Source: a bacterium
GTDB taxonomy: Bacteria; Sumerlaeota; Sumerlaeia; SLMS01; JAHLLQ01
Direction: 5' to 3'
Length of the DNA stretch: 64,000 nucleotides
NCBI GenBank assembly: GCA_020444065.1
Contig: JAHLLQ010000005.1
Location: 124,001-188,000, forward strand
Numbering within the stretch: position 1 is the stretch's first letter; every line of letters starts with the position of its first letter. The translations under genes were made by a program, and so were the position numbers. Below the pieces are notes generated by a model, which made no database searches, was not told where the DNA came from, and was given only the letters and a program-made list of their open reading frames with translations. Positions 1 to 64,000 of this stretch are shown one piece after another.

Positions 1-1304
1 GCGTACGTCCGCAGGGCCTTCAGATCCTCAGGGAACGACTCGAGAATCTCATCGAGCAGGAAACGAGCAGACATGAAGTCATCCGCTTCGCGATAGAGGT
101 TGATCAGTTTGTATTGGAGATCGGCGACCATGTCGTGATTGCCGATCTGGCGATGTGCCGTGATCAGTCGCTCGATCAGCGCTGAACTGTCCGATTGCAC
201 ATTCGCCAGGCTTTGCAGGCCCTCGACCGCTTCCTCGAACGCCTCGCGTCCCATCAATTCGTCGATCAACTCGACGGCTCGTGTGAAGTCCTCGTGCGGC
301 AGACCGCGCTGGATAAACAGATCGATCATGTCCAACGCAACCTGATCGTTCTGTGGCTGGATCGCCAGAATCGCATCGAGTGTTTCGGCGGCGGCGACCA
401 ATTCTGCGTCGACAATCTGCTTCTTCGCGACCGCGCGCAAATCCGCGACGGCTTCATCGGGCCGTCCGAGCGTGATCAGCAACTGAGTGATGATCGGGCG
501 GACCTCGACGCCTTCGGGCGCAATGGTTTCCACGTGGCGATAGGCTTCAAGAGCACGCTCGTACTCCTGGGCCATCTCCGCGGCATCTGCCAGCAGCATC
601 AATTCCTCGAAGGCTCGCTCGTCGTGCCCTTCGGCTAGGTAGTGCCGCGCCATCATCTCGCGTACGGCGACGGACTCCGGATCGCGATCGAGTTGCTCCT
701 GCGCCAGTTCCAGGAATTGCTCCGTGTTGCCGGCCTGGCGTTCCGCCTCGATCAGGCGGAGGCTGAATTCTTCCGTCTCGTTGCTACGACCGGTTTCCTC
801 CAGCAGACGGATTTGCACACGCAGCGCTTTTGGATGATGCGGCTTGCTGTTCAGAATCCGCCGCAGCCTCTTTTCCGCTTCTTCGCGGTACATGCTGCGA
901 TGCTTGTCTTTCAGCGATAGGAGTTCGACGAAGTTCTCCGCCTCCTCGACCATCGCATCGATGTCTTCCGTTTCGGCGCCCAGCAGGATATCGATCTCGT
1001 ACTCATCGACCAGGCGCTTCAGGGCCGCGTCGTAGTCCCAGCCGCGCGATCGCGCGACAAGGTCGATCAGATCTCCGCCGCCGGACCCGTCGCATTCCGC
1101 ATAAGAGCACCGGTATGCCCGGCGCCCCTCATCCACCGTCAGCGTCCGGAACACCTGTTCTCCATGGATCGGACAGTAGCACCGAATCACGCCACCGCCG
1201 CGCTGGATCGACTCGGTGTGGTAGTCGACGAACTCCAGCACATCGAGCGCTTCCAGCTCGCTGAGGACCTTCTGAATGATGTTCTCTGGATAACCGCTGC
1301 TCAT
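1..1304 (-). CDS. CHC2-type zinc finger / TPR repeat protein (C-terminus beyond window)
   Basis: Translated here by reading the minus strand from the ATG at 1304; 434 codons are visible and no stop occurs before the window edge. Residues 8-105 resemble the DNA-primase-type CHC2 zinc module: a CPIH motif (C44, H47), then C66 and C71, followed by a GDLIDLV segment like the one after the DnaG zinc site. The last pair is spaced C-x4-C rather than the usual C-x2-C. From about residue 115 the protein is a continuous helical array with TPR-like periodicity. No Toprim or helicase domain is visible. In known families CHC2 modules bind DNA and TPRs bind proteins, so this may be a nucleic-acid-associated scaffold; that role is inferred. 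The small membrane protein gene 131 bases upstream is on the same strand. Confidence 0.75.
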   Translation of the reverse strand, partial: MSSGYPENIIQKVLSELEALDVLEFVDYHTESIQRGGGVIRCYCPIHGEQVFRTLTVDEGRRAYRCSYAECDGSGGGDLIDLVARSRGWDYDAALKRLVDEYEIDILLGAETEDIDAMVEEAENFVELLSLKDKHRSMYREEAEKRLRRILNSKPHHPKALRVQIRLLEETGRSNETEEFSLRLIEAERQAGNTEQFLELAQEQLDRDPESVAVREMMARHYLAEGHDERAFEELMLLADAAEMAQEYERALEAYRHVETIAPEGVEVRPIITQLLITLGRPDEAVADLRAVAKKQIVDAELVAAAETLDAILAIQPQNDQVALDMIDLFIQRGLPHEDFTRAVELIDELMGREAFEEAVEGLQSLANVQSDSSALIERLITAHRQIGNHDMVADLQYKLINLYREADDFMSARFLLDEILESFPEDLKALRTY

Positions 1305-1435
1305 GGGTGCCAGACTCTCACGGCGACCGGCACATTCCCCCCCGGCAGCCGCGGCTTAGGATCGACTTCTAGGAGTACGCTGTGTGGGAAAACGTGTCAA
1401 AAGGAAGTGCGCTGGCGAGCGAGGCGATTATTGGT

Positions 1436-1792
1436 CTACGACATCAGCAACCCCAGCAGGATCAGCCCGATCACGGCGAACAGGGTCATTCCTGAGCAGC
1501 CCAGGCCGCACCCGCCGAGAGCCTTCTTTCGATTCTGCTGAAAAAGGGAGGCGACCCCCAGCAAGAACGCCACGATATCGATCATCATCAAGCCGATGAT
1601 CGCCAGGCCGAGCAACATTGTCTGCGGCGTCTCGCCCTGCATGGAACCGGGAGAAGCCATCTCGGCCGCCGTTGCCACCGCAAAGACCAAGATAATCCCC
1701 AGCCCGGCAAGCAAGCTGATGACCAGCGACCAGATTCCAAAACCGGAGTGCTTTGGCTCCGGCGGATACTCCTGCCACCCCCACTGTTCCAT
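1436..1792 (-). CDS. Small three-helix membrane protein, DUF4190-like
   Basis: A 118-residue protein with three hydrophobic segments at about residues 18-43, 58-82 and 95-117, and a Gly/Cys-rich stretch (GGCGLGCSG) before the last one. Size, topology and a polar aromatic N-terminus resemble DUF4190-type proteins, but the match is by eye and the function is unknown. The ATG at 1792 was chosen over the ATG at 1807 because AAGGAGG lies just upstream of it; the longer start would place this ribosome site inside the coding region. It is transcribed toward the CHC2/TPR gene and divergently from the STAS operon across a 230-base spacer. Confidence 0.7.
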   Translation of the reverse strand: MEQWGWQEYPPEPKHSGFGIWSLVISLLAGLGIILVFAVATAAEMASPGSMQGETPQTMLLGLAIIGLMMIDIVAFLLGVASLFQQNRKKALGGCGLGCSGMTLFAVIGLILLGLLMS

Positions 1793-2022
1793 GGCGACCT
1801 CCTTCATTTTCTACATAGACGGCTGGCAAAGTCAGGAGAAAGTGTGGGCCGTGCCCCGCAAGGGGAGCAAGCGCGAACGCGCAGATAGGAGAGACCCCGC
1901 AATCCGTGCGACTTCCCGCCGTGGGGGCCTGCCTGCTCAAAAACGGTTGCGATGCTCTCGTTGAGGGGCAGACAATGGCTAAACGGTAGGCCATCCAGTC
2001 TTTGCCAGGGAGAAGGCACACT

Positions 2023-2370
2023 ATGGAGTTTCAAATCGACGAGAAAGGCGCCTGCGAGGTCATCCGCATGGAGGGCCGCCTCGACTTGGCCGGAGCGGAG
2101 GCCGCTGAGGGCTTCTTCAACGAGTTCCGATCCAAGCCCATGAAGGGGCGCCAACTGATCGTCAGCTTCAAAGACGTTCCGTACATCAGTTCCAGCGGCT
2201 TGCGGGTCCTTGTGGCTGCATTGAACGACATCCAGGAAAAGGGCGGCGCCATGGTCCTCTGCGACATGAACGTTGCTGTCGAGGAAGTTTTCCAATTCGC
2301 CGGCCTGGACACCGTCTTCCGCATCTATCGCGAGGAGGACGAGGCCTACTCGGAGTTGGCCAAATCCTGA
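2023..2370 (+). CDS. STAS-domain anti-sigma factor antagonist (RsbV/SpoIIAA-like)
   Basis: A 115-residue single STAS domain. The segment VPYISSSGLRVLVAAL (residues 52-67) holds the serine (S57 or S58) that is phosphorylated in SpoIIAA/RsbV proteins, and the RLDLAGAEA strand-helix near residue 19 is also typical. In partner switching the unphosphorylated antagonist binds the RsbW-type kinase and frees its target. The start at 2023 follows a GGGAGAAGG ribosome site, so the seven-residue upstream extension is not needed. It is first in a same-strand run with an HATPase kinase (20 bases downstream), a second STAS protein and an HD hydrolase. No sigma factor gene is visible nearby, so the target is unknown. 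Confidence 0.88.
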   Translation: MEFQIDEKGACEVIRMEGRLDLAGAEAAEGFFNEFRSKPMKGRQLIVSFKDVPYISSSGLRVLVAALNDIQEKGGAMVLCDMNVAVEEVFQFAGLDTVFRIYREEDEAYSELAKS

Positions 2371-2389
2371 GAAGGGCGGTCGCCAGGCC

Positions 2390-2839
2390 ATGGGTCCTGA
2401 CCGAAGTCTCAAAGTTGAGCTAAATGCCGACCCCTGCATGCTGGTGGTCGTCTGCTCCGCCGTGCGGCAGTTCGCGGAGGCTTGCGGCATGGACGAGCGA
2501 AACAGCCAGCGCCTCGAACTCGCGACCGACGAAATCTGCTCCAACATCATCTGCCACGCCTACGGCCAGGACCCCTCCGAGACCTTCCGCCTGGAGGCCG
2601 ATGTCGAGGATGAGATCCTGGAGATCCGGATCTACGACCACGGCAAGGGCTTCGAACTCGAAGACGTGAAGAAGCCCGATATCACCTGCCCGCTGAATGA
2701 ACGCCAGATCGGGGGCCTGGGGATCTTCCTGGTCCGCAAGGTTGTCGATTCTCTCAGTTACGGTTCCGTCGAAAGCGGCGAGAACTGCTTCCGATTTACC
2801 AAACGGATTGAAACCCTGCCCCACGCGGCGGAGGCCTGA
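2390..2839 (+). CDS. RsbW-like serine kinase / anti-sigma factor (HATPase_c)
   Basis: A 149-residue GHKL ATPase of the RsbW/SpoIIAB group. The N-box is ELATDEICSNIICHAY (E48, N52), the G1 box is DHGKGF (D83, G85, G87) and the G2 box is GGLGIFLVRKVVD (G108-G111). These proteins phosphorylate the serine of a partner STAS protein and sequester a sigma factor or other target. The start at 2390 follows GAAGGGCGG and lies beyond the upstream STAS stop; the reading frame stays open much further upstream, but that part overlaps the first STAS gene and is not protein-like. It lies between two STAS genes, which gives it two candidate substrates. Confidence 0.9.
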   Translation: MGPDRSLKVELNADPCMLVVVCSAVRQFAEACGMDERNSQRLELATDEICSNIICHAYGQDPSETFRLEADVEDEILEIRIYDHGKGFELEDVKKPDITCPLNERQIGGLGIFLVRKVVDSLSYGSVESGENCFRFTKRIETLPHAAEA

Positions 2840-2848
2840 GACTCAGCC

Positions 2849-3157
2849 ATGAAATTCTGCCTCGAGTTCGAACAGGACACCGCCCACCTGCGCCTGATCG
2901 GGCGGTTCGATCTGGCGGCGGCCAAGCGCTTTCGTGGCCTGGCCCAGTGGATCGGCGACAGCGACGTGAGGTCGCTTGAAGTAGAACTGAGCCAACTGCA
3001 GTTCCTCGATTCCTCCGGCATCGGGGTACTCCTGCTGCTGCGGAACGGCATCGAGAAGAAACAGGGCCGTATGTCTCTGCGCAAGATTCCGCCGGCCATC
3101 AATGAAACCCTCTACAATGCCGGCCTGGAGGAAGTCTTTCGCCTTGCCGACCCGTGA
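2849..3157 (+). CDS. Second STAS-domain anti-sigma factor antagonist-like protein
   Basis: A 102-residue STAS domain with the motif QFLDSSGIGVLLLL (residues 51-64), where S55 or S56 is the likely phosphorylation site. It differs clearly from the STAS protein at 2023: this copy has the canonical aspartate (D54) before the serines, whereas the other has VPYIS. Gaps of 9 bases upstream and 3 bases downstream indicate one transcript with the kinase and the HD hydrolase. Two antagonists around one kinase could give two inputs or a forward/reverse pair; this is inference from gene order. Confidence 0.87.
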   Translation: MKFCLEFEQDTAHLRLIGRFDLAAAKRFRGLAQWIGDSDVRSLEVELSQLQFLDSSGIGVLLLLRNGIEKKQGRMSLRKIPPAINETLYNAGLEEVFRLADP

Positions 3158-3160
3158 CCC

Positions 3161-4474
3161 ATGGCCAGAGAAAAACTCTATCGCGATTCCGTACACGACC
3201 TGATCCTGCTCAATCTGGACGACCCCAGCGACCACTTGCTGGGGCGCCTGATCGATAGCCGGGAATTCCAACGACTCCGCCGCATCAAGCAGCTCGGCAT
3301 GGCCCACATGGCCTTCCATGGCGCCGAGCATAGCCGCTTCTGCCACTCCTTCGGCGTGATGCACCTGACGCGGAGGCTGATCAACCGCCTGCGCCAGGAC
3401 AACCCGATCGAGGACAGCGAAGCGCTGGCCGTGATGTGCGCCGGCTTGCTCCACGACCTCGGCCACGGGCCGTTCAGCCACGTGATCGAGAAGTACTTCC
3501 CCGAGGGGCACGAAACCTGGACCCAGCGGATTATTCTGCACCCCGATACGGAAGTGAACGCGATCCTGGAAAGCTACTCCCCCGGCTTCTCCGCGCATGT
3601 CGCCGCGGTGCTGCGCGGCGAGGCCGAACCGCGCTGGCTGAACTGGCTGATCTCCAGCCAGCTCGATGTCGATCGATTCGACTATCTGCTGCGCGACAGC
3701 CACATGACCGGTGTGAAGTACGGCGTGTTCGACCTCGAGCGCCTGATGCTGATGCTGCGCGTCAGCCCCGATGGCGACCGCATCGTCGTGTCGCCCAAGG
3801 GTGTCCTGCCGGTCGAGAAGTACCTGCAGTCGCGCTATCAGATGTACCGGCAGGTCTACTTCCACAAGACGGTGACGGCCGCCGAGGCGATGCTGATGGG
3901 AGTGCTTGGGCGCGCGAGCGAGCTGGCGCGCGAGAACGGCGCCTGTCCGGAGGTCGCAGCCGACTCACCGTTCGGCCGCATCCTGCGCGGCGAGCAGGAT
4001 CTCGAAGTCGCCGACTACCTTCAGCTCGATGACTCCGTAATTCTCGGCGCGCTGAATCACTGGTCGCGGACGGACGATCCCATCCTGCGCGACTTGTCCT
4101 TCCGGCTGCTCAACCGGCGGCTCTTCAAGTCGCTGGAAATCGCCAATTTCGAAGAGCATGACCTTGAGATCAAAATGCGCATCGCCGAGGCGGAAAAGAT
4201 CATCAGCGATGCCGGCCTGGATCCGCGATACAATCTTCTCTATTCGATGAGCGCCGACACGCCGTATCGCCCCTACAATCCGCGGACGGACAAGACTGGT
4301 GCGGTGATTTGGGTAGAAGATCCCGTCACCGGCCAGTTGCGCGACGTCAAAGACGTCTCGCCGACGATCCGCGCCTTCACCGAATCGCCCTACACGATCT
4401 GGCGCGTCTTTTTCCCCGAAGCCGCCAGCGACATCCGGGTGCGCGAGCGAATAACCGAAGCGTTTGTTGGGTGA
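3161..4474 (+). CDS. HD-domain phosphohydrolase, SAMHD1/YdhJ-like (candidate dNTP triphosphohydrolase)
   Basis: A 437-residue HD-superfamily hydrolase. Metal ligands typical of the SAMHD1-like group are visible: H62 in EHSRFCHSFGV, H98-D99 in GLLHDLGHGPFSH, and the aspartate of SQLDVDRFDYLLRDS near residue 168. The N-terminal VHDLI and RIKQLG motifs are also standard for this group. Characterised relatives cleave dNTPs to deoxynucleosides and triphosphate, but this bacterial branch is mostly untested and other nucleotides are possible. It starts three bases after the second STAS stop, so it is very probably co-translated with the partner-switch module, which might control it. A palindrome array follows the stop. 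Confidence 0.88.
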   Translation: MAREKLYRDSVHDLILLNLDDPSDHLLGRLIDSREFQRLRRIKQLGMAHMAFHGAEHSRFCHSFGVMHLTRRLINRLRQDNPIEDSEALAVMCAGLLHDLGHGPFSHVIEKYFPEGHETWTQRIILHPDTEVNAILESYSPGFSAHVAAVLRGEAEPRWLNWLISSQLDVDRFDYLLRDSHMTGVKYGVFDLERLMLMLRVSPDGDRIVVSPKGVLPVEKYLQSRYQMYRQVYFHKTVTAAEAMLMGVLGRASELARENGACPEVAADSPFGRILRGEQDLEVADYLQLDDSVILGALNHWSRTDDPILRDLSFRLLNRRLFKSLEIANFEEHDLEIKMRIAEAEKIISDAGLDPRYNLLYSMSADTPYRPYNPRTDKTGAVIWVEDPVTGQLRDVKDVSPTIRAFTESPYTIWRVFFPEAASDIRVRERITEAFVG

Positions 4475-4585
4475 TGTGATCGATTGGTCGGGCCTTCAGC
4501 CCTCTGTGAGAATGACTCGCCGAAACCTGGCGCTGACGCGCCAGGCTGGAATTGGGCGCGCCGTTGGCGCTGAGTTTGGCGGCCC
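4475..4585. other. Palindrome-rich spacer downstream of the HD hydrolase gene
   Basis: No gene seen. Two inverted repeats are visible. CCTGGCG (4526-4532) pairs with CGCCAGG (4539-4545) across a six-base loop. ATTGGGC (4551-4557) pairs with GCCCAAT (4582-4588) around a GC-rich interior. Neither is followed by a U-run. With the tandem repeats that follow, they separate two convergent genes and may form mRNA 3' ends for both strands. Confidence 0.6.
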
Positions 4586-4922
4586 AATCGAAGAGGGGCA
4601 ACGCCCCGGTCCATACCAGGCTTGGGCGACAGCCCAAGTACAGTGATTGATGAGTCAGAGGCAACATCAGGGCGGATGCAGATGGGCCGAACGAGACGAG
4701 AGGACCGTGCTTAGATTCGGAGCTGAATCGCAGAGGGGCAACGCCCCGGTCCATACCAGGCTTGGGCGACAGCCCAAGTACAGTGATTGATGAGTCAGAG
4801 GCAACATCAGGGCCGATGCAGATGGGCCGAACGAGACGAGAGGATCGTGCTAAGATTCGGAGCTGAATCGCAGAGGGGCAGCGCCCCGACCCATACCAGG
4901 CTTGGGCGACAGCCCAAGTACA
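4586..4922. repeat. 140-bp tandem direct repeat, 2.4 copies, each with two hairpins
   Basis: Copy 1 is 4586-4725, copy 2 is 4726-4865, and a partial copy 3 is 4866-4922. Copies 1 and 2 differ at only about four positions. Each copy carries GGGGCAACGCCCC (five-base arms) and CTTGGGCGACAGCCCAAG (seven-base arms; 4621-4638, 4761-4778 and 4901-4918). In copy 3 the first hairpin is GGGGCAGCGCCCC, so the loop changed and the stem was kept. This resembles REP-type intergenic palindromes more than a CRISPR or a coding repeat. Another hairpin, GCGCTGAAAGCGC, follows near 4942. Confidence 0.92.
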
Positions 4923-4970
4923 TGGAGCGACGAGAGTCCGAGCGCTGAAAGCGCGACCCACCGATTTCCC

Positions 4971-5420
4971 CTAAACCTGCGGCCTTCCCGAGAACATCGG
5001 TTCGCCTTTGAAGAACTGTGTGAACAGGACGCCCGCCAGCACGGGCACGCGGTAGATGCCCTTCTTGAAGAGGGCCGCCACGCCGCCGATCAAGACCCCG
5101 AGCGCGATAGCGCTCGTCGCCACCGCGGACCAGATGGGGTTTGCCCCGAAGCCTAGCATCAGGAACTGCCCCAGGAACCCCAGGACCAGCAGGCCGAGCT
5201 CGATCGCCGCCAGTTGCGTCGCCAGGAATCGTGTGCCGCCCGCCCGTGGCATCGAGATAGCCAGGAAAATGATTCCCGCTACCGGCGATAACGGCGCGAT
5301 GCACAGCACTGGCATCAGAACCAGCGGCACCAGCGCCAGGTGCGCCGCCGCAAGCAGACCGCGATCATCGGAGTTGGACTCCAGATCGTCGATGGTTTCG
5401 TAGACTTCTTCTTCGCTCAC
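4971..5420 (-). CDS. Multi-pass membrane protein coupled to the molybdenum hydroxylase gene
   Basis: A 149-residue protein with an acidic N-terminus (SEEEVYETIDD) and four or five hydrophobic segments between residues 24 and 135. I do not recognise the family. The GTG start at 5420 overlaps the TGA of the upstream molybdenum hydroxylase gene as GTGA, with GGAAG just before it, which suggests translational coupling. It is the last gene of the minus-strand operon and ends against the palindrome array. A role in assembly, anchoring or transport for the hydroxylase would be a guess from position only. Confidence 0.75.
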   Translation of the reverse strand: MSEEEVYETIDDLESNSDDRGLLAAAHLALVPLVLMPVLCIAPLSPVAGIIFLAISMPRAGGTRFLATQLAAIELGLLVLGFLGQFLMLGFGANPIWSAVATSAIALGVLIGGVAALFKKGIYRVPVLAGVLFTQFFKGEPMFSGRPQV

Positions 5421-8122
5421 TTTTTCTTCCCCAGAAGCGCCTTTGCCTGCGGACTATCGCTCATCGGCAGACGAATACGCAACTGTCCGTCGAAGCGGCG
5501 CATGGCCCCGGCGATGGCCGGCGCGGTCGGGACCAGCCCGATTTCGCCGACTCCCTTTGCGCCCCACGGCCCGTTGGGGTCCGGCTCCTCGATCAGGATC
5601 ACATCGATATCCGGCGTCTGGTGCGCGCGCAGAACCCCGAAAGCGCGCAAGTCCTTCGCCTGAACGTGACCGCCTTCGGATGGGCAGTCCTCCGTCAGCG
5701 CATAACCAATGCCCATGTGGACGGAGCCCTCGATCTGGCCCTCGCACAGAATGCGGTTCATTACGCGCCCGACGTCGTGGACGGCGATCACCCGATCCAG
5801 GTTTCCGTCGTCGTCGAGGATCGCCACCTGCGTTGCATAGCTGAACGCGAGGTGCGTCTTCGGCGGGCCGCCATCTTTGCCGCGCCGCTGGCCGAGGGGA
5901 ACGGTTTCGTCGTAGACATATTCGCCGCGGAAGATCCGGCCAACGAGGCCGGCAAGATCACTGGACTTCAGAGCCTCAGCGAGCTTCTCGCCGGCGAGCC
6001 GCACGGCGTGCCCGCCCAGGACCGTCGCGCGGCTGGCCGTCGTCATTCCGCACGGCGTGGGCCGGCTCGTATCGATGACGACGCGCACGCGGCGCGCTTC
6101 GACGGGTGCCGTCTCGCAGAGCGCCTGGATCAGAATCGTCAGCAGCCCCTGGCCCATCTCCGTGAAGCCCGTGAAGATCGCGAGGCCCGGCTGTCCGTCG
6201 GCCCATTGCTCGACGACAATCTCTGCCTCGCCGCTGTCCGGCATCCCATTTCCGATGCCCGTATTCTTGATACCACAGGCGATTCCGGCGTACCCAGCTG
6301 CAAAGTATTGAGACTTGACGGCTTCAAGCGTTTTCTTCAGCCCAACGCCGCCCTCCAGAACCTGGCCCGTGCAGAATGTGTCGCCGTCTTCGAGCGCATT
6401 CGCATACCGAATCGTCCACGGATCGGAGCCGACCTTGGCGGCCAGCAAATCGAGGCACTGCTCGATCCCCCATGCGACCTGATTGACGCCGAAGCCCCGC
6501 ATCGCCCCGCACGGAACGTTATTCGTGTAGGCCGCGATAGCCTCGACATCCACGTTCGAGACTCGATACGGACCGCAGGCATGGCCCGCTGCGCGCTCCA
6601 GCACCTTAGATCCCACCGAGGCGTAAGCCCCTGAATCGCCAACGATCCGCGCCTTGACTGCTTGCAGATTTCCCACCGCATCGCAGCCCACCCAATACTC
6701 GATCGTCATCGGGTGGCGCTTCGGATGGAGCCGAATAGACTCGGCGCGCGAAAGCGTGATCTTCACCGGGCGCCCGGTTGCCACCGCCAGCAGAGCCGTT
6801 TGGCCCTGGACAGAGAGGTCCTCCTTGCCGCCGAACCCGCCCCCGTTGCTGATCAGTTCGACTTGAACCTCGTCTTCGGAGAGACCCAGGAGCGAAGCAA
6901 TCTGGCGACGATCGTCGAAGACGCCCTGTCCTTGCGACAAGACATGTAGCTTGACAGAATCGCTGGTTGGCCCTTCGAAGTGTTCGTACGGTGGAGGCGT
7001 CTCATGCAGCCACTGCTCCGGCATGGCAAGGCAGGATTCGGGCTCGAGGAAAAGGTGCTCGATGCGCTGGGTCTCGAAGGACTCGTGAACGACGTGTTCG
7101 CAAGCGGCGAGGGCATCCTCGATCGGATCCCCCATGCGGACTGCGGACCGGCTGAGGACGTTGCCGTCCGGATGAATGTCCGGGTGGACGAGTGGCGCAC
7201 CCGGAGCCAGGGCCTCCTCCGCAGACGTCACGGGATCCAGAATCTCGTACTCAACCACAATGGCATCAGCGGCCCGGCGTGCGGCGGCGGGGGAGTCCGC
7301 GGCCACCGCAGCCAGCACATCGCCGGCGCAACGCGTCACCTCGCCCTCAGCGATGAAGACCGGCCAATCCCGGTAGACGAGTCCCTGGCGCCGTTCGCCC
7401 GGAACATCGAGCCAGGTCACGATCTGGTGAACGCCGGGCATCAACTCCGCCGCGGCGGTGTCGATGCGTTTGATCACGGCTCGCGGGTGATCGGAGAATC
7501 GCAGCGCCCCGTGGAGCATCCCGGCGACCTTGATGTCGGCGATATAGCGCTTCTCGCCCAGAGCGAAGGCCTCGCCCTGGAAGCGCGGCAGCCCCGAACC
7601 GAGCTTGCCGGACCAGTCGGCCCCGGGGATGGACTTGCCCTGACAGGCATCCCGATACACCCCAATCGCGTCTTCGATCTTCTTGTAACCTGTGCAACGG
7701 CAGAGATGCATCATCAAGCCGCGGCGGATATCATCGAGATCTGCCTCCGGCTTCTTCTCGATGATTGCCTTGGCCCGCATCGCGATACCGGGGATGCAGA
7801 ACCCGCATTGCAGGCCGCCGGTCACGTGAAATGCAGCCGCCAGTGCTCGGCGGTCCGCCTCGGGCAATCCCTCCAGCGTCGTCACAGCCTTTCCGGCCGC
7901 GCGAGAAGCTGGCATCACGCACGAGACCATCGGCCGCCCATCGACCAGAATCGTGCAACATCCGCACTGACCCATCGGCTGGCAGCCATTCTTGGGCGAC
8001 ACGATATCGAATCGTTCGCGGAGAACGTCGAGCAGCTTCTCGTCGGGTTCGATCTGGGTGGTGACTTCGCGTCCGTTGAGCAGGAAGGTCAGCGTTTCAG
8101 TTTCAGTCGTGGGTGGGTTCAT
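5417..8122 (-). CDS. Single-chain molybdenum hydroxylase, xanthine dehydrogenase type (XdhA / selenium-dependent-like)
   Basis: A 901-residue fusion of the iron-sulfur and molybdopterin subunits. Residues 10-75 hold the plant-type 2Fe-2S domain (NGCQPMGQCGCC), and residues 100-150 hold the second 2Fe-2S domain (CGFC, CRCTGY). The remainder is the large molybdopterin-binding region, including NGGGFGGKED, GAMRGFGVNQ and, near the C-terminus, GAKGVGEIGLVP with the expected active-site glutamate. The length matches one-chain aldehyde oxidoreductases (about 900 aa). The GCxxxGQCGCC spacing resembles the group annotated as selenium-dependent xanthine dehydrogenase. There is no FAD subunit gene, so electrons probably pass to another carrier. 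The ATG at 8122 was preferred; a TTG at 8143 would add seven residues, and neither has a clear ribosome site. Purine versus aldehyde substrate cannot be decided here. Confidence 0.9.
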   Translation of the reverse strand: MNPPTTETETLTFLLNGREVTTQIEPDEKLLDVLRERFDIVSPKNGCQPMGQCGCCTILVDGRPMVSCVMPASRAAGKAVTTLEGLPEADRRALAAAFHVTGGLQCGFCIPGIAMRAKAIIEKKPEADLDDIRRGLMMHLCRCTGYKKIEDAIGVYRDACQGKSIPGADWSGKLGSGLPRFQGEAFALGEKRYIADIKVAGMLHGALRFSDHPRAVIKRIDTAAAELMPGVHQIVTWLDVPGERRQGLVYRDWPVFIAEGEVTRCAGDVLAAVAADSPAAARRAADAIVVEYEILDPVTSAEEALAPGAPLVHPDIHPDGNVLSRSAVRMGDPIEDALAACEHVVHESFETQRIEHLFLEPESCLAMPEQWLHETPPPYEHFEGPTSDSVKLHVLSQGQGVFDDRRQIASLLGLSEDEVQVELISNGGGFGGKEDLSVQGQTALLAVATGRPVKITLSRAESIRLHPKRHPMTIEYWVGCDAVGNLQAVKARIVGDSGAYASVGSKVLERAAGHACGPYRVSNVDVEAIAAYTNNVPCGAMRGFGVNQVAWGIEQCLDLLAAKVGSDPWTIRYANALEDGDTFCTGQVLEGGVGLKKTLEAVKSQYFAAGYAGIACGIKNTGIGNGMPDSGEAEIVVEQWADGQPGLAIFTGFTEMGQGLLTILIQALCETAPVEARRVRVVIDTSRPTPCGMTTASRATVLGGHAVRLAGEKLAEALKSSDLAGLVGRIFRGEYVYDETVPLGQRRGKDGGPPKTHLAFSYATQVAILDDDGNLDRVIAVHDVGRVMNRILCEGQIEGSVHMGIGYALTEDCPSEGGHVQAKDLRAFGVLRAHQTPDIDVILIEEPDPNGPWGAKGVGEIGLVPTAPAIAGAMRRFDGQLRIRLPMSDSPQAKALLGKKK

Positions 8123-8173
8123 GAAGGAATTTGCGTCAAGCAATAATGCTTGTCTAGATTTGGGCGAGCTACG

Positions 8174-8740
8174 CTATGGCGACGTGATGAATGGAGGATC
8201 CTGTGTGCCGCTGGTCAGCCACCACGCCAGCGGCGGATAGTGCATCGCGACAAGGATCAGCCGGATGATTCCGTAGGCCACCATGGCGATCAGCACGACC
8301 ATAAAAATCCATGCCACGACAGCATCCCGCTTTTCGAGCCATTGCATGATCGGCTCGCGGTACCTCTTGGGGAGGACGGCCAGAATGGTCAGGAAGACAA
8401 AGAACAGCGCTATGATCGGCCCGAAGGGGTGATAGTGCCAGGCCCAACTGAAATGGCCGTGCAGAAAGCTGGTGACGCTGCGGGTCAGCCCGCACCCCGG
8501 GCAGGGCAGGCCGGTGGCGCGCTGGAGGGTGCACATGCTCGGGCCGGAGCCCGTCGGGCTCAGGATGAACGCGCCCAGGACGGTTCCGATAGCGCCGCCG
8601 ATGGCAACCGGCCGCGAGAACAACGTCCTGGAGACTCCGCGGAATGAGTCGACAAAGCGCATCTTCGGGAGCGGCTCAAGGGGCCGCTCCTGGACGGGCG
8701 TTTCGGGGGATTCGGCGATGGATGGAGAATCTGGAGTCAT
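8174..8740 (-). CDS. DUF2752 membrane protein
   Basis: A 188-residue protein with a polar 40-residue N-terminus, hydrophobic segments near residues 44-64, 104-125 and 138-165, and the DUF2752 signature CTLQRATGLPCPGCGLTRSV (residues 70-89), with C70, C80 and C83 ahead of the GLTRS turn. The DUF2752 family is widespread in bacteria and its role is not established. It is the first gene of the minus-strand run leading into the molybdenum hydroxylase (51-base gap), and is divergent from nuoA across 321 bases. Confidence 0.87.
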   Translation of the reverse strand: MTPDSPSIAESPETPVQERPLEPLPKMRFVDSFRGVSRTLFSRPVAIGGAIGTVLGAFILSPTGSGPSMCTLQRATGLPCPGCGLTRSVTSFLHGHFSWAWHYHPFGPIIALFFVFLTILAVLPKRYREPIMQWLEKRDAVVAWIFMVVLIAMVAYGIIRLILVAMHYPPLAWWLTSGTQDPPFITSP

Positions 8741-9061
8741 CGGGTCCGATTCTTTCTAGTCAATCGGGTGGCAACATTGGTGCCGAGGGCATCCTCCACG
8801 CAACCCCGTTTCGCGGGTCGAAGGACCGAAAGGCGCCGCTTTCTTTGCCGCAAAAACCGTCCAGCCGACGAGGTTGGAACCGCTCAAATCGGACAATCCG
8901 GGACAAATATTAGCCGATTTGGCAAGAAACTGCCCCAACTATGGGCATACAACATCGGAAGTGGGGCTTTGAGATTGACGGCGCCCGCGGCTCTGGTCTG
9001 AAATGCGCGGCGTTTCAGAAGGGGCCTCTGCGCCCCACCCCCGAAGGCTTGATAGACGCTT
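8741..9061. other. Divergent intergenic region between the DUF2752 gene and nuoA
   Basis: No coding sequence recognised. It should hold the promoters of both the minus-strand DUF2752-hydroxylase operon and the complex I operon. A hairpin GGGGC-CTCTGC-GCCCC lies at about 9024-9039, just before nuoA, followed by CCGAAGGC that could serve as a weak ribosome site for the ATG at 9062. A TTGACG at about 8976 is a possible -35 box for nuo, but no good -10 follows at 16-18 bases, so I do not call a promoter. Confidence 0.5.
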
Positions 9062-9469
9062 ATGAATCCAGCATTTACACTCGCCTACACGCCCGTCAAC
9101 GCTGCGTACCTGCCCGTCCTGATTATGCTCGTCGTAGCCGTTGGTTTTGCGATCGGCAATCTGATCCTTTCATGGTTCCTTGGGAAGCGCCGTCCAACGG
9201 CTGTGAAACTGGAGCCCTATGAGTGCGGAGTGCCGACGGTCGGCAGCGCGCGCTCTCAGATTAACGTCCGATTCTACCTTGTCGCGCTGCTCTTTCTGCT
9301 GTTCGACATGGAAATCATCTACATCATCTCCTGGGCTCTCAGCGTGCGACAGCATGCCGCGGTTCCCGGCTATATGGGATTCGGGCTCGTGCTGATGGCG
9401 ATCTACATGGTCATCCTGTTGGTCGGGCTTCTGTACGAGTGGAAGAAGGGGGCACTGACATGGAACTGA
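9062..9469 (+). CDS. nuoA: NADH-quinone oxidoreductase subunit A
   Basis: A 135-residue membrane subunit of complex I with three helices (about residues 17-39, 73-95 and 105-126). The family signature [16 protein letters not shown] is followed by [18 protein letters not shown], which includes the conserved loop near the quinone channel. It opens a 15-gene operon that runs without an obvious internal promoter to 25892. Its stop overlaps nuoB by 10 bases, so the two are likely coupled in translation. Confidence 0.96.
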
Positions 9470-9972
9470 AAACGAATGAAGAGACTTCGGGCGAATTCCT
9501 GACAATCCAGGAGCCCGAGGGTGCACTGACGAAGACACTGAGCGAGGCGATCTCCTACTGCCGCCGCAACTCGATCTGGCCGGTGATGATGGGTCTGTCC
9601 TGCTGCGCCATCGAGATGATGGGTGCGGCCGGCTCCCGGTACGACCTTTCGCGCTTCGGCTCGGAAGTTTTCCGTCCGTCCCCTCGCCAGGCCGATCTGA
9701 TGATCGTGGCCGGCACCGTTGTTAAGAAGATGTCGCCGGTTGTGCGCCGCGTTTACGACCAGATGAGCGATCCGAAGTGGGTGATCGCGATGGGCGCCTG
9801 CTCGTCCTGCGGTGGAATGTACAACGTCTACAGCGTGCTGCAGGGCGTCGACGAGATCGTGCCCGTGGACATTTATGTGCCCGGTTGCCCGCCGCGTCCC
9901 GAGGCGTTGATCTACGGAATTATGCAGCTTCAGAAGAAGCTCAAAAAAGAGCCCATCTACCTGTTCCAGTAA
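9460..9972 (+). CDS. nuoB: NADH-quinone oxidoreductase subunit B (N2 iron-sulfur cluster)
   Basis: A 170-residue peripheral-arm subunit that carries cluster N2, the immediate donor to quinone. Cysteine ligands are visible in [21 protein letters not shown] and [10 protein letters not shown]. The ATG at 9460 was chosen over one seven codons upstream because AAGAAGGGGG precedes it and the downstream product begins like other NuoB proteins. It overlaps the end of nuoA by 10 bases and is followed 12 bases later by nuoC. Confidence 0.96.
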
Positions 9973-9984
9973 GGCATCGAGATC

Positions 9985-10557
9985 ATGGCGTTCGATATTG
10001 GCAAGTTCAAGGAACTGCTGCAGAACAAACTACGTGAGCGTTTTGGCGAGAAGATCGTCGAGATCATTGAGGACCGCGGCGAACTGACGCTGGTCGTCGA
10101 GCGTTCGGCGGTGAAGGAAGTCGCGCGCGTCCTGCATGACGACGTGGACTTCCAGTTGAACTACCTCAGCCACGTCACTGCGGTGGACTACATGGCGCTC
10201 GGGCGCGACGTGCGCTTCGACGTCGTGTACCACATGGTGTCGGTTCCCCAGGGCCATCGCCTGCGCATGCGCGCCGCGGTGCCGGAGGACGATCCGACGA
10301 TCGATTCCGTCTGTGAAGTGTGGAAGGCTGCGAACTTCCACGAGCGCGAGACCTTCGACATGTTCGGCATCATCTTCCAGGGGCACCCGGATCTGCGGCG
10401 CATCCTGATGGCCGACGACTGGGAAGGTCATCCGCTGCGCAAGGATTTCCCGCTCGGTGGCGTGAAGAGCTTCTACTTCAAGCGTGAGACGGATCCGCAT
10501 GCGGGCGAGCCGGAAGACCTGGTGCCGCGCATTCGCGTGCAGCGCTCCGATATCTGA
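9985..10557 (+). CDS. nuoC: NADH-quinone oxidoreductase subunit C
   Basis: A 190-residue 30-kDa-type subunit of the complex I peripheral arm. The signature FHERETFDMFGIIFQGHPDLRRIL (split here as FHERETFDMFGI and FQGHPDLRRIL) and the following DDWEGHPLRKDFPLGG are diagnostic. It is separate from NuoD rather than fused to it as in E. coli. It lies 12 bases after nuoB; the next gene, nuoD, starts 41 bases after its stop with its own AAGGAAAAGGA ribosome site. Confidence 0.96.
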   Translation: MAFDIGKFKELLQNKLRERFGEKIVEIIEDRGELTLVVERSAVKEVARVLHDDVDFQLNYLSHVTAVDYMALGRDVRFDVVYHMVSVPQGHRLRMRAAVPEDDPTIDSVCEVWKAANFHERETFDMFGIIFQGHPDLRRILMADDWEGHPLRKDFPLGGVKSFYFKRETDPHAGEPEDLVPRIRVQRSDI

Positions 10558-10598
10558 GAACCGAAGACCACCGAGGGAAGGAAAAGGACTCGAATCAT

Positions 10599-11810
10599 AT
10601 GGCGACCCGCCGCGTAGTCGAGAAAACCTACTCAAATCTCGAGTCGATGACTCTGAACATGGGCCCCCAGCACCCGTCGACGCACGGCGTGCTGCGCGTG
10701 ATTCTGGAGTTGGACGGCGAGAACGTCCTGAAGACCACGCCCGTCGTGGGCTATCTGCATCGTGCGAAGGAAAAGCACGCCGAGTTCAAGACCTATCACC
10801 AGTTTATTCCCTACACGGATCGGTTGGATTACATCTCACCGATGAGTAATAACGTCGCCTACGTTTCGACGGTGGAGAAGGCGCTTGAGATTGAGATCAC
10901 GCCGCGCTGCCGCTACCTGCGGACGCTGCTGTGTGAACTGGCGCGCATTTCGTCTCACCTGCTGGCCATCGGAACGGGCGGGCTCGAACTGGGCGCGATG
11001 ACCATCTTCATGTGGACGTTCACCCAGCGCGAGAAGCTGTACGACATCTTCGAGTACATCTCGGGTGCGCGCTTCACCGTTTCATACATGCGCGTTGGTG
11101 GTGTCGCACGAGCGGATTATCCGGAATGGCACCGCCGCGTGCGCGAGTTCCTGGACGGCATCATCGAAGTGATCGAAGAAGTCGAGACGATGCTGAACGA
11201 GAACGAGATCTTCCTGCAGCGCACGGTCGATGTCGGCTACATCTCCGGCGAGGACGCAATCAACTACGGCCTCACCGGCCCGAACCTGCGCGGTTCCGGC
11301 GTCGATTGGGATCTGCGTCGCGACAATCCGTATTTGGCTTACGAAGAACTGGACTGGGAAGTTGCGCTGGAGACGAAGGGCGACTGCTATGCGCGCTACC
11401 TGGTTCGTATGAAGGAAATGCGGGAAGCCTGGCGCATCTGCAACCAGGCGCTCGATCTGCTCGAGAAGCACAGCAACGAGCCGATGAACATCGACAACCC
11501 GAAGGTTGTCTTCCCGCCGAAGGAAAACGTGAAGCGCTCGATGGAAGACTTGATCCATCACTTCCTGCTCGCGTCGGAAGGCATCAAGGTTCCGCCGACG
11601 GAAGTGTACAACGCCATCGAAGCGCCGAAGGGCGAGCTTGGTTTCTATCTGAAGTCGACGGGCGGGCCGAAGGCCTATCGCCTCGGGATTCGGAGCCCAA
11701 GCTTCTGTAATTTGCAGGCCCTCGACCAGATGTGTAAGGGCGCGTTGCTGGCCGACGTCGTGGCTATCATCGCCAGCCTGGATCCCGTGCTGGGCGAGGT
11801 GGATAGATAA
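10599..11810 (+). CDS. nuoD: NADH-quinone oxidoreductase subunit D (49-kDa subunit)
   Basis: A 403-residue subunit that forms the quinone pocket with NuoB. It shows the LNMGPQHPSTHGVLR motif (about residues 17-31) with the conserved histidines, and the C-terminal GELGFYLKSTGG and IIASLDPVLGEVDR typical of the family, which descends from NiFe-hydrogenase large subunits but has lost the metal-binding cysteines. The length is standard. It is followed 21 bases downstream by a TTG-start membrane protein that is not a usual complex I gene. Confidence 0.97.
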   Translation: MATRRVVEKTYSNLESMTLNMGPQHPSTHGVLRVILELDGENVLKTTPVVGYLHRAKEKHAEFKTYHQFIPYTDRLDYISPMSNNVAYVSTVEKALEIEITPRCRYLRTLLCELARISSHLLAIGTGGLELGAMTIFMWTFTQREKLYDIFEYISGARFTVSYMRVGGVARADYPEWHRRVREFLDGIIEVIEEVETMLNENEIFLQRTVDVGYISGEDAINYGLTGPNLRGSGVDWDLRRDNPYLAYEELDWEVALETKGDCYARYLVRMKEMREAWRICNQALDLLEKHSNEPMNIDNPKVVFPPKENVKRSMEDLIHHFLLASEGIKVPPTEVYNAIEAPKGELGFYLKSTGGPKAYRLGIRSPSFCNLQALDQMCKGALLADVVAIIASLDPVLGEVDR

Positions 11811-11831
11811 TTTCGGATAGGGACGCCGCGT

Positions 11832-12170
11832 TTGTCCTGGATCATCGCCATACTGGCCTTTGGGCTGTTCTTTCACCAGGTGATCGAGTCAATCGTGTGT
11901 TCCTCCGGAAACCGGGGACGGAGAAAGTGGATCAGTGATCTGATTACGTCGGCGGTGTTTCTGCTGGCGCTGGCCGTTGGTTGGGGACTCGCCCTGGCGC
12001 GGCCGGAGTTTCGGGTCCAATTCGGTGCCCTGGTGTTTTTTGGAACGCCGTTCGTACTGTTGGCAGTCGGGGCGTTCCTGTTGATGAGCCGCCGGGCTTA
12101 CGAGGAGGGGGACTTCGACGAGATGTTCTCCGATTCCGACGAGGCCGACGGCCCTCAAAATCACGAGTAA
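11832..12170 (+). CDS. Small membrane protein inserted between nuoD and nuoE
   Basis: A 112-residue protein not recognised as a complex I subunit. The likely start is TTG at 11832, after GATAGGGAC. It has hydrophobic segments at about residues 2-20, 36-55 and 64-84, a basic loop (GNRGRRKW), and an acidic tail rich in Asp and Glu (about residues 89-112). It lies in frame with the operon, 21 bases after nuoD and 15 bases before nuoE, so it is transcribed with complex I. Its function is unknown; an accessory subunit or assembly factor is inferred from position only. Confidence 0.72.
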   Translation: MSWIIAILAFGLFFHQVIESIVCSSGNRGRRKWISDLITSAVFLLALAVGWGLALARPEFRVQFGALVFFGTPFVLLAVGAFLLMSRRAYEEGDFDEMFSDSDEADGPQNHE

Positions 12171-12185
12171 GGAATTCGACCGTTC

Positions 12186-12656
12186 ATGTCTGCGATCTTG
12201 AGCGATTCTCAGCAGGAAATCGATAAGGTACTTGCCCGCTACCCGTCGCGGCGTTCCGGTATGCTGCCGGTCCTCTGGATGGTCCAGAAGAAGACCGGCT
12301 GGGTATCGCAGGAAGCCATGGCGGAGGTGGCCGAGATCATCGGCTGCACCACCGCGGAAGTGTATGAAGTCGTTTCCTTCTACACGATGTTCCAGCAGAA
12401 GCCCACCGGCCGTCATCACATCGCGCTGTGCGACACGCTGGCCTGTGCGATTTGCGGCACTTTCGAAATCGTCGAGTACCTGAAAGAGAAGCACGGCATC
12501 GAGAAGAACAAGGTAACCGAAGACGGCCGGTTCTCGCTCGAGTTGGTTGAGTGCATTGGCGCCTGCAATTTCGCGCCGGCGATGTTGCTGGGCGAAGACC
12601 TTTACGGCGAGCTGACGCCCGAGAAAATCGATAAGCTGCTGGACGAGCGCAAGTAA
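12186..12656 (+). CDS. nuoE: NADH-quinone oxidoreductase subunit E (24-kDa, N1a cluster)
   Basis: A 156-residue subunit with a helical N-terminal part (RYPSRRSGMLPVLWMVQ) and a thioredoxin-like 2Fe-2S domain. The ligands are C-x4-C in CDTLAC and C-x3-C in ECIGAC, the expected pattern for cluster N1a. It works with NuoF in NADH oxidation. The ribosome site AAGGA lies before the ATG at 12186. Confidence 0.96.
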   Translation: MSAILSDSQQEIDKVLARYPSRRSGMLPVLWMVQKKTGWVSQEAMAEVAEIIGCTTAEVYEVVSFYTMFQQKPTGRHHIALCDTLACAICGTFEIVEYLKEKHGIEKNKVTEDGRFSLELVECIGACNFAPAMLLGEDLYGELTPEKIDKLLDERK

Positions 12657-12691
12657 CACGAACGCGGAAGACTGACAGGAGTTCCTCCCCT

Positions 12692-14053
12692 ATGCCGGCA
12701 ATGGCAGAAAACGAAAGAGTCCTTCTCCCGAACATCGAGAAAGACGAAACGGAATGGATCGACGCCTACGAGAAGCAGGGCGGGTACGACATGGCCCGCA
12801 AGTCTCTCGAGATGGAACCGGAGAAGATCATTGAGATCGTTAAAGATTCCGGTTTGCGCGGCCGCGGCGGCGCCGGTTTCCCCACGGGCATGAAGTGGGG
12901 CTTCCTGCCGAAGGGTGTCTTCCCCCGTTACCTGACCGTCAACGCGGACGAGTCCGAGCCGGGTACGTGCAAGGATCGCCCCTTGATGGAGCAGCGTCCG
13001 CACTCGCTGATCGAGGGCATCATCTGCTCTTGTCGCGCGATCGAGTCGGAGCAGGCCTTCATCTATATCCGTGGCGAGTATTACAAGTCTGCGAAGATCA
13101 TGCAGAAGGCCGTCGATGAGGCCTACGAGAAGGGCTATCTGGGCAAGAATATCTTCGGCAAGTCCGGCGTGAACCTGGACCTGGCTGTGCATCGTGGCGG
13201 CGGCGCGTACGTCTGCGGCGAGGAGACCGCGCTGCTGACGAGCCTGGAAGGCTATCGCGGCTATCCGAAGCTGAAGCCGCCCTTCCCGGCGGTTGCGGGC
13301 CTCTACAACAAGCCGACCATTATTAACAACGTCGAGACGATCGTGGACGTGCCGCATATTCTGCGCAAAGGCGCAGAGTGGTTCAAGAAGATCGTCCACG
13401 AGCGCACCACCGGTCCGCGCTTGTACTCGGTCTCTGGCCATGTGAAGAAGCCGGGCGTGTACGAGTTGCCTCCGACGGTGACGTTGCGTGAGTTGATCTA
13501 CGACATCTGCGGCGGCATCCGCGCCGACCACGATCTAAAGTTCGTGATCCCGGGCGGGTCGTCGGTGCCCTGGCTGAAGCCGGATCAGATCGATATTCCG
13601 ATGAGCCATGAAGGCGTGCAGGCCGCGGGCTCGATGCTCGGTTCCTCCGCCGTCATGGTCTGCGATCAGACCGTATGCCCCGTTTGGGCGCTCTCGAATC
13701 TTTCGCACTTCTACCACCACGAATCCTGCGGCCAGTGTACTCCCTGCCGCGAGGGCTCGGGTTGGATGCACAAGATCGTGCGACGTATCGAGCAGGGCGG
13801 CGGTCAGCCCGGCGACCTGGAGACGTTGCGTTCGATCGCGGGCGAAGGAAAGCCCGGATCCGGCATGATCAGCGGCAAGTCGATTTGTGCTCTCGGCGAT
13901 GCGGCGGCCTGGCCCGTCGGCAGTGCGCTGACACAGTTCTGGGATGAGTTCGTGGAACACATCGAGAAGAAGGCTTGCCCGTATGGGAATAAGCGCTTTT
14001 GGATGGCCGACGGCAAGTTCGTGAACGAGTCCTTCAAAGCACCGACGATCTGA
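12692..14053 (+). CDS. nuoF: NADH-quinone oxidoreductase subunit F (NADH and FMN binding)
   Basis: A 453-residue flavoprotein subunit that oxidises NADH. Residues 53-67 contain the glycine-rich GLRGRGGAGFPTG nucleotide site; the FMN/NADH region continues through VNADESEPGTCKDR and RGEYY; the N3 4Fe-4S cluster site is ESCGQCTPCREG with a later C in SICALGD. The length is normal. The 53-base gap to nuoG carries no obvious terminator. Confidence 0.97.
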   Translation: MPAMAENERVLLPNIEKDETEWIDAYEKQGGYDMARKSLEMEPEKIIEIVKDSGLRGRGGAGFPTGMKWGFLPKGVFPRYLTVNADESEPGTCKDRPLMEQRPHSLIEGIICSCRAIESEQAFIYIRGEYYKSAKIMQKAVDEAYEKGYLGKNIFGKSGVNLDLAVHRGGGAYVCGEETALLTSLEGYRGYPKLKPPFPAVAGLYNKPTIINNVETIVDVPHILRKGAEWFKKIVHERTTGPRLYSVSGHVKKPGVYELPPTVTLRELIYDICGGIRADHDLKFVIPGGSSVPWLKPDQIDIPMSHEGVQAAGSMLGSSAVMVCDQTVCPVWALSNLSHFYHHESCGQCTPCREGSGWMHKIVRRIEQGGGQPGDLETLRSIAGEGKPGSGMISGKSICALGDAAAWPVGSALTQFWDEFVEHIEKKACPYGNKRFWMADGKFVNESFKAPTI

Positions 14054-14106
14054 CAGGTTGTCTGAACACTGAAACAACACGCGTTAGGACGATTGGAACG
14101 ACGACT

Positions 14107-16815
14107 ATGGCGAAAGTAACCAAGGGACAGGCACCGGGGACGGGGGCGACGGTCGCTTATCCGGAACCAGCCGGCAAAGTCCGCGAGGCGCTCAAGAGCG
14201 CCTCGGAAGAAGACATTCTAACGCTGACTCTGAACGGCCGCGAAGTGAAGGCCGTGAAGGGTGAGACGATCATCGAGGTCTGCCATCGCGAGGACGTTTA
14301 TGTGCCGCACTATTGCTGGCACCCCTCGCTGAGCATCGCCGGCAACTGCCGTCTTTGCCTCGTCCACGTCGAGAAGGTTCCGAAGCCCGTCATCGCGTGC
14401 CAGACGACCGTCGGCCCGGGCATGGTAGTGAACACCGAGGGCGCCGAGGCCAAAGACGCGCGCAGTTGGATGATGGAGTTCCTGCTAATCAACCATCCGC
14501 TCGATTGCCCGATTTGCGATCGCGGTGGCGAGTGCCAGCTTCAGCGCTACAGCGTGGATTACGGTATTCCACACGCCCGCATGCGGGACAAGAAGCGCAA
14601 GTTCGTCAAGCCGCAGGCGGATCCGCTCATCGATATCGAGCGCAATCGCTGCATCATGTGCACGCGTTGCGTTCGCTTCACCGAGCAGGTCGGCGGTGAG
14701 CGTACGATGGGTGTGTTCGACCGCGGGGATGGCAACTACATCGGCACGTTCGGCCAGGGCCCAGTGTCGAACCTGTTCTCCGGCAACGTGATCGATCTTT
14801 GCCCGGTGGGCTGTCTGACCAATCGGCCGTTCCGTTTCAAAGCCCGTCCGTGGGAACTGCGCCAGACGCAGTCGACCTGCGATCAGTGCTCCGCAGGCTG
14901 CAAGGTGACGAGTTGGACGCGCAACGATCGCTTGTATCGCACGACGCCGCCATCCCGGAAGCGCCACACGCATTTCACGATCAACGAAGATACCGAAGAG
15001 TTTCTCTGCAACCAGGGCCGGTTCGGCAGCGACTATGGCCAGCACGAATCGCGTCTCGATGAGTCGACGATTCGCAAGGCCGATCGCCTGACGCCGGCTG
15101 CGTTCGATGAAGCCATCGAGGCCGCCGCAAGCGGATTGAAGAAGGCTGTCGATGGCGCGAGTTCCGACGCCGTGGCAATGCTTCTGAACCCACGCCTGAC
15201 GATTGAAGAAGGCTACCTGGCGCGTCGCCTGGCCGGCGAAGTACTGCACACGCCGTCCATCGATTGGCGCCTCGGCCGCGCAACGGCGCAGATCGCCGAC
15301 GCGATTTCGCAAGCTCTCGATGCAGCAGACGGCGACCTGGAGAAGGACCCCGACGTCATCGTCGTGCTGAACGGCGAGATCTACTCGCAGTCGCCGGTGT
15401 TGGCGCTGCGGATCCAGGAACTCGGGCGGCGACTTGGCAAGAAGATCGTCATGCTGGGTCACCATCACGATCACTATATCGGCAAGCACGCCGATGGTCA
15501 GTACCACAACCTGCCCGGCAAGACGGCCGACGCGCTGAGCGATCTCGCAAAGCTGGTCGGAACGACGACGCCGGATGCGGAGACGCTGGTTCACCTGGCG
15601 CACAAGCTGAATACGACCGGCGACGCGCTGAAAGCGTTGATGTCGGTGTTGAAGGGCGCCGAGCGCGGTCTGCTCGTTCATGGTCTCGAGGACTTCGGCG
15701 GGCTCTACGCACCGCAGGAAGTTCCCGCGGCCATCGGACTGCGCAAGGCTCTCGGCGATAAGTGGAGCTACCTGCCCGTCGTGACGGATCGTAACGCTGT
15801 CGGTCTGCATGCAGTCGGTGCAGAACCCGGCGCCGAAGGCGTGGCCGCGGCGGATCTGATCAAGGCGATCGAAGACGGCAAAATCCGCAGCCTGCTGGCG
15901 CTTGGCGCCGACGGGCTGGCTGCCGTGCGCGACGACGCGCGCGTGCTGGCGGCGCTGGACAAGTTGGACTTCTTCGTTCTCGCCGATCACTTCCAGAGCC
16001 CCTTTGCCGAAAAGGCGGACGTCTTCCTGGCGCTGGCGACGAACCTCGAACGCACCGGCGTTTACGCAGACATCGAGGGCAACCTTGCCGTGCTGAAGCA
16101 GGCCGTCAGCAAGCCGTCGGGCGATGCCCGTGGCGCTAGCGAAGTGCTCACGGCTCTTGGGCGGGCGCTTGGCGACGCGACGTTCGGCGCGGACACGCCG
16201 GAAGAAGCCTGGCAAGATGTGCTGGCGCAGTTGGCGCCCGAGTCCAAGGTCACGTTGAAGGACCTGGAACTTGAAGGCGGCTTCAACAACGCGCATTACG
16301 TGAACATTCGCCCGCAGGGCGGCGCGCGCAATCGCTCCGCCGAGTACAACCCGGGCAACTACCGCACGGATGGTCTTCATCTGCGCGGTTCATCGTCGGA
16401 TGTTTCCACGACGGCGGCCGGCGCGGTGGAGGAACTGCCCGCGGGCGACGGTCCGTTGCTCGTCTGGGGCGGTCACGTCTCGGGCAGCAACTACATCACG
16501 CACCGGGCGGAGATCTTCAAGATCCTCCAGCCGAAGCCCTTCCTGGAAGTGCATCCATTCGACGCCGAGAAGTTGGGCGTGGAGCACCACCAGTTTGCGG
16601 TGCTGCATGTGGAAGGCAAGAAGACGAAGGTTGGAATCAAGATGAACTACGCTCCCGCGCCGGGTACGGTGTACCTGCCCGCGGGTGCTGCAGGCGCGAT
16701 CGATCCGGCGGAATTCGCGAAGCCCGTTCGTGTGAAGATCGAGCCTTTGGATGAGCGCGTTCCCAGCCAGGGCGAGGCCTTTGCGGAGGCTGACGCTACG
16801 GGGGATACGCGTTGA
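14107..16815 (+). CDS. nuoG: NADH-quinone oxidoreductase subunit G (75-kDa iron-sulfur subunit)
   Basis: A 902-residue subunit. Cluster N1b ligands are C70, C81, C84 and C98 (C-x10-C-x2-C-x13-C). A His/Cys-rich site (NHPLDCPICDRGGEC) serves N5, and CIMCTRC with CPVGCL serves N4. CDQCSAGC plus a later Cys in EFLCNQGR gives the extra N7 cluster, found in only some bacteria. The rest is a degenerate molybdopterin-oxidoreductase domain. The ATG at 14107 was chosen; the frame is open upstream, but that part overlaps nuoF. About 33 residues precede the ferredoxin domain, a somewhat long N-terminus. Confidence 0.95.
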   Translation: MAKVTKGQAPGTGATVAYPEPAGKVREALKSASEEDILTLTLNGREVKAVKGETIIEVCHREDVYVPHYCWHPSLSIAGNCRLCLVHVEKVPKPVIACQTTVGPGMVVNTEGAEAKDARSWMMEFLLINHPLDCPICDRGGECQLQRYSVDYGIPHARMRDKKRKFVKPQADPLIDIERNRCIMCTRCVRFTEQVGGERTMGVFDRGDGNYIGTFGQGPVSNLFSGNVIDLCPVGCLTNRPFRFKARPWELRQTQSTCDQCSAGCKVTSWTRNDRLYRTTPPSRKRHTHFTINEDTEEFLCNQGRFGSDYGQHESRLDESTIRKADRLTPAAFDEAIEAAASGLKKAVDGASSDAVAMLLNPRLTIEEGYLARRLAGEVLHTPSIDWRLGRATAQIADAISQALDAADGDLEKDPDVIVVLNGEIYSQSPVLALRIQELGRRLGKKIVMLGHHHDHYIGKHADGQYHNLPGKTADALSDLAKLVGTTTPDAETLVHLAHKLNTTGDALKALMSVLKGAERGLLVHGLEDFGGLYAPQEVPAAIGLRKALGDKWSYLPVVTDRNAVGLHAVGAEPGAEGVAAADLIKAIEDGKIRSLLALGADGLAAVRDDARVLAALDKLDFFVLADHFQSPFAEKADVFLALATNLERTGVYADIEGNLAVLKQAVSKPSGDARGASEVLTALGRALGDATFGADTPEEAWQDVLAQLAPESKVTLKDLELEGGFNNAHYVNIRPQGGARNRSAEYNPGNYRTDGLHLRGSSSDVSTTAAGAVEELPAGDGPLLVWGGHVSGSNYITHRAEIFKILQPKPFLEVHPFDAEKLGVEHHQFAVLHVEGKKTKVGIKMNYAPAPGTVYLPAGAAGAIDPAEFAKPVRVKIEPLDERVPSQGEAFAEADATGDTR

Positions 16816-16826
16816 CGTAGGTTCCG

Positions 16827-16848
16827 GGGCTGGGAAGACTCCCGGCCC
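16827..16848 (+). terminator. Hairpin between nuoG and nuoH
   Basis: GGGCTGGGA pairs with TCCCGGCCC across an AGAC tetraloop (nine pairs including one G-T). Only TTT follows directly, with a weaker T-rich stretch (ATTTTTTC) 18 bases on. It lies in the 92-base nuoG-nuoH gap. It may be a partial terminator or an mRNA-processing or stability element that lets peripheral-arm and membrane-arm genes be expressed at different levels. Confidence 0.5.
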
Positions 16849-16907
16849 TTTGAGCCCGTTTGTGCATTTTTTCTCAAAGTAGGCAGAACGGCTACGAGAG
16901 GCGACGA

Positions 16908-18344
16908 ATGACCCTGATTAACTTACAGCCCTTGTTCGACTTCATGGGCCAATTTGTGGGTGGTCCCCAGAACGCGTTGATCATCGTGGGAGCGATCATC
17001 AAGATCCTCGCAGCGATCGGCAGTGTGATGGGGGCGGTTCCCTTCATTGTTCTCGCCGAGCGCAAGGTCATCGGCTACGTGCAGGACCGACCCGGTCCGA
17101 ACCGCGCCGGCCCCTGGGGCATTGTCCAGGGCATCGTCGACGGTCTGAAGCTGCTGGTGAAGGAAGATTTCATTCCCGGCGGCGCGGATCGCGTGCTCTA
17201 CCTGCTTGGGCCCACGCTCGTCACCATCCCTGCCTTCCTCGCGATGTGCATTATTCCCTTCGGCCCGATCATCGAGGGCCAGGCGCTGCTTGACTGGCTG
17301 ACGCTTTGGGGACTGCAGGGACTCTACACACCGTCCAGCCAACTTGCGCTGGCAATCACGAATCCGAACATCGGCATTCTGTACGTTTTCGCCATCACGT
17401 CGGTTGGCGTTTATGGTATCACGCTGGCGGGTTGGTCATCCGAGAACAAGTGGTCGCTGCTCGGCGGCATCCGCGCTTCTGCCCAGATGATCAGCTACGA
17501 ACTCAGCCTGTCGCTCTCGATCATCGGCGTGCTGCTGATTGCCGGCGATTTGAATCTCTACTCGATTCTCGACTCCCAGAGCGGCTGGTTCTGGCATTGG
17601 AACGTGTTCGCACAGCCTGTCGCCTTCCTGCTTTTCCTGACTTCGATGTTTGCGGAGACGAACCGTCTGCCGTTCGACCTTGCGGAAGGCGAATCGGAAC
17701 TGACCGGCGGCTTCCACACCGAGTATTCCTCGATGAAGTTCGCGCTGTTCTTCATGTCTGAGTACATCAACATGGTCACGGTTGCGGCGGTCTGTACGAC
17801 GCTGTTCCTCGGCGGCTACTTTCTCGTGCCGGAATCGTGGGCCGTCGGCGCGTTCGATTGGGTCTACGCGGCGATCGCCGATGGCGCGGGCATGACGTTG
17901 CCGAGCACCTTGGGAGTCATCACCGCCTCGTTGCTGGCCCCGATGGGATTGGCGATCAAGCTCGCCGGCTTCATTTTCTTCTACATTTTCGTTCGCGCCT
18001 GCTGGCCGCGTTTCCGTTACGACCAGGTGATGAACCTGGGCTGGAAGGTCCTGCTACCGGTCGGCCTGATCAACCTCGTCGTGACGGCCGTTGGCGTTGC
18101 CATTATCTCTGGTATCGCCGGCCAGTCCGCTGCTGCTGCGGGCGCCTCGCAGTCTGAAATCCAGGCCGCGATCACCGAGGGAATCAAGAACTACAAGATC
18201 CTCATCGGCGTTGTGACGTTTGGTCTGCTGGTCGTGGTGGAAGTGATCGTCACGGCTCGCCGGCGCAAGATGCTGAAGCGGGACTACCGCAATGTGTACT
18301 ACGAGAAGCAACCGGCCCGTAAGGCCCGGGCCGTACCGACTTGA
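16908..18344 (+). CDS. nuoH: NADH-quinone oxidoreductase subunit H, with a C-terminal extension
   Basis: A 478-residue membrane subunit at the quinone channel. Family motifs include AERKVIGYVQDRPGPNRAGP (residues 50-69) and MFAETNRLPFDLAEGESEL. The core ends near residue 390 (RYDQVMNLGWKVLLP), where many NuoH proteins stop. Here about 85 more residues include an Ala/Gln-rich loop, an added transmembrane helix at about 430-450 and a basic tail. The start at 16908 follows GAGAGGCGACGA; the upstream open frame is not protein-like. The first gene of the membrane-arm half of the operon. Confidence 0.95.
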   Translation: MTLINLQPLFDFMGQFVGGPQNALIIVGAIIKILAAIGSVMGAVPFIVLAERKVIGYVQDRPGPNRAGPWGIVQGIVDGLKLLVKEDFIPGGADRVLYLLGPTLVTIPAFLAMCIIPFGPIIEGQALLDWLTLWGLQGLYTPSSQLALAITNPNIGILYVFAITSVGVYGITLAGWSSENKWSLLGGIRASAQMISYELSLSLSIIGVLLIAGDLNLYSILDSQSGWFWHWNVFAQPVAFLLFLTSMFAETNRLPFDLAEGESELTGGFHTEYSSMKFALFFMSEYINMVTVAAVCTTLFLGGYFLVPESWAVGAFDWVYAAIADGAGMTLPSTLGVITASLLAPMGLAIKLAGFIFFYIFVRACWPRFRYDQVMNLGWKVLLPVGLINLVVTAVGVAIISGIAGQSAAAAGASQSEIQAAITEGIKNYKILIGVVTFGLLVVVEVIVTARRRKMLKRDYRNVYYEKQPARKARAVPT

Positions 18345-18449
18345 GAATTGTCATGGAGAGGACTCGAGGGAGCCGAACGAATCGACTGCAAGGCAAGCGT
18401 TGACGGTCAGTCAGACGGGTAAACTCCCCCGGGAAGGAAGTAACCAACC

Positions 18450-18986
18450 ATGTTAGTGGAACTGCTCAAAGGATTCGCCGTCGCCGGCAAGCACATCGCG
18501 CGCTATGCGGCTGGCAAGGGCAAGGTGACCGTCGAGTATCCGGAAGTGCGGCGCGAACAGCCGCTGTTCTTCCGCGGTCGGCATCGGTTGCAGCGTTACT
18601 CCGACGGACTGGAGCGCTGCGTCGGCTGCGCGCTTTGTGCCGCCGTTTGCCCGAGCGAGGCGATTTACCTCGAAGCGAAGGAAAACAACCCGAACAACCG
18701 GGTTTCGGCGGGCGAACGCTACGCCGAGATTTACCAGATCCATTTGCTGCGCTGCATCTTCTGCGGATTCTGCGAAGAGGCATGTCCGGAGAATGCGATC
18801 GTGATGGGGCCGACCTACGAGTTGGCGAATCACCGTCGCACAGACTTCATTGCGCAGAAGCAGGATATGCTGGACGCGCCGGAGAAGGGCTTCGGCGACT
18901 ATCACGAATACGATCCGTACGTTTCGCACGTAACACCCGAATCGGACAAGGAAGCGAAGGCCGACCCATGGGCGCTGAATTCCTGA
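18450..18986 (+). CDS. nuoI: NADH-quinone oxidoreductase subunit I (two 4Fe-4S clusters)
   Basis: A 178-residue ferredoxin-type subunit with two classical 4Fe-4S motifs, CVGCALCAAVCPSE and CIFCGFCEEACPEN, carrying clusters N6a and N6b. The amphipathic N-terminal helix and the RYSDGLERC lead-in are typical. The 105-base gap from nuoH ends in a strong GGGAAGGAAG ribosome site. The 3' end overlaps nuoJ by 19 bases. Confidence 0.97.
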   Translation: MLVELLKGFAVAGKHIARYAAGKGKVTVEYPEVRREQPLFFRGRHRLQRYSDGLERCVGCALCAAVCPSEAIYLEAKENNPNNRVSAGERYAEIYQIHLLRCIFCGFCEEACPENAIVMGPTYELANHRRTDFIAQKQDMLDAPEKGFGDYHEYDPYVSHVTPESDKEAKADPWALNS

Positions 18987-19519
18987 TCTACGCAATCTTG
19001 TACCTGGTAACGATTGGCGGCGCCGTGATGGTGATCGCCAGTCGTGACACGGTGCGCTCCGCCATGGCGCTGGTGCTCGTGATGCTCAGCCTGGCGGCAC
19101 ATTACTTCTACCTGGGCCAGGAATTCGTTGGCGCGATTCAGATCATCGTGTACGCTGGCGCGATCATGGTTCTGTTCCTCTTCGTGATCATGTTGCTGAA
19201 CGTGCGCGAACGCGAAGTGGCTCCTTGGTACATGCGCAGCCCCAGGTTCTGGGGCGGGGCGCTCGCGCTGTTATTCTTCGCCCTTCTGGCCATTGGCATC
19301 AACATCTTCGCTGCCAGTTCGATGACGACGTCCGCCCACTCCGGTGAGGCGCCGACGATCGTCGACCTGGTGACCTTGCTGATGACGAAGTACAGCCTGC
19401 CGTTCCTTCTGACATCGATCCTGCTGCTGGTGGCGGTGATCGGGGCGGTTGTGATGGGACGCCGGGTCGACCCGGAAACGGGCGAGGAATACATTCCCGA
19501 TGAATCCGAGATTGCTTGA
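18968..19519 (+). CDS. nuoJ: NADH-quinone oxidoreductase subunit J
   Basis: A 183-residue membrane subunit with five predicted helices. The segment VGAIQIIVYAGAIMVLFLFVIMLLN (residues about 56-80) is the conserved pi-bulge helix of NuoJ. The ATG at 18968 lies inside the end of nuoI; longer open frames upstream only translate nuoI out of frame. The soluble stretch at about 113-125 (SMTTSAHSGEAPT) is normal for the long loop of the family. nuoK starts 9 bases after its stop. Confidence 0.95.
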   Translation: MGAEFLIYAILYLVTIGGAVMVIASRDTVRSAMALVLVMLSLAAHYFYLGQEFVGAIQIIVYAGAIMVLFLFVIMLLNVREREVAPWYMRSPRFWGGALALLFFALLAIGINIFAASSMTTSAHSGEAPTIVDLVTLLMTKYSLPFLLTSILLLVAVIGAVVMGRRVDPETGEEYIPDESEIA

Positions 19520-19528
19520 GGCGATTGA

Positions 19529-19834
19529 ATGGAACCGACATTTATTTACACGCTGATTCTAGCCGGGTCCGTCTTCACGTTGGGTGTTCTCGGCGTTATG
19601 TGGAAGCGCCACGCCGTTTCGCTGCTGATGTGCGTGGAGATGATGCTGAACGCAGGTAACCTGGCGTTCGTGGCATTTGCGCAGGAGTACGGCCTGATGC
19701 AGGGCGGACTTCTCGTTTTGTTTGTGATGACCGTTGCCGCGGCGGAAGCCGCTGTCGGTCTGGCGATCTTTATCGCGATATTCCGGGCACGGCGCCATAT
19801 ACGCGTCGACGAACTGGATATGATGCGGGGTTGA
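19529..19834 (+). CDS. nuoK: NADH-quinone oxidoreductase subunit K
   Basis: A 101-residue, three-helix subunit with glutamates in helices 2 and 3 (LMCVEMMLNAGNLAFVAF and MTVAAAEAAVGLAIF) that form part of the proton path. Length and motifs match the family closely. Unusually, the next complex I gene is nuoN rather than nuoL. Confidence 0.96.
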   Translation: MEPTFIYTLILAGSVFTLGVLGVMWKRHAVSLLMCVEMMLNAGNLAFVAFAQEYGLMQGGLLVLFVMTVAAAEAAVGLAIFIAIFRARRHIRVDELDMMRG

Positions 19835-19873
19835 TCCCGCCACCCCAGGTCCCTCGAGGTCTTCCAAACGCTG

Positions 19874-21568
19874 ATGATTTCACAAGTGACTGCTTACGTT
19901 CCGCAAATCAGCATCGACCAGGTCGCTCCTTTCCTGATCCTGGCCGTTGCAGCGCTGTTGGTCCTGGCGCTCGATGCGCTGCTTGATATTCTGGTAAAGG
20001 GCATCACGCGCGAACGGCGCGACATGGTGCTGGCGATTGTCGCCGGCGCGGCCCTGGTTGTGACCGGCTTCACCTTCTATGTGGATGTGCTGGGTGCGAC
20101 CGGCCGGCCGTTCTTCGAAGGTGCGTTGCGCGCCGACGAATTCGGCAACCTGGGTGCGCTGACGATTCTCTTCTCCGCGCTCGTCTTCCTGATCATGGCG
20201 CCGCGCTTCGTGAAGAAGTACACCCTGCCCGCGGGCGAACTCTACGCGCTGCTTCTCTTTGCCGTCTTCGGCATGACGATGCTGGCCGTGGCGAATGAAT
20301 TGATTACCGCCTTCATCTGCATCGAGATCCTCTCCCTTTCGCTCTACGTGATGGCCGGCATCAATCGCCGCAGCCCGAAGGCCATCGAGGCCTCTTTCAA
20401 GTATTTCATCCTTGGCGCATTCGCATCGGCTTTCCTGGTGCTCGGCATCGCGTTCATCTTTGGCGCGACCGGAACCACACAGATGTTCGGTGAGAACAGC
20501 GTGATGGAGTCCCTCCAGGCGCAGCGCGCGGCTGGACAGGTTGTGCAATTGCCCTCGGATGTGGCGACTTATAACCTCGGCATCAACGATGTGCTGTACG
20601 CCGGCGAACGCCTCGCGAATGCAGTCGTTCCGGCCGCATCGGTTGTCGACGGGCAGGTCCTTGCGACGCCGAACCCCGAGTTGGTTTCACTGCCGATCAA
20701 TCCGATGTGGGTTTACCTTGGCTTTACGCTGATGCTGGTTGGGATCGGCTTCAAGCTCTCCCTCGCGCCGTTCCACATGTGGGCGCCGGATGTTTACGAG
20801 GGAGCGCCGACGATCACGGCGATGTTTATCGCCACCGCCTCGAAGGTTGCGGCGTTCGCGTTCCTTGTCCACTTCGTCGAAGCGATGTCCTTCTGGCGTT
20901 ACTTCCCCGTCGGGACCTCGTTCGTGATTGGCGCGATCGCGTTGATCTCCATGCTCTGGGGCAATCTCGCCGCGCTGGTGCAGACAAACATCAAGCGCAT
21001 GCTTGCGTACTCGTCGGTTGCCCACGGCGGCTATATGGCTGTCGGCGTGACGACGTTGCTGACGCAGAGTGTGTTCTCCGATCCGCTGCGCCAGGCCGAT
21101 GTGCGCAACTCGATCATCCTTTACCTGTTTGCATACACACTGATGAACGTCGTGGCGTTCGGTATCGTTGCCTATCTTGGCAAAGAAGGCGAATCGGACA
21201 TCGCGAACTATCGCGGTCTTTCGAAGCGCCGCCCCGGCCTCGCGGCTGCGATGGCCATCACGATGATCAGCCTGACCGGCATTCCGCCCACGGTTGGTTT
21301 TGCTGGGAAGTTCTTCATTTTCAAGGAAGCGATTTCGGCGGGCCTGATTGAATTGGCCGTCGTTGCGATGATCGCCAGTGCCATCTCCGCGTTCTACTAT
21401 CTGCGCGTGGTCGTGGCGATGTACATGCAGGACGAAGAGGAAGAGGCAACGATCGCCGGCGGTGTGTTGCAGACTGCCGGTGGCTATCAGTTTGTTGTTG
21501 GGCTGAGCACGACGATGATCTTCGTGTTCGGCATTCTGCCGGCGCTGTTCCTGGCGCTGGGACGGTAA
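19874..21568 (+). CDS. nuoN: NADH-quinone oxidoreductase subunit N (antiporter-like)
   Basis: A 564-residue antiporter-like proton-pumping subunit. NuoN-type motifs include GLNDVLYAGE-like loop sequence, SLAPFHMWAPDVYEGAPT, the lysine helix QTNIKRMLAYSSVAHGGYM, and SLTGIPPTVGFAGKFFIF. It is longer than the usual 480-500 residues, with an N-terminal helix block and an insertion at about residues 203-270 between helices. It sits between nuoK and nuoL, whereas nuoN usually ends the operon. Confidence 0.94.
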   Translation: MISQVTAYVPQISIDQVAPFLILAVAALLVLALDALLDILVKGITRERRDMVLAIVAGAALVVTGFTFYVDVLGATGRPFFEGALRADEFGNLGALTILFSALVFLIMAPRFVKKYTLPAGELYALLLFAVFGMTMLAVANELITAFICIEILSLSLYVMAGINRRSPKAIEASFKYFILGAFASAFLVLGIAFIFGATGTTQMFGENSVMESLQAQRAAGQVVQLPSDVATYNLGINDVLYAGERLANAVVPAASVVDGQVLATPNPELVSLPINPMWVYLGFTLMLVGIGFKLSLAPFHMWAPDVYEGAPTITAMFIATASKVAAFAFLVHFVEAMSFWRYFPVGTSFVIGAIALISMLWGNLAALVQTNIKRMLAYSSVAHGGYMAVGVTTLLTQSVFSDPLRQADVRNSIILYLFAYTLMNVVAFGIVAYLGKEGESDIANYRGLSKRRPGLAAAMAITMISLTGIPPTVGFAGKFFIFKEAISAGLIELAVVAMIASAISAFYYLRVVVAMYMQDEEEEATIAGGVLQTAGGYQFVVGLSTTMIFVFGILPALFLALGR

Positions 21569-21577
21569 GGACGACGT

Positions 21578-21898
21578 ATGAACGCCAAGTGCCTCTGCAC
21601 ACCGGAAGCGGCACGAGCGCTCTGTCAGGCGATGGGGTTGCCCGCCGCCGATGTTGTCGAAGCAGAGATCGAGTTTCGCGAACTTCCGTACTGCATCGTC
21701 TCGCGCTCGCGCGAGCAGTGGACGGAAGCCCGCGGCGACATCACCGCCTTGCAGGTTGTCGCGATCGGCGATCGCGGCCTGGTGCTTGATCCGGGCAGCA
21801 CGACGTCTGATGGACAAGATTCCGCCCGGCGCACGCTGATCCCGTGGACGAATATCCTCAGCCTCACGGTCGCTCCGGCGTCCGCGGCTGCGCAGTAA
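21578..21898 (+). CDS. Unrecognised small soluble protein between nuoN and nuoL
   Basis: A 106-residue protein with no transmembrane segment. The first 20 residues contain three cysteines (C5, C7, C16), then a charged stretch and a C-terminal part that looks mostly beta (ITALQVVAIGDRGLVL, LIPWTNILSLTV). An AAGGA ribosome site lies six bases before the ATG at 21578; it is 9 bases after nuoN and 28 bases before nuoL. The end resembles small beta-barrel domains that carry an IPW-x-N turn, but I cannot assign a family. Co-transcription suggests a complex I link; this is inference. Confidence 0.68.
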   Translation: MNAKCLCTPEAARALCQAMGLPAADVVEAEIEFRELPYCIVSRSREQWTEARGDITALQVVAIGDRGLVLDPGSTTSDGQDSARRTLIPWTNILSLTVAPASAAAQ

Positions 21899-21926
21899 AC
21901 CTTAGAGTTCGGAGACGAGTGTCCCG

Positions 21927-24158
21927 ATGATTGCCTATGTCTGGTTGATACCGCTGGTCATGCTCCTGGCCGCCTTCATTAATGGCTTGGGAGTACGCCG
22001 GCTTGGCCGCTTTGCCGGCCACATTGCCTGGATTGCGATGGCCATCGCATGTGCGACGGCGTTCGCGATTCTCTTCCAAGTGATTGGGCTCGCCCATGAC
22101 CCGCATTGGCACGGCGAGACCGTGCGGCTGTGGAACTGGTTCCACATCCCCAATGCGTTCGGCAGCGACCGGACCTTCAACATCGACATGGCCTTCCATG
22201 TCGACCAGCTCACCGCCATTTACCTCTGCTTCGTCTCGTTCATTGGCCTGCTCGTGTTCATCTACGCGACCGGCTACATGAAGGAGAAGCACCACGGGCA
22301 CCTGGAGCTCGATCCGGGATACGCGCGCTTCTTCGCTTATCTGCCGCTGTTCGCCGCGTCGATGTTCACGCTCGTGCTCGGAGACAATCTGGCCGTGATG
22401 TTCATCGGTTGGGAAGGCGTGGGCCTGTGCTCCTACCTCCTGATCGGCTACTACTTCGATCGCCCCTTCAGTGAAATCCTCTCCTGCGCCGACGCCGGTC
22501 GTAAGGCGTTCGTGATGAACCGCATCGGCGACGCCGGAATGATCGTCGGTATCGGCCTCGTCTTCTGGGGCCTCGGCACAGTGAACTTCCAGGACATCAA
22601 CCACGTTCTCGAAACCGGCAAGCTGCTGAACGGCAATCCGATCCCGGCGTCGTTCAAGTACGGCGGCATTCTGGTGACGGTCGCTGCCCTTGCGATGTTC
22701 CTCGGAGCCACTGGCAAATCTGCGCAGATTCCCCTGTTCACCTGGCTGCCGGACGCCATGGCAGGCCCCACACCGGTGTCTGCCCTGATCCACGCCGCCA
22801 CGATGGTGACCGCAGGCATTTACATGGTGGCGCGTTTGAACGTGCTCTACTTCCTTTCGCCGGCGGCGATGGCAGTGGTTGCGATCATTGGTGCGCTGAC
22901 GGCCTTTGCCGCAGCGACGATGGGTCTGACGCAGCGCGGTATCAAGAAGGCGCTGGCTTACTCAACGGTTTCACAGCTCGGCTACATGTTCCTGGCGCTT
23001 GGCGTCGGATCGATGGCGGCCGGTATTTTCCACGTTTTCACACACGCGTTCTTCAAAGGCTGTCTCTTCCTTTGCGCCGGCTCTGTGATTCACGCGATGC
23101 ACCACGAAGAAGACATGTTCAAGATGGGCGGCCTGAAGAAGTACATGCCGTCGACGCGCTGGACTTACCTGTTCGCGACGCTGGCGATTTCCGGCTTCCC
23201 CCTGACGAGCGGTTTCTTCTCGAAGGACGAAATCCTCTACAGTTCCTTCATCTCGTCGGGCGACGGCTTCCCGTTCCTGTGGGTGATCGGCGTGATTACC
23301 GCGCTGTTGACCGCCATCTATATGGGCCGCACCTACTTCTTGACGTTCGAAGGGCCGGAGCGCTTTGACGAGCACACGCGTGAGCATCTGCACGAGTCGC
23401 CCGCGAATATGACCGGGCCGCTTTGGATACTCGCCATCGGCGCGCTGGTGTTGGGTTTTCTGAACGTGCCGGCGGCGATGGGGAAATTCATCCCGGTTCC
23501 GAGCGGCATGTTCCACCACTTCCTGGCCCCGGTCGTTGACCGCGGTGCGGAACTGGTCGCGGCACACAACATGGGCGTTCACGTCGACCACGCTGCCGGC
23601 GAAGCGATCAATGGTTCGCTGGTCGTTGCCGGCGCGACTGCAGAGCAGATGGCCGAAGAGCACGGAGGCCAGGAACTCCTGCTGGCGCTGCTCTCCATCG
23701 TTGTTGCGCTGATTGGTTTGGGCATTTCGTGGGTGCTGTATGTCAGTGGTATTTCGGAGAAGGCCAAGGCCCTCGGCCGCAGCCTGCGCCCACTGTGGAG
23801 CGTCTCCTTCTACCGCTGGTACTGGGACGATTTCTATAACAAGGTCTTCCGCGATGGAACGTGGAATGCCTCGAAGGCCGTGTGGCAGTTCGACGCGAAC
23901 ATCATCGATGGAATCGTAGTTGGTTCCGGTCGAGCGGCGCGGCGAATCGGTCGCGCATTGCGCACGCTGCAGACGGGACAGGTTCAGGTCTATGGCCTGG
24001 TGATGTTCTTGGGAATCTGCATGTTCCTTCTCTATTACGTGGTCGGAATGTCGGACTTCCTGCAGAAGTACTATCCGCGCACGGAAGAACAATCCAAGCA
24101 GGTGAGAGTGGAGGCGCGGCCGCATCACGAACCGCCCATCCAGATTGCTACTCACTAA
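21927..24158 (+). CDS. nuoL: NADH-quinone oxidoreductase subunit L (antiporter-like, lateral helix)
   Basis: A 743-residue proton-pumping subunit. The motifs FIGWEGVGLCSYLLIGYY, SAQIPLFTWLPDAMAGPTPVSAL (two parts), KALAYSTVSQLGYMFLALG, HAFFKGCLFLCAGSVIHAMHHE and GFPLTSGFFSKDEIL all match NuoL. The C-terminal 150 residues contain the lateral-helix region and a final membrane anchor, followed by a basic/His tail. Length is on the long side for NuoL (about 610-690) because of the loop at about 530-580. Confidence 0.96.
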   Translation: MIAYVWLIPLVMLLAAFINGLGVRRLGRFAGHIAWIAMAIACATAFAILFQVIGLAHDPHWHGETVRLWNWFHIPNAFGSDRTFNIDMAFHVDQLTAIYLCFVSFIGLLVFIYATGYMKEKHHGHLELDPGYARFFAYLPLFAASMFTLVLGDNLAVMFIGWEGVGLCSYLLIGYYFDRPFSEILSCADAGRKAFVMNRIGDAGMIVGIGLVFWGLGTVNFQDINHVLETGKLLNGNPIPASFKYGGILVTVAALAMFLGATGKSAQIPLFTWLPDAMAGPTPVSALIHAATMVTAGIYMVARLNVLYFLSPAAMAVVAIIGALTAFAAATMGLTQRGIKKALAYSTVSQLGYMFLALGVGSMAAGIFHVFTHAFFKGCLFLCAGSVIHAMHHEEDMFKMGGLKKYMPSTRWTYLFATLAISGFPLTSGFFSKDEILYSSFISSGDGFPFLWVIGVITALLTAIYMGRTYFLTFEGPERFDEHTREHLHESPANMTGPLWILAIGALVLGFLNVPAAMGKFIPVPSGMFHHFLAPVVDRGAELVAAHNMGVHVDHAAGEAINGSLVVAGATAEQMAEEHGGQELLLALLSIVVALIGLGISWVLYVSGISEKAKALGRSLRPLWSVSFYRWYWDDFYNKVFRDGTWNASKAVWQFDANIIDGIVVGSGRAARRIGRALRTLQTGQVQVYGLVMFLGICMFLLYYVVGMSDFLQKYYPRTEEQSKQVRVEARPHHEPPIQIATH

Positions 24159-24182
24159 CGAGCGACGACGAGGTCTGATTGC

Positions 24183-25892
24183 ATGTTACTGACGTTGATG
24201 ATTCTGACTCCGCTGGTTCTTGGCCTGCTTGCCTTGTTGGTTGTGCCGCGCCAGCAGATGAAGTTCGCCGCTCTGGCGATCACAGTGCTCGACCTGCTGC
24301 TCTCCATCGTGGCGGCGTTCAGCTTTGAATGGGCCGGCAAGACCGAACAGGTCGCCTTGTTCGGCAAGATGGTGACAACGCACTTCCAGTTGGCCGTGCG
24401 CCAGCCCTGGCCGCTGCTTGAGCAATTTGGCATCAGCTTCGCCGTCGGCGTGGACCACCTCAGCATGCTGATGGTCCTGCTGACGACGGCGCTTGGCGTG
24501 ATTGCGATTCTCTGCTCTTTCTCTGCGATCACCGAGCGCCAGAAGGAATACTACTTCTTCCTGCTGATTCTTCAGACTGGTATTCTTGGTACATTCTGTT
24601 CGCTCGATATGTTCCTGTTCTACATTTCATGGGAACTGATGGTGATTCCGCTGTACTTCCTGATCGGCATCTGGGGCTCGAAGAACCGCGTGTACGCGAC
24701 GATGAAGTTCGTCATCTACACGCTGGTCGGTTCTCTGATGATGCTGCTGGCCATTCTGTGGATGTACTACAACGGACCGCACACGTACTCCTACGAGCGC
24801 ATCCTTGACGAAGTTCAGAACGCGCACATCTGGCGTGGAGCGATGTGGCCCTTCCTCGGGCTGATCCTCGCCTTCCTGATCAAGGTGCCGTTGTGGCCGC
24901 TGCATACATGGTTGCCCGATGCGCACACCGAGGCCCCGACGGCCGGCTCCGTGATTCTTGCCGGCGTGCTGCTGAAGACCGGCGTGTACGGCATCTTGCG
25001 CTTCTGCATTCCGCTGTTCCCGCACGCGGCAGTCAGCTTTGCGCCTCTGCTGACGTGGCTCTCCGTGATCGCGATCATCTACGGCGCGATGACCGCCATG
25101 GTACAGACGGACATGAAGCGCCTCGTCGCCTACTCCTCCGTCAGCCACATGGGATTCATCGTCCTCGGTATATTCAGCTTCAATGGCCCCGGCATCAGCG
25201 GCGCCATTGTTCAGATGATCAACCACGGTATCTCGACCGGCGGACTCTTCCTCGCGGTCGGCATGATTTACGAACGCCGTCACACACGCGCGATGGCCGA
25301 CTTCGGCGGCCTGGCCCACACGGTTCCCGTGTACGCGGCATTGACGATGATTATGGTTCTCTCGTCCGTCGGCCTGCCCGGTCTGAATGGCTTCGTCGGC
25401 GAGTTCCCGATCCTGATTGGCGCAATGCAGAACGTGCCGATTCAAGAACTGGCTCGCGAGTCCGGAACGATCTCGGCCTTCCTGCACCAGGCGAACTACA
25501 CGTGGGTTGTTGCGGGGCTCGCTGCCACCGGTGTGATCCTCGGCGCGGTCTACCTGCTGCTGATGTACCAGAAGGTCTTCTACGGCAAGGTCACGAAAGA
25601 AGAGAATAAGACCCTTACGGACCTGAACTTCCGCGAGATCTTCCAGCTCTCCGTGCTCGCCATTGCGGCGCTTGTCATCGGCCTGTTCCCGCGCGTGGTC
25701 TTCACGCCGGTGAACCACAATACCGAGATGATCCTGGCCGCCGTTCAGGAGCCCCTTGGCCTGCAAAAGAACGAAGAATCGGAAACGGCTCCCGTGCAGC
25801 ACGAAATGCACGAAGAACACGCTCCGGCGGGGGAGGAACACCACGCCGCAGTCGCGACAGATGACGTCGACCTGGCCGAAGTGGTGGACTGA
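24183..25892 (+). CDS. nuoM: NADH-quinone oxidoreductase subunit M (antiporter-like)
   Basis: A 569-residue antiporter-like subunit and last recognised gene of the operon. NuoM features include ISWELMVIPLYFLIGIWG, KVPLWPLHTWLPDAHTEAPT, AMTAMVQTDMKRLVAYSSVSHMGF and SVGLPGLNGFVGEF. The C-terminal 45 residues are an unusual hydrophilic tail rich in Glu and His (EMHEEHAPAGEEHH) ending in acidic residues; it could bind metal but that is only suggested by composition. A strong hairpin follows 39 bases after the stop. Confidence 0.96.
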   Translation: MLLTLMILTPLVLGLLALLVVPRQQMKFAALAITVLDLLLSIVAAFSFEWAGKTEQVALFGKMVTTHFQLAVRQPWPLLEQFGISFAVGVDHLSMLMVLLTTALGVIAILCSFSAITERQKEYYFFLLILQTGILGTFCSLDMFLFYISWELMVIPLYFLIGIWGSKNRVYATMKFVIYTLVGSLMMLLAILWMYYNGPHTYSYERILDEVQNAHIWRGAMWPFLGLILAFLIKVPLWPLHTWLPDAHTEAPTAGSVILAGVLLKTGVYGILRFCIPLFPHAAVSFAPLLTWLSVIAIIYGAMTAMVQTDMKRLVAYSSVSHMGFIVLGIFSFNGPGISGAIVQMINHGISTGGLFLAVGMIYERRHTRAMADFGGLAHTVPVYAALTMIMVLSSVGLPGLNGFVGEFPILIGAMQNVPIQELARESGTISAFLHQANYTWVVAGLAATGVILGAVYLLLMYQKVFYGKVTKEENKTLTDLNFREIFQLSVLAIAALVIGLFPRVVFTPVNHNTEMILAAVQEPLGLQKNEESETAPVQHEMHEEHAPAGEEHHAAVATDDVDLAEVVD

Positions 25893-25931
25893 TCGCGTTC
25901 GTTGAATTGAGCCTTGCCAGAAACGTCCCTG

Positions 25932-25974
25932 CGCCCGACACTCTCCATTGAGACGTGTCGGGCGAAAGGTTTTT
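25932..25974 (+). terminator. Strong hairpin closing the nuo operon, directly before the DUF493 start
   Basis: CGCCCGACAC (25932-25941) pairs with GTGTCGGGCG (25955-25964). Inside, TCTC and GAGA extend the stem to 14 pairs with a CATT loop and one bulged C. AAAGGTTTTT follows. This looks like a rho-independent terminator for the nuo operon. The GAAAGG after the stem is also the ribosome site for the GTG start at 25979, so terminator and next-gene leader overlap. Confidence 0.72.
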
Positions 25975-25978
25975 AGCC

Positions 25979-26272
25979 GTGGAAGAGAAGTCCGTTTTCA
26001 AAAACCCGGAGCAGATGAAGGAGCAACTGAATCTGCCTGCAGTTGTGGCCTACAGCTTCGTCGGTCCCTCGACGCCGCAGTACCACGCGCGCGTCGAAGG
26101 TATTGTAACGCAAATCGTCGGCGAAGAAAACATCCGCAAACGCACCTTCCGTGAAAGCGCAGGCGGCAAGTACACGGCCTACAAGTTTGAGATCTACCAC
26201 ACCGAATTCGAAGACGTCGAAACGATGTACCGCGAGGTTATGGCCCTCGAGGGCACTCGATTTGTCTTGTAG
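25979..26272 (+). CDS. DUF493 (YbeD-like) small protein
   Basis: A 97-residue alpha/beta protein of the DUF493/YbeD family: an N-terminal PAVVAYSFVG strand, SAGGKYTAYKFEIYHTEFED in the centre, and a C-terminal EGTRFVL strand. The fold is ferredoxin-like and resembles regulatory (ACT-like) domains; no catalytic function is established. The GTG at 25979 follows GAAAGG by nine bases; a GTG at 25955 would lie inside the terminator stem and was rejected. Its 3' end faces the cupin gene, 10 bases away on the other strand. Confidence 0.85.
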   Translation: MEEKSVFKNPEQMKEQLNLPAVVAYSFVGPSTPQYHARVEGIVTQIVGEENIRKRTFRESAGGKYTAYKFEIYHTEFEDVETMYREVMALEGTRFVL

Positions 26273-26282
26273 CGCAGCGACG

Positions 26283-26669
26283 TTATTTCGCGCAGTTTTC
26301 CAGTGACGGAATCAGGCAGATGAACTTCAGCGTGCCGCCGCCAGTGTTGCGGAACTGGTGCAACGAGTTCGCCGGCACGTAGAGCGCATCGCCCGCCTTG
26401 ATATTGCGCGGACCTTCGCTGGTTTCGATCTCCGCTTCGCCTTCCAACACATACACCTCGTGCTCGTAGTTGTGATGATGCAGCGGCGTGTGCCCGGCGG
26501 GTTCGACTTCGAAGATCCGCATGGCGAAGTTCGGCGCTCCATCGCGCGACGTGATCACCTCGCGGATCGTGGCGCCCTTCACACCGTCCATCTCGACGGG
26601 CTTGGCGGGAAAGGCCTTCGTGTCGATGATCTTTGGGACCAATGTGCGGTCGAGCATGGAATCGGGCAT
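26283..26669 (-). CDS. Small cupin-fold protein with a complete metal site
   Basis: A 128-residue single-cupin protein. Motif 1 is PLHHHNYEHEVYVLEGEAE (H64, H66, H70 with E71 available) and motif 2 is ALYVPANSLHQFRN (H104), giving the usual His/Glu metal set. Such proteins are often dioxygenases, isomerases or small-molecule sensors, and the substrate cannot be inferred. The ATG at 26669 has CAGGAG upstream; the longer open frame to 26741 runs into the divergent promoter region and was not used. Confidence 0.85.
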   Translation of the reverse strand: MPDSMLDRTLVPKIIDTKAFPAKPVEMDGVKGATIREVITSRDGAPNFAMRIFEVEPAGHTPLHHHNYEHEVYVLEGEAEIETSEGPRNIKAGDALYVPANSLHQFRNTGGGTLKFICLIPSLENCAK

Positions 26670-26817
26670 GGCGGGGCTCCTGAGATTGATGATGGGCGGA
26701 CTTTCCAATTCCCGTGGCCTTCCGGTCAAGAGAAGCCCCATTCGATTTGCCGATTCGTCCCATTGACCCGAGAGCCTCCCTCGGGCTTACTGGAGCGGAA
26801 TCTCGCAGGAGCCCTTC

Positions 26818-28131
26818 ATGCGCCCGCCCTCTCAACATAATCTGGACACCATCTGGGGCCACGAGCCTTTGCGCAAGCTGGTTCGTCGGCTGGTCGAGAC
26901 GGACCGCGTGCCGCACGCGATGCTGCTGCATGGGCCCGACGCGGTGGGGAAACGATCGCTGGCGTTCGGCATCGCGAAGCTGATCCTCTCCTCCGGTTTG
27001 CCCATCGAGGATTCGAGTATTCAAGCGCCTGACGCGGCACCAATGCGCGTCCGCGGCTTCGAGCCAGATCGCAGCCCCGACGACGATCTCTTCGGCGGGA
27101 TGGACGACATGTTCGGGGAAGAAGCGCCTGACATGTTCGGCGACGCTCCCGAAGAACCAGCCCCACCAGCCGCGGAGCCAGAACCGCCGCCCCCCGAGCC
27201 CGAACCTGCTCCCGCGCCCGTCGCGAAGAAGAAGAAAGCGAAGCCAAAGACTGCCCCCGCGCCCGAACCTGTGCGCCGTGGGCCCGTGGAGATCGATCGG
27301 CGTGTCGACAAACTGGTCGCGAAGTCCTATCCGGTGAACTACGATTCTTCCGGCCGGCCGATTATGGAGGGCTTCGTCGATCTGAACATCATCGAGCCTG
27401 CGGACAACTCCAAGGTTATCAAAGTCGAGCAGATTCGCACGTTCCAGGACGTCGCGGCGCTGCCGCCGATCGAAGGCCGGTATCGCGTGATCATGGTGTT
27501 CGGCGCCGACACCATCAGCGTCAGCGCCGCGAATTCGCTGCTGAAGTGGCTGGAAGAGCCGCCGTCGTACCTCGTGATGATTCTCGTCACGAATCACTAC
27601 TACCGCGTGCTGGAGACGATCCGATCGCGATGCGCGTCGCTGCTTTGCCATCCCGTGGAGCGCGAAGCGCTTGCCCAGCGCTTGATCGAGGACGAAAGCG
27701 CCGAGCCAGAGTTGGCGCACGTGGCGGCCGCTCTCTCCGAAGGCCGACCCGGGCTGGCCGTCGAAATTCTGTCCGGCGCGTTCTTGAAGAAACGTCGTGA
27801 CGTGTTCGAAGCACGCCTCGCGATCGATCGCCACGGGGCCGTAGCCTTGCCGATGGCCGTGGATCGCGCGCTGGCAAGCGGGGACTCGATCAGCCAGGCG
27901 GCCGTAATGCTGCTCTCAATGGCGCGCGATCGCATGGTCAGGCGACTGGCACCGGGCGACGACCGATTGCTCGTGAACGGCGATCTGGCGACCATGCTGG
28001 ATGAAGTCGAACTGGAACCCGAGCACCTCTTCGCAGAGGCGGAACGGCTGTTGGATGCTATGCGCGCGGACGACCACCCGGCTGTTCCGGCAAGCCAACT
28101 GCCGCTTGAACTGGCGCTCTGGCCGGAGTGA
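26818..28131 (+). CDS. holB: DNA polymerase III delta-prime-like clamp-loader subunit with a long disordered insertion
   Basis: A 437-residue AAA-type protein. It opens with the delta-prime pattern (GHEPLRKLVRRLVETDRVPHAMLLHGP), followed by KVEQIRTFQDV and the diagnostic NSLLKWLEEPPSYLVMILVT and IRSRCASL. The P-loop is degenerate (GPDAVGKRS: Arg follows GK), as in many delta-prime subunits. The cysteine cluster that binds zinc after the first helix is absent; in its place residues about 72-185 hold an acidic, Pro-rich and Lys-rich segment plus a short strand region. It therefore exceeds the usual 320-340 residues. The C-terminal helical collar domain is present. Confidence 0.85.
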   Translation: MRPPSQHNLDTIWGHEPLRKLVRRLVETDRVPHAMLLHGPDAVGKRSLAFGIAKLILSSGLPIEDSSIQAPDAAPMRVRGFEPDRSPDDDLFGGMDDMFGEEAPDMFGDAPEEPAPPAAEPEPPPPEPEPAPAPVAKKKKAKPKTAPAPEPVRRGPVEIDRRVDKLVAKSYPVNYDSSGRPIMEGFVDLNIIEPADNSKVIKVEQIRTFQDVAALPPIEGRYRVIMVFGADTISVSAANSLLKWLEEPPSYLVMILVTNHYYRVLETIRSRCASLLCHPVEREALAQRLIEDESAEPELAHVAAALSEGRPGLAVEILSGAFLKKRRDVFEARLAIDRHGAVALPMAVDRALASGDSISQAAVMLLSMARDRMVRRLAPGDDRLLVNGDLATMLDEVELEPEHLFAEAERLLDAMRADDHPAVPASQLPLELALWPE

Positions 28132-28196
28132 AGGCCTTCTACCAGCCAGACACATCGGCAGTCCGACTCTTCAATTCCCCCAAGGCCCGAAAACCA

Positions 28197-28226
28197 TTGA
28201 CAGCAGGCGGCTCCGTCCCTGCCATA
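28197..28226 (+). promoter_or_regulatory. Possible promoter for the DUF4870 gene (weak)
   Basis: A perfect -35 box TTGACA at 28197-28202 is followed at 17-18 bases only by TGCCAT/GCCATA, a poor -10. It lies 58 bases before the ATG at 28261 in the 129-base gap after the holB-like gene. Confidence 0.25.
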
Positions 28227-28260
28227 GGTCAACGGATATCTATAGTAATCCGAGGCATTC

Positions 28261-28701
28261 ATGGCTCGAAATGAGGTTGAGCAGTACGTTCTGGTTCGCG
28301 AGGAGGAGCGAGGCTTTGCGGCCTTGATTCATCTGCTGAACGCCGTCCCGCTTTGGGGCGTCGTCTTCATCACGGTGATCTGGATCTACTTCCGCGAACG
28401 CAGTCGCGAGCTAATTTTCCATGCACAGCAGGCGATGGTCTTCCACATCGTCTCGCTGGTGATCTTGTTGGTGTGGCTGATCATTGGGATGATTACGCTG
28501 CCCGTGCGTGTGTTAAGCGAGAACGTCGCCTCGGTGATCGAGACGGCGAATCTGGCGGTTCTGATTGTCTGTTTGTCGATTTACGGAGTGGTGTGTCTGG
28601 CCGGGGTGGGTTTGACTCTCGCGGGGCGTCCGTTCTTGTACCCGGTTCTGGGTCGGCGTGTGCTGCGGGGGAGTGTACGCAAAACTTCCACGGAGGAATG
28701 A
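28261..28701 (+). CDS. DUF4870-like (Tic20-like) membrane protein
   Basis: A 146-residue membrane protein with a polar N-terminus and four hydrophobic segments (about residues 20-42, 56-80, 86-108 and 110-130). The pattern LIHLLNAVPLWGVVFITVIWIYFRERS followed by VFHAQQAMVFH-like sequence (here IFHAQQAMVFHIVSL) is the DUF4870/Tic20-like arrangement. Function is unknown. The next gene begins four bases after its stop, with a ribosome site (CGGAGG) inside this gene's 3' end. Confidence 0.8.
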   Translation: MARNEVEQYVLVREEERGFAALIHLLNAVPLWGVVFITVIWIYFRERSRELIFHAQQAMVFHIVSLVILLVWLIIGMITLPVRVLSENVASVIETANLAVLIVCLSIYGVVCLAGVGLTLAGRPFLYPVLGRRVLRGSVRKTSTEE

Positions 28702-28705
28702 TCGC

Positions 28706-29725
28706 ATGGGAAGAGATGAGCTGAGTACCCAAGAGCAACACGCCGTCGATACGATCGTGCGGCACATGCAGGAGTACATGGACATGCGCTTTGCGCAGTC
28801 CTGTCGAGTGAATCCGCGATTCGAGCAGATCTGGCCCGACCTGGCGTGGCAGCAGATGCGCCAGCTCCGCAACACGCTGGAGAACAAGAAAGCGTGGGGC
28901 CCGACCCGCTTCTGCATTGGCGCATTGTTGGCGAGTGACGACTACGCCAGAATCCACGACATCTTCAACCCAACGCACCAGTCCTCGATCCAGGTCGAGA
29001 TCGTCGAGCAGCAGGAAGACACCTCGAAGGGCCGTCGTGCGGAGGTGCTCGAGATCCACGACTTCCGCACGCTCTACTCAAACATCGACAAGGCGGTCGC
29101 CACGATCGCCATGGTGATGCAGATCTTCCTGTGGTGGGACTTGCCGGACGCCGCGGATCTCGCCCGCTTCGATCTCAAGATGGAACGCCTGAGGAAGCTG
29201 GAGCAAGGCATCAGCGACGAGATGCGGTCGTCCTACGCCGAGATTATGAAGGACCTGGATCATGTTCCGACCGACGATGATATTCTGACCTTCGAACTGC
29301 GTTTGCTGAAGAAGGCCGTCGATCGTTTTGTGGGTCGACGCGAGAACGAGCCGGGTTACAAGGTGATCATCGCACGCAAGCCCTCCGAAGGCATGGACGC
29401 GGTGGATCGTCTGATCGGAGCGATTGCGCGCGAGCAGATTCTCCTGCGCAACCTGGAACACGGCCAGGAACTGGACGAGAATCTGAAGCAGCAATTCTCG
29501 AAAGCTCTCGGCGTTCCGGCGGAATCTCTCAGCACAAACATGGAAGCGGACTACATCCATCGCATGATCGCGGAGCACAAGAAGAAGCTGCGCGGCGCGA
29601 TGACTGGCGAGATTTCCGGCGAACCCTACGACTACAAGATCGCACAGCGCGACGCAATCTTGCGCAAGAGCACCGCTCTCATCGGCGATCGCGATCTGTC
29701 AGTGAAGGAAGTGAAGGAGGAGTAA
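28706..29725 (+). CDS. Unrecognised soluble helical protein, co-transcribed with the DUF4870 gene
   Basis: A 339-residue mostly helical, charged protein without signal peptide or membrane segments. Features include an N-terminal helix pair, a beta stretch (SIQVEIVEQQ), a hydrophobic helix (VATIAMVMQIFLWWD), and a Lys/Glu-rich C-terminal half. I cannot assign a family. The ATG at 28706 follows CGGAGG; the frame is open upstream, but that overlaps the DUF4870 gene. The codon pattern looks native. It ends four bases from the convergent S74 gene. Confidence 0.72.
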   Translation: MGRDELSTQEQHAVDTIVRHMQEYMDMRFAQSCRVNPRFEQIWPDLAWQQMRQLRNTLENKKAWGPTRFCIGALLASDDYARIHDIFNPTHQSSIQVEIVEQQEDTSKGRRAEVLEIHDFRTLYSNIDKAVATIAMVMQIFLWWDLPDAADLARFDLKMERLRKLEQGISDEMRSSYAEIMKDLDHVPTDDDILTFELRLLKKAVDRFVGRRENEPGYKVIIARKPSEGMDAVDRLIGAIAREQILLRNLEHGQELDENLKQQFSKALGVPAESLSTNMEADYIHRMIAEHKKKLRGAMTGEISGEPYDYKIAQRDAILRKSTALIGDRDLSVKEVKEE

Positions 29726-29729
29726 TCCT

Positions 29730-31586
29730 CTACTTCGCCAGCTTTTCTTCGAGCGCCGCCAACCGATTCTGGAGGGCGGCGTTCGTTTCTTTCAGGTCAT
29801 CGATTTCGCGCTGCAACTGTTCGATCGTCTTTTGCTGTTCCTGGACACCTTTGACCAGGTGCGGTTCAACAGCGCTCGGATCGAGGAACAGAAAGCCTGT
29901 CTGCGGATCTTCGATCACATCCTCGGGCAGAATCGTCTGATACTCCTGCGCGCGGTAACCGAAATAGCGTTTCTCTCTGGCTTTGCCGTACAGTTCATCA
30001 TGCAGAGTGTTGTACTTCCATGACACGGGGTGCAGTCTCTTGAGGAACGAGAGACCGGAATCGATTGGTTCGATGTCATCCTTCAACCGCTCATCAGAAA
30101 GACCCGCCCATTCACCCGCAGTGGACTTCGCAGCATCGCCGTTGACTGCCAGTAGAAATGGAGCTGGCACATCATCGCGCCCGACAGCGACCTTGCCTGC
30201 GGAAATCGTCGGATCCGAAACGTCGCCACCGCCGACCGAATCCTTGAAGAAGAACGTGTTGTTCTTGTACCCGATAAAGTCCTCGCTCGAGCCGGAATGG
30301 GCAAAGCTGATGTAATTTCCAGCAAGGCCGACATACGTGTTGTTAATCGGGAACGATCCCGGAAATTCGATCCCGACGGGATGCAGGACACTCGTGAGAT
30401 TCGCGGAACCGTCAATGGTGACACTGCCATCGATCGTCGAGCCCACGCTGAGATGTCCGTTCGTCAGATTGACTGAAATCGGAGTGACATCGGAGCCCTC
30501 GATGAAAACACGGAACGGCGAATCCCAACCCGTGCCGATGCTGGATCGTCCGTCGGCGTAGGGGTTTGTGGACGTGGTCCACCAGTGCGTGTTGTTGTCA
30601 TCGAGACTCTGCAAACGGATCGTATAGAGTTGCCCCGCGGTGATCGGAATGCTTTCTGGGAAAATGGCAGTCTCCCATCCCGCTGGATAGTCCATGCTGG
30701 TCTGCGAGAGCAGTGTTCCGTCCGTTCCTTCGCCTTCGTACAAATAGACGCGCAGATGATCCTGGATCGTGTAACGCCGATTGATCTGCACGGCGACGAG
30801 GTTGCCCGTGTTGATGGCCGTGAAGCTCTGCCAACTATCCTTCACGGAGTTCAGCGTAGCGCCCAGCGATTCATTCGACGCGTCGAGAGTCAGTAGGTTC
30901 GTTTGAAGCAGAAGCGATTGATCGATGATTTCCAGCGATGCCGCATCGCCGAGACGAACGCCTTGGTATCCGGCGCGAATCGCTCCCTCGGGGACGAGAA
31001 CCTCGCCATAGTCGGTGGTCTGAAGCGCCACCGCTGGATCGCCGTCGGGGGAACTTAGCGCAGTGAGTCGAACAGTCCCACCGCCATCCGAGAGCGTGAC
31101 GCTGCCGGCCCCGCCGCTCAAAGTCTGCAGTTCATTAGTTGCACTGGCATCCCCCACGTCATCAGTGCCATCGGCAAAGCCCGCCGGCACGTTTGAGAGG
31201 CCGTCCCAATTGGCCTTCTCCGAGTACAACGAGTACGGCGCGGGAAGCATCGGGATGCGGTTGTTTAGAGTCTGGAAGTTGTCGGTCCCGCCATTGGAAT
31301 CCACGGAGATCTCGAGCCAGCGAGATGAACCATCGAACACGTCACCGAAGTCGAGGATTTCCTCGACCACACCGCCCTGAATGATCCGATCGACCACCTG
31401 AAGCGTTCCCGTAACTGGGTTGTCTCCAGCAGAAGTGCTGTGAAGTTCAAAATGGAAGCTGCAAAGCCCATCGATCGGCGCACCGCTTTCGGTCAGGCGA
31501 CCCTGGTACGTGAAAGCCGTCCCCGGGTCGGCCCAGGCGGCGGATACAGTCACGACCATGGCGGCGACAAGTGTGCATCGGCGCAT
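29730..31586 (-). CDS. Secreted protein with C-terminal S74 (tail-spike chaperone) domain
   Basis: A 618-residue protein. Residues 1-19 are a signal peptide (MRRCTLVAAMVVTVSAAWA). The N-terminal region (FTYQGRLTESGAPIDG) resembles domains seen before beta-rich surface repeats. The middle is beta-rich and Gly/Asp/Asn-rich. Residues about 492-575 match the Peptidase_S74 intramolecular chaperone: GLSDERLKDDIEPID, then HPVSWKYN and FGYRAQEYQTILPEDV. The last 40 residues are a coiled coil. S74 domains trimerise beta-helical fibres and cut themselves off at the Ser of the SDxR motif. The ATG at 31586 has CAGGAG upstream. Confidence 0.85.
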   Translation of the reverse strand: MRRCTLVAAMVVTVSAAWADPGTAFTYQGRLTESGAPIDGLCSFHFELHSTSAGDNPVTGTLQVVDRIIQGGVVEEILDFGDVFDGSSRWLEISVDSNGGTDNFQTLNNRIPMLPAPYSLYSEKANWDGLSNVPAGFADGTDDVGDASATNELQTLSGGAGSVTLSDGGGTVRLTALSSPDGDPAVALQTTDYGEVLVPEGAIRAGYQGVRLGDAASLEIIDQSLLLQTNLLTLDASNESLGATLNSVKDSWQSFTAINTGNLVAVQINRRYTIQDHLRVYLYEGEGTDGTLLSQTSMDYPAGWETAIFPESIPITAGQLYTIRLQSLDDNNTHWWTTSTNPYADGRSSIGTGWDSPFRVFIEGSDVTPISVNLTNGHLSVGSTIDGSVTIDGSANLTSVLHPVGIEFPGSFPINNTYVGLAGNYISFAHSGSSEDFIGYKNNTFFFKDSVGGGDVSDPTISAGKVAVGRDDVPAPFLLAVNGDAAKSTAGEWAGLSDERLKDDIEPIDSGLSFLKRLHPVSWKYNTLHDELYGKAREKRYFGYRAQEYQTILPEDVIEDPQTGFLFLDPSAVEPHLVKGVQEQQKTIEQLQREIDDLKETNAALQNRLAALEEKLAK

Positions 31587-31729
31587 GGCAACGTTCTCCT
31601 GTAGGATGATCCAATAGCCGGGCAAATTCCACGCCATGTGCTTGTAGCGTCCCTATCGCCTCGGAAAGCCAATCGCTCCCACTTCCAGGAATCACCAGAA
31701 TCTGAAAGTAAATGCCCTGGGAGACTGGG

Positions 31730-32053
31730 ATGTCCGAGAGATGTCTTCGTTTTCGATCGTCGAAGTTCCCCGCCTGCGAGGACAGGGAGGAGACCATCAA
31801 TCCGAACCGGTGGGGGAGACGGCTGGCAGAGCACCTGGCGGCGGAGATCGATGTGCAGAAGCTCTGGGTATGCTGTGGAAATGCCGATGGGGAGGACGAC
31901 GGTTTCGTCTGCTCTGTTGCGCCGCGTTTCTCAGCCCGGGGCCTTTTCCGGAAACAGGCTCGGGCGGACGCGGCGGCACGCGTTTTGGAGACGATCCAAG
32001 AGATTCTCGCCGCCGATCCGGATGTTCACGATATCTGTTTGGAAGAGGAGTAG
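31730..32053 (+). CDS. Possible small soluble protein, unrecognised
   Basis: A 107-residue open frame with a plausible ATG at 31730 after CTGGGAG. The C-terminal half (RLAEHLAAEIDVQKLWVCCGNADGED and the following ARADAAARVLETIQEIL helix) looks like genuine protein. The first 25 residues are basic and less convincing. No relative recognised. It lies between the divergent S74 gene and the convergent membrane pair, four bases from the latter. Confidence 0.45.
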   Translation: MSERCLRFRSSKFPACEDREETINPNRWGRRLAEHLAAEIDVQKLWVCCGNADGEDDGFVCSVAPRFSARGLFRKQARADAAARVLETIQEILAADPDVHDICLEEE

Positions 32054-32056
32054 CGC

Positions 32057-32389
32057 TTACTCTGTCGCCACGTAGAAGCCCGCAATCAAGACGGCCGCCA
32101 CGAGCGTGCTCCCGACCAGGAGGCGCATAGCGGCCGTGTTTGTCTTTACCCAGCGGGCAGGGAATGGAGTCCGTGGCAGGGCAATGGCTCCGACGAAGAA
32201 GACCGCCGCAACAATCGCCACGTGTGCCGGCCAATGGTGGCCACCCAGCGAAGCCATGGCGCTCTTCAGCGGATCGATGACTTCCTTGGCAATCGTCAGG
32301 ACAGCGTTCAGCAGCGCGGCTGCCGAGAACGCCAGTACAAGGGCTCCCGCGGCAGGTTGGATGGCATTCTTGGACTCGTGATCGGTCAT
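32057..32389 (-). CDS. Small membrane protein, second gene of an overlapping pair
   Basis: A 110-residue protein with three hydrophobic segments (about residues 14-35, 48-67 and 85-106) and a His-containing loop (GGHHWPAHV). No family recognised. Its ATG overlaps the TGA of the upstream membrane gene (ATGA), so the pair is probably co-translated and may form one complex. The upstream part of the open frame overlaps the other gene and is not protein-like. Confidence 0.7.
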   Translation of the reverse strand: MTDHESKNAIQPAAGALVLAFSAAALLNAVLTIAKEVIDPLKSAMASLGGHHWPAHVAIVAAVFFVGAIALPRTPFPARWVKTNTAAMRLLVGSTLVAAVLIAGFYVATE

Positions 32390-32841
32390 TGGCTTAGCCC
32401 CAGTCGAATTCCGTAGGAAAGGATGGCACCGAAGCCTTCCATTGCCAAGCCAAGAAAGACGATCAGGCCCGCCATCGCTCGCGCAACGCGCAGATTGCCG
32501 GGCGACGTGCGGAGGGCCTTTTCCGCGACGACGAGCGGCAATGCAGACGCAAGCAGCGGCAGCAGAATCGCCCAATGCTCCTTAGTCTCCATGACCACTT
32601 TATGCGCCCATGGCCACGGACCATCTAGAATAATCGCCTTGTCCGGTCCGTAGAGAGTTACGTAGAAGGCACCACCGGCAAGGAAAGCCAGCCAGATCAG
32701 CAGCGCCGTCGCGGCGGAAAACAGGCGCAGGCGCCGGCCGTCGGGATCGGAGCCGAGCGTCTCGATATAGACGGCAAACGCGGCAAACGTTCCCAGAACG
32801 CCAAACACGACATGAGGACTGCTGAGGACTTCCGGTAACAC
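32386..32841 (-). CDS. Four-helix membrane protein, first gene of an overlapping pair
   Basis: A 151-residue protein with four hydrophobic segments (about residues 10-27, 43-65, 90-110 and 121-143). The loop and helix starts carry WPWAHKVVMETKEHW, with two histidines that could be ligands in a haem or metal site; this is speculative. The GTG at 32841 was chosen because CGGAGG precedes it by about ten bases. The 5' extension to 32961 lies in the divergent promoter region and reads as basic non-native sequence. Confidence 0.65.
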   Translation of the reverse strand: MLPEVLSSPHVVFGVLGTFAAFAVYIETLGSDPDGRRLRLFSAATALLIWLAFLAGGAFYVTLYGPDKAIILDGPWPWAHKVVMETKEHWAILLPLLASALPLVVAEKALRTSPGNLRVARAMAGLIVFLGLAMEGFGAILSYGIRLGLSQ

Positions 32842-32933
32842 GAGGCAAAACCCTCCGGACAACGTTGTACGACCGCGATTCGAGCGGTCCCGGGGGAAGA
32901 GCAAGAACGGTTCCGGCGACAGGAGACGCGAGT

Positions 32934-33890
32934 ATGGCGACCAGGAAAGCCGACAAGACATCCGCAGCGAAGGCCGGCGGATGCTTCATGATCGTATTCG
33001 GCCTGCCGTTCCTGATCGCCGGCGCCATTGTCTTCACACAGGCGCTACGGATACTCCTCGGTTTCAAGCCTGCGACCGAGGGGATCGGCGGGCTGATCAT
33101 GATGATGTTCGTTGCGTTGATCTTTGGCGGCGCGGGCGGCGTCTTCATCTACATCGGCATCAGGGGCGTGCGCGGACAGTGGAACGTCGGCTCGCGGCCG
33201 AAGGGGAAGATCCAGGAGACCAACTGGCAGAAGAGCAAACTCTTCCCGCAGCAAAAGAAGCGAACCTTCGGCCCGCGCCGCGGGATCGCTCTGAAGCCTG
33301 AATCCACGGCGATCAGTTCGTTCTTCGTCCTCGCGTTCATCTCTGTGTTCTGGAACGGAATCTCTTGGACGGCGGTAGTCGTTATTCTTCGCGAGAACGA
33401 CGGCCTCGCTAAGTGGGGGCCTCTGATCTTTCTCAGCATCTTTGTGCTCGTGGGGCTGATCCTCGTCTATGCGGTCTTTCACAAGTTCTTCCGTGTCGTC
33501 CTCGTCGGAACCTCGATCGTCGAAATCGACATCGAACCGATGGCACCCGGCGACCGAGCGCGGCTGCGCGTTTACCAGAAAGGCGACTTCGAGATTACAA
33601 GCGCGCGCCTGGAGCTGGCCTTTCGCGAGCGGGTTACCTATCGCCAGGGTACAAGAACCGTGACGTCCGACCGGGATGTGCACACCGAGACTCTGGCGGA
33701 AGTCGGCTCCTGCCGCGCGTCGCGATCGGTGCCGATTATGGAAACCGAACTCGTCATCCCCGAATGGGCGCCACACAGTTTCGAAGCCAACAGCAACAAA
33801 CTGCAATGGGGCGTGCGCCTGCACATGGACATCCCCAATCGCCCCGATGTGAAAGACCTTTTCTTCTTCAGAGTGAAACCCGGGAGGTGA
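32934..33890 (+). CDS. Membrane-anchored arrestin-like protein A (four helices + cytoplasmic beta domain)
   Basis: A 318-residue protein. Helices at about 17-42, 52-78, 124-152 and 160-183 precede a soluble beta-rich domain at 190-316. That domain follows the pattern EPMAPGDRARLRVYQKG, then an ELxIPEWAPHSFEANSNKLQWGVRLHMD segment split as PEWAPHSFEANSNKLQW and GVRLHMD, ending in a FFFRV strand. This is the arrangement of arrestin/Spo0M-like beta sandwiches. Start at 32934 follows AGGAG. It is first of five consecutive genes; the next two proteins share the same domain order. Function unknown. Confidence 0.75.
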   Translation: MATRKADKTSAAKAGGCFMIVFGLPFLIAGAIVFTQALRILLGFKPATEGIGGLIMMMFVALIFGGAGGVFIYIGIRGVRGQWNVGSRPKGKIQETNWQKSKLFPQQKKRTFGPRRGIALKPESTAISSFFVLAFISVFWNGISWTAVVVILRENDGLAKWGPLIFLSIFVLVGLILVYAVFHKFFRVVLVGTSIVEIDIEPMAPGDRARLRVYQKGDFEITSARLELAFRERVTYRQGTRTVTSDRDVHTETLAEVGSCRASRSVPIMETELVIPEWAPHSFEANSNKLQWGVRLHMDIPNRPDVKDLFFFRVKPGR

Positions 33891-33899
33891 GGGAGGGAC

Positions 33900-34802
33900 A
33901 TGAATTTCAGCCTCGATGATATTCGAGAGTACTGGGCAACTTCGAAGAGCTTCTTGGGAATCTCTCCGTCTTGGATTCTGGGTGCTCTTGTGCTTCTTGT
34001 CTTGTTAAAGATTCTCTTCGGTATTCTTGGCCGATACACCAAACGGCGAACAAGGAGGACGCGACTGGATGCAAGACAGGGCAGTTGGGTAGGGTGTTCG
34101 ACGCAGAGGAATCGCTTCTTTCCGAAGCGTCCGGCGCTTTGGCCAAACCGTGGGGGACGGATCGAACTCCTGCGTCATCCTCTGGAACTGATCGCAGATC
34201 TTGGCAAGTCCGGCTTCCTGCTGATATTCGTACTTATTGTACTCTTTCTGATGAACCCACTTGGCGATGGAGTCGTTTCAGGCAATGAGTTCCTTTCGCT
34301 CCCAATCGTTGGCATCTTCCTTCTCGTTGGTTACTACAGCATCAAGCCAGTTGTCGTCGGATTGCAGAGAAATCTCTGGAAAGTTGAACTTGAGGCGGAG
34401 CCGCTCGAGGTTGGAGGCTCGACCGCCTACAGCATTTCGCAGAGACTTCCATTCGAATGCGGATTCCTCTCGGCGCATCTCGTTCTGTTCGAGCAAGTGA
34501 TGTCGGATCTCTGGCCGGGATTTGTGCCTGACGAGACGGGTCGAGTCGCAGTCGTCTACAAGAAGAAACTCGGTGAGTGTAGAGAGTTTCGTGGAACCCG
34601 TGGTACCCCGATACTTCAGGGCACACTCGAGATTCCCGAATGGGCGGCGCATAGTTTCGCGGCGGCCGGCAACCGACTGACTTGGGCCATTCAAATCGAT
34701 CTCGAATTGGATCATGCCTCACCATTGATCGACGATACGCCGTTGATCTTCCCCATTCGAGTCGCTCCGTCATCCTCCGCAGAGGAGGTTCAAAGAGTAT
34801 GA
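33900..34802 (+). CDS. Membrane-anchored arrestin-like protein B
   Basis: A 300-residue paralogue of the gene just upstream. Helices lie at about 25-44, 104-118 and 132-150, with a basic cytoplasmic loop between the first two. The C-terminal domain (158-289) has the same landmarks as protein A: EPLEVGGSTAYSI, then IPEWAAHSFAAAGNRLTWAI and a final PIRVAP strand. The sequence is otherwise quite different, so the duplication is old. The ribosome site GGGAGGGAC precedes the ATG. Its stop overlaps the next start (ATGA). Confidence 0.75.
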   Translation: MNFSLDDIREYWATSKSFLGISPSWILGALVLLVLLKILFGILGRYTKRRTRRTRLDARQGSWVGCSTQRNRFFPKRPALWPNRGGRIELLRHPLELIADLGKSGFLLIFVLIVLFLMNPLGDGVVSGNEFLSLPIVGIFLLVGYYSIKPVVVGLQRNLWKVELEAEPLEVGGSTAYSISQRLPFECGFLSAHLVLFEQVMSDLWPGFVPDETGRVAVVYKKKLGECREFRGTRGTPILQGTLEIPEWAAHSFAAAGNRLTWAIQIDLELDHASPLIDDTPLIFPIRVAPSSSAEEVQRV

Positions 34803-35740
34803 ATCTCCTCATCGCCACATTGACCGGCGGCGATATCATTGGCATCACGCTGGCGCTGCTGAGCCTTGGCGTTATGCTCACTCTCACTGTTCGATTCCTC
34901 CTACCCCCAGGCACAGAAGCGTATCAAACAGGCCGATCGAAGTCCCTGGAACTGACAGGAGCGCAGAAGCTTCGAAAGCGAATTCGGGGCAGGAAGTCGG
35001 GTCGAAGGATACTGCACTGGAAACCTCGCATGTGGGGAGAGGGCTGGTGGAGCAATGACTTCTTTCCTCGGCTGGGCCTCAGGCGCAGCGGGCGAGATGG
35101 CTCGTGGATACTGCCATCTGAAAATCGCGATGAAATTGAAGGAAAAGGATGCGGATTCATCAGCCTGGCATTTGCAATTGGGTCGATCGGCGCGCTGCTG
35201 ACATTGCTGACAAATCACACCCCACTCGGAGAAGACGCCAAACTGGCAGCAGCCACAGTGGCGTATGCAATCCTTGCGTGGCTTTCTTTTCTCCTTACTC
35301 GGGCCATCCGCAACGACTTCGATCGGAAGAAAGGGACGATCGTCGAGCTGAGCGATGAACCCCTGCTTCCCGGTCAGGAAGCGGAACTGCGCGTCTACAG
35401 AAATGAGAAGTTCCCCTTCAAAGGCATGGCCGTCTACCTTGTGCTATACGAGGAAACACGAGAGGAACGAGACAACCAATCAGCTGCGACCAAGAAGAAG
35501 ATCGTCTTAAAGAAACGAATCGCACGATTCAAATACAGACAATGCCAAAGCGATGAGCCAATACACCGCTCCTCCTTCTCCATTCCAGACAGAGCGATGC
35601 ACAGCCTCGAATCCCGCCACAGCAAATTGTCTTGGAAGATCATCCTGAGAATTAAAGAATCCAACAAGAGAACATATACGATGGCCTATAACTTCAGAGT
35701 CGCACCCCAACTACTTCCCGATACCGAGGACGTCGCATGA
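34799..35740 (+). CDS. Membrane-anchored arrestin-like protein C
   Basis: A 313-residue third paralogue. Helices at about 12-34, 118-137 and 147-169; a basic loop with WGEGWWSNDFFPR; a C-terminal domain (178-303) with EPLLPGQEAELRVYRN, IPDRAMHSLESRHSKLSWKI and a last NFRVAP strand. It starts with an ATGA overlap with gene B and ends with an ATGA overlap with gene D. Codon choice here is more AT-rich than in genes A and D (many AAG/AAA/AGA codons), which might reflect separate origin. Confidence 0.75.
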   Translation: MNLLIATLTGGDIIGITLALLSLGVMLTLTVRFLLPPGTEAYQTGRSKSLELTGAQKLRKRIRGRKSGRRILHWKPRMWGEGWWSNDFFPRLGLRRSGRDGSWILPSENRDEIEGKGCGFISLAFAIGSIGALLTLLTNHTPLGEDAKLAAATVAYAILAWLSFLLTRAIRNDFDRKKGTIVELSDEPLLPGQEAELRVYRNEKFPFKGMAVYLVLYEETREERDNQSAATKKKIVLKKRIARFKYRQCQSDEPIHRSSFSIPDRAMHSLESRHSKLSWKIILRIKESNKRTYTMAYNFRVAPQLLPDTEDVA

Positions 35741-36135
35741 GCAACCTCAAAGTCAACATTGAGCTCGACAACGAGCAGACCACCTTTCGGCCCGGTGAGC
35801 GCATCAGTGGCCGCGTGAGTGTGGAGGCGCCTTCGATGTGGGAGGCGGATTTCCTGGAGCTCATCATTTTCTGGCGCACGGAGGGACGCGGGACCGAAGA
35901 TACCGCGAGCATTCTGCACGAGAAATACCACGATGGGATGCAGAACGTCTCACCGCAGTTCCAGCAGTCGTTTGCGGTGCAATTGCCCGACATGCCGTGG
36001 ACCTACTACGGCGATCTGATCAAGATTCACTGGTACGTTGGCCTTTACGCAAAGGAGAAGGGCGAAAGCGAAGAGTACCTGGAGGTCAACTTCGTCCTGC
36101 ATCCGAATCCCGAGTTGCTCTCCGTTCGCAAATGA
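35737..36135 (+). CDS. Soluble arrestin/Spo0M-like protein D
   Basis: A 132-residue protein made of one beta sandwich only. NIELDNEQTTFRPGERISGRVSVE is the classical first half of an arrestin-N/Spo0M fold (residues about 7-30), and residues 58-128 run LHEKYHDGMQ to the VNFVLHPNPE end strand. It has no membrane segment. Its ATG overlaps the TGA of gene C. It could be a soluble competitor or adaptor for the three membrane-bound copies; that role is inferred. Confidence 0.78.
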   Translation: MSNLKVNIELDNEQTTFRPGERISGRVSVEAPSMWEADFLELIIFWRTEGRGTEDTASILHEKYHDGMQNVSPQFQQSFAVQLPDMPWTYYGDLIKIHWYVGLYAKEKGESEEYLEVNFVLHPNPELLSVRK

Positions 36136-36725
36136 GCCCATTTGGATGTGCGCATAATCCGTTTTCTACTCGGCACACGGGGCCGGATGGTACGTCATAT
36201 CTTTTTCCACCGGGACAGACAATCGAGGCGTTTGCCGACGCGATTGCTGCGGAGGAATGGCGCGCGGAGTTGGTGGGTCCCCACGGAGCAGGGAAATCGA
36301 CTCTGCTTCGGACTCTCTTTGCAGAAGTCGAGCGGCGAGACCTTCCGACTGTGCTTTTCTCCTTCAACGACCAGCGGCGGCGTCTGCCGTTCGGTTGGAG
36401 AAGGTGCATTGCGCGCGGCGGGGTCTGCTTTCTCGACGGAGGCGAAGTTCTGCCAGCGTTTGCGCTGCGGCGATTGGACCGTGCAACGCATCGCCACGGG
36501 TGTGGACTGATTGTCACAACACATGCTCCGTTGGGCATCGCCCCGGCTCATCAGGTCACGCCCGATCCCGAGACGTTCGCGCTCCTCGTCAGCAACCTGC
36601 TAATTGACACTCAGTATGTCGTTTCGGACGAGCATGCCATGCAGATTCTGCTGGCTCACGGCGGGGATGCTCGGGAAGCATTGTGGGCCCTGTACGACGA
36701 GTTCGAGTCTTTTGCCGTCGAATAG
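36132..36725 (+). CDS. Small P-loop NTPase E, last gene of the arrestin-like operon
   Basis: A 197-residue protein with a clear Walker A (GPHGAGKST, residues 49-57), a Walker B-like VCFLDGGE (98-105) and a downstream LIVTTHAP strand (127-134). The C-terminal helices contain GGDAREALWALYD, which resembles the sensor-2/lid helix of AAA ATPases. There is no ABC signature (LSGG), so it is not a normal transporter ATPase. It starts with an ATGA overlap with gene D. Likely an energy or switch component for the arrestin-like proteins; the closest family needs a profile search. Confidence 0.8.
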   Translation: MSPFGCAHNPFSTRHTGPDGTSYLFPPGQTIEAFADAIAAEEWRAELVGPHGAGKSTLLRTLFAEVERRDLPTVLFSFNDQRRRLPFGWRRCIARGGVCFLDGGEVLPAFALRRLDRATHRHGCGLIVTTHAPLGIAPAHQVTPDPETFALLVSNLLIDTQYVVSDEHAMQILLAHGGDAREALWALYDEFESFAVE

Positions 36726-36798
36726 ATTCTGGCATACGTTATGCACCGGCTGGACCGTCTTTGTGCTTCGCCTTGCGGAGCATTGGAGGAGACAGCGA

Positions 36799-38268
36799 AT
36801 GATTGAACAGTTCCGCAACGAAAACGACCGCTCGCGCCATTGGCTGACGGCCGGGGCATTGATTTTTTTCCTGGTCGTATCCTTTTTTTTCTGGGGCCAG
36901 CGTGCTCTGTGGGAATCCAGCGAGGGGCGCTACGGCGAAGTCGGGCGCGAGATGCTGGCATCCGGCGACTGGCTGGTTCCCACAATCGCCGGACACATTC
37001 ACGTCACAAAACCTCCGTTCACGTACTGGATGATCGCCGGCGGGATGAAGATCTTTGGCATGAACGAGTGGGGCGCGCGGTTCTTTCTCTGCTTTGCATT
37101 CCTGGGGACGGCCCTTTGCGTTGGTGAACTGGCCTGGACGGCCGGTTTCAAGAGGCGCGACGCGCTTCTTGCCGCTGTCATTTATGCAACGGGAGCAATG
37201 ACCTTTGCTGCCGGCAGGGTGTTGACTACCGACGGCTTCCTCGTCTTCTGGGAGACGCTTGGCATACTGGGGGCATGGAAAGTCTGGTGGGGTGCAGAGG
37301 AAACGCGATCGCGCTGGCGGTGGGTTTTCTGGCTGGCGTTCGGAATGGCGTTCCTGACGAAGGGACCTCCAGGGTGGTTGCCGTTTCTAGCGATCGCGGC
37401 GTTCGCAGCGATGCGCCGCGGACAGAAGCGCCCGAAGCTGTTCGCGATCCTTCCGTTCATCGCCTTCCTGGCCGTCTCACTCTCATGGTATCTGATCCTG
37501 ATCGCCCACCGGCCGGAATTGCTCGAGTACTTCCTGAAGGACGAGCTGATCGATCGCGTTGCCACAACCGAGCACCATCGGAACGCGCCCTTCTACATCT
37601 ACTTCCCGATCCTTCTGGCGGGGCTTGGTCCTTGGATTATTCTGTGGCCGGGTGTATTTCGGCGAGCACGTTCCTCGTGGCAGGCGGCGCGTACACAAAT
37701 GGAAGACTGGAAGCTTTTTCTTGTGCTTTGGATCCTGCTTCCCCTGGTCGTCTTCGTTCTCGCAAAGTCGCGTTTGCCACTCTACGTGCTTCCGTTATTT
37801 GTCCCTATCGCGCTCGCCTTTGGACGTGTCGCCATCACAGACATCGGGAAGTTGCTGGATAAGTCGCGCAGTTGGCGGATTGGCCTCACGGCGCTTGCCA
37901 GTATCTGGGTGCTCCTCATGGCGATCATGTGCGTCGCCCCGGACAATTTGCCCAATTCCAAGAGCGAGCGACCAGAAGGCCGCATGCTTCGCGAAGCGAT
38001 CGCCCAGGTATCCGGCCCGAAGACTATCTACTTCTTTGAGATGCGGCCTCATCACTCGCTGGCCTACTACATGAGACATCGAGTTCTCGACATCGGTCTC
38101 ATCGACGATGAAGCCAAGGATCTGATATCCAAAGAAACTAACAAGCCTGGTCATTTGCTCTTCGTCTCAAAGACAGATAAGGTCGATCATCTGACGCATC
38201 GCCAGATTCCCTTCAAAGTCTTGAAGGAAGCCGGTGAGTACTCGCTGGTGGAGATTCCGAAGAGCTGA
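36799..38268 (+). CDS. GT-C glycosyltransferase, ArnT/PMT-like (GT39/GT83)
   Basis: A 489-residue polytopic protein of the dolichyl/undecaprenyl-phosphate-sugar transferase group. The first luminal loop carries the diagnostic ESSEGRYGEVGREM (acidic catalytic site after helix 1) and HVTKPPFTYWMIAGG. About ten membrane helices follow, then a C-terminal periplasmic domain. Such enzymes move a sugar from a polyprenyl carrier to lipid A, protein or another acceptor. The ATG at 36799 follows GGAGGA. It lies 73 bases after the P-loop gene and may share the transcript. Acceptor not predictable. Confidence 0.87.
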   Translation: MIEQFRNENDRSRHWLTAGALIFFLVVSFFFWGQRALWESSEGRYGEVGREMLASGDWLVPTIAGHIHVTKPPFTYWMIAGGMKIFGMNEWGARFFLCFAFLGTALCVGELAWTAGFKRRDALLAAVIYATGAMTFAAGRVLTTDGFLVFWETLGILGAWKVWWGAEETRSRWRWVFWLAFGMAFLTKGPPGWLPFLAIAAFAAMRRGQKRPKLFAILPFIAFLAVSLSWYLILIAHRPELLEYFLKDELIDRVATTEHHRNAPFYIYFPILLAGLGPWIILWPGVFRRARSSWQAARTQMEDWKLFLVLWILLPLVVFVLAKSRLPLYVLPLFVPIALAFGRVAITDIGKLLDKSRSWRIGLTALASIWVLLMAIMCVAPDNLPNSKSERPEGRMLREAIAQVSGPKTIYFFEMRPHHSLAYYMRHRVLDIGLIDDEAKDLISKETNKPGHLLFVSKTDKVDHLTHRQIPFKVLKEAGEYSLVEIPKS

Positions 38269-38278
38269 TTCGGATCGG

Positions 38279-40627
38279 CTATTGGTTTGCTTCGTAAATC
38301 CATGTCGGTCGCACCGTGGCGCCGGTTTGGGGCATCATCAACTCGGGGTGCTTGTCGGGTGGCAGCACGGGGCCGAGTTTGTGGTAATTGCTCTGCATGA
38401 CACGCTGGAAGTCGCCGGTCATCCATTCGTACTGCAGGTCCATCATTGTAATGATGTAGCGCGGTTTCTTGTTCTTGATGCGATCGAGCAGTTTCTGCGG
38501 CGTCGGCTTCGGATAATACGTTACGTCGCGAATCGAATCGATGCTGGGGCCGGGTTTGGCGCCGGCCAGGACAGCCACGAAGTTCTGGTGGGGCAGGTAA
38601 ACGCCACCATCCTTATTCAGTTCTGCGACCTTGTCGACGAATGCCTGCCACGCTTCGCGAGCCCCTTCCGGCGGCATCTGCTTGCCGTACGGTTTCGCGA
38701 CAGGCTCCGGCCACCAGGGGCGAGCGGGATAGTGATAGCGTAGACCATCCGTTTCGAACGCTGGGAATTCCTCATTCGGTCGGCGGTCCCACAGCGGATA
38801 ACCGATCTCCGTCGCGACGTTGTAGTAGCGCCGCACATCCAGTTGATACTCGCCATCCTGCAGTTGCTTCTGTTGGCGTTCGAGGTCGTCGAGACGACGT
38901 TCAGCGTTCTGGATCTGATTCTCGAGCGTCATCGTGCGGGTGGAATCGCCCTCCAAGTCGGCCAGTTCCGATTTCAGATCGGCCAATCTGTTGCGCGAAC
39001 CTTCCAGGTTCTTCGTTAGTTCTTCTGCCTTCTTATCCTTGTCCTCCTCGAGAGCCACCTTCAGGGCTGGCTTCACGTGGAATGGCACCATCGTGCCGTT
39101 CCATGTCAGCCACGTCATAGCAATCAATCCGAGCGTCACGATGTGGCGCGTCCACGAACGACGTGTCGACTGGTACAGCCAGGCCACGGCCAGTCCGGCG
39201 GCGACGCCCTGGATGACGAACAGCGGCAGGAAGTTGTTGATGTAGCCGCCGATCTTGACCCATGTGACCGCGGCGATGTGCTGGGCGATGAAGAGGAACG
39301 CAAGCCAATGCACGCCGCGCAGCGGCGTCTTCGCGGTCAGCCAACGCACAATCCAGACTGCCAGACCGCCAACCGTCAGTCCGAACGCCCAACGAATCGG
39401 CAGCGTCCATGTGCCGGCGACAAACTGCATCGCGGTCGGCGAGATCATACCGGGCTTGTGTGCTCCCCAGTGCGCGTGGCCGGGATGCGGCAGATCCACT
39501 CCGCCGCGCACCCACATCACTGCAATGATCGATGCCAGCAAGCCGATTCCGATTGCCATCACACGCATTGTCCACGGCTTCCAGCGGCGCGTCAGGGCAG
39601 ACACCCACAGTGCTACCGGAATCAGCCACACGGAGAATGCGTAGTACTGCCACAATTCCTGCGTCCCGCGATTGCGAATCGTGTCCCAGTAGATCACGTG
39701 CTTCGACGGCACCTCGTACAGGTAGAAGAGGAAGTTGCTGTACGCAGGAAGACGCAGAAGATAGATCGCATTTCCGACCAGCAACAGGAACGGCGCGAGG
39801 ACGATGATCGTGTGGCGCGGCTTCGGCAGGAAGCGGTGATACTTGCCGACCAGCGACTCCGTCGGGTCGGAGCGTTTCGTCAGTGCGGAGGCGATCGTGA
39901 ACGTGATGCGCATCATCACTGCGCCGGCGGGAATGAAGACGGCGGTTTGCTTCGTGAATTGCGCCAGGAATCCCAGCGCCAATCCAATGGCGAGCTGCCA
40001 CCATCGCCCGGGACGAGCAAGGATGAAATACCCCGCCCACAGTGCCAGGCAGTACGCGAAGCTGTCCACACGATACAGATCGTACCAGTAGCCCGATGGC
40101 TTGAAGAACATCGGATACGTCAACGCCGCAACCAGCGCGGCGAACCACTGGCGCGTGTGGTTGTGGACGATCGCCGCCATGGCCAACATGATGCCTAATG
40201 TCGACAGGATCGAAACCAGTCGGCCCCAACCGAGATTCATCGAATCGAAGATCGCAAAGAACGGCGCGACTGCGATCTGGTAAAGCGGTGGGTAGAGGTG
40301 GGGAACGTACTGACCGTTCTCGTATGGCGGATAAAGATGCGCCAGGCTGGGTTCATCGAGGAACCGGACCGTATACATGGCCAGTTCTCCTTCGAGCCAC
40401 TCGGACTCAAAGGGATACGTGACGCGGCTGTGGGCGACTTTGAAGAAGTGAATCGTCGGGATGGCGAGCAGAAGCAGGAGCAGGCACCGCAGCACGAGCC
40501 CGATTGCCAGGTTCACGCGATCCGAAGTCGAGCGCCTGGGAGCGGCCTGTGCAGGCGTCGCTTCCTCGATGCGAGGCTCTTCAGCAGGAATCTGTTCGTC
40601 CGCTACGGACACGAAAAGGGCTCCCAT
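38279..40627 (-). CDS. Large GT-C-like membrane protein with an embedded coiled coil
   Basis: A 782-residue protein. After a polar N-terminus, residues 36-510 contain about ten or more helices, with the first loop (ESEWLEGELAMY and YVPHLYPPLYQ) placed as in GT-C glycosyltransferases. Residues about 516-590 form a charged coiled coil (KAEELTKNL, RLADLKSELADLE, AERRLDDLERQQKQL). The final 190 residues are a soluble domain with YYNVATEIGYP. The likely role is polyprenyl-linked sugar transfer or O-glycosylation, inferred from the N-terminal pattern. No strong ribosome site is visible before the ATG at 40627. It converges with the preceding glycosyltransferase gene. Confidence 0.78.
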   Translation of the reverse strand: MGALFVSVADEQIPAEEPRIEEATPAQAAPRRSTSDRVNLAIGLVLRCLLLLLLAIPTIHFFKVAHSRVTYPFESEWLEGELAMYTVRFLDEPSLAHLYPPYENGQYVPHLYPPLYQIAVAPFFAIFDSMNLGWGRLVSILSTLGIMLAMAAIVHNHTRQWFAALVAALTYPMFFKPSGYWYDLYRVDSFAYCLALWAGYFILARPGRWWQLAIGLALGFLAQFTKQTAVFIPAGAVMMRITFTIASALTKRSDPTESLVGKYHRFLPKPRHTIIVLAPFLLLVGNAIYLLRLPAYSNFLFYLYEVPSKHVIYWDTIRNRGTQELWQYYAFSVWLIPVALWVSALTRRWKPWTMRVMAIGIGLLASIIAVMWVRGGVDLPHPGHAHWGAHKPGMISPTAMQFVAGTWTLPIRWAFGLTVGGLAVWIVRWLTAKTPLRGVHWLAFLFIAQHIAAVTWVKIGGYINNFLPLFVIQGVAAGLAVAWLYQSTRRSWTRHIVTLGLIAMTWLTWNGTMVPFHVKPALKVALEEDKDKKAEELTKNLEGSRNRLADLKSELADLEGDSTRTMTLENQIQNAERRLDDLERQQKQLQDGEYQLDVRRYYNVATEIGYPLWDRRPNEEFPAFETDGLRYHYPARPWWPEPVAKPYGKQMPPEGAREAWQAFVDKVAELNKDGGVYLPHQNFVAVLAGAKPGPSIDSIRDVTYYPKPTPQKLLDRIKNKKPRYIITMMDLQYEWMTGDFQRVMQSNYHKLGPVLPPDKHPELMMPQTGATVRPTWIYEANQ

Positions 40628-40757
40628 TCGACGATGAAAACCAGTCTCAGTGCCTCCGGCGCAGAGTCAACGGGAAGGACGGTAACCAACGACGAAGAGC
40701 TTGCAGCCTGGAGCACAGAGGCGAGAGCCTTGTGCGACCAAACTGGGAGACACTTGT

Positions 40758-41360
40758 ATGGATGCTTCCGAACCCATCACCGATCGGCGCATGACAGGTC
40801 GCGAAGTCCTCCACCGCGACGGCATCCCCCTGGAGGACGCTCCGAGGCTTATCGACTTCTGGAGTTGGTCGTCCTCTCAATTGGTGGGCAATGCGCTGCG
40901 CGGGATTCTGGCCGAGTTCATCGTTGCGAGCGCCTTGGGTTGCGCAGAAGGAGTTCGCAGGGAATGGGATGCCTATGATATTCTCACTCATGATGGCCTC
41001 AAGATTGAGGTGAAGTCCTCAGCATACATACAGAGTTGGTCACAACCTCGCCTCAGCACCATTTCCTTCGATATCTCCCCCAAGAGAGCATGGGATGGGA
41101 AGAGCAATACAACGGCGAGCATCCCGGTCAGATCCGCCGACGTGTACATCTTCTGTCTCTTGAATCACAAAGACCGGATGAGTATTGACCCATTGAACCT
41201 TTCCCAATGGAGGTTTCACGTCCTCTCCCGGCAAGTGCTTGACTCAAAGGGCCCCGGTCAAAAGACGATCACACTCTCATCTCTGACCAAGTTGAATCCC
41301 CAGGCGGTCCAGTATGAGGAGATCGCGGGAGCCGTTCGCGATGAGGCGAATCGTATATAG
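40758..41360 (+). CDS. Lone PD-(D/E)xK nuclease-like protein
   Basis: A 200-residue protein. E53 (LRGILAEFIVASALG), D71/D74 (WDAYDIL) and E84-x-K86 (LKIEVKSSAY) fit the PD-(D/E)xK nuclease core. The IEVKSSAYIQSW segment resembles a widespread group of uncharacterised restriction-endonuclease-like proteins. No methyltransferase, helicase or Vsr partner lies nearby, so an ordinary restriction system is not supported. GGGAGA precedes the ATG at 40758. The base composition is a bit more AT-rich than its neighbours and the gene ends three bases from convergent thiE, consistent with local insertion. Confidence 0.72.
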   Translation: MDASEPITDRRMTGREVLHRDGIPLEDAPRLIDFWSWSSSQLVGNALRGILAEFIVASALGCAEGVRREWDAYDILTHDGLKIEVKSSAYIQSWSQPRLSTISFDISPKRAWDGKSNTTASIPVRSADVYIFCLLNHKDRMSIDPLNLSQWRFHVLSRQVLDSKGPGQKTITLSSLTKLNPQAVQYEEIAGAVRDEANRI

Positions 41361-41363
41361 AGA

Positions 41364-42011
41364 TCAATCGTCGACAGAATGGTCGCGCCGCAGAGCTTCC
41401 AGTTCTCGCAAGGCCGCGCCGATCTCCGGTGCCTTCATAATAGCGCCGATCACCGCGGGGATCACGCCTGGGGCGACGGCCATCAACCGCGCCAGGTTGC
41501 CGGCGTCGATTCCGCCGATCGCGACCAGTGGCATACGCCCGTCGAGGCGTTCCCAGGCCTCGGCCACGAACTCCAGCCCGGTCTCTGGATCCGCATTGTC
41601 CTTTGTTGTCGTTCCAAACACGGGCCCGACGGCGATGTAGTCCACCGGCTCATCGAGCGCTGCGAGAAACTGCTCCACGTTGTGCGTCGACACGCCGACG
41701 ATGCGATCCGGACCGACAATGCGGCGCGCTTCGGCGGGGGAGAGATCGCCCTGGCCGACGTGCACGCCGTCGACATTTGCTTCGACGGCCAGTTCCGGAT
41801 CATCATTCAGGATCAACGTGGCGCCCACCGCGCGGCATCGTTTCGCCGCCAGGCGCGCCTGAACGAGGAGCTCTCCGGCAGGCAAGGACTTCTCGCGAAT
41901 CTGGATCAGTCGAGCCCCAGCAGAGATGAGGCGATCCACCTGCTCCACGTGTGAGAGGCCGGAAAACTCGCGGTGCGTGATGGCGTAAATCGAGTGAGGA
42001 ATCGTTGGCAT
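41364..42011 (-). CDS. thiE: Thiamine-phosphate synthase
   Basis: A 215-residue TIM-barrel enzyme that joins the thiazole and pyrimidine halves of thiamine. Motifs seen are AGARLIQIREKSL, LILNDDPELAVEANVDGVHVGQGD, VGVSTHN and the C-terminal VAIGGIDAGN with a final GVIPAVIGAI. Length matches ThiE. The ATG at 42011 was selected (AAGGA upstream) over the longer frame at 42035. It lies directly after the secretin terminator, and no other thiamine gene or TPP riboswitch is visible nearby. Confidence 0.93.
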   Translation of the reverse strand: MPTIPHSIYAITHREFSGLSHVEQVDRLISAGARLIQIREKSLPAGELLVQARLAAKRCRAVGATLILNDDPELAVEANVDGVHVGQGDLSPAEARRIVGPDRIVGVSTHNVEQFLAALDEPVDYIAVGPVFGTTTKDNADPETGLEFVAEAWERLDGRMPLVAIGGIDAGNLARLMAVAPGVIPAVIGAIMKAPEIGAALRELEALRRDHSVDD

Positions 42012-42042
42012 TGGCGACGTCCTTGATGGGCCCAAAAGGAAA

Positions 42043-42065
42043 CCCGGGGCAGTTTGCGCCCCGGG
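42043..42065 (-). terminator. Rho-independent terminator after the secretin gene
   Basis: On the minus strand CCCGGGGC pairs with GCCCCGGG around a seven-base loop and is followed by TTTCCTTTT. It sits 28 bases after the secretin stop and just before the thiE ribosome site. Confidence 0.75.
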
Positions 42066-42092
42066 CTTGGTTTCTTGGCTTTCGTGTGCAGC

Positions 42093-44156
42093 TCAGTAGC
42101 GCGTCTCGCTCGGCGGTGTGTCGCTCGGAGGCGAAGGTGGCGTGTCTCTGTCTCCGCCGCCGCTGCTTCCCCCGCCGGTCGATCCCGATCCGCCGATCAT
42201 CTGGCGGGTCCAACTGGAATCGCGCGGCTTGCGCGGGTTCTTCGTCGGGGCGCCCTGTTCACGCATCAGATCTTCGATCTCTCCCGCGGCGTCCCCGCTG
42301 GTCGAGAGCAGGTCTTCTTCGCTGACGCTGCCTTCTTCCTGGAACTCTGCCTCATTGTCCAGGTCATAGGAGCCCGGAACGCGCTCGTAACCAGTAATGA
42401 GCCGGCCGCGGCGACCATCCTCGTTCAGGTTCCGCGGAATCACGTCCTCGACGATCGTCGGGGTGATGAACATCTGCAGGTTGCGGCGATCGTCGCTGCT
42501 CGTCTTACGGCCGAAGATGGCGCCGAGGTAGGGCAGGTTTGCCAGGAACGGCAGGCCCGAATTGCCCTTTACGCCGGTATCGCTCAGCAGACCGCCGATC
42601 ACGCGCGTCTGGCCGGACGGCATGGTCAGCACCGTCTCGATGCTCTGGCGTTCGCGAGCAACAAGGTCCGTCGTTGTGCCCTGCGATGTCACCGGTTCGC
42701 GGTTGGCGTTGTCGTTGTCGATTTCGATCTCCATCTCGATCAGGTAGCTGTTCGAGATACTCGGTGTGATCTGGAAGTCGAGACCGTCGCTGACCGTACT
42801 TTGCGTGGTAGAGCGAATCGTGTTGTCGCCTTCATCGTCGTAGATCGTGGTCAGGAACGGAACTTCCGAACCGACGAAGATGCGCGACGTTTCCTGGTTC
42901 TTGACCAGCAAACGCGGCTGCAGCAGGACCTTCGTGTCCTTGTTGCTGAACGTTGCCTGATAGGAGGCGAACGCCTTCTGACCCAGGTACGCGCCGGAAA
43001 TGACCGGAGGCGAGGCCGTGAAGAAAGGGTACTCTGCCGTAAGGTTGGTAATGCCGAGAACGCTTTGGGCACCGGGGACCGTTGCGAATCCGTCGTCGGC
43101 GTACGCGAAGGAATTCAATCCGTAGTCGAAAGTGTGCTCGAAGGTGGTCGAGAGAATCTCGCCCTGGATCAGCACCTGCTTCACTGGCTGGTCGAAGCCT
43201 TCGAGGATCTGCTCGACGCGCTCGTGAACTTCCGGAACGTCTTCGAGAATGAACACGCCCTGCTTCTCGTTGACCTCGAACAGCAGGTCCTTCGTGCGGA
43301 TTTCTTCAATAATCGTCTGCAGGTCTTCCAGGTCCTCGCCATCGAGGCCGATGTTATTCACGTCGTAGATGACGATCTCCGGCCCGATGTCGAGAATATC
43401 GATCAGCAGTTCCATCTTCTTAATGTTCGCCAGCAGATCCGTCACGATGATCTGGTGCGTTTTCTCGTCGACTTCGATGGTGCCTGGGTCGCTCTTATAG
43501 GTTTCGATCTTTGCGGCGATGTCGGCCACGTCGGCATGGCGAATGTAGAAGACGCGCGTGAAGAGCTGCACGTCGATCTCGCGGATCAGTCGCTCGATGC
43601 GCTCGATCACGTCGGGCAGGTCCGTCACGATCAGTTTGTTCGTTCGATCGTCGGCGGTGACGCTGCTGATTCCGGAGGTCAACATGGGGCGAATCGCACG
43701 CTCCAACTCTGAGGCTTGAACGTGATCCGGCCGGAAAGTCTTCGTGATGACGAGACTGGGAAGGATGTTCGCCTTGTACCACGCCTCGTCGGCTACGCCA
43801 TAGCCACCGTCGTCCTGCTTGAACCAGATCCAGCCCTTTGGCTGGGTGATCGCGCTCAGGACTTCCTCGAGTGGCTTGTCCTTCATGACGACCGAAACAC
43901 GCTGACCGGGGACTTTGCCGAATGGTGTGACGGCAATGCCGGTCGAATTTCCGATCACCTGCAGGACCTGCTCGACCTTGGCTTCCTGGAAGATGGCGGT
44001 CACCAGGTGCTCGTTGCCGGCATCCTTCGCGGCATCGTCACCGGCATCCTGCGCCGGCACGACGCTCGGCAGAGCGGTCAAGACGCTCAAGACCATCAAC
44101 ATTCCAGCGAGCGCCCACTGGCGCACATTCGCCACAGAGGACCGTTCGATTCTCAT
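42093..44156 (-). CDS. Secretin (GspD/PilQ-family outer-membrane channel)
   Basis: A 687-residue protein with a long signal peptide (residues about 13-35), an N0/STN-like domain (VLQVIGNSTGIAVT, LEEVLSAI), and three secretin_N-type repeats with the IVTDLPDVIERIERLIREID pattern. The C-terminal secretin domain contains VLLQPRLLVKNQE, VPFLTTIYDDEG, GLDFQITPSIS and VIGGLLSDTGVKGNSGLPF. Secretins form large channels for type II secretion, type III secretion or type IV pili. The final 70 residues are a Gly/Ser/Pro-rich tail, possibly a pilotin-binding region. The ATG at 44156 (GGAG upstream) was preferred; an ATG at 44183 and a GTG at 44270 remain possible. No pilus or secretion ATPase gene is nearby. 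Confidence 0.9.
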   Translation of the reverse strand: MRIERSSVANVRQWALAGMLMVLSVLTALPSVVPAQDAGDDAAKDAGNEHLVTAIFQEAKVEQVLQVIGNSTGIAVTPFGKVPGQRVSVVMKDKPLEEVLSAITQPKGWIWFKQDDGGYGVADEAWYKANILPSLVITKTFRPDHVQASELERAIRPMLTSGISSVTADDRTNKLIVTDLPDVIERIERLIREIDVQLFTRVFYIRHADVADIAAKIETYKSDPGTIEVDEKTHQIIVTDLLANIKKMELLIDILDIGPEIVIYDVNNIGLDGEDLEDLQTIIEEIRTKDLLFEVNEKQGVFILEDVPEVHERVEQILEGFDQPVKQVLIQGEILSTTFEHTFDYGLNSFAYADDGFATVPGAQSVLGITNLTAEYPFFTASPPVISGAYLGQKAFASYQATFSNKDTKVLLQPRLLVKNQETSRIFVGSEVPFLTTIYDDEGDNTIRSTTQSTVSDGLDFQITPSISNSYLIEMEIEIDNDNANREPVTSQGTTTDLVARERQSIETVLTMPSGQTRVIGGLLSDTGVKGNSGLPFLANLPYLGAIFGRKTSSDDRRNLQMFITPTIVEDVIPRNLNEDGRRGRLITGYERVPGSYDLDNEAEFQEEGSVSEEDLLSTSGDAAGEIEDLMREQGAPTKNPRKPRDSSWTRQMIGGSGSTGGGSSGGGDRDTPPSPPSDTPPSETRY

Positions 44157-44266
44157 CCCAATACTCCGGCTGGCAGGTTGCATCCCCCCGAAACGGCAAG
44201 CCGCCCCCCGGGAAGAGTCATTCCCGCAACCCTTGTCGTTGATCGGTGAGGGTGTCACGCGAAAAG

Positions 44267-44506
44267 TCACTGGGCGGATTTCTCATCCGCGGGCGCCGGA
44301 GCCTGCGCGACTTCGGCGATGGGAAGCGCGGTTTCGTCAGTGCTCGGAGCTGTGGCCGGAGCCGCCACCGGCAGCACCGGCGGTGTCTCCTCGATCGCCG
44401 CAGGGCCCTGGATTGCCAGCACCCCGAATATCCCTACCGCACCCGCCAGCAATGCGACCGATCCCATCATGTACGGCTTCTTTCGGCGATTCTGAAACAA
44501 GGCCAT
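44267..44506 (-). CDS. Small single-pass membrane protein upstream of the secretin gene
   Basis: A 79-residue protein: basic N-terminus (NRRKKPY), one transmembrane helix at about residues 12-34, then an Ala/Pro/Glu-rich periplasmic tail. GGGGAG lies before the ATG at 44506. Its TGA overlaps an upstream GTG of the secretin frame at 44270, hinting at coupling. The shape is that of small inner-membrane partners of secretins (GspC- or PilP-like in topology only). No sequence family recognised. Confidence 0.6.
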   Translation of the reverse strand: MALFQNRRKKPYMMGSVALLAGAVGIFGVLAIQGPAAIEETPPVLPVAAPATAPSTDETALPIAEVAQAPAPADEKSAQ

Positions 44507-44719
44507 TCGCTGGACTCCCCAGATGGATTGTGGGGGACCGCCGCGACGGGACAGGGCCATTGAACCCGCCGGCGGCAAGCGTCCCCCATCAGCCCCTAAT
44601 GCGAGAGCCGGGCCACAGATTTGCATCTGGCTATAGAATTGAAAATAGATGACTTAGATGGTTGGTGTGACGAGGAGGCTCGATTCGCCAATCGTGACTT
44701 CGCGGTTCGCTTCGTGGGA

Positions 44720-45568
44720 TTACGATCCCAGATCGATCCGCATCGAGAAATCCAGGGCCACGGCCGAGTGCGTCAGCGCGCCGATGCTGACCCGCTCAAC
44801 GCCGAATTCAGCCAGTCGGCCGATCGTCTGCAGGTTCACACCCCCGGTGATCTCGATCGGCACCTGACCGGCAATCAGGGCCACGGCCTCGCCGAGTGCC
44901 TCATCGCTCATGTTATCGAGCATCAGCAGGTCGACCTTCGCGGCCAGTGCCGCGTGGACCTCCTTCATATCGCGCGCCTCCGCGGCGACCTTGAGGCCCG
45001 GGCGCAGCGGCTCCACGCGGCGGAGCGCCTCGGCGAGTCCCCCTGCGCCGTCAGCATGCGTGTCCTTCAGCATCACCATGTCGAACAGACCGAACCGGTG
45101 GTTCGTTCCGCCCCCGCAGGCCACGGCATACTTCTCCAGATCGCGCCAGAGGGGAGTTGTCTTGCGGGTGTCGCACACGGCGACCCGACCGCCGCTGGCT
45201 TCGACGAAGGCCGCGGTCAGAGTCGCCACGCCGCTCAGGCGCTGGAGGAAATTCAGCGCGAGACGCTCGCCGGAGAGGAGCGAACGGGTTGTTCCCTCCA
45301 GCCTGATTGCCAAGTCGCCTGGCTTGACTTTTTTTGCATCCTCAATCAGCCGCTCAACCTTCACATCCGGATCGTGCAAGCCAAACACGGCTTCCACAAT
45401 CGGTCCGCCAGCCATGATGCCGTCGGCCTTCGCAACAATCCGGGCGTGCGAGCGATGTTCGGCGGGGAAAACCGCATTGGTTGTCACGTCGCCGGCTTCA
45501 CCGAGGTCCTCGGCCAATGCGAGAGTCAGGCGGTCGCGCAGATCGTCGAGAGTCGGGCAGGCTGTCAT
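44720..45568 (-). CDS. nadC: Quinolinate phosphoribosyltransferase (nicotinate-nucleotide diphosphorylase)
   Basis: A 282-residue NAD-synthesis enzyme. It carries LAEDLGEAGDVTTNAVFP, LSGERLALNFLQRLSGVAT, the phosphate-binding DTRKTTPLWRDLEKYAV with CGGGTNHRFGLFDMVMLKD (split), and EITGGVNLQTI. Length matches NadC. The gene is last of a five-gene minus-strand run that begins with the RpiB-transaldolase fusion. nadA and nadB are not in the window. Confidence 0.95.
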   Translation of the reverse strand: MTACPTLDDLRDRLTLALAEDLGEAGDVTTNAVFPAEHRSHARIVAKADGIMAGGPIVEAVFGLHDPDVKVERLIEDAKKVKPGDLAIRLEGTTRSLLSGERLALNFLQRLSGVATLTAAFVEASGGRVAVCDTRKTTPLWRDLEKYAVACGGGTNHRFGLFDMVMLKDTHADGAGGLAEALRRVEPLRPGLKVAAEARDMKEVHAALAAKVDLLMLDNMSDEALGEAVALIAGQVPIEITGGVNLQTIGRLAEFGVERVSIGALTHSAVALDFSMRIDLGS

Positions 45569-45589
45569 GAATTTCCCCTCCAGGGCGGG

Positions 45590-46240
45590 TTAGCGACTGG
45601 GCAGTTGCCCAAGAACCCATTCGGTAAACCCCGGGCGGGCGGCGCGGTCAACCAGTTCGGTCAGCGGCACGCGCGGCAGCAGCGCCTTCAGCACGGCCCG
45701 GTACTCCGGATAGTGGCCGCGCGCTTCGGCTTGCACAATCTCGCGCATGCGCTCCGGCGAAAGCGTCGGGGTGGTATCCGCAAACTGATCGACCGCCGTG
45801 ATGGCGAAGGCTTCGAAGAACCAGATCGGTCCCATCGCATCCTCATCGCCATCCAGAATCCGGATGTGCAGACGATGGGCGATTTCATGGGCGAGGAGCT
45901 TGGCGAAGGCCCCCGGTTCGTCTCCGGCGGGGTAGAGCTTGCGATAGATTTCCGGTGCGACGGCCATCAGACGGCGCTCTTCCAGCGCTCCCGTGTGGGT
46001 CGGGTGCACCGGCTGATCGGGCGGAATGTCGAAGATCGCCCGAATCTCTGCGTCGAAGGCGTCCTTGGAATCATAGATGTGCGCGCTGTCGGCGAACGGC
46101 TCGCGAATCAGGTCTTCCCAGCCGTGTTCCGCTGCGAACCGAGCGATGATCGATTGGGCCTCGCGCAGGGTGCCCTCGAATTCCGCGCGGCGATGTTCGA
46201 GGGACGCTGGCAGTTCGAGTGGAATGGCCTGCTGCTCCAT
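45590..46240 (-). CDS. Gluzincin-like zinc peptidase (peptidase MA-like)
   Basis: A 216-residue protein. LLAHEIAHRLHIRIL supplies HEIAH (H118, E119, H122), and WFFEAFAI provides a downstream glutamate (E143) in the position of the third zinc ligand of peptidase-MA-like gluzincins. No signal peptide or membrane segment is visible, so it is probably cytoplasmic or exported by another route. It lies between an ABC exporter (12 bases upstream) and nadC (21 bases downstream). Substrate unknown. Confidence 0.7.
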   Translation of the reverse strand: MEQQAIPLELPASLEHRRAEFEGTLREAQSIIARFAAEHGWEDLIREPFADSAHIYDSKDAFDAEIRAIFDIPPDQPVHPTHTGALEERRLMAVAPEIYRKLYPAGDEPGAFAKLLAHEIAHRLHIRILDGDEDAMGPIWFFEAFAITAVDQFADTTPTLSPERMREIVQAEARGHYPEYRAVLKALLPRVPLTELVDRAARPGFTEWVLGQLPSR

Positions 46241-46252
46241 CCGGTATCTCTT

Positions 46253-47497
46253 TCAGTCGAATCGGAATCGCCACCAGCCGATGACGAAGGAGACGGCAGC
46301 GAAAATGGCCAGCACACCGACTTCCGGCAGAATTGCGGTGAATGGTTGATTGTACCAGAGCAGATCCTTGAACCCGCTCATGCCCCACGCTGTGATGCTG
46401 ACGAAGTAGGCGAGCTTCTGCATGAACGGCGGCGTCATTTCAAGCGGCCACCAACTGCCGCCGATCGCCGACATGAACAGGATCATCAGCGTTGAGATTC
46501 CACTCAGTTGACCTTCGGACTTCACAAAGGCTGCCATCAGGATGCCCAGGCTTGTCACCGTGAAGGCGACGGCGGCGCTCAGGAGGATCAGTCCCGGAAT
46601 CGAACTGCCCAAATCGATCCCGAAGACAAGGCGCCCGAACGCGAAGAAGACGAAGAATTGAGTCATCGCCAGCGCAAATACGGCGAGGAGTTTCCCGGCT
46701 AGAATCTGCGCGCGCCTGATCGGAGCGGCCAACAATCGCCGGAACGTTCCCCAGTCCTTTTCCTTCAGCAGTGACACGCCGCCGAGTTGCATCGTGAACA
46801 GCGCGAACATGATCGCGTAGCCCGGCACGGTTTGCTTGACCATATCGATCTTCGGAGCCTCATCGCCCTCGATCTTCAGATCGACGGTCTCCACTCCGAC
46901 GGGAGGATTGTTCCACATCTCGTCGGAGTTCTCCATGATGCCGCGGGCGATTTCCTCGGGGTCGCCTTTGCCGCGAGTCACAACCATTCCGAAGATCACG
47001 CCGACCTGCACACGCTGCAGATCGGCAGAAAGGCGCGTTGCGACACCATTCAGAATGCCCTGTGCGACACCGGGTGTGACCCTCTGGCCGGGATCGCGTA
47101 GCAGGCGGAACTTCGTTGGTTCGCCATTCAAGATCGCGTCTCCGAAACCTTCTGGGATCACGATCACGGCAGAGCGATATCCCTTCTCGATCCACTCGGT
47201 GGCGATCTCTTCGGTGAAGGACGTCAGCTTGTCATCTTCGCGAATCGAGGTTTCGACCTTCAATCCATCCAACCCCGTCAGCGCACGAACGATTTCTCCG
47301 GAGATTTTGCTGCGATCCTGGTCGACGATCGGAATGCGAATCTGCGGCCCCCCGCCCCCGCCTCCGAACAGGTTGCCAAACGCAGCCACCACAATGGCAA
47401 TCACCACCATGGGGACGATAAATGCGTGAACCAGCGCCGTGCGGTCGCCGAAGTAGATCCGCAGGTCCTTCATCATGACTGTCAGCATTGTTTGCAT
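46253..47497 (-). CDS. ABC-2 type transporter permease
   Basis: A 414-residue permease. One N-terminal helix (about 22-44, HAFIVPMVVIAIVVAAFG) precedes a large soluble loop of about 170 residues, then five or six C-terminal helices with the ABC-2 pattern (RRLLAAPIRRAQILAGKLLAVF split across two helices). The layout resembles YhhJ/NatB-type exporters. Six bases separate it from the ATPase gene, so the two form one exporter. The substrate is unknown; NatAB-like sodium export, drugs or a polysaccharide are all possible. Confidence 0.87.
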   Translation of the reverse strand: MQTMLTVMMKDLRIYFGDRTALVHAFIVPMVVIAIVVAAFGNLFGGGGGGPQIRIPIVDQDRSKISGEIVRALTGLDGLKVETSIREDDKLTSFTEEIATEWIEKGYRSAVIVIPEGFGDAILNGEPTKFRLLRDPGQRVTPGVAQGILNGVATRLSADLQRVQVGVIFGMVVTRGKGDPEEIARGIMENSDEMWNNPPVGVETVDLKIEGDEAPKIDMVKQTVPGYAIMFALFTMQLGGVSLLKEKDWGTFRRLLAAPIRRAQILAGKLLAVFALAMTQFFVFFAFGRLVFGIDLGSSIPGLILLSAAVAFTVTSLGILMAAFVKSEGQLSGISTLMILFMSAIGGSWWPLEMTPPFMQKLAYFVSITAWGMSGFKDLLWYNQPFTAILPEVGVLAIFAAVSFVIGWWRFRFD

Positions 47498-47503
47498 GAT
47501 TTG

Positions 47504-48442
47504 TCAGTCCCGCAGCGACTTTCCGGTAAGGTGGAGGAACACGCTCTCAAGATTCGGTTCGCGAATAGCAAGCGACTCGATCGCGACGCCGGCCTGCTCC
47601 AGCGCGGGCAAGACTTCCAGCAGGGCATGGTTCGCACTCGGCGATTCCACACGCAGCGTCTCGCCGTTTCTGCGCGCACCCCGCACGGTTTCTAACGACT
47701 CGATGCGAGCCAGCGTTTCATCGCTTACCTCGCGCACGCCAAACTCAATGATCCCCTCGCCGTGCTGTCGGATCAGGCTTTCCGGAGCATCCATCGCGAT
47801 GACTTCGCCCTGATCGACGATCGCCACGCGCTCGCACAGAGACTGTGCTTCTTCCATGTAGTGCGTTGTGTAGAGAATCGTCATGCCGTCGTCTTGAAGG
47901 CGACGGATGTTCTCGAAAATATGATTTCGCGACTGCGGGTCGACGCCGACGGTCGGTTCATCGAGGAACAGAATCTTCGGCCGATGCAGCAAGCCCGCGG
48001 CGAGATTCAGACGGCGCTTCATTCCGCCGGAGAAGCTCTCGGCCTTGTCCTTCGCGCGATCCTTCAGGCCGACGATTTCCAGCGCGTGATCGATGCGTTC
48101 GTTGAGTTCCTTGCCGTGCAAACCGTAGATGCTTCCGAAGAAGCGCAGGTTCTGAATCGCCGGAAGCATCGGGTAGATCGCCAGGTCCTGGGGGACGATT
48201 CCAATCAGGCGCTTCACTGCCATGGCATTGCGACCGACATCGTATCCGCCGATTCGCGCAGACCCGCCATCGATATCGAGCAGACACGACAGCATCGAGA
48301 TCGTTGTGGTTTTGCCGGCGCCATTTGGCCCCAGCAGCCCGAAGATCTCGCCTTCACCGATCTCGAACGATACGCCATTCACGGCAAGCAGATCGCCGAA
48401 GCGCTTCGTGAGGTTGTCGACTTGAACAAAGGGTTCAGGCAT
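47504..48442 (-). CDS. ABC transporter ATP-binding protein
   Basis: A 312-residue ATPase of the DrrA/NatA/CcmA group. Walker A GPNGAGKTTT (38-47), signature SFSGGMKRRL, Walker B ILFLDEPTVGVD and the switch histidine in YTTHYMEEA are all intact. The C-terminal 90 residues form the accessory domain common in this group. The ATG at 48442 (CCAGGA upstream) was chosen over one ten codons earlier. Partner of the downstream permease. Confidence 0.93.
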   Translation of the reverse strand: MPEPFVQVDNLTKRFGDLLAVNGVSFEIGEGEIFGLLGPNGAGKTTTISMLSCLLDIDGGSARIGGYDVGRNAMAVKRLIGIVPQDLAIYPMLPAIQNLRFFGSIYGLHGKELNERIDHALEIVGLKDRAKDKAESFSGGMKRRLNLAAGLLHRPKILFLDEPTVGVDPQSRNHIFENIRRLQDDGMTILYTTHYMEEAQSLCERVAIVDQGEVIAMDAPESLIRQHGEGIIEFGVREVSDETLARIESLETVRGARRNGETLRVESPSANHALLEVLPALEQAGVAIESLAIREPNLESVFLHLTGKSLRD

Positions 48443-48471
48443 GAGGATTCCTGGCTCGCCGGACGTGGCCA

Positions 48472-50049
48472 CTAGCCACTCGTCAGTTCTTTCCCAATCG
48501 TCTCAAACAACGAATCGAAGCTGTCTGCGAAGGCCTTCAGTCCATCGTCCTGCAACTTCTGGCAGATCGCCTTCAGGTCGATTCCGTAAACTTCGAGGCC
48601 GCGCAGCAGATCGTCCGCTTCTTCCAGTCCTTCGGAGACGGCGTTCATTCGAACCTGGCCGTGATCCATCAATCCATCCAATGTGGACCGAGGGATCGTG
48701 TTGACCGTATAGGGCGCAACCAACTCTTCGACATATAGTACGTCGCGCAGTTTCGGATCCTTCACGCCGGTGCTTGCCCAAAGTGGCCGCTGAACGCCCG
48801 CGCCGGCGCGGGCCAGATCCTGGAAGGGTTCGCCGAAGAACAGCTCTCGGAATTCCGCGTAGACTTGCTTCGTGTTTGCGATGGCAACCCGATCGCGGGC
48901 GGCCTGGAGGAACTCGCGCTCCTCGTCATCCTTTGCAATTGCCAGCTTCGCATCGATCTCCTTGTTCACTGCCACGTCGATCCGGCTGATGAACATACTG
49001 GCGACGCTGCGGACGTCGTGGGTCGGATTCCCGGCGGCAAGGCGCGCGCGCAGGCCGCGAACGTAGGCCGCCGCGACATCGCGATAGTGCTCCAGCGAGA
49101 ACATCAGCGTCACATTCACGTTCACACCCAGCGCCGTCAGTCGCTCGAAGGCCGCGATTCCTGCCGGCGTCGATGGCACCTTGATCATCAGGTTTGGACG
49201 GTCGATTTTCTCGAACAGGCGAACGGCTTCTTCGACGGTCCCTTCCTCGTCGTGGCCGAACCGCGGCGGGACTTCCAGAGACACGAAGCCATCATCGCCA
49301 CCCGTGCGATTGTAAACCGGACGCAGGATATCGAGAGCACGCTGGATGTCGTTCAGCACCATCTCCTCGTACGCATCTTCGACGGAGGCACCGCGTCCGC
49401 GCAGCGATGCCAACTGCTTCGGATAGCTGCCTACGCCATGGCCGATGGACTTGTTGAAGATCGTCGGGTTGCTGGTCATGCCGCGGATGTTCCACTCATT
49501 TGCCAGCCGCTCGAGTTCACCGCTTGCGATCATGCGATCGTTAATGTCGTCGAGCCATGGGCTTTGCCCGAAACGAACAAGGCGTGCGGTGGGGAGATTG
49601 CTGACGGTCAGTCGATCCAGCCCATCGATCAAGTCCACGCGCCGTGCATGGCGGCCACCACCGAACGTGGCATCCAACCACGCCAGAACGACCTCGCCGA
49701 TCTCGTCAATCATGTGGTCCGCCGCTAGGACGAGAACATTGGCGCAGTTGTGTTCGCGAGCCAACTGAGCCGTAGCTTTCTTCATCGCCAGCGCTGCACG
49801 AACGCCCGGATAGCGGTTCGCCACCATCATCATTCCGTTTCCGGAACGACACAGAATCACGCCAAGATCCGCAGCGCCGGTGGAAACGGCCTGCGCCACG
49901 CGCCCGGCGAAAATCGGATAGTCCGTCGACTCCGGCGTGTACGTGCCGCAATCGATCGGCGCGTAGCCTCGCTCCACCAGGAATTTCCCGAGTGCGTTCT
50001 TCTCCTCGAAGCCGCCATGATCTGTTCCGATGGCAATGCGAAGAGCCAT
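48472..50049 (-). CDS. Fused ribose-5-phosphate isomerase B / transaldolase
   Basis: A 525-residue fusion. Residues 1-145 are RpiB-like: GTDHGG (D10, H11), LCRSGNG with C67, H100 in REHNCAN and GGRHARR near residue 131. Residues about 155-525 are a long-form transaldolase: GMTSNPTIFNKSI (190-202), the Schiff-base lysine K290 in MIKVPSTPAG, and SVASMFISRIDVAVNK. RpiB interconverts ribulose- and ribose-5-phosphate, and transaldolase moves three-carbon units in the same non-oxidative pentose phosphate pathway. No frameshift is needed, and the junction is a natural hydrophilic linker. It leads the operon that includes the ABC exporter and nadC. Confidence 0.92.
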   Translation of the reverse strand: MALRIAIGTDHGGFEEKNALGKFLVERGYAPIDCGTYTPESTDYPIFAGRVAQAVSTGAADLGVILCRSGNGMMMVANRYPGVRAALAMKKATAQLAREHNCANVLVLAADHMIDEIGEVVLAWLDATFGGGRHARRVDLIDGLDRLTVSNLPTARLVRFGQSPWLDDINDRMIASGELERLANEWNIRGMTSNPTIFNKSIGHGVGSYPKQLASLRGRGASVEDAYEEMVLNDIQRALDILRPVYNRTGGDDGFVSLEVPPRFGHDEEGTVEEAVRLFEKIDRPNLMIKVPSTPAGIAAFERLTALGVNVNVTLMFSLEHYRDVAAAYVRGLRARLAAGNPTHDVRSVASMFISRIDVAVNKEIDAKLAIAKDDEEREFLQAARDRVAIANTKQVYAEFRELFFGEPFQDLARAGAGVQRPLWASTGVKDPKLRDVLYVEELVAPYTVNTIPRSTLDGLMDHGQVRMNAVSEGLEEADDLLRGLEVYGIDLKAICQKLQDDGLKAFADSFDSLFETIGKELTSG

Positions 50050-50153
50050 TGTTCGATACTCCCTGAATCAGTGAATCGTCGTTATCCAGCCCAATGGACC
50101 TAACGAATCGGGCTGGGCGGTGTCGAGCCTGTTTGGGTGGCTTTCGCCAGACC

Positions 50154-50312
50154 TCACGCTCGCGGCGGAGATTCCATCTGAACGGCCATGGCGCTCAGGC
50201 TTTCCACTTCATCGCGCTGCGAGGTGACGACACTGTACACTTTGTAGAGGATGAACGCTGCGACGATCAGCCCCAGGATCGCTGCCAGAACATAGAGGTG
50301 AGTGCGTCGCAT
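50154..50312 (-). CDS. Tiny single-pass membrane protein
   Basis: A 52-residue open frame: basic N-terminus, one transmembrane helix at residues 6-27, then a short polar tail. GGGAG lies seven bases before the ATG at 50312. No family. It lies between the giant C39-like gene and the RpiB-transaldolase gene, on the same strand as both. Confidence 0.5.
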   Translation of the reverse strand: MRRTHLYVLAAILGLIVAAFILYKVYSVVTSQRDEVESLSAMAVQMESPPRA

Positions 50313-50385
50313 GGCGGTTCTCCCTTGCGGATGACCGTATGCGAACACCTCGGCGGCACAAGTGCAAGGATCAACCCAAGACAGA

Positions 50386-50417
50386 GCCCGGCGCCAGGGG
50401 AGGTCCCAGCGCCGGGC
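50386..50417 (-). terminator. Hairpin after the giant C39-like gene
   Basis: GCCCGGCGC (50386-50394) pairs with GCGCCGGGC (50409-50417), with a further GGG/CCC pairing in the loop. On the minus strand it is followed by TCTGTCTTGGG, so the T-run is weak. It lies 36 bases after the stop at 50453. Confidence 0.5.
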
Positions 50418-50452
50418 AATGGTGGGGAAGGGGGACTACCCCGGGCCAAGCG

Positions 50453-53400
50453 TCAGCGCAGCATCCACATCGGGTTGCCGGCGGGATCGCTCTGCGCTTC
50501 TATCGTCATGTGCTGATCGATTGTCACATCGATCGGGTTTGTCAATTCACCGCCCGCGGGCACGTCGCCAATCCAGCCGATGAACTCCCAGTTGGGATCC
50601 ATTACTGCTTCCAGGCGAACCGTCTCACCATAATCGTACAACGACTTGTCCGGCTGGCGCGTGACCTGGCCATTTGTTGTGGATGTCAGCAGCGTGTACG
50701 TGTTGATGGCGAACAGCGCCGTCAGGCTCTTGTTCCCATCCATCAGCAACGGCAATGGATTCGTGGACTCGGAGCCCGGTGGCACATCGCCGGTCCAATT
50801 CGTGAAGTGGAACCCGTCGGCTCCCTTCGCGTTCAGTTGCACGGTGCTCGCTGGGGCGTAACCGGGCTGACTTGGATCGGTCGAAACCGTACCGTTTGTC
50901 GCTTGCACATCCAGCGAGTAGTAGTTTGTCGGAGTCGGCGTGGGTGTCTCTGTTGGACCAGGAGTTGGTGATGGCGTCGGAGAAGGCGTTGGCGGAATGA
51001 TCGTCCACAACTCGAACGCCATATCCATGTCCTGACCATCCAGTCGATGACCCGACGGCCATGTCATTGGTGACCATCCGCCGCCGATATCGATCATGGC
51101 TGCTGCCATGTGCCCATCATCGCTGTTCAGCCAACCCCAGCCGTGCTGAATCAAGCCATCCCCGTAGACGGCTTGGATGGACAGGAAGTAGCGCTCGTTC
51201 GGCGCAACCTCCCACGGGGAATTGAATGTAGCTTGGTAAAGGTACTCATGCTCGTAGGAGCCGGGGTATTGCCATTGCTCGACCGCGCCGGCCCACGTTT
51301 CGGTGTAATTGCGCACCTGCTCCTGGATCAGCAACTCGCCCGGATGCGGCGCTGGATCCTCATTTGACGAATAGACCTGGACCTCGAAATACAGTGGCCG
51401 CTCGACCGGCCAGGGATCTCCAGGCGAAGCGTTCGGATCGATCCACGCCGGAGAGTTCACCTCATCCGATGTCGCGGTCTGCCAGCTTGCGTAGGAACCC
51501 CACCACTTGAGCGCCTGAACTGTCGAGTCGGGCGGAATGGCGAAGTCGTCTGCAACCACCTGGCTGAACGTATTTCCAACATCACGATAGGACTGCACGT
51601 CATAGCCATCAGTCATGTTGGGAGCCTGTTCTCCCTGCAGATCGTAGACATACGGCGTCGGCGTTGCAGATGGAGTCGGCGAGGGCGTTTCGGTTGGCGT
51701 TGGCGTCGGAGCCGGCGCGGAGAACTGGAACGCCATGTCGACTGCCTGACCCTCCTGCGGGTGGCCGGGTGGCCAGACTTGTTCTGTCCACTCTCCACCG
51801 TCAACTTGCTGCACCGACGCGGCATTCCACCGCGAGTCGCTCGTGTACCAGCCCCACTGATAGTCGGGGAAGGCCGTGCTATACAGCGCACGGACCGAGA
51901 AGAATCCCACTGCACCTGCCGGCGGAACGAATGGCGTTGTCAGTTGGCATTCATACCGGAAGACATGCAGATACTGTCCAGGCTGATCCCAGATGGAATA
52001 GCTGGCAACATAGGTCTCATTGTAGACGGCCGAGAGTGCTGCATGCGTCACCGGCCCAGGCACGGGCAATCCTGCTGCAGTCGTGAATTCCATCCACTGA
52101 AGTTGGAACTGCTCCGGCCGCATCGTGGGCGCAATCACAGGCCCGGCGAATCCGGACAGATAGCCTTGGTAGCCACCGTAGAACGTCACTGTCCCGATCG
52201 CCTGTCCGGATCCCGAGTCTTCCCAGTCGTCCGCCGTCGAGTACATCGGCAGCGAGCGGGGCGAGACCTCTCCCCACGAGAGTACTAGCTCGCCGTCTTC
52301 TTCCGACGGGGGTTGATTCCAGGACATGTTGTCCGGTGTCGGTGATGGGGACGGGGTGGGTGTGTCGCTCGGAGTTGGGGACGGAGTCGCCGACGGGGTT
52401 GGACTCGGAGAAGGAGATGGCGTCGGGGAAACCGTAGGAGTCGGGACATTCTGGAAGTGCATAGCGAATGAGGCGTCGATCGGCTGGCTCTCCAATCGGT
52501 GGCCCGGCGGGTAGTTCAACTCGGTGAAGAAACCGCTCGTCTCACGCAGGGCCGCACTTCCCCACTCGTGCTCAGAGGTCAGCCATCCCCATGGGTACGT
52601 GATCATGCTATCATCGAAGATGGCCTCGATCGAGAGGAAGTACTTCTGGCCGGCGGATTGTGTGATCGTTGTGGGCAGGCTGGCCTCATAGCGATACTCG
52701 TGCTCGTAGGTTCCAGGCATGGATCCGGATCGAACCGCGTAGCCACCGGATTCGCTCCATGATTCAAGGACCTGGGTTGTGAGCAGAGAGCCCGGACGCG
52801 GTGAACCTCCTGAATCCGACCACTCGTACGCGCGAATCAGGAACTGCCGGGGTCTGTTTGCCGGAGGAGGAATCGTTGCGGGATCATCCATTCCGTAGTT
52901 CAAGTAAGACCCCCACCATTCCAGTTTCACGATGGGCGAACCGTCCGTGCATTCCCAGTCGTCGTAGATCTTCTCGCCCATCGTTCCGGCGAAGTCCTTG
53001 TACGAAGCCATATCGTAGCCATCGATGAAGTTCGGCAATTGTGTCCATTTTGAGTCCGGATACGGCGTCGGCGTCGGTGAAGGTGTTGGAGCAACCGGCG
53101 GTACACGATCGCCGAGAATCTCGAATGCCATATTGAACGGATGGCCGTAGAGACGGTGTCCGACCGGCCATGCGAGTTCGACAGCCGGTCCGCCGCTGAC
53201 GGACTGTTGCGGCGCCACGTTTTCGTCCTCATCGCTGTTCAGCCAACCCCACTCCTCCGAAGGCGCTGAGCCGCCATAGTGCGCCTGGATTGCCAGCCAG
53301 TACATCTCTCCATCTACAGGTTGCCATGTTCCGGGCAAAGCCGCCGTGTACACGAACTCATGCTCGTAAGTGCCAGAACTGCTGCTGTAGATGGAATCAT

Positions 53401-56400
53401 CCCAATCCTCGCTGTACGAGTAGATGGTGTATTTGCCTTGCTGCGCACCAATCGTCGGGGGCGTTCCATCGATGTACGAGTACCACGCGATATCGAAACT
53501 GGAGGGACGAGTTTCAGGCGCGCTGACCGGACCCGCTTCGCCGGTCCGCCAGTTTGCGTACGATCCCCACCAGCGTATGGCACGCACTTCCGATCCATTG
53601 GATCCCCAGTTATCGATAATGATTGTCTGTCCGCTTGTGTCGACGTATGCTGACGTATCGTAGCCGTCCGTCAGATTCGGCGGCTGCGACCAACTGGAGT
53701 GCATCACATAGCCTTCATCGCCATTGCTGTACTTGCTGGGGCACTGGCCATCGTATGTACGAGATGCCTGCACCCAGTAGTAGTAGGACATATTCGGCTG
53801 CGCGGTGGTGTCCTCGTAGCTGATGCCCTCAAACCAGCCGCTCAGATCGGTCTTCTCACCGAGCAGCGAGACCGATCGCGAAACACGGTAGTAACGCGTT
53901 TCGGCGCTGGGACTCCAGGAGATGACAACCTTATCGGTGTATGTACCATCTGTAGCCTCGACGGGGGATGGGCCGTTTTCCGCTCTGTATCCCATTACCG
54001 GTTCGCTGTAACCATTTGCGCAACCGCCAGAGCTATTTCCAGCCGAGCGCACCCAGTAGTAGTACGGAAGGCCTGCAGTCAGAGAGAAATCTTCATCCAC
54101 ATATCGTGTTTCCGTGTCCCAGGAAGTGATCGCGATTCGCGCGACGCCCGCAATGTTGTCGGCGCGATACACCTGGTAGTAACTTGTCTCGAAGACGATC
54201 GGCCACTCCACGACAATGGAATCCAGATAGGTTCCCTGAGACGCAGAAACCGAATGAGGTGGCGGCGTGTTGTAGGAGCCTGCGCTGGGGCCGCCGCGCT
54301 CGCTTGAACCATTGGATGTGTGGGCACTGACCCAATAGTAGTAATTCTGGCACAAGTACCCTGTTCGATCGACCACTTGGTTACCGCTGACATGTTCCAT
54401 AATCAGAGATGGAAGAGGATCCAATGGATTGACCGACCGCCATACTCTGTAGAACTCGGCACCGTAGACGGTATCCCAGGTGATCTCCACGCCGCCCGTA
54501 TATGTCCCAAGGGTAGCATCTACGTTATACGGTGCCTGCAGACCCGTCCATCCCGCAAATGGGCCGGCCTGCGAACTCTTGTAGACCCCGCTCGAGCGCG
54601 TTCCACATGCGATCCAGAAGTTGTAGGTCCTTCCAAAGACACTGGGCGTGTACTCGAACGATGTCGACGTCATCGCCGATGATTCCCAGCAATCGTCGCA
54701 CGTTTCGCCTTCTGAGACATAGACCCAGTAGTAACTTGCCCCTGGTACGGCATCCCAGGTCACGACGATCTTATCCGGATACCCTCCTTGTGTTGCAGCC
54801 CCATTGCTTGGGCCGGGCAGAGTACGCCAGCCGGCATTGCGGACTGACAGTTCGCTTTCTCTCGTGCCGCTACTATCTGCCGCCGCACTGACCAGGTAAT
54901 AGTACGTCGTCATCGCTTCCGCCGTGGTGTCGGTGAACGTGTCGTCATTGATCCAGCCACTGAGCGGAACTGCTGTGTCCGACGTGGTGGCCTGGCGATA
55001 GACACGATAGGCACCAGCGCCTGCGACTTCGAGCCACTCGACCTTGACACCGTTCTGGTATTCTCCGTCGGAGGCTGTGACATTCGCAGGTGGCGACAAC
55101 TTCCGCCATCCCGATGTTGGAGTCGTATACAGACTCATCGCGGTCTCAGATGCATCCGTCGCCCGCCGCAGGCTGTACCAATAGGTTGCGCCTGGAACTG
55201 CAGTCTGGTCGCGCCAGTAGGACTGTTGGATCCAATCGCTGATCGGCGCGGCCGGAGCTTCGTAATCGTCCGCCCGGAAGACTCGATAGTAATCCCCATC
55301 ATTGTCCCATGTGACGTTGACGTAGTCCGCGCTTGTGCCGTCGCTGGCCGAGACACCGGTTGGCACAGGAAGTCGTGCCCACCCCGTATCTTCCATCGCG
55401 TAGCTTTCTCGCGTGCCGCTTGGGCTGGCGGCGGCGTAGACACGGAATCTGTAATCTTCACCTGCAACAAGGTTATTGGAATAGCGGAATTCGCGCTCGG
55501 TCCGCCAACCCGTCAGGTCAGTATAGTCAGATTCCCCGGGGCGCATCACCATCAACTTGTAGTGCGTTGCTCCAGTAACGGCGGTCCACGTAATGCGAAT
55601 CTCGTTCGTATACCACCCATCGGAGGCCACAATGCTGGATGGCGGAACGAGTCGATCCAGAACGGGCCATCCGCGAATGTAAACATCGTCGATGTACGCA
55701 CCCTCTCCAACGGTCGAGTCGCTGTCGCTGTGGAAAAGAAACGCTAACCACACCTGCGGTTTATTGATGTAGTTGTTAAGCGAGAGCGACTTGCGAGTCC
55801 AATCGCCGCCGGTTTGTCCCAGCTTCACGGGGGCGAAGTCTGTTCCGTTCGTCGAACCTGCGATCGCAACATAATCATCCGCCGCATCGTTTGTTTGGAA
55901 GAAGTACCAGAATGCCATATCGCCCTTCGTCCAACCCAGCGTGCTGAAGGGGCCGTAAACGATGTAGGTATGCACATTCTTGGGATACGGACCAGGTGCG
56001 GCCCAATGATCGCCTACACAGTAAAGCGAGTAGTCGTTGTCTCCGCCGGGTGGCCTCGGGTCGTCTGCCGGACCGTGAGCGCGTGCTTGCGTCTCGCCCC
56101 AGTATTGTGTACTGCTGCCAGTGCTCAGACCCGTCCACGGGCCTCCCCACAGGCCAGACTCGAAATCATCCGACCAGAGACACTCGTAGGGATCGTCGTA
56201 CGGGATCACCTTCTGGATCGATTCATTATCCGCGGGCACATTGTCCCAAGCCAGTTCAAATGGTGTATCCTGGTAACGGTCGTTTTTGTAAATTCGATAG
56301 TTGTGGTGCAAAAGGAGAATCTTGTTATTGTAGTCCCATTCATCATACCCGGCGGCCGTCGTCGAGTGTGCCCACTCGGGGTACTCGTCCTCGTCGTAGT

Positions 56401-57439
56401 TCGAATAGACCAGAGGTCGGCCGGCAAGAAGTTCTGCCTTTAGGTCATTCTCCCAACCCAGATACTCGCCCTCGTCTCCCTGTTTGTCCGAAACTCCGAT
56501 CGGCGTGTTGTTGTTATAGAAGTCGTCGCGCAGGAACTTGCGCAGGCCTGGCGCCATGGCATAATCCCAAGTGCCATTCTCGGGAGAGTAACTCAGCGCG
56601 CGCATGAGACGATATACGGCTTCATCTTCATGGCCTGTCTGTGACGAGCCATTGTCGATCAGATTCCCAAAGCCATGATCGTCCCAGTAGCCCATGACCT
56701 GTGCACTGGCATTCTCAGCGCAGCAGTTAGCACCATAATCATCCTGGTGGTAGTAGGGAACATCGTTGATATGGAAATAGGATGGATCGGAACGCTGCAC
56801 ATTTGGTGACGGCGGGGGAGAGCCGGTTGCCTTGAAGGCCGCCCAGATATCTTGCGGTGGCGGCATATTCTTGTCTTTCCTCACCGACGGCAATCTTCCG
56901 GAACGGAGCGCACGTCCGGACATTTCGAAGACCTTCGAAGCCCACGTGTCGACGAGCCACGCCGGCGCATCGGAATCGGAACGACGGCTGCCGTCGTTCG
57001 GCTCATGAAAGACTGCCAGTGCCCCGAGATAGTACGATCGCTCGATCGCGTCTTCGCCGCGCGCAGAGATCTTCGCCAGATCGGCGACGCGATCACCTTG
57101 CAGCGTATGAGGCGCTGGACCGACAAACCGCTCCAGCATTGGATAGACGTCCGAGTGTCCTGCCACAAGTACTGTCCCGACGATTCCCGGATCATCGCCT
57201 TCTGCGAACTCGACAGCCCAGGCGTTTACTGAACCATCCAGTGCATAGTAGGGCGTAATTGTCGCGACCTGGGCATCGGACCAGCGCTGGTGCGCATAGT
57301 ACGTTGCCGCCGTCTTGGCGAGATCCGTCGGGATGTCGTCCGATGCCGCAAGCGCTGGACTTGGCAAAATCGACAATGCAAATAGTAGAGCGCCCAGTGC
57401 CCCAACAGCACTGCGCACCCGCGCATGAAAAGTACTCAT
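50453..57439 (-). CDS. Giant secreted C39-like peptidase with FnIII, long repeat and InlB-type domains
   Basis: A 2328-residue exported protein. Signal peptide at 1-31; propeptide-like region 35-200; C39-like peptidase at about 220-400, with NCCAENASAQVMGYWDD (C239 as nucleophile) and WAHSTTAAGYDE (H358). A MAM/immune-inhibitor-like sandwich follows (about 405-560), then seven fibronectin-III-like repeats (595-1245; SASDGTY-type starts). Four repeats of about 220 residues come next (from about 1247, 1466, 1706 and 1936), each starting near PPN-x-x-DGYD, containing a WGSY- or GGYQ-type loop and ending WPxGHRL, separated by Pro/Thr/Ser linkers. Two InlB-B-type repeats end the protein (about 2173-2325). 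The ATG at 57439 follows GGAGG. Confidence 0.85.
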   Translation of the reverse strand: MSTFHARVRSAVGALGALLFALSILPSPALAASDDIPTDLAKTAATYYAHQRWSDAQVATITPYYALDGSVNAWAVEFAEGDDPGIVGTVLVAGHSDVYPMLERFVGPAPHTLQGDRVADLAKISARGEDAIERSYYLGALAVFHEPNDGSRRSDSDAPAWLVDTWASKVFEMSGRALRSGRLPSVRKDKNMPPPQDIWAAFKATGSPPPSPNVQRSDPSYFHINDVPYYHQDDYGANCCAENASAQVMGYWDDHGFGNLIDNGSSQTGHEDEAVYRLMRALSYSPENGTWDYAMAPGLRKFLRDDFYNNNTPIGVSDKQGDEGEYLGWENDLKAELLAGRPLVYSNYDEDEYPEWAHSTTAAGYDEWDYNNKILLLHHNYRIYKNDRYQDTPFELAWDNVPADNESIQKVIPYDDPYECLWSDDFESGLWGGPWTGLSTGSSTQYWGETQARAHGPADDPRPPGGDNDYSLYCVGDHWAAPGPYPKNVHTYIVYGPFSTLGWTKGDMAFWYFFQTNDAADDYVAIAGSTNGTDFAPVKLGQTGGDWTRKSLSLNNYINKPQVWLAFLFHSDSDSTVGEGAYIDDVYIRGWPVLDRLVPPSSIVASDGWYTNEIRITWTAVTGATHYKLMVMRPGESDYTDLTGWRTEREFRYSNNLVAGEDYRFRVYAAASPSGTRESYAMEDTGWARLPVPTGVSASDGTSADYVNVTWDNDGDYYRVFRADDYEAPAAPISDWIQQSYWRDQTAVPGATYWYSLRRATDASETAMSLYTTPTSGWRKLSPPANVTASDGEYQNGVKVEWLEVAGAGAYRVYRQATTSDTAVPLSGWINDDTFTDTTAEAMTTYYYLVSAAADSSGTRESELSVRNAGWRTLPGPSNGAATQGGYPDKIVVTWDAVPGASYYWVYVSEGETCDDCWESSAMTSTSFEYTPSVFGRTYNFWIACGTRSSGVYKSSQAGPFAGWTGLQAPYNVDATLGTYTGGVEITWDTVYGAEFYRVWRSVNPLDPLPSLIMEHVSGNQVVDRTGYLCQNYYYWVSAHTSNGSSERGGPSAGSYNTPPPHSVSASQGTYLDSIVVEWPIVFETSYYQVYRADNIAGVARIAITSWDTETRYVDEDFSLTAGLPYYYWVRSAGNSSGGCANGYSEPVMGYRAENGPSPVEATDGTYTDKVVISWSPSAETRYYRVSRSVSLLGEKTDLSGWFEGISYEDTTAQPNMSYYYWVQASRTYDGQCPSKYSNGDEGYVMHSSWSQPPNLTDGYDTSAYVDTSGQTIIIDNWGSNGSEVRAIRWWGSYANWRTGEAGPVSAPETRPSSFDIAWYSYIDGTPPTIGAQQGKYTIYSYSEDWDDSIYSSSSGTYEHEFVYTAALPGTWQPVDGEMYWLAIQAHYGGSAPSEEWGWLNSDEDENVAPQQSVSGGPAVELAWPVGHRLYGHPFNMAFEILGDRVPPVAPTPSPTPTPYPDSKWTQLPNFIDGYDMASYKDFAGTMGEKIYDDWECTDGSPIVKLEWWGSYLNYGMDDPATIPPPANRPRQFLIRAYEWSDSGGSPRPGSLLTTQVLESWSESGGYAVRSGSMPGTYEHEYRYEASLPTTITQSAGQKYFLSIEAIFDDSMITYPWGWLTSEHEWGSAALRETSGFFTELNYPPGHRLESQPIDASFAMHFQNVPTPTVSPTPSPSPSPTPSATPSPTPSDTPTPSPSPTPDNMSWNQPPSEEDGELVLSWGEVSPRSLPMYSTADDWEDSGSGQAIGTVTFYGGYQGYLSGFAGPVIAPTMRPEQFQLQWMEFTTAAGLPVPGPVTHAALSAVYNETYVASYSIWDQPGQYLHVFRYECQLTTPFVPPAGAVGFFSVRALYSTAFPDYQWGWYTSDSRWNAASVQQVDGGEWTEQVWPPGHPQEGQAVDMAFQFSAPAPTPTPTETPSPTPSATPTPYVYDLQGEQAPNMTDGYDVQSYRDVGNTFSQVVADDFAIPPDSTVQALKWWGSYASWQTATSDEVNSPAWIDPNASPGDPWPVERPLYFEVQVYSSNEDPAPHPGELLIQEQVRNYTETWAGAVEQWQYPGSYEHEYLYQATFNSPWEVAPNERYFLSIQAVYGDGLIQHGWGWLNSDDGHMAAAMIDIGGGWSPMTWPSGHRLDGQDMDMAFELWTIIPPTPSPTPSPTPGPTETPTPTPTNYYSLDVQATNGTVSTDPSQPGYAPASTVQLNAKGADGFHFTNWTGDVPPGSESTNPLPLLMDGNKSLTALFAINTYTLLTSTTNGQVTRQPDKSLYDYGETVRLEAVMDPNWEFIGWIGDVPAGGELTNPIDVTIDQHMTIEAQSDPAGNPMWMLR
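52324..52450 (-). repeat. Pro/Thr/Ser linker microsatellite in the giant C39-like gene
   Basis: Codon-level tandem repetition (TCGGTGTC/GGAGTCGG-type units) encodes a long Pro-Thr-Ser linker between the third and second long repeats. Similar shorter tracts occur near 50940-50995 and 51655-51715, and in the subtilase gene near 60490-60560. Such tracts are prone to slippage and are probable length-variation points. Confidence 0.8.
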
Positions 57440-57702
57440 GACGAGATACCTCCTCCAATCCGCAGCGAATGCGGAACATGCTGGCTTTTCTGGTGCATTC
57501 AATTGGCTATTCCCGAGTCTCGCAGGAGTCAATCTGCATTAGAGGTGTATCTACACCCGACCATGAGTGGTTTGGCCTTGCCTCGGGCGTTTTTTCCTTT
57601 CATGCCCGGAGTGCTTCCTCCTATAAAAACTTCACCATCGAGAAGAATACCCCACCATCGGAGAGTTGCCGCTCCGCGCGCTCTCCGTGAAGGACGCATA
57701 CC
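57440..57702. promoter_or_regulatory. Divergent intergenic region of the two secreted peptidase genes
   Basis: It should contain both promoters. A 6-bp hairpin TCCGCA-GCGAA-TGCGGA (57459-57475) lies next to the minus-strand ribosome site. CGGAGAG/CTCTCCG (57659-57665 with 57681-57687) lies just before the plus-strand GAAGGA ribosome site. Both leaders can therefore fold close to their start codons. A TATAAA at about 57632 is a plausible -10-like element for the plus strand but lacks a clear -35. Confidence 0.45.
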
Positions 57703-60700
57703 ATGAAGCGCTGGTTCGTTTTGCTCCTGGTGGGGGCGGTGGGGGGAATTTGCGCCGCGGCGGAGGCCGCGGAACGCACGAAGGTTGACGGAAGTCTGCT
57801 CGTTCTCTTCGACGCAGTTGAGCGCGGCAGGTCGCTCCGGGAATTGGGATCCGAGGCACCCAGCCTCTATCGGAGCGACGGACGCGTCAGCGTCACGATC
57901 CGATTCGACAAACCGCTGACGGATCTGGAAGCCGATGCCTACGAGAAGAAACTCGGCATCGAGTGGATGCGCCTTCCGAATTCCAGCCAGATCGCGAACT
58001 ACGACCGATTCTATCCGGCGTGGATTACCAACGATCAACTTGGCGCTTTGCGGTCAGACACTCGGATCGAATTCATCGAGCCGGGAAAAGGTCTGCACGA
58101 GGTTTCAACGCTCGATGTTTCCGTCCCGGAGATCCAGGCCGACATTCGTCATCAGTGGCCGACTGGCACAAACGCATTCGGCAATACGGGTCAAGGCATC
58201 CGCGTAGCGGATTGGGACAGCGGAGTCGACGTCACGCATCCCTTCTTCTTCCGCGCGGAGCCATACATTCGTTACGATCTTGTCGATGCCGATAACAACG
58301 GCTTCTTCACTCCCGGCGTCGACGGAGTGGACCTCGACGGAAGTGGTGTGTTGGAGTCGGATGAGTACCTCGACTTTGTCGATTCCTTCGCACTTCCGGG
58401 CGTCTACGATACGCACACCGATTGGCTGTACAATGATGCGAACCGGAATGGCGAACGCGACACAGGATCAGCGGCAGGTTTCTCCGAATCGGATGCGGCC
58501 TATGGCGAGCTCGTCTTCTATGTCGAGGACACAAACGGAAATCACATCCTTGAAGTCGGCGAGAAACTCGCACCATTCAAGGAAAGCAAAATCTACAAAG
58601 CGCTCGGCGCGGGTTACATCGAGTATACTCGCGGCTCGAATCTGATCGATACTCCGCCGGACCCTGGTGGTCACGGCACCAGTGTGCTCGGAATTGTTGC
58701 GGGGCAGGAACTTGGGTTCGGCCGTGCCTACGTTGGCGTTGCGCCAGGCGCCGAGTTGCTCCCCATCGACAGGAAGAGTAACCCCAATCATATTTCGACG
58801 CTCACTTGGGCGCTCACAAATGGAGCTGACGTCTGCCTGTGGGAATTCGGCGGTTGGACCGGCCAATACCTGGATGGGTCCTCCTCACTCGAGATGGCCA
58901 TTACCCAGGAGATGGAGGGCACTCGTTCCGTCCATGTGATTCCCAACGGAAACCTCGGAACCTCCGATCGGCACGCGCAGCAAGACTTCACCGGCGCGAT
59001 CACCGAGATGAAGACGCAGACATTGGACATTCCTGCCGATCCCGGAATCAAGTACCTGGCCTTCTCGCTTCTCTACACGGGCGAACTGTCCGACTTCCGT
59101 TACGAGATTCGCCAGGGTACATCAGGCGATTGGACTTCCATCAATCCAAACGTTTTGCCAAGAGACGTCGCGATCGGCGACGACCATACAGCCTACGGCG
59201 TCATAGAGACCGGCCCCACGGTTCGTGGGACCGTTCGATACGACATGCAGCTTGCTCGAAATGACCGGGCCGCGATGTCGGGCAATTGGCAGTTGCGCTT
59301 GGCGAAGTACACCAATTCCGACCGGCGCGTGCATTTCTACGTTGCCGACGATGCCACCTCCTGGAGCGGAGGCGCCTACTGGGTCGACAATTCCACGCCG
59401 GCCAGCACGATCACCTGGCCTTCAACGGCAGACAAAGGCATCAATGTCGGCAGCTACAGTGTTGACATCCTCGAAGGCCCCATCAGCGGCTTCAGCGGAC
59501 GTGGACCGCGCATTGATGGATGGGCGAACGTTCTGGATATCGCGGCCCCCGGCGACTACGACATTCTCACATGCATCAGCACCGCGCAGTTGGGCGACTG
59601 GGGTTACTACACGAACTTCGGAGGAACCAGTGCTGCTGGACCGCATGTTGCTGCGGCTTGTGCCTTGTTGTGGGAGGCCGTGCCTTCCTCCACGCCCGCT
59701 GACCTCGCCGCTGCAATCAACGACTCCGCACACACCGATTCAGACACCGGAGCCGTCTACAACGACCAGTGGGGCTGGGGGAAACTTCGGATTCACGACG
59801 CGTTCTTTGAGCTGGCTGGAAACAAGTGCTCGGCGATCTCCGGAATCAACAACATCTCCCCATCGAACAACGCAACGAACGTCGACTCGACGGGAACGAC
59901 ATTGTCTTGGAGCGACGATCCCGACGCGCAGTTGTTCGATCTCCACTTCGGAACGACGAACCCACCGGAGCTCTTCGTTCCCGGCCTGACCGGTAACTCA
60001 ATGCCGATCACGGACTCACAACTGGCGGCAAACACAACCTACTACTGGCGGCTCTACGCGCGGAACACTTGCGGCTCTGTTTACGAGACGCCTGTCTGGT
60101 CGTTCACAACCGGCGCAGGACCGGAGCCCGACATTGAACTCATTCGCTTCGACGAGAGCTTCAACCGCTACCCCATTCCGTTGAATGGCACTGTTGCTTT
60201 CCCGGACACCGCGGTGGGCGACAGCAACAACATCGTTATGCTCGTCAAGAACAATGGGGCGGCGGACCTGCACCTGACGGGAACGCCGACGGTGCAATTC
60301 TCTGGTCTCAGCCCATACGACTTCACGGCGACACCGCCGAATCCGCTCGTCTACGCGGGTGGAGCGGAGAACGCCTTCACCATGACATTCGAGCCCTTCG
60401 TCGGCGGCCATCGGATGGCGACCGTTTCGATTCCGAACGACGACCCGGATGAGTCGCCTTACACCTTCTACGTCACGGGCATCGGCATCGCGCCCACGCC
60501 GACTCCTTCACCAACGCCAACCGCATCTCCTACGCCATCCCCGACCCCCACTGGGACGGCACCACCAACGATTCCTCCGATGCCGACGGCGATCGATCTC
60601 TCTCAATCGCCGGGTCAGGAGGGACATCCTCTCACGCGCATCTACGGCGAGTCGGATAATGATGCATTGGGTGGCGACTATCGCAGTACCATTGCCATGG

Positions 60701-62832
60701 GCGACTTCAATGGCGATGGCTACGATGACCTTTTGATTGGTGCCACTGGGAACGCCTCTGACATTGCGAACCGTCCTGGGCGAGCATTCCTGATCGCCGG
60801 CGATGGAACCTTGCCGCTGCTCGATGAACTCAGCCTCCACACGGTTGGAAACAGCCCGCCCTCGAACATTACGGTCATCGAAGGCGACGCGAACAACGCC
60901 CGGTGCGGCACCTCCGTCGCCACAGGCGACTTTAACGGCGACGGCTACGATGATGCTCTCGTCGGCGTTCCCGGTTACGACCCCGTGCGGCGATCCAGCG
61001 AACTCGGCGGAGCGTTCCTTCTCTTCGGCAACGCGAATGTCTTTGGCCAGAAAGTCACCGCCGCACCCGGACAGGCAGCGGATTCGGTGATGCTTACGAC
61101 TGGTATCACTAATGGAGAGACCGGCAATACGGTCGCTGCGGGCGACATAAACGGCGATGGTTTCACCGATGCCATCTACGCATCGCGCACTGCGCCATCG
61201 GCCGATGGGTCGGTCATTTTCACCGGCGCCATTCAGGTCGAATTTGGTTCTGCGACCTTCCCCTCCCGTCGCCGTGGGACCGTCGACAACACGGCCATCA
61301 TCCACGGCGACGATCAGAATGACCAGTTAGGCTTCGCGCTGGCCACAGGCGATGTGGATGGCGATGGCTACGATGATCTGATCCTCACATCGCGCAACGG
61401 GGAATTCACCGCGATCGTCTTCGGAGACACAATCACGCCCGGGGCCAAGATCGACTTGAATACGGATGATACGATCAGCGCTCTTGGTGAAACGCGCATT
61501 TTCGGCGACGACTTCCAGGACAAGTTCGGGTACTCCGCCGCCACCGGCGATCTGGATGGAGACGGCCTGGCCGATGTCATCGTTGGGGCGCCGGAAGCAC
61601 GTGGACCGACCAACAGCTTCTCCGATGATAATTCCGGCGAGGTATACGTCTTCTGGGGCGACCAGATCCAGCGCGCCACCGCCTACAGCATGGACACCGA
61701 TGGTGCCATTTCGACGATGAAGGAAACGCGGATCTTTGGCGACGATGGCGGCTTCATGGCCGGCGTCTCCGTTGCCGCCGGTGACATCACAGGCGATGGG
61801 CTTTCGGATCTCGTTGTCGGTTCTCCTGGCACCACCGGGAATCAATCATCGATTCTCTATGGTGACCAGCTTCCGAAGAACACAACCGTTCTTCTGAGTT
61901 CCGTCGACCACCCCGATGTGGAGGTGTTTGGTGCGGAAGCACTCGATCATTTCGGCGCTTCCTCCAACGCGGCAGGCGACATGAATGGCGACGGAATTGC
62001 CGACGCGGCAATCGGTTCACATGCAGGCGTGAATCCAAATCTGACCTCCGGGATGGATGAATCCGGGTACGCGGCGCTGCTCTATGGCGGCGGCGACGCG
62101 GTCTCTGCCACTGTCATTGGTCACATCAAAGACGGCGCCGTGCCGCGGCGAGGAATCGGAGGTCATCTCGCTCCGGTCAGCCGAGCGCTTGTCGGGTTCC
62201 TTGGCGGTACTGGAACGGGCGTGACAACTCTTATCCACCGTGGCGATGGGGATCTCTCCGGACTGGGCGTCGGTCCCGAAGATACGGCCGACGTGTACTG
62301 GCACATTCAGGCGGAACGCCAGAACGCCGGCCAGATGCTCGTTGAGTTCTCTTACCGTGATGTTGAGATTCAGGATCAGGAAGAACTTCTGCTCAACCTG
62401 TTCTTTGCCCCCAGTGTCGAGGGGCCCTGGTTCCCTGTCGGCAATCAGTATCAGAACATGAATCGCAACACGATCGGCGGCGAGGTTTCGTTGCTCGATG
62501 CGTACTTCGCCCTGTCGGACGCACAACCTGAACCTCTCGATCTGACCGACAGCGACGGCGATGGATTCAGCGATGCCATCGAGAAGTCAAAGGGCACAGA
62601 TCCGGACGACCCGACCTCCAGGCCCGACTTCGGCGATTATAACACCGATGGCATCGTCAACACTGGCGACGCCGTTGCCTTCTATCGGGCGTTGTCGAAA
62701 AACGGAGGCACGCTGGCGTACGACGTGAACCTGGACATCGTTGTCGACCTGGAAGTCAATTACGACGATGCGCAGGCGCTGTACGATTGGGCGATCGGAG
62801 GTTCGCCTGAAACCATACCAATCTCCCCGTGA
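57703..62832 (+). CDS. Secreted subtilisin-like peptidase with beta-propeller and dockerin-like C-terminus
   Basis: A 1709-residue protein. Signal peptide at 1-22; propeptide-like segment to about 135; S8 domain with D172 (VADWDSGVD), H324 (GGHGTSVLG), oxyanion Asn near 415 (VIPNGN) and S643 (FGGTSAAGPHVAA). About 150 residues of acidic insertion (with DLDGSG and EDTNGN, calcium-like loops) separate D from H. Then come an FnIII-like domain (about 715-803), a HYDIN/choice-of-anchor-D-like domain (806-930), a PT-rich linker, seven FG-GAP repeats (about 967-1470; DFNGDGYDD loops) and a dockerin/EF-hand-like end (DSDGDGFSD, DYNTDGIVNTGDAV). GAAGGA precedes the ATG. Confidence 0.87.
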   Translation: MKRWFVLLLVGAVGGICAAAEAAERTKVDGSLLVLFDAVERGRSLRELGSEAPSLYRSDGRVSVTIRFDKPLTDLEADAYEKKLGIEWMRLPNSSQIANYDRFYPAWITNDQLGALRSDTRIEFIEPGKGLHEVSTLDVSVPEIQADIRHQWPTGTNAFGNTGQGIRVADWDSGVDVTHPFFFRAEPYIRYDLVDADNNGFFTPGVDGVDLDGSGVLESDEYLDFVDSFALPGVYDTHTDWLYNDANRNGERDTGSAAGFSESDAAYGELVFYVEDTNGNHILEVGEKLAPFKESKIYKALGAGYIEYTRGSNLIDTPPDPGGHGTSVLGIVAGQELGFGRAYVGVAPGAELLPIDRKSNPNHISTLTWALTNGADVCLWEFGGWTGQYLDGSSSLEMAITQEMEGTRSVHVIPNGNLGTSDRHAQQDFTGAITEMKTQTLDIPADPGIKYLAFSLLYTGELSDFRYEIRQGTSGDWTSINPNVLPRDVAIGDDHTAYGVIETGPTVRGTVRYDMQLARNDRAAMSGNWQLRLAKYTNSDRRVHFYVADDATSWSGGAYWVDNSTPASTITWPSTADKGINVGSYSVDILEGPISGFSGRGPRIDGWANVLDIAAPGDYDILTCISTAQLGDWGYYTNFGGTSAAGPHVAAACALLWEAVPSSTPADLAAAINDSAHTDSDTGAVYNDQWGWGKLRIHDAFFELAGNKCSAISGINNISPSNNATNVDSTGTTLSWSDDPDAQLFDLHFGTTNPPELFVPGLTGNSMPITDSQLAANTTYYWRLYARNTCGSVYETPVWSFTTGAGPEPDIELIRFDESFNRYPIPLNGTVAFPDTAVGDSNNIVMLVKNNGAADLHLTGTPTVQFSGLSPYDFTATPPNPLVYAGGAENAFTMTFEPFVGGHRMATVSIPNDDPDESPYTFYVTGIGIAPTPTPSPTPTASPTPSPTPTGTAPPTIPPMPTAIDLSQSPGQEGHPLTRIYGESDNDALGGDYRSTIAMGDFNGDGYDDLLIGATGNASDIANRPGRAFLIAGDGTLPLLDELSLHTVGNSPPSNITVIEGDANNARCGTSVATGDFNGDGYDDALVGVPGYDPVRRSSELGGAFLLFGNANVFGQKVTAAPGQAADSVMLTTGITNGETGNTVAAGDINGDGFTDAIYASRTAPSADGSVIFTGAIQVEFGSATFPSRRRGTVDNTAIIHGDDQNDQLGFALATGDVDGDGYDDLILTSRNGEFTAIVFGDTITPGAKIDLNTDDTISALGETRIFGDDFQDKFGYSAATGDLDGDGLADVIVGAPEARGPTNSFSDDNSGEVYVFWGDQIQRATAYSMDTDGAISTMKETRIFGDDGGFMAGVSVAAGDITGDGLSDLVVGSPGTTGNQSSILYGDQLPKNTTVLLSSVDHPDVEVFGAEALDHFGASSNAAGDMNGDGIADAAIGSHAGVNPNLTSGMDESGYAALLYGGGDAVSATVIGHIKDGAVPRRGIGGHLAPVSRALVGFLGGTGTGVTTLIHRGDGDLSGLGVGPEDTADVYWHIQAERQNAGQMLVEFSYRDVEIQDQEELLLNLFFAPSVEGPWFPVGNQYQNMNRNTIGGEVSLLDAYFALSDAQPEPLDLTDSDGDGFSDAIEKSKGTDPDDPTSRPDFGDYNTDGIVNTGDAVAFYRALSKNGGTLAYDVNLDIVVDLEVNYDDAQALYDWAIGGSPETIPISP

Positions 62833-62893
62833 TTCTAGGCGGAATGCCCTCGCGGGTATCCCCAGGACCCACGTGCTCATGCTCAGCGCAGCG

Positions 62894-62940
62894 GTGCTCG
62901 TAATCGAGACCGCCCTGCAACGAAACTCGATTACGAGCAC
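62894..62940. repeat. Perfect 15-bp inverted repeat after the subtilase gene
   Basis: GTGCTCGTAATCGAG (62894-62908) pairs perfectly with CTCGATTACGAGCAC (62926-62940) around a 17-base loop. There is no T-run on either side. The arms contain repeated CGAGCAC units that continue to 62946. It may act as a transcript-end or stabilising structure for the subtilase mRNA, or be a member of a dispersed palindrome family. Confidence 0.8.
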
Positions 62941-63073
62941 GAGCACGGCGAACTCCGACCTGGGTGTTTTCCCGTCGGGCGCATGAGCCGCGACCTACCC
63001 CTTGCCTCCCCAGGGCCGGGCAGCTTAGGCTGCTTGCCGGCTCGCAGCCGGACTTTGCCCTGACGGAGATGCA

Positions 63074-64000
63074 ATGAAAGTCGCCTTTTTCGGAACCCCT
63101 GATTTCGCCGTGATCACGCTGGAGCGCCTGCTCGCCTCGAGCCACGAGGTCGTGGCCGTTGTGACCCAGCCCGACAAACCTGCCGGGCGTGGGCGCAAGT
63201 TGACCCCGCCGCCCGTCAAGGTCCTGGCCGAGCAGTCCGGCCTGCCCGTGCATCAGCCAAAGTCCGTCCGCGGCGAGGAGTTCCGCCGTCAGCTCGCCGA
63301 TCTCAGCGTGGATGTCGCCGTGGTGGTTGCCTACGGCAAGATCCTGCCCAAGGAGCTCCTCGAAGTTCCCAGGCACGGGTTCCTGAACGTTCACGCATCG
63401 CTGTTGCCCAAATACCGCGGGGCGGCGCCGATCCAGTGGGCGCTCGTCAACGGCGAGGAAACCACCGGCGTTTCGATCATGCAGATCGACGAGGGACTCG
63501 ACACGGGCCCGGTGCTGGCGCGCCATTCTGTCGACATTCTAGAAGATGACGACGCGCGCAGCATGATGGAGACGCTGAGCGTCTACGGCGCCGATCTGAT
63601 GATTACGGTCCTCGACATGATCGAGGAGCACGGCCATGCGCACGCCGAGGCTCAGGATGACTCCAAGGCCACAATGGCGCCGCTCATCCACCGCGAAGAT
63701 GCGCACATCGATTGGTCGAAGCCGGCCGAATCGATCATCTGGATGGTGCGCGGGTTCCAGCTCTGGCCCGGCGCCCATACGACGTTCAACAAGGGTCAGG
63801 CGCTGAAGATCACCGGCATGGAAGCCGTCGATCCGACCTGGGTGTCGACCGACTGGCAAGACAAGGCCGTTCCGGAAGGCACGGTCGTGGAGACCTTGCG
63901 TAACCGAGGGTTCGTCGTGAAGACCGGCCACGGCGGACTGGTACTGGTCACGCGGGCCCAGCCCGCCGGAAAGAAGGAAATGGACGCCCATGCCCTCGTA
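63074..64000 (+). CDS. fmt: Methionyl-tRNA formyltransferase (C-terminus at window edge)
   Basis: Translated here from the ATG at 63074; 309 codons are visible with no stop, close to the whole family length of 310-320. The N-terminal formyltransferase domain has FFGTPDFAV, the TQPDKPAGRGRKL loop, the catalytic NVHASLLPKYRGAAPIQWA (Asn and His of the triad) and the Asp in MQIDEGLDTG. The C-terminal OB-fold domain begins near residue 205. The enzyme formylates initiator Met-tRNA. def, which is often adjacent, is not in the window. Confidence 0.95.
   Translation, partial: MKVAFFGTPDFAVITLERLLASSHEVVAVVTQPDKPAGRGRKLTPPPVKVLAEQSGLPVHQPKSVRGEEFRRQLADLSVDVAVVVAYGKILPKELLEVPRHGFLNVHASLLPKYRGAAPIQWALVNGEETTGVSIMQIDEGLDTGPVLARHSVDILEDDDARSMMETLSVYGADLMITVLDMIEEHGHAHAEAQDDSKATMAPLIHREDAHIDWSKPAESIIWMVRGFQLWPGAHTTFNKGQALKITGMEAVDPTWVSTDWQDKAVPEGTVVETLRNRGFVVKTGHGGLVLVTRAQPAGKKEMDAHALV

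Follow-up and report, generated by a model that had tools for sequence, protein, structure and literature searches.

Analysis of a 64,000-nucleotide stretch of DNA (the window) from the 5.2-Mb genome of a Sumerlaeota bacterium revealed a five-gene cluster, A to E, that contains a conserved three-gene unit, A-D-E. This unit, found in at least six bacterial phyla, combines a membrane protein carrying a predicted arrestin lobe (A), a soluble protein assigned by sequence profile to the same fold (D), and a compact NTPase modeled as an AAA+ domain (E). We regard it as highly probable that A-D-E is the conserved unit, of which the locus studied here is a lineage-expanded copy. Arrestin-fold proteins are central sorting and signaling adaptors in eukaryotes; in bacteria, relatives of these proteins are known chiefly through Spo0M.

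Organization of the locus and conservation of A-D-E

All five open reading frames are real and are located on the forward strand (Table 1). The preliminary description of tightly packed genes with shared landmark motifs was accurate throughout. A gap of 9 bases separates A from B, and the B/C, C/D, and D/E junctions are overlaps of 4 bases (-4 each). The first landmark reads EPMAPG in A, EPLEVG in B, and EPLLPG in C; the second reads IPEWAPHS, IPEWAAHS, and IPDRAMHS, respectively; and FRV, IRV, and FRV are found near the respective C termini. Promoter and terminator scans at the locus gave scores no better than those of shuffled sequences.

Table 1. Genes and features of the cluster (positions within the window)
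Feature	Position	Strand	Description
Gene A	32934..33890	+	4-TM membrane protein with a C-terminal, predicted cytosolic arrestin lobe; conserved A component
Arrestin-like lobe of A (residues 194-312)	33513..33869	+	AF2 pLDDT above 93; Foldseek arrestin matches
Gene B	33900..34802	+	Divergent extra A-type paralogue, 3 TM + sandwich
Sandwich domain of B (about residues 158-290)	34371..34769	+	Homologous to A sandwich (BLASTP, alignment)
Gene C	34799..35740	+	Divergent extra A-type paralogue, 3 TM + sandwich
Sandwich domain of C (about residues 179-303)	35333..35707	+	Homologous to A sandwich (BLASTP)
Gene D	35737..36135	+	Soluble single arrestin lobe (by sequence profile)
Gene E	36132..36725	+	Compact AAA+-like NTPase
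N-P-F motif of E (residues 9-11)	36156..36164	+	Invariant, 27/27 aligned sequences
Walker A of E, GPHGAGKST	36276..36302	+	G49, G52, G54, K55, T57 invariant
Walker B of E, VCFLDGGE	36423..36446	+	D102 96%, G103 85%, E105 81%
Sensor-1-like T-T-H of E	36516..36524	+	T129 96%, H131 100%
Sensor-2-like G-D/N-x-R of E	36663..36674	+	G178 and R181 invariant; GDAREAL in the window E

The distribution of the cluster was determined by searches with E alone; the neighboring genes were read afterwards, and no selection on neighbors was applied. A scan of GTDB species genomes with an E alignment yielded 21 true E loci from Planctomycetota, Acidobacteria, Hydrogenedentota, Desulfobacteraceae, Polyangiaceae, and Sumerlaeota, after a P-loop false positive (L083) had been left out. 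A, D, and E were arranged in this order on one strand in 17 of the 21 named loci; three others were cut by contig ends, and one (L071) contained E alone. A single-sequence search of genome contigs with C gave no match, and the search with the E alignment was decisive.

A second set consisted of genomes drawn evenly per phylum, which were likewise searched with E (counts per phylum include the seed genome). Strong E members were present in 16 of 148 Planctomycetota, 5 of 144 Myxococcota, 11 of 68 Hydrogenedentota, and 5 of 149 Acidobacteriota genomes and in 2 of 148 genomes from the phylum of the Desulfobacteraceae genome. One further planctomycete (G207) encodes a divergent member (1.5e-10), the membership of which was confirmed by the neighboring genes. 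Most matches in the Planctomycetota search with E-values of 1e-4 to 1e-7 were generic P-loops, separated from the true members by a wide gap, and were discarded. The A-D-E arrangement was found in 29 of 33 newly drawn loci from five phyla (Planctomycetota, 12/15; Myxococcota, 4/4; Hydrogenedentota, 8/9; Acidobacteriota, 4/4; phylum of the Desulfobacteraceae genome, 1/1). The phyla with A-D-E are Sumerlaeota, Planctomycetota, Acidobacteriota, Hydrogenedentota, Myxococcota, and Thermodesulfobacteriota. Far from being scattered in other genomes, the three genes kept their order in 17/21 and 29/33 loci, and four-base overlaps at A-D and D-E recur in many of them.

Co-occurrence was analyzed in the 148 Planctomycetota genomes. 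A (E-value of at most 1e-20) was detected in 19 of them, including all 17 genomes with E; two genomes contained only A and none contained only E (Fisher p 2e-20, a value that ignores shared ancestry). In one of these two genomes, A is a DUF3592 protein that stands alone, with neither D nor E (L100); in the other, it is fused to D in the order D-A (L101). In three planctomycetes in which E stands apart (G088, G169, and G194), A and D are still coupled elsewhere in the genome. Within the Sumerlaeota family or order of the window, three genomes contain A-D-E (G002, G004, and G010), and one contains D-E with A on another contig (G001). Four others (G006, G007, G009, and G011) contain A-D without an adjoining E, which indicates that some lineages can do without E or have replaced it; A-D without E also occurs in G099.

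Among the genomes read, the A-B-C triplet was found only in the genome studied here. Other expansions were detected in two Hydrogenedentota genomes (L113 and L114), where A was doubled independently before a single D and E (A-A-D-E), and in Sumerlaeota G011, where the A-D pair is repeated (A-D-A-D). The mutual homology of A, B, and C, together with the syntenic homologs of A, D, and E in other phyla, indicates that the observed pattern goes far beyond chance. The strict gene order had been taken as a sign of one complex; order and coupling in other genomes support one functional unit, which comprises A-D-E and not A-B-C-D-E.

Arrestin lobes of the A-type proteins and D

Hydropathy analysis predicted four membrane helices in A, three each in B and C, and none in D, which fits the soluble copy assumed for D and the common layout of three to four helices followed by a sandwich described for the other three. 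BLASTP comparisons showed that A, B, and C are mutual homologs (A-B, about 1e-12 to 5e-12; A-C, 4e-12; B-C, 4e-6), with the A-B alignment spanning residues 134 to 290. A K/R-rich loop (13, 16, and 20 K+R in A, B, and C, respectively) precedes the last hairpin on the same side of the membrane as the sandwich; the sandwich is therefore predicted to be cytosolic by the positive-inside rule.

An AlphaFold2 model of A was generated from 29 locus sequences and had a mean pLDDT of 86, with values of >93 over most of the sandwich. Comparison of the model with the PDB by Foldseek revealed ARRDC3 (1.1e-8), TXNIP/VDUP-1 (4.2e-7), Spo0M (5cl2; 2.1e-6), beta-arrestin (1.6e-5), and VPS26C (2.1e-5), and each of these arrestin matches had a probability of 1.00. 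The top matches all belonged to the arrestin clan, and the sandwich of A thus models as an arrestin lobe. Pfam arrestin models gave scores below the gathering thresholds for both A and D.

The D proteins share a W-x-T-E-G-K/R-G-x-x-D loop and a P-x-x-P-x-S/T-Y-x-G strand. A profile of 31 D sequences matched PDB sequences of ARRDC3 (3.2e-5), TXNIP (6.5e-5), VPS26C (1.8e-3), and VPS26B (6.7e-3), which identifies D, at the level of sequence, as a probable soluble arrestin lobe. The D and A-sandwich profiles also matched each other (hhalign E-value of 8.5e-7; probability of 91.5). The arrestin-like sandwiches announced in the preliminary description thus withstood fold prediction for A and profile comparison for D.

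In the window, A and D each carry one of the two lobes; a single polypeptide with both was found only in L095, L099, and L101. In L095, a single 738-residue frame contains two DUF3592-like parts, helices, the A lobe, and the D lobe; in L099 and L101, the D lobe comes first and is followed by an A with two helices. The occurrence of fusions in both orders argues for a joint action of the A and D lobes. Since canonical arrestins are two-lobed, A and D would most simply be read as the two separated lobes of one arrestin that is tethered to the membrane.

Most relatives of A outside the Sumerlaeota order contain one or two DUF3592 domains (PF12158) between the helices. Such proteins were found in Sumerlaeota (L028, 9e-17; L059, 9e-33), Planctomycetota, Hydrogenedentota, and Thermodesulfobacteriota (further E-values: L063, 4e-12; L076, 2e-17; L079, 5e-16). 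A Pfam search detected no DUF3592 in A, B, or C of the window, in which the helices are retained. These three proteins have lost the domain, and A of the window represents a membrane protein of the DUF3592-arrestin type in degenerate form. B and C are additional A-type copies that have diverged: the C sandwich matched Sumerlaeota A proteins (BLASTP, 2e-19), and both proteins were placed among them in a tree on very long branches. Such branches indicate old, fast-evolving copies and not a recent tandem triplication; B and C could be decaying or neofunctionalized.

The NTPase E and the genomic neighborhood

The Walker A, Walker B, and sensor-2-like motifs previously noted in E were recovered, as was the lack of an ABC signature. 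Among 27 aligned E proteins, N9-P10-F11, Walker A, H131, G178, and R181 are invariant. The model of E (pLDDT of 95.5) consists of a P-loop core and a three-helix lid, and R181 is located in helix 180-196, i.e., in the C-terminal helical lid. Foldseek revealed RFC subunits (4.4e-6), Hda (5.3e-6), NorQ (8.3e-6), and MuB (3.5e-5), with TM-scores normalized by the query of about 0.45 to 0.63 for the leading AAA+ structures. E therefore models as a compact AAA+ domain of the clamp-loader/Hda/NorQ type. It resembles these proteins in the core, the helical lid, and the sensor-2 arginine (Foldseek range, 4e-6 to 4e-5). It differs from them in its length of only 197 residues, in having no collar or DNA-binding part, in a Walker B of DGxE instead of DE, and in the absence of an invariant arginine finger. 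No arginine between Walker B and sensor 1 is conserved in at least 60% of the 27 proteins, which makes ring-type mechanical work doubtful.

AAA, MoxR, and STAND ATPases had been suggested for comparison, and of these the structural match is to AAA+. The genome contains eight matches to PF07726 (AAA_3), none of them at E, which is thus not assigned to MoxR. The score for nSTAND_NTPase5 was 11.8 bits for E and 26.7 for its orthologue in G001, below the cut-off of 34. An ABC ATPase was rejected, since the LSGGQ-type signature is absent from the 27 aligned E proteins and the fold search led to AAA+.

Analysis of the neighborhood revealed a GT39 gene (ArnT-like; start at about 36799, 73 bp after E), the link of which to the cluster had been left open. 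This gene is absent beside E in the other A-D-E loci read and was rejected as part of the unit. In planctomycete L064, a relative is encoded on the opposite strand at a distance of about 0.9 kb, which was taken as chance. No fourth gene is common to all lineages with A-D-E. Downstream of A-D-E, four planctomycetes have one further gene in common and four have a PolX-like gene; an RNAP alpha-CTD-like gene lies upstream in four. In three Planctomycetota genomes, translations of the neighboring genes placed E among core genes (fab genes and PNP).

Proposed function and relation to known systems

We tentatively propose that A-D-E forms an arrestin scaffold of two lobes that is anchored in the membrane and switched by an AAA+ NTPase, a reading that we consider quite possible. 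A would be anchored by four, sometimes three, helices, with its arrestin lobe on the cytosolic side and, in most lineages, one or two DUF3592 domains outside the membrane, as judged from topology. D would supply the second lobe and pair with that of A to give a membrane-tethered, two-lobed arrestin. The paired lobes may bind client membrane proteins from the cytosolic side, in the manner of eukaryotic arrestins and VPS26, with specificity set by the outer domain or the helices of A. NTP binding or hydrolysis by E would then load, release, or remodel D or the client. In the window, the multiplied A-type proteins (A, B, and C) could act as three membrane receptors of different client specificity that share one D and one E. 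Of the NTP-controlled adaptor envisaged in the preliminary description, a role in sorting or as an adaptor is plausible only by analogy of fold; bending of membranes found no support.

Complex cell envelopes and internal membranes are a known feature of the phyla that carry A-D-E. A broader reading, which we consider unlikely, is that A-D-E corresponds in bacteria to cargo adaptors of the arrestin/retromer type, in which a tethered split arrestin would select membrane-protein clients under the control of its own AAA+ motor, and that it may have a bearing on how the eukaryotic arrestin/VPS26 fold arose. Eukaryotic alpha-arrestins (ARRDC3 and TXNIP) and VPS26/VPS26C share with A (by model) and D (by sequence profile) the arrestin-fold lobes and a conserved P...S-F/Y...W strand. 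Their two lobes are contained in one soluble chain, whereas those of the cassette are distributed over two genes, one of them on membrane helices; the cassette also has an AAA+ gene attached and no ubiquitin-ligase partner.

Alternatively, E may be an AAA+ remodeler, comparable to NorQ in its action on nitric oxide reductase, and A and D dedicated adaptors that hold a membrane or periplasmic complex during maturation, the lobes being binding platforms without a role in sorting. This somewhat unlikely function as an assembly chaperone is consistent with NorQ, which has a VWA partner, being among the best structural matches of E, with the small size of E and its usual position after its adaptors, and with the core-gene setting in three Planctomycetota genomes. 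However, no conserved client gene adjoins the cassette in any lineage, no VWA protein was found, and E is not a MoxR protein by PF07726.

It is quite unlikely that the cassette acts as an envelope stress sensor or relay, in which DUF3592 of A would sense an outside signal and the NTP state of E would decide whether the lobes recruit a signaling or cytoskeletal partner. Spo0M (PF07070), an arrestin-fold protein of Bacillus, is the closest bacterial structure to A (5cl2, 2e-6), although the sequence match of A to PF07070 (E-value of 0.037; 14 bits) is below the cut-off of 23. Spo0M is soluble and has neither membrane helices nor an attached NTPase. The presence of DUF3592 in most A proteins agrees with this relay, as does the reported interaction of Spo0M with cytoskeletal proteins of cell division in Bacillus (PMC5325327). 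No regulator gene is linked to the cassette, however, and the loss of DUF3592 from the Sumerlaeota A, B, and C would require sensing via helices or short loops.

An anti-phage or conflict system composed of an NTPase switch and a membrane effector is very unlikely and is the least supported of the chaperone, stress-relay, and defense readings. The distribution is patchy (about 1 to 16% of genomes in phyla outside Sumerlaeota), and E weakly matches P-loop parts of defense ATPases. Yet PADLOC-DB contained no full-length match to any component (only short P-loop matches for E and none for A to D), D and E had no match among 72,556 plasmids, and a PHROG search gave no match; the neighborhood consists of core genes where inspected, and no nuclease or toxin domain was recognized. 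The MoxR-vWA ternary conflict systems (Kaur et al. 2020, PMC7159879) also combine an NTPase and adaptor domains in fixed gene order, often in large-genome bacteria, whereas the cassette has no vWA protein and its E is not MoxR; the word arrestin is absent from that paper. Finally, it is highly improbable that A-D is the functional core and E a loosely associated regulator kept adjacent by operon economy and not by a complex: A-D occurs without E in four Sumerlaeota genomes and G099 and E stands at a separate locus in three genomes, but E was never found without A in the 148 Planctomycetota genomes and the D-E overlap of 4 bases recurs in many loci.

Arrestin-clan proteins of bacteria and archaea have been described as the Spo0M family (PMC2515105). 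A collection of 5.4 million open papers contained a single incidental mention of DUF3592 without a function, and searches of it found nothing that links arrestin-like proteins to Planctomycetes or AAA+ systems. No description of the cassette was found there, and A-D-E is provisionally regarded, in line with the initial assessment, as apparently undescribed in the literature and in defense models.

If the proposed scaffold is correct, the cassette, in which anchored and free arrestin lobes are coupled to an AAA+ NTPase, would represent a novel type of membrane machine in bacteria and would provide a functional context for DUF3592. It makes testable whether bacteria handle membrane proteins with arrestin folds. 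These results suggest that some bacteria possess an energy-driven adaptor based on the same fold with which eukaryotes sort their membrane proteins.

MoxR-type ATPases of the genome and genes of the window

A whole-genome search of the genome containing the window revealed four strong MoxR-type ATPases (PF07726), none of which (0/4) is gene E, the small AAA+-like NTPase gene of the cassette; all four are located elsewhere. Within the window, translations were also read. The 525-aa product has a ribose-5-phosphate isomerase B (RpiB)-like N-terminus followed by a transaldolase-like protein, as judged by eye, and is an apparent fusion. In the 908-aa product, a 2Fe-2S subunit appears to be fused to a xanthine-dehydrogenase-type molybdopterin subunit.

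Features identified by reading of translations (window) or of fetched loci (L)
Feature	Position	Strand
Apparent 2Fe-2S/molybdopterin-subunit ORF (908 aa)	5417-8143	-
Apparent RpiB-transaldolase ORF (single ORF)	48472-50049	-
Very large secreted repeat protein, long P/T/S linkers	50453-57532	-
Very large secreted subtilisin-like protein, FG-GAP-type repeats, dockerin-like C-terminus	57703-62832	+
Broken-looking D and E (G033, Sumerlaeota)	L060 6793-7500	
Divergent cassette, order E-D-A (G207, planctomycete)	L099 1960-4453	
Stand-alone DUF3592-like protein (G096)	L100 4670-5947	

Divergent and decaying cassettes

In the divergent planctomycete version of G207, whose gene order is reversed, D (the soluble arrestin lobe) and A (the membrane protein) are fused into one protein that carries an additional C-terminal domain. 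In the Sumerlaeota genome G033, D is partial and E is split over two frames with an internal stop, so that both look broken and the cassette is decaying in this genome.

A DUF3592-like protein outside the cassette

The stand-alone DUF3592-like protein of G096 has a sandwich-like C-terminus, and neither D nor E was found nearby. This result suggests that a wider DUF3592-arrestin family extends beyond the A-D-E cassette.
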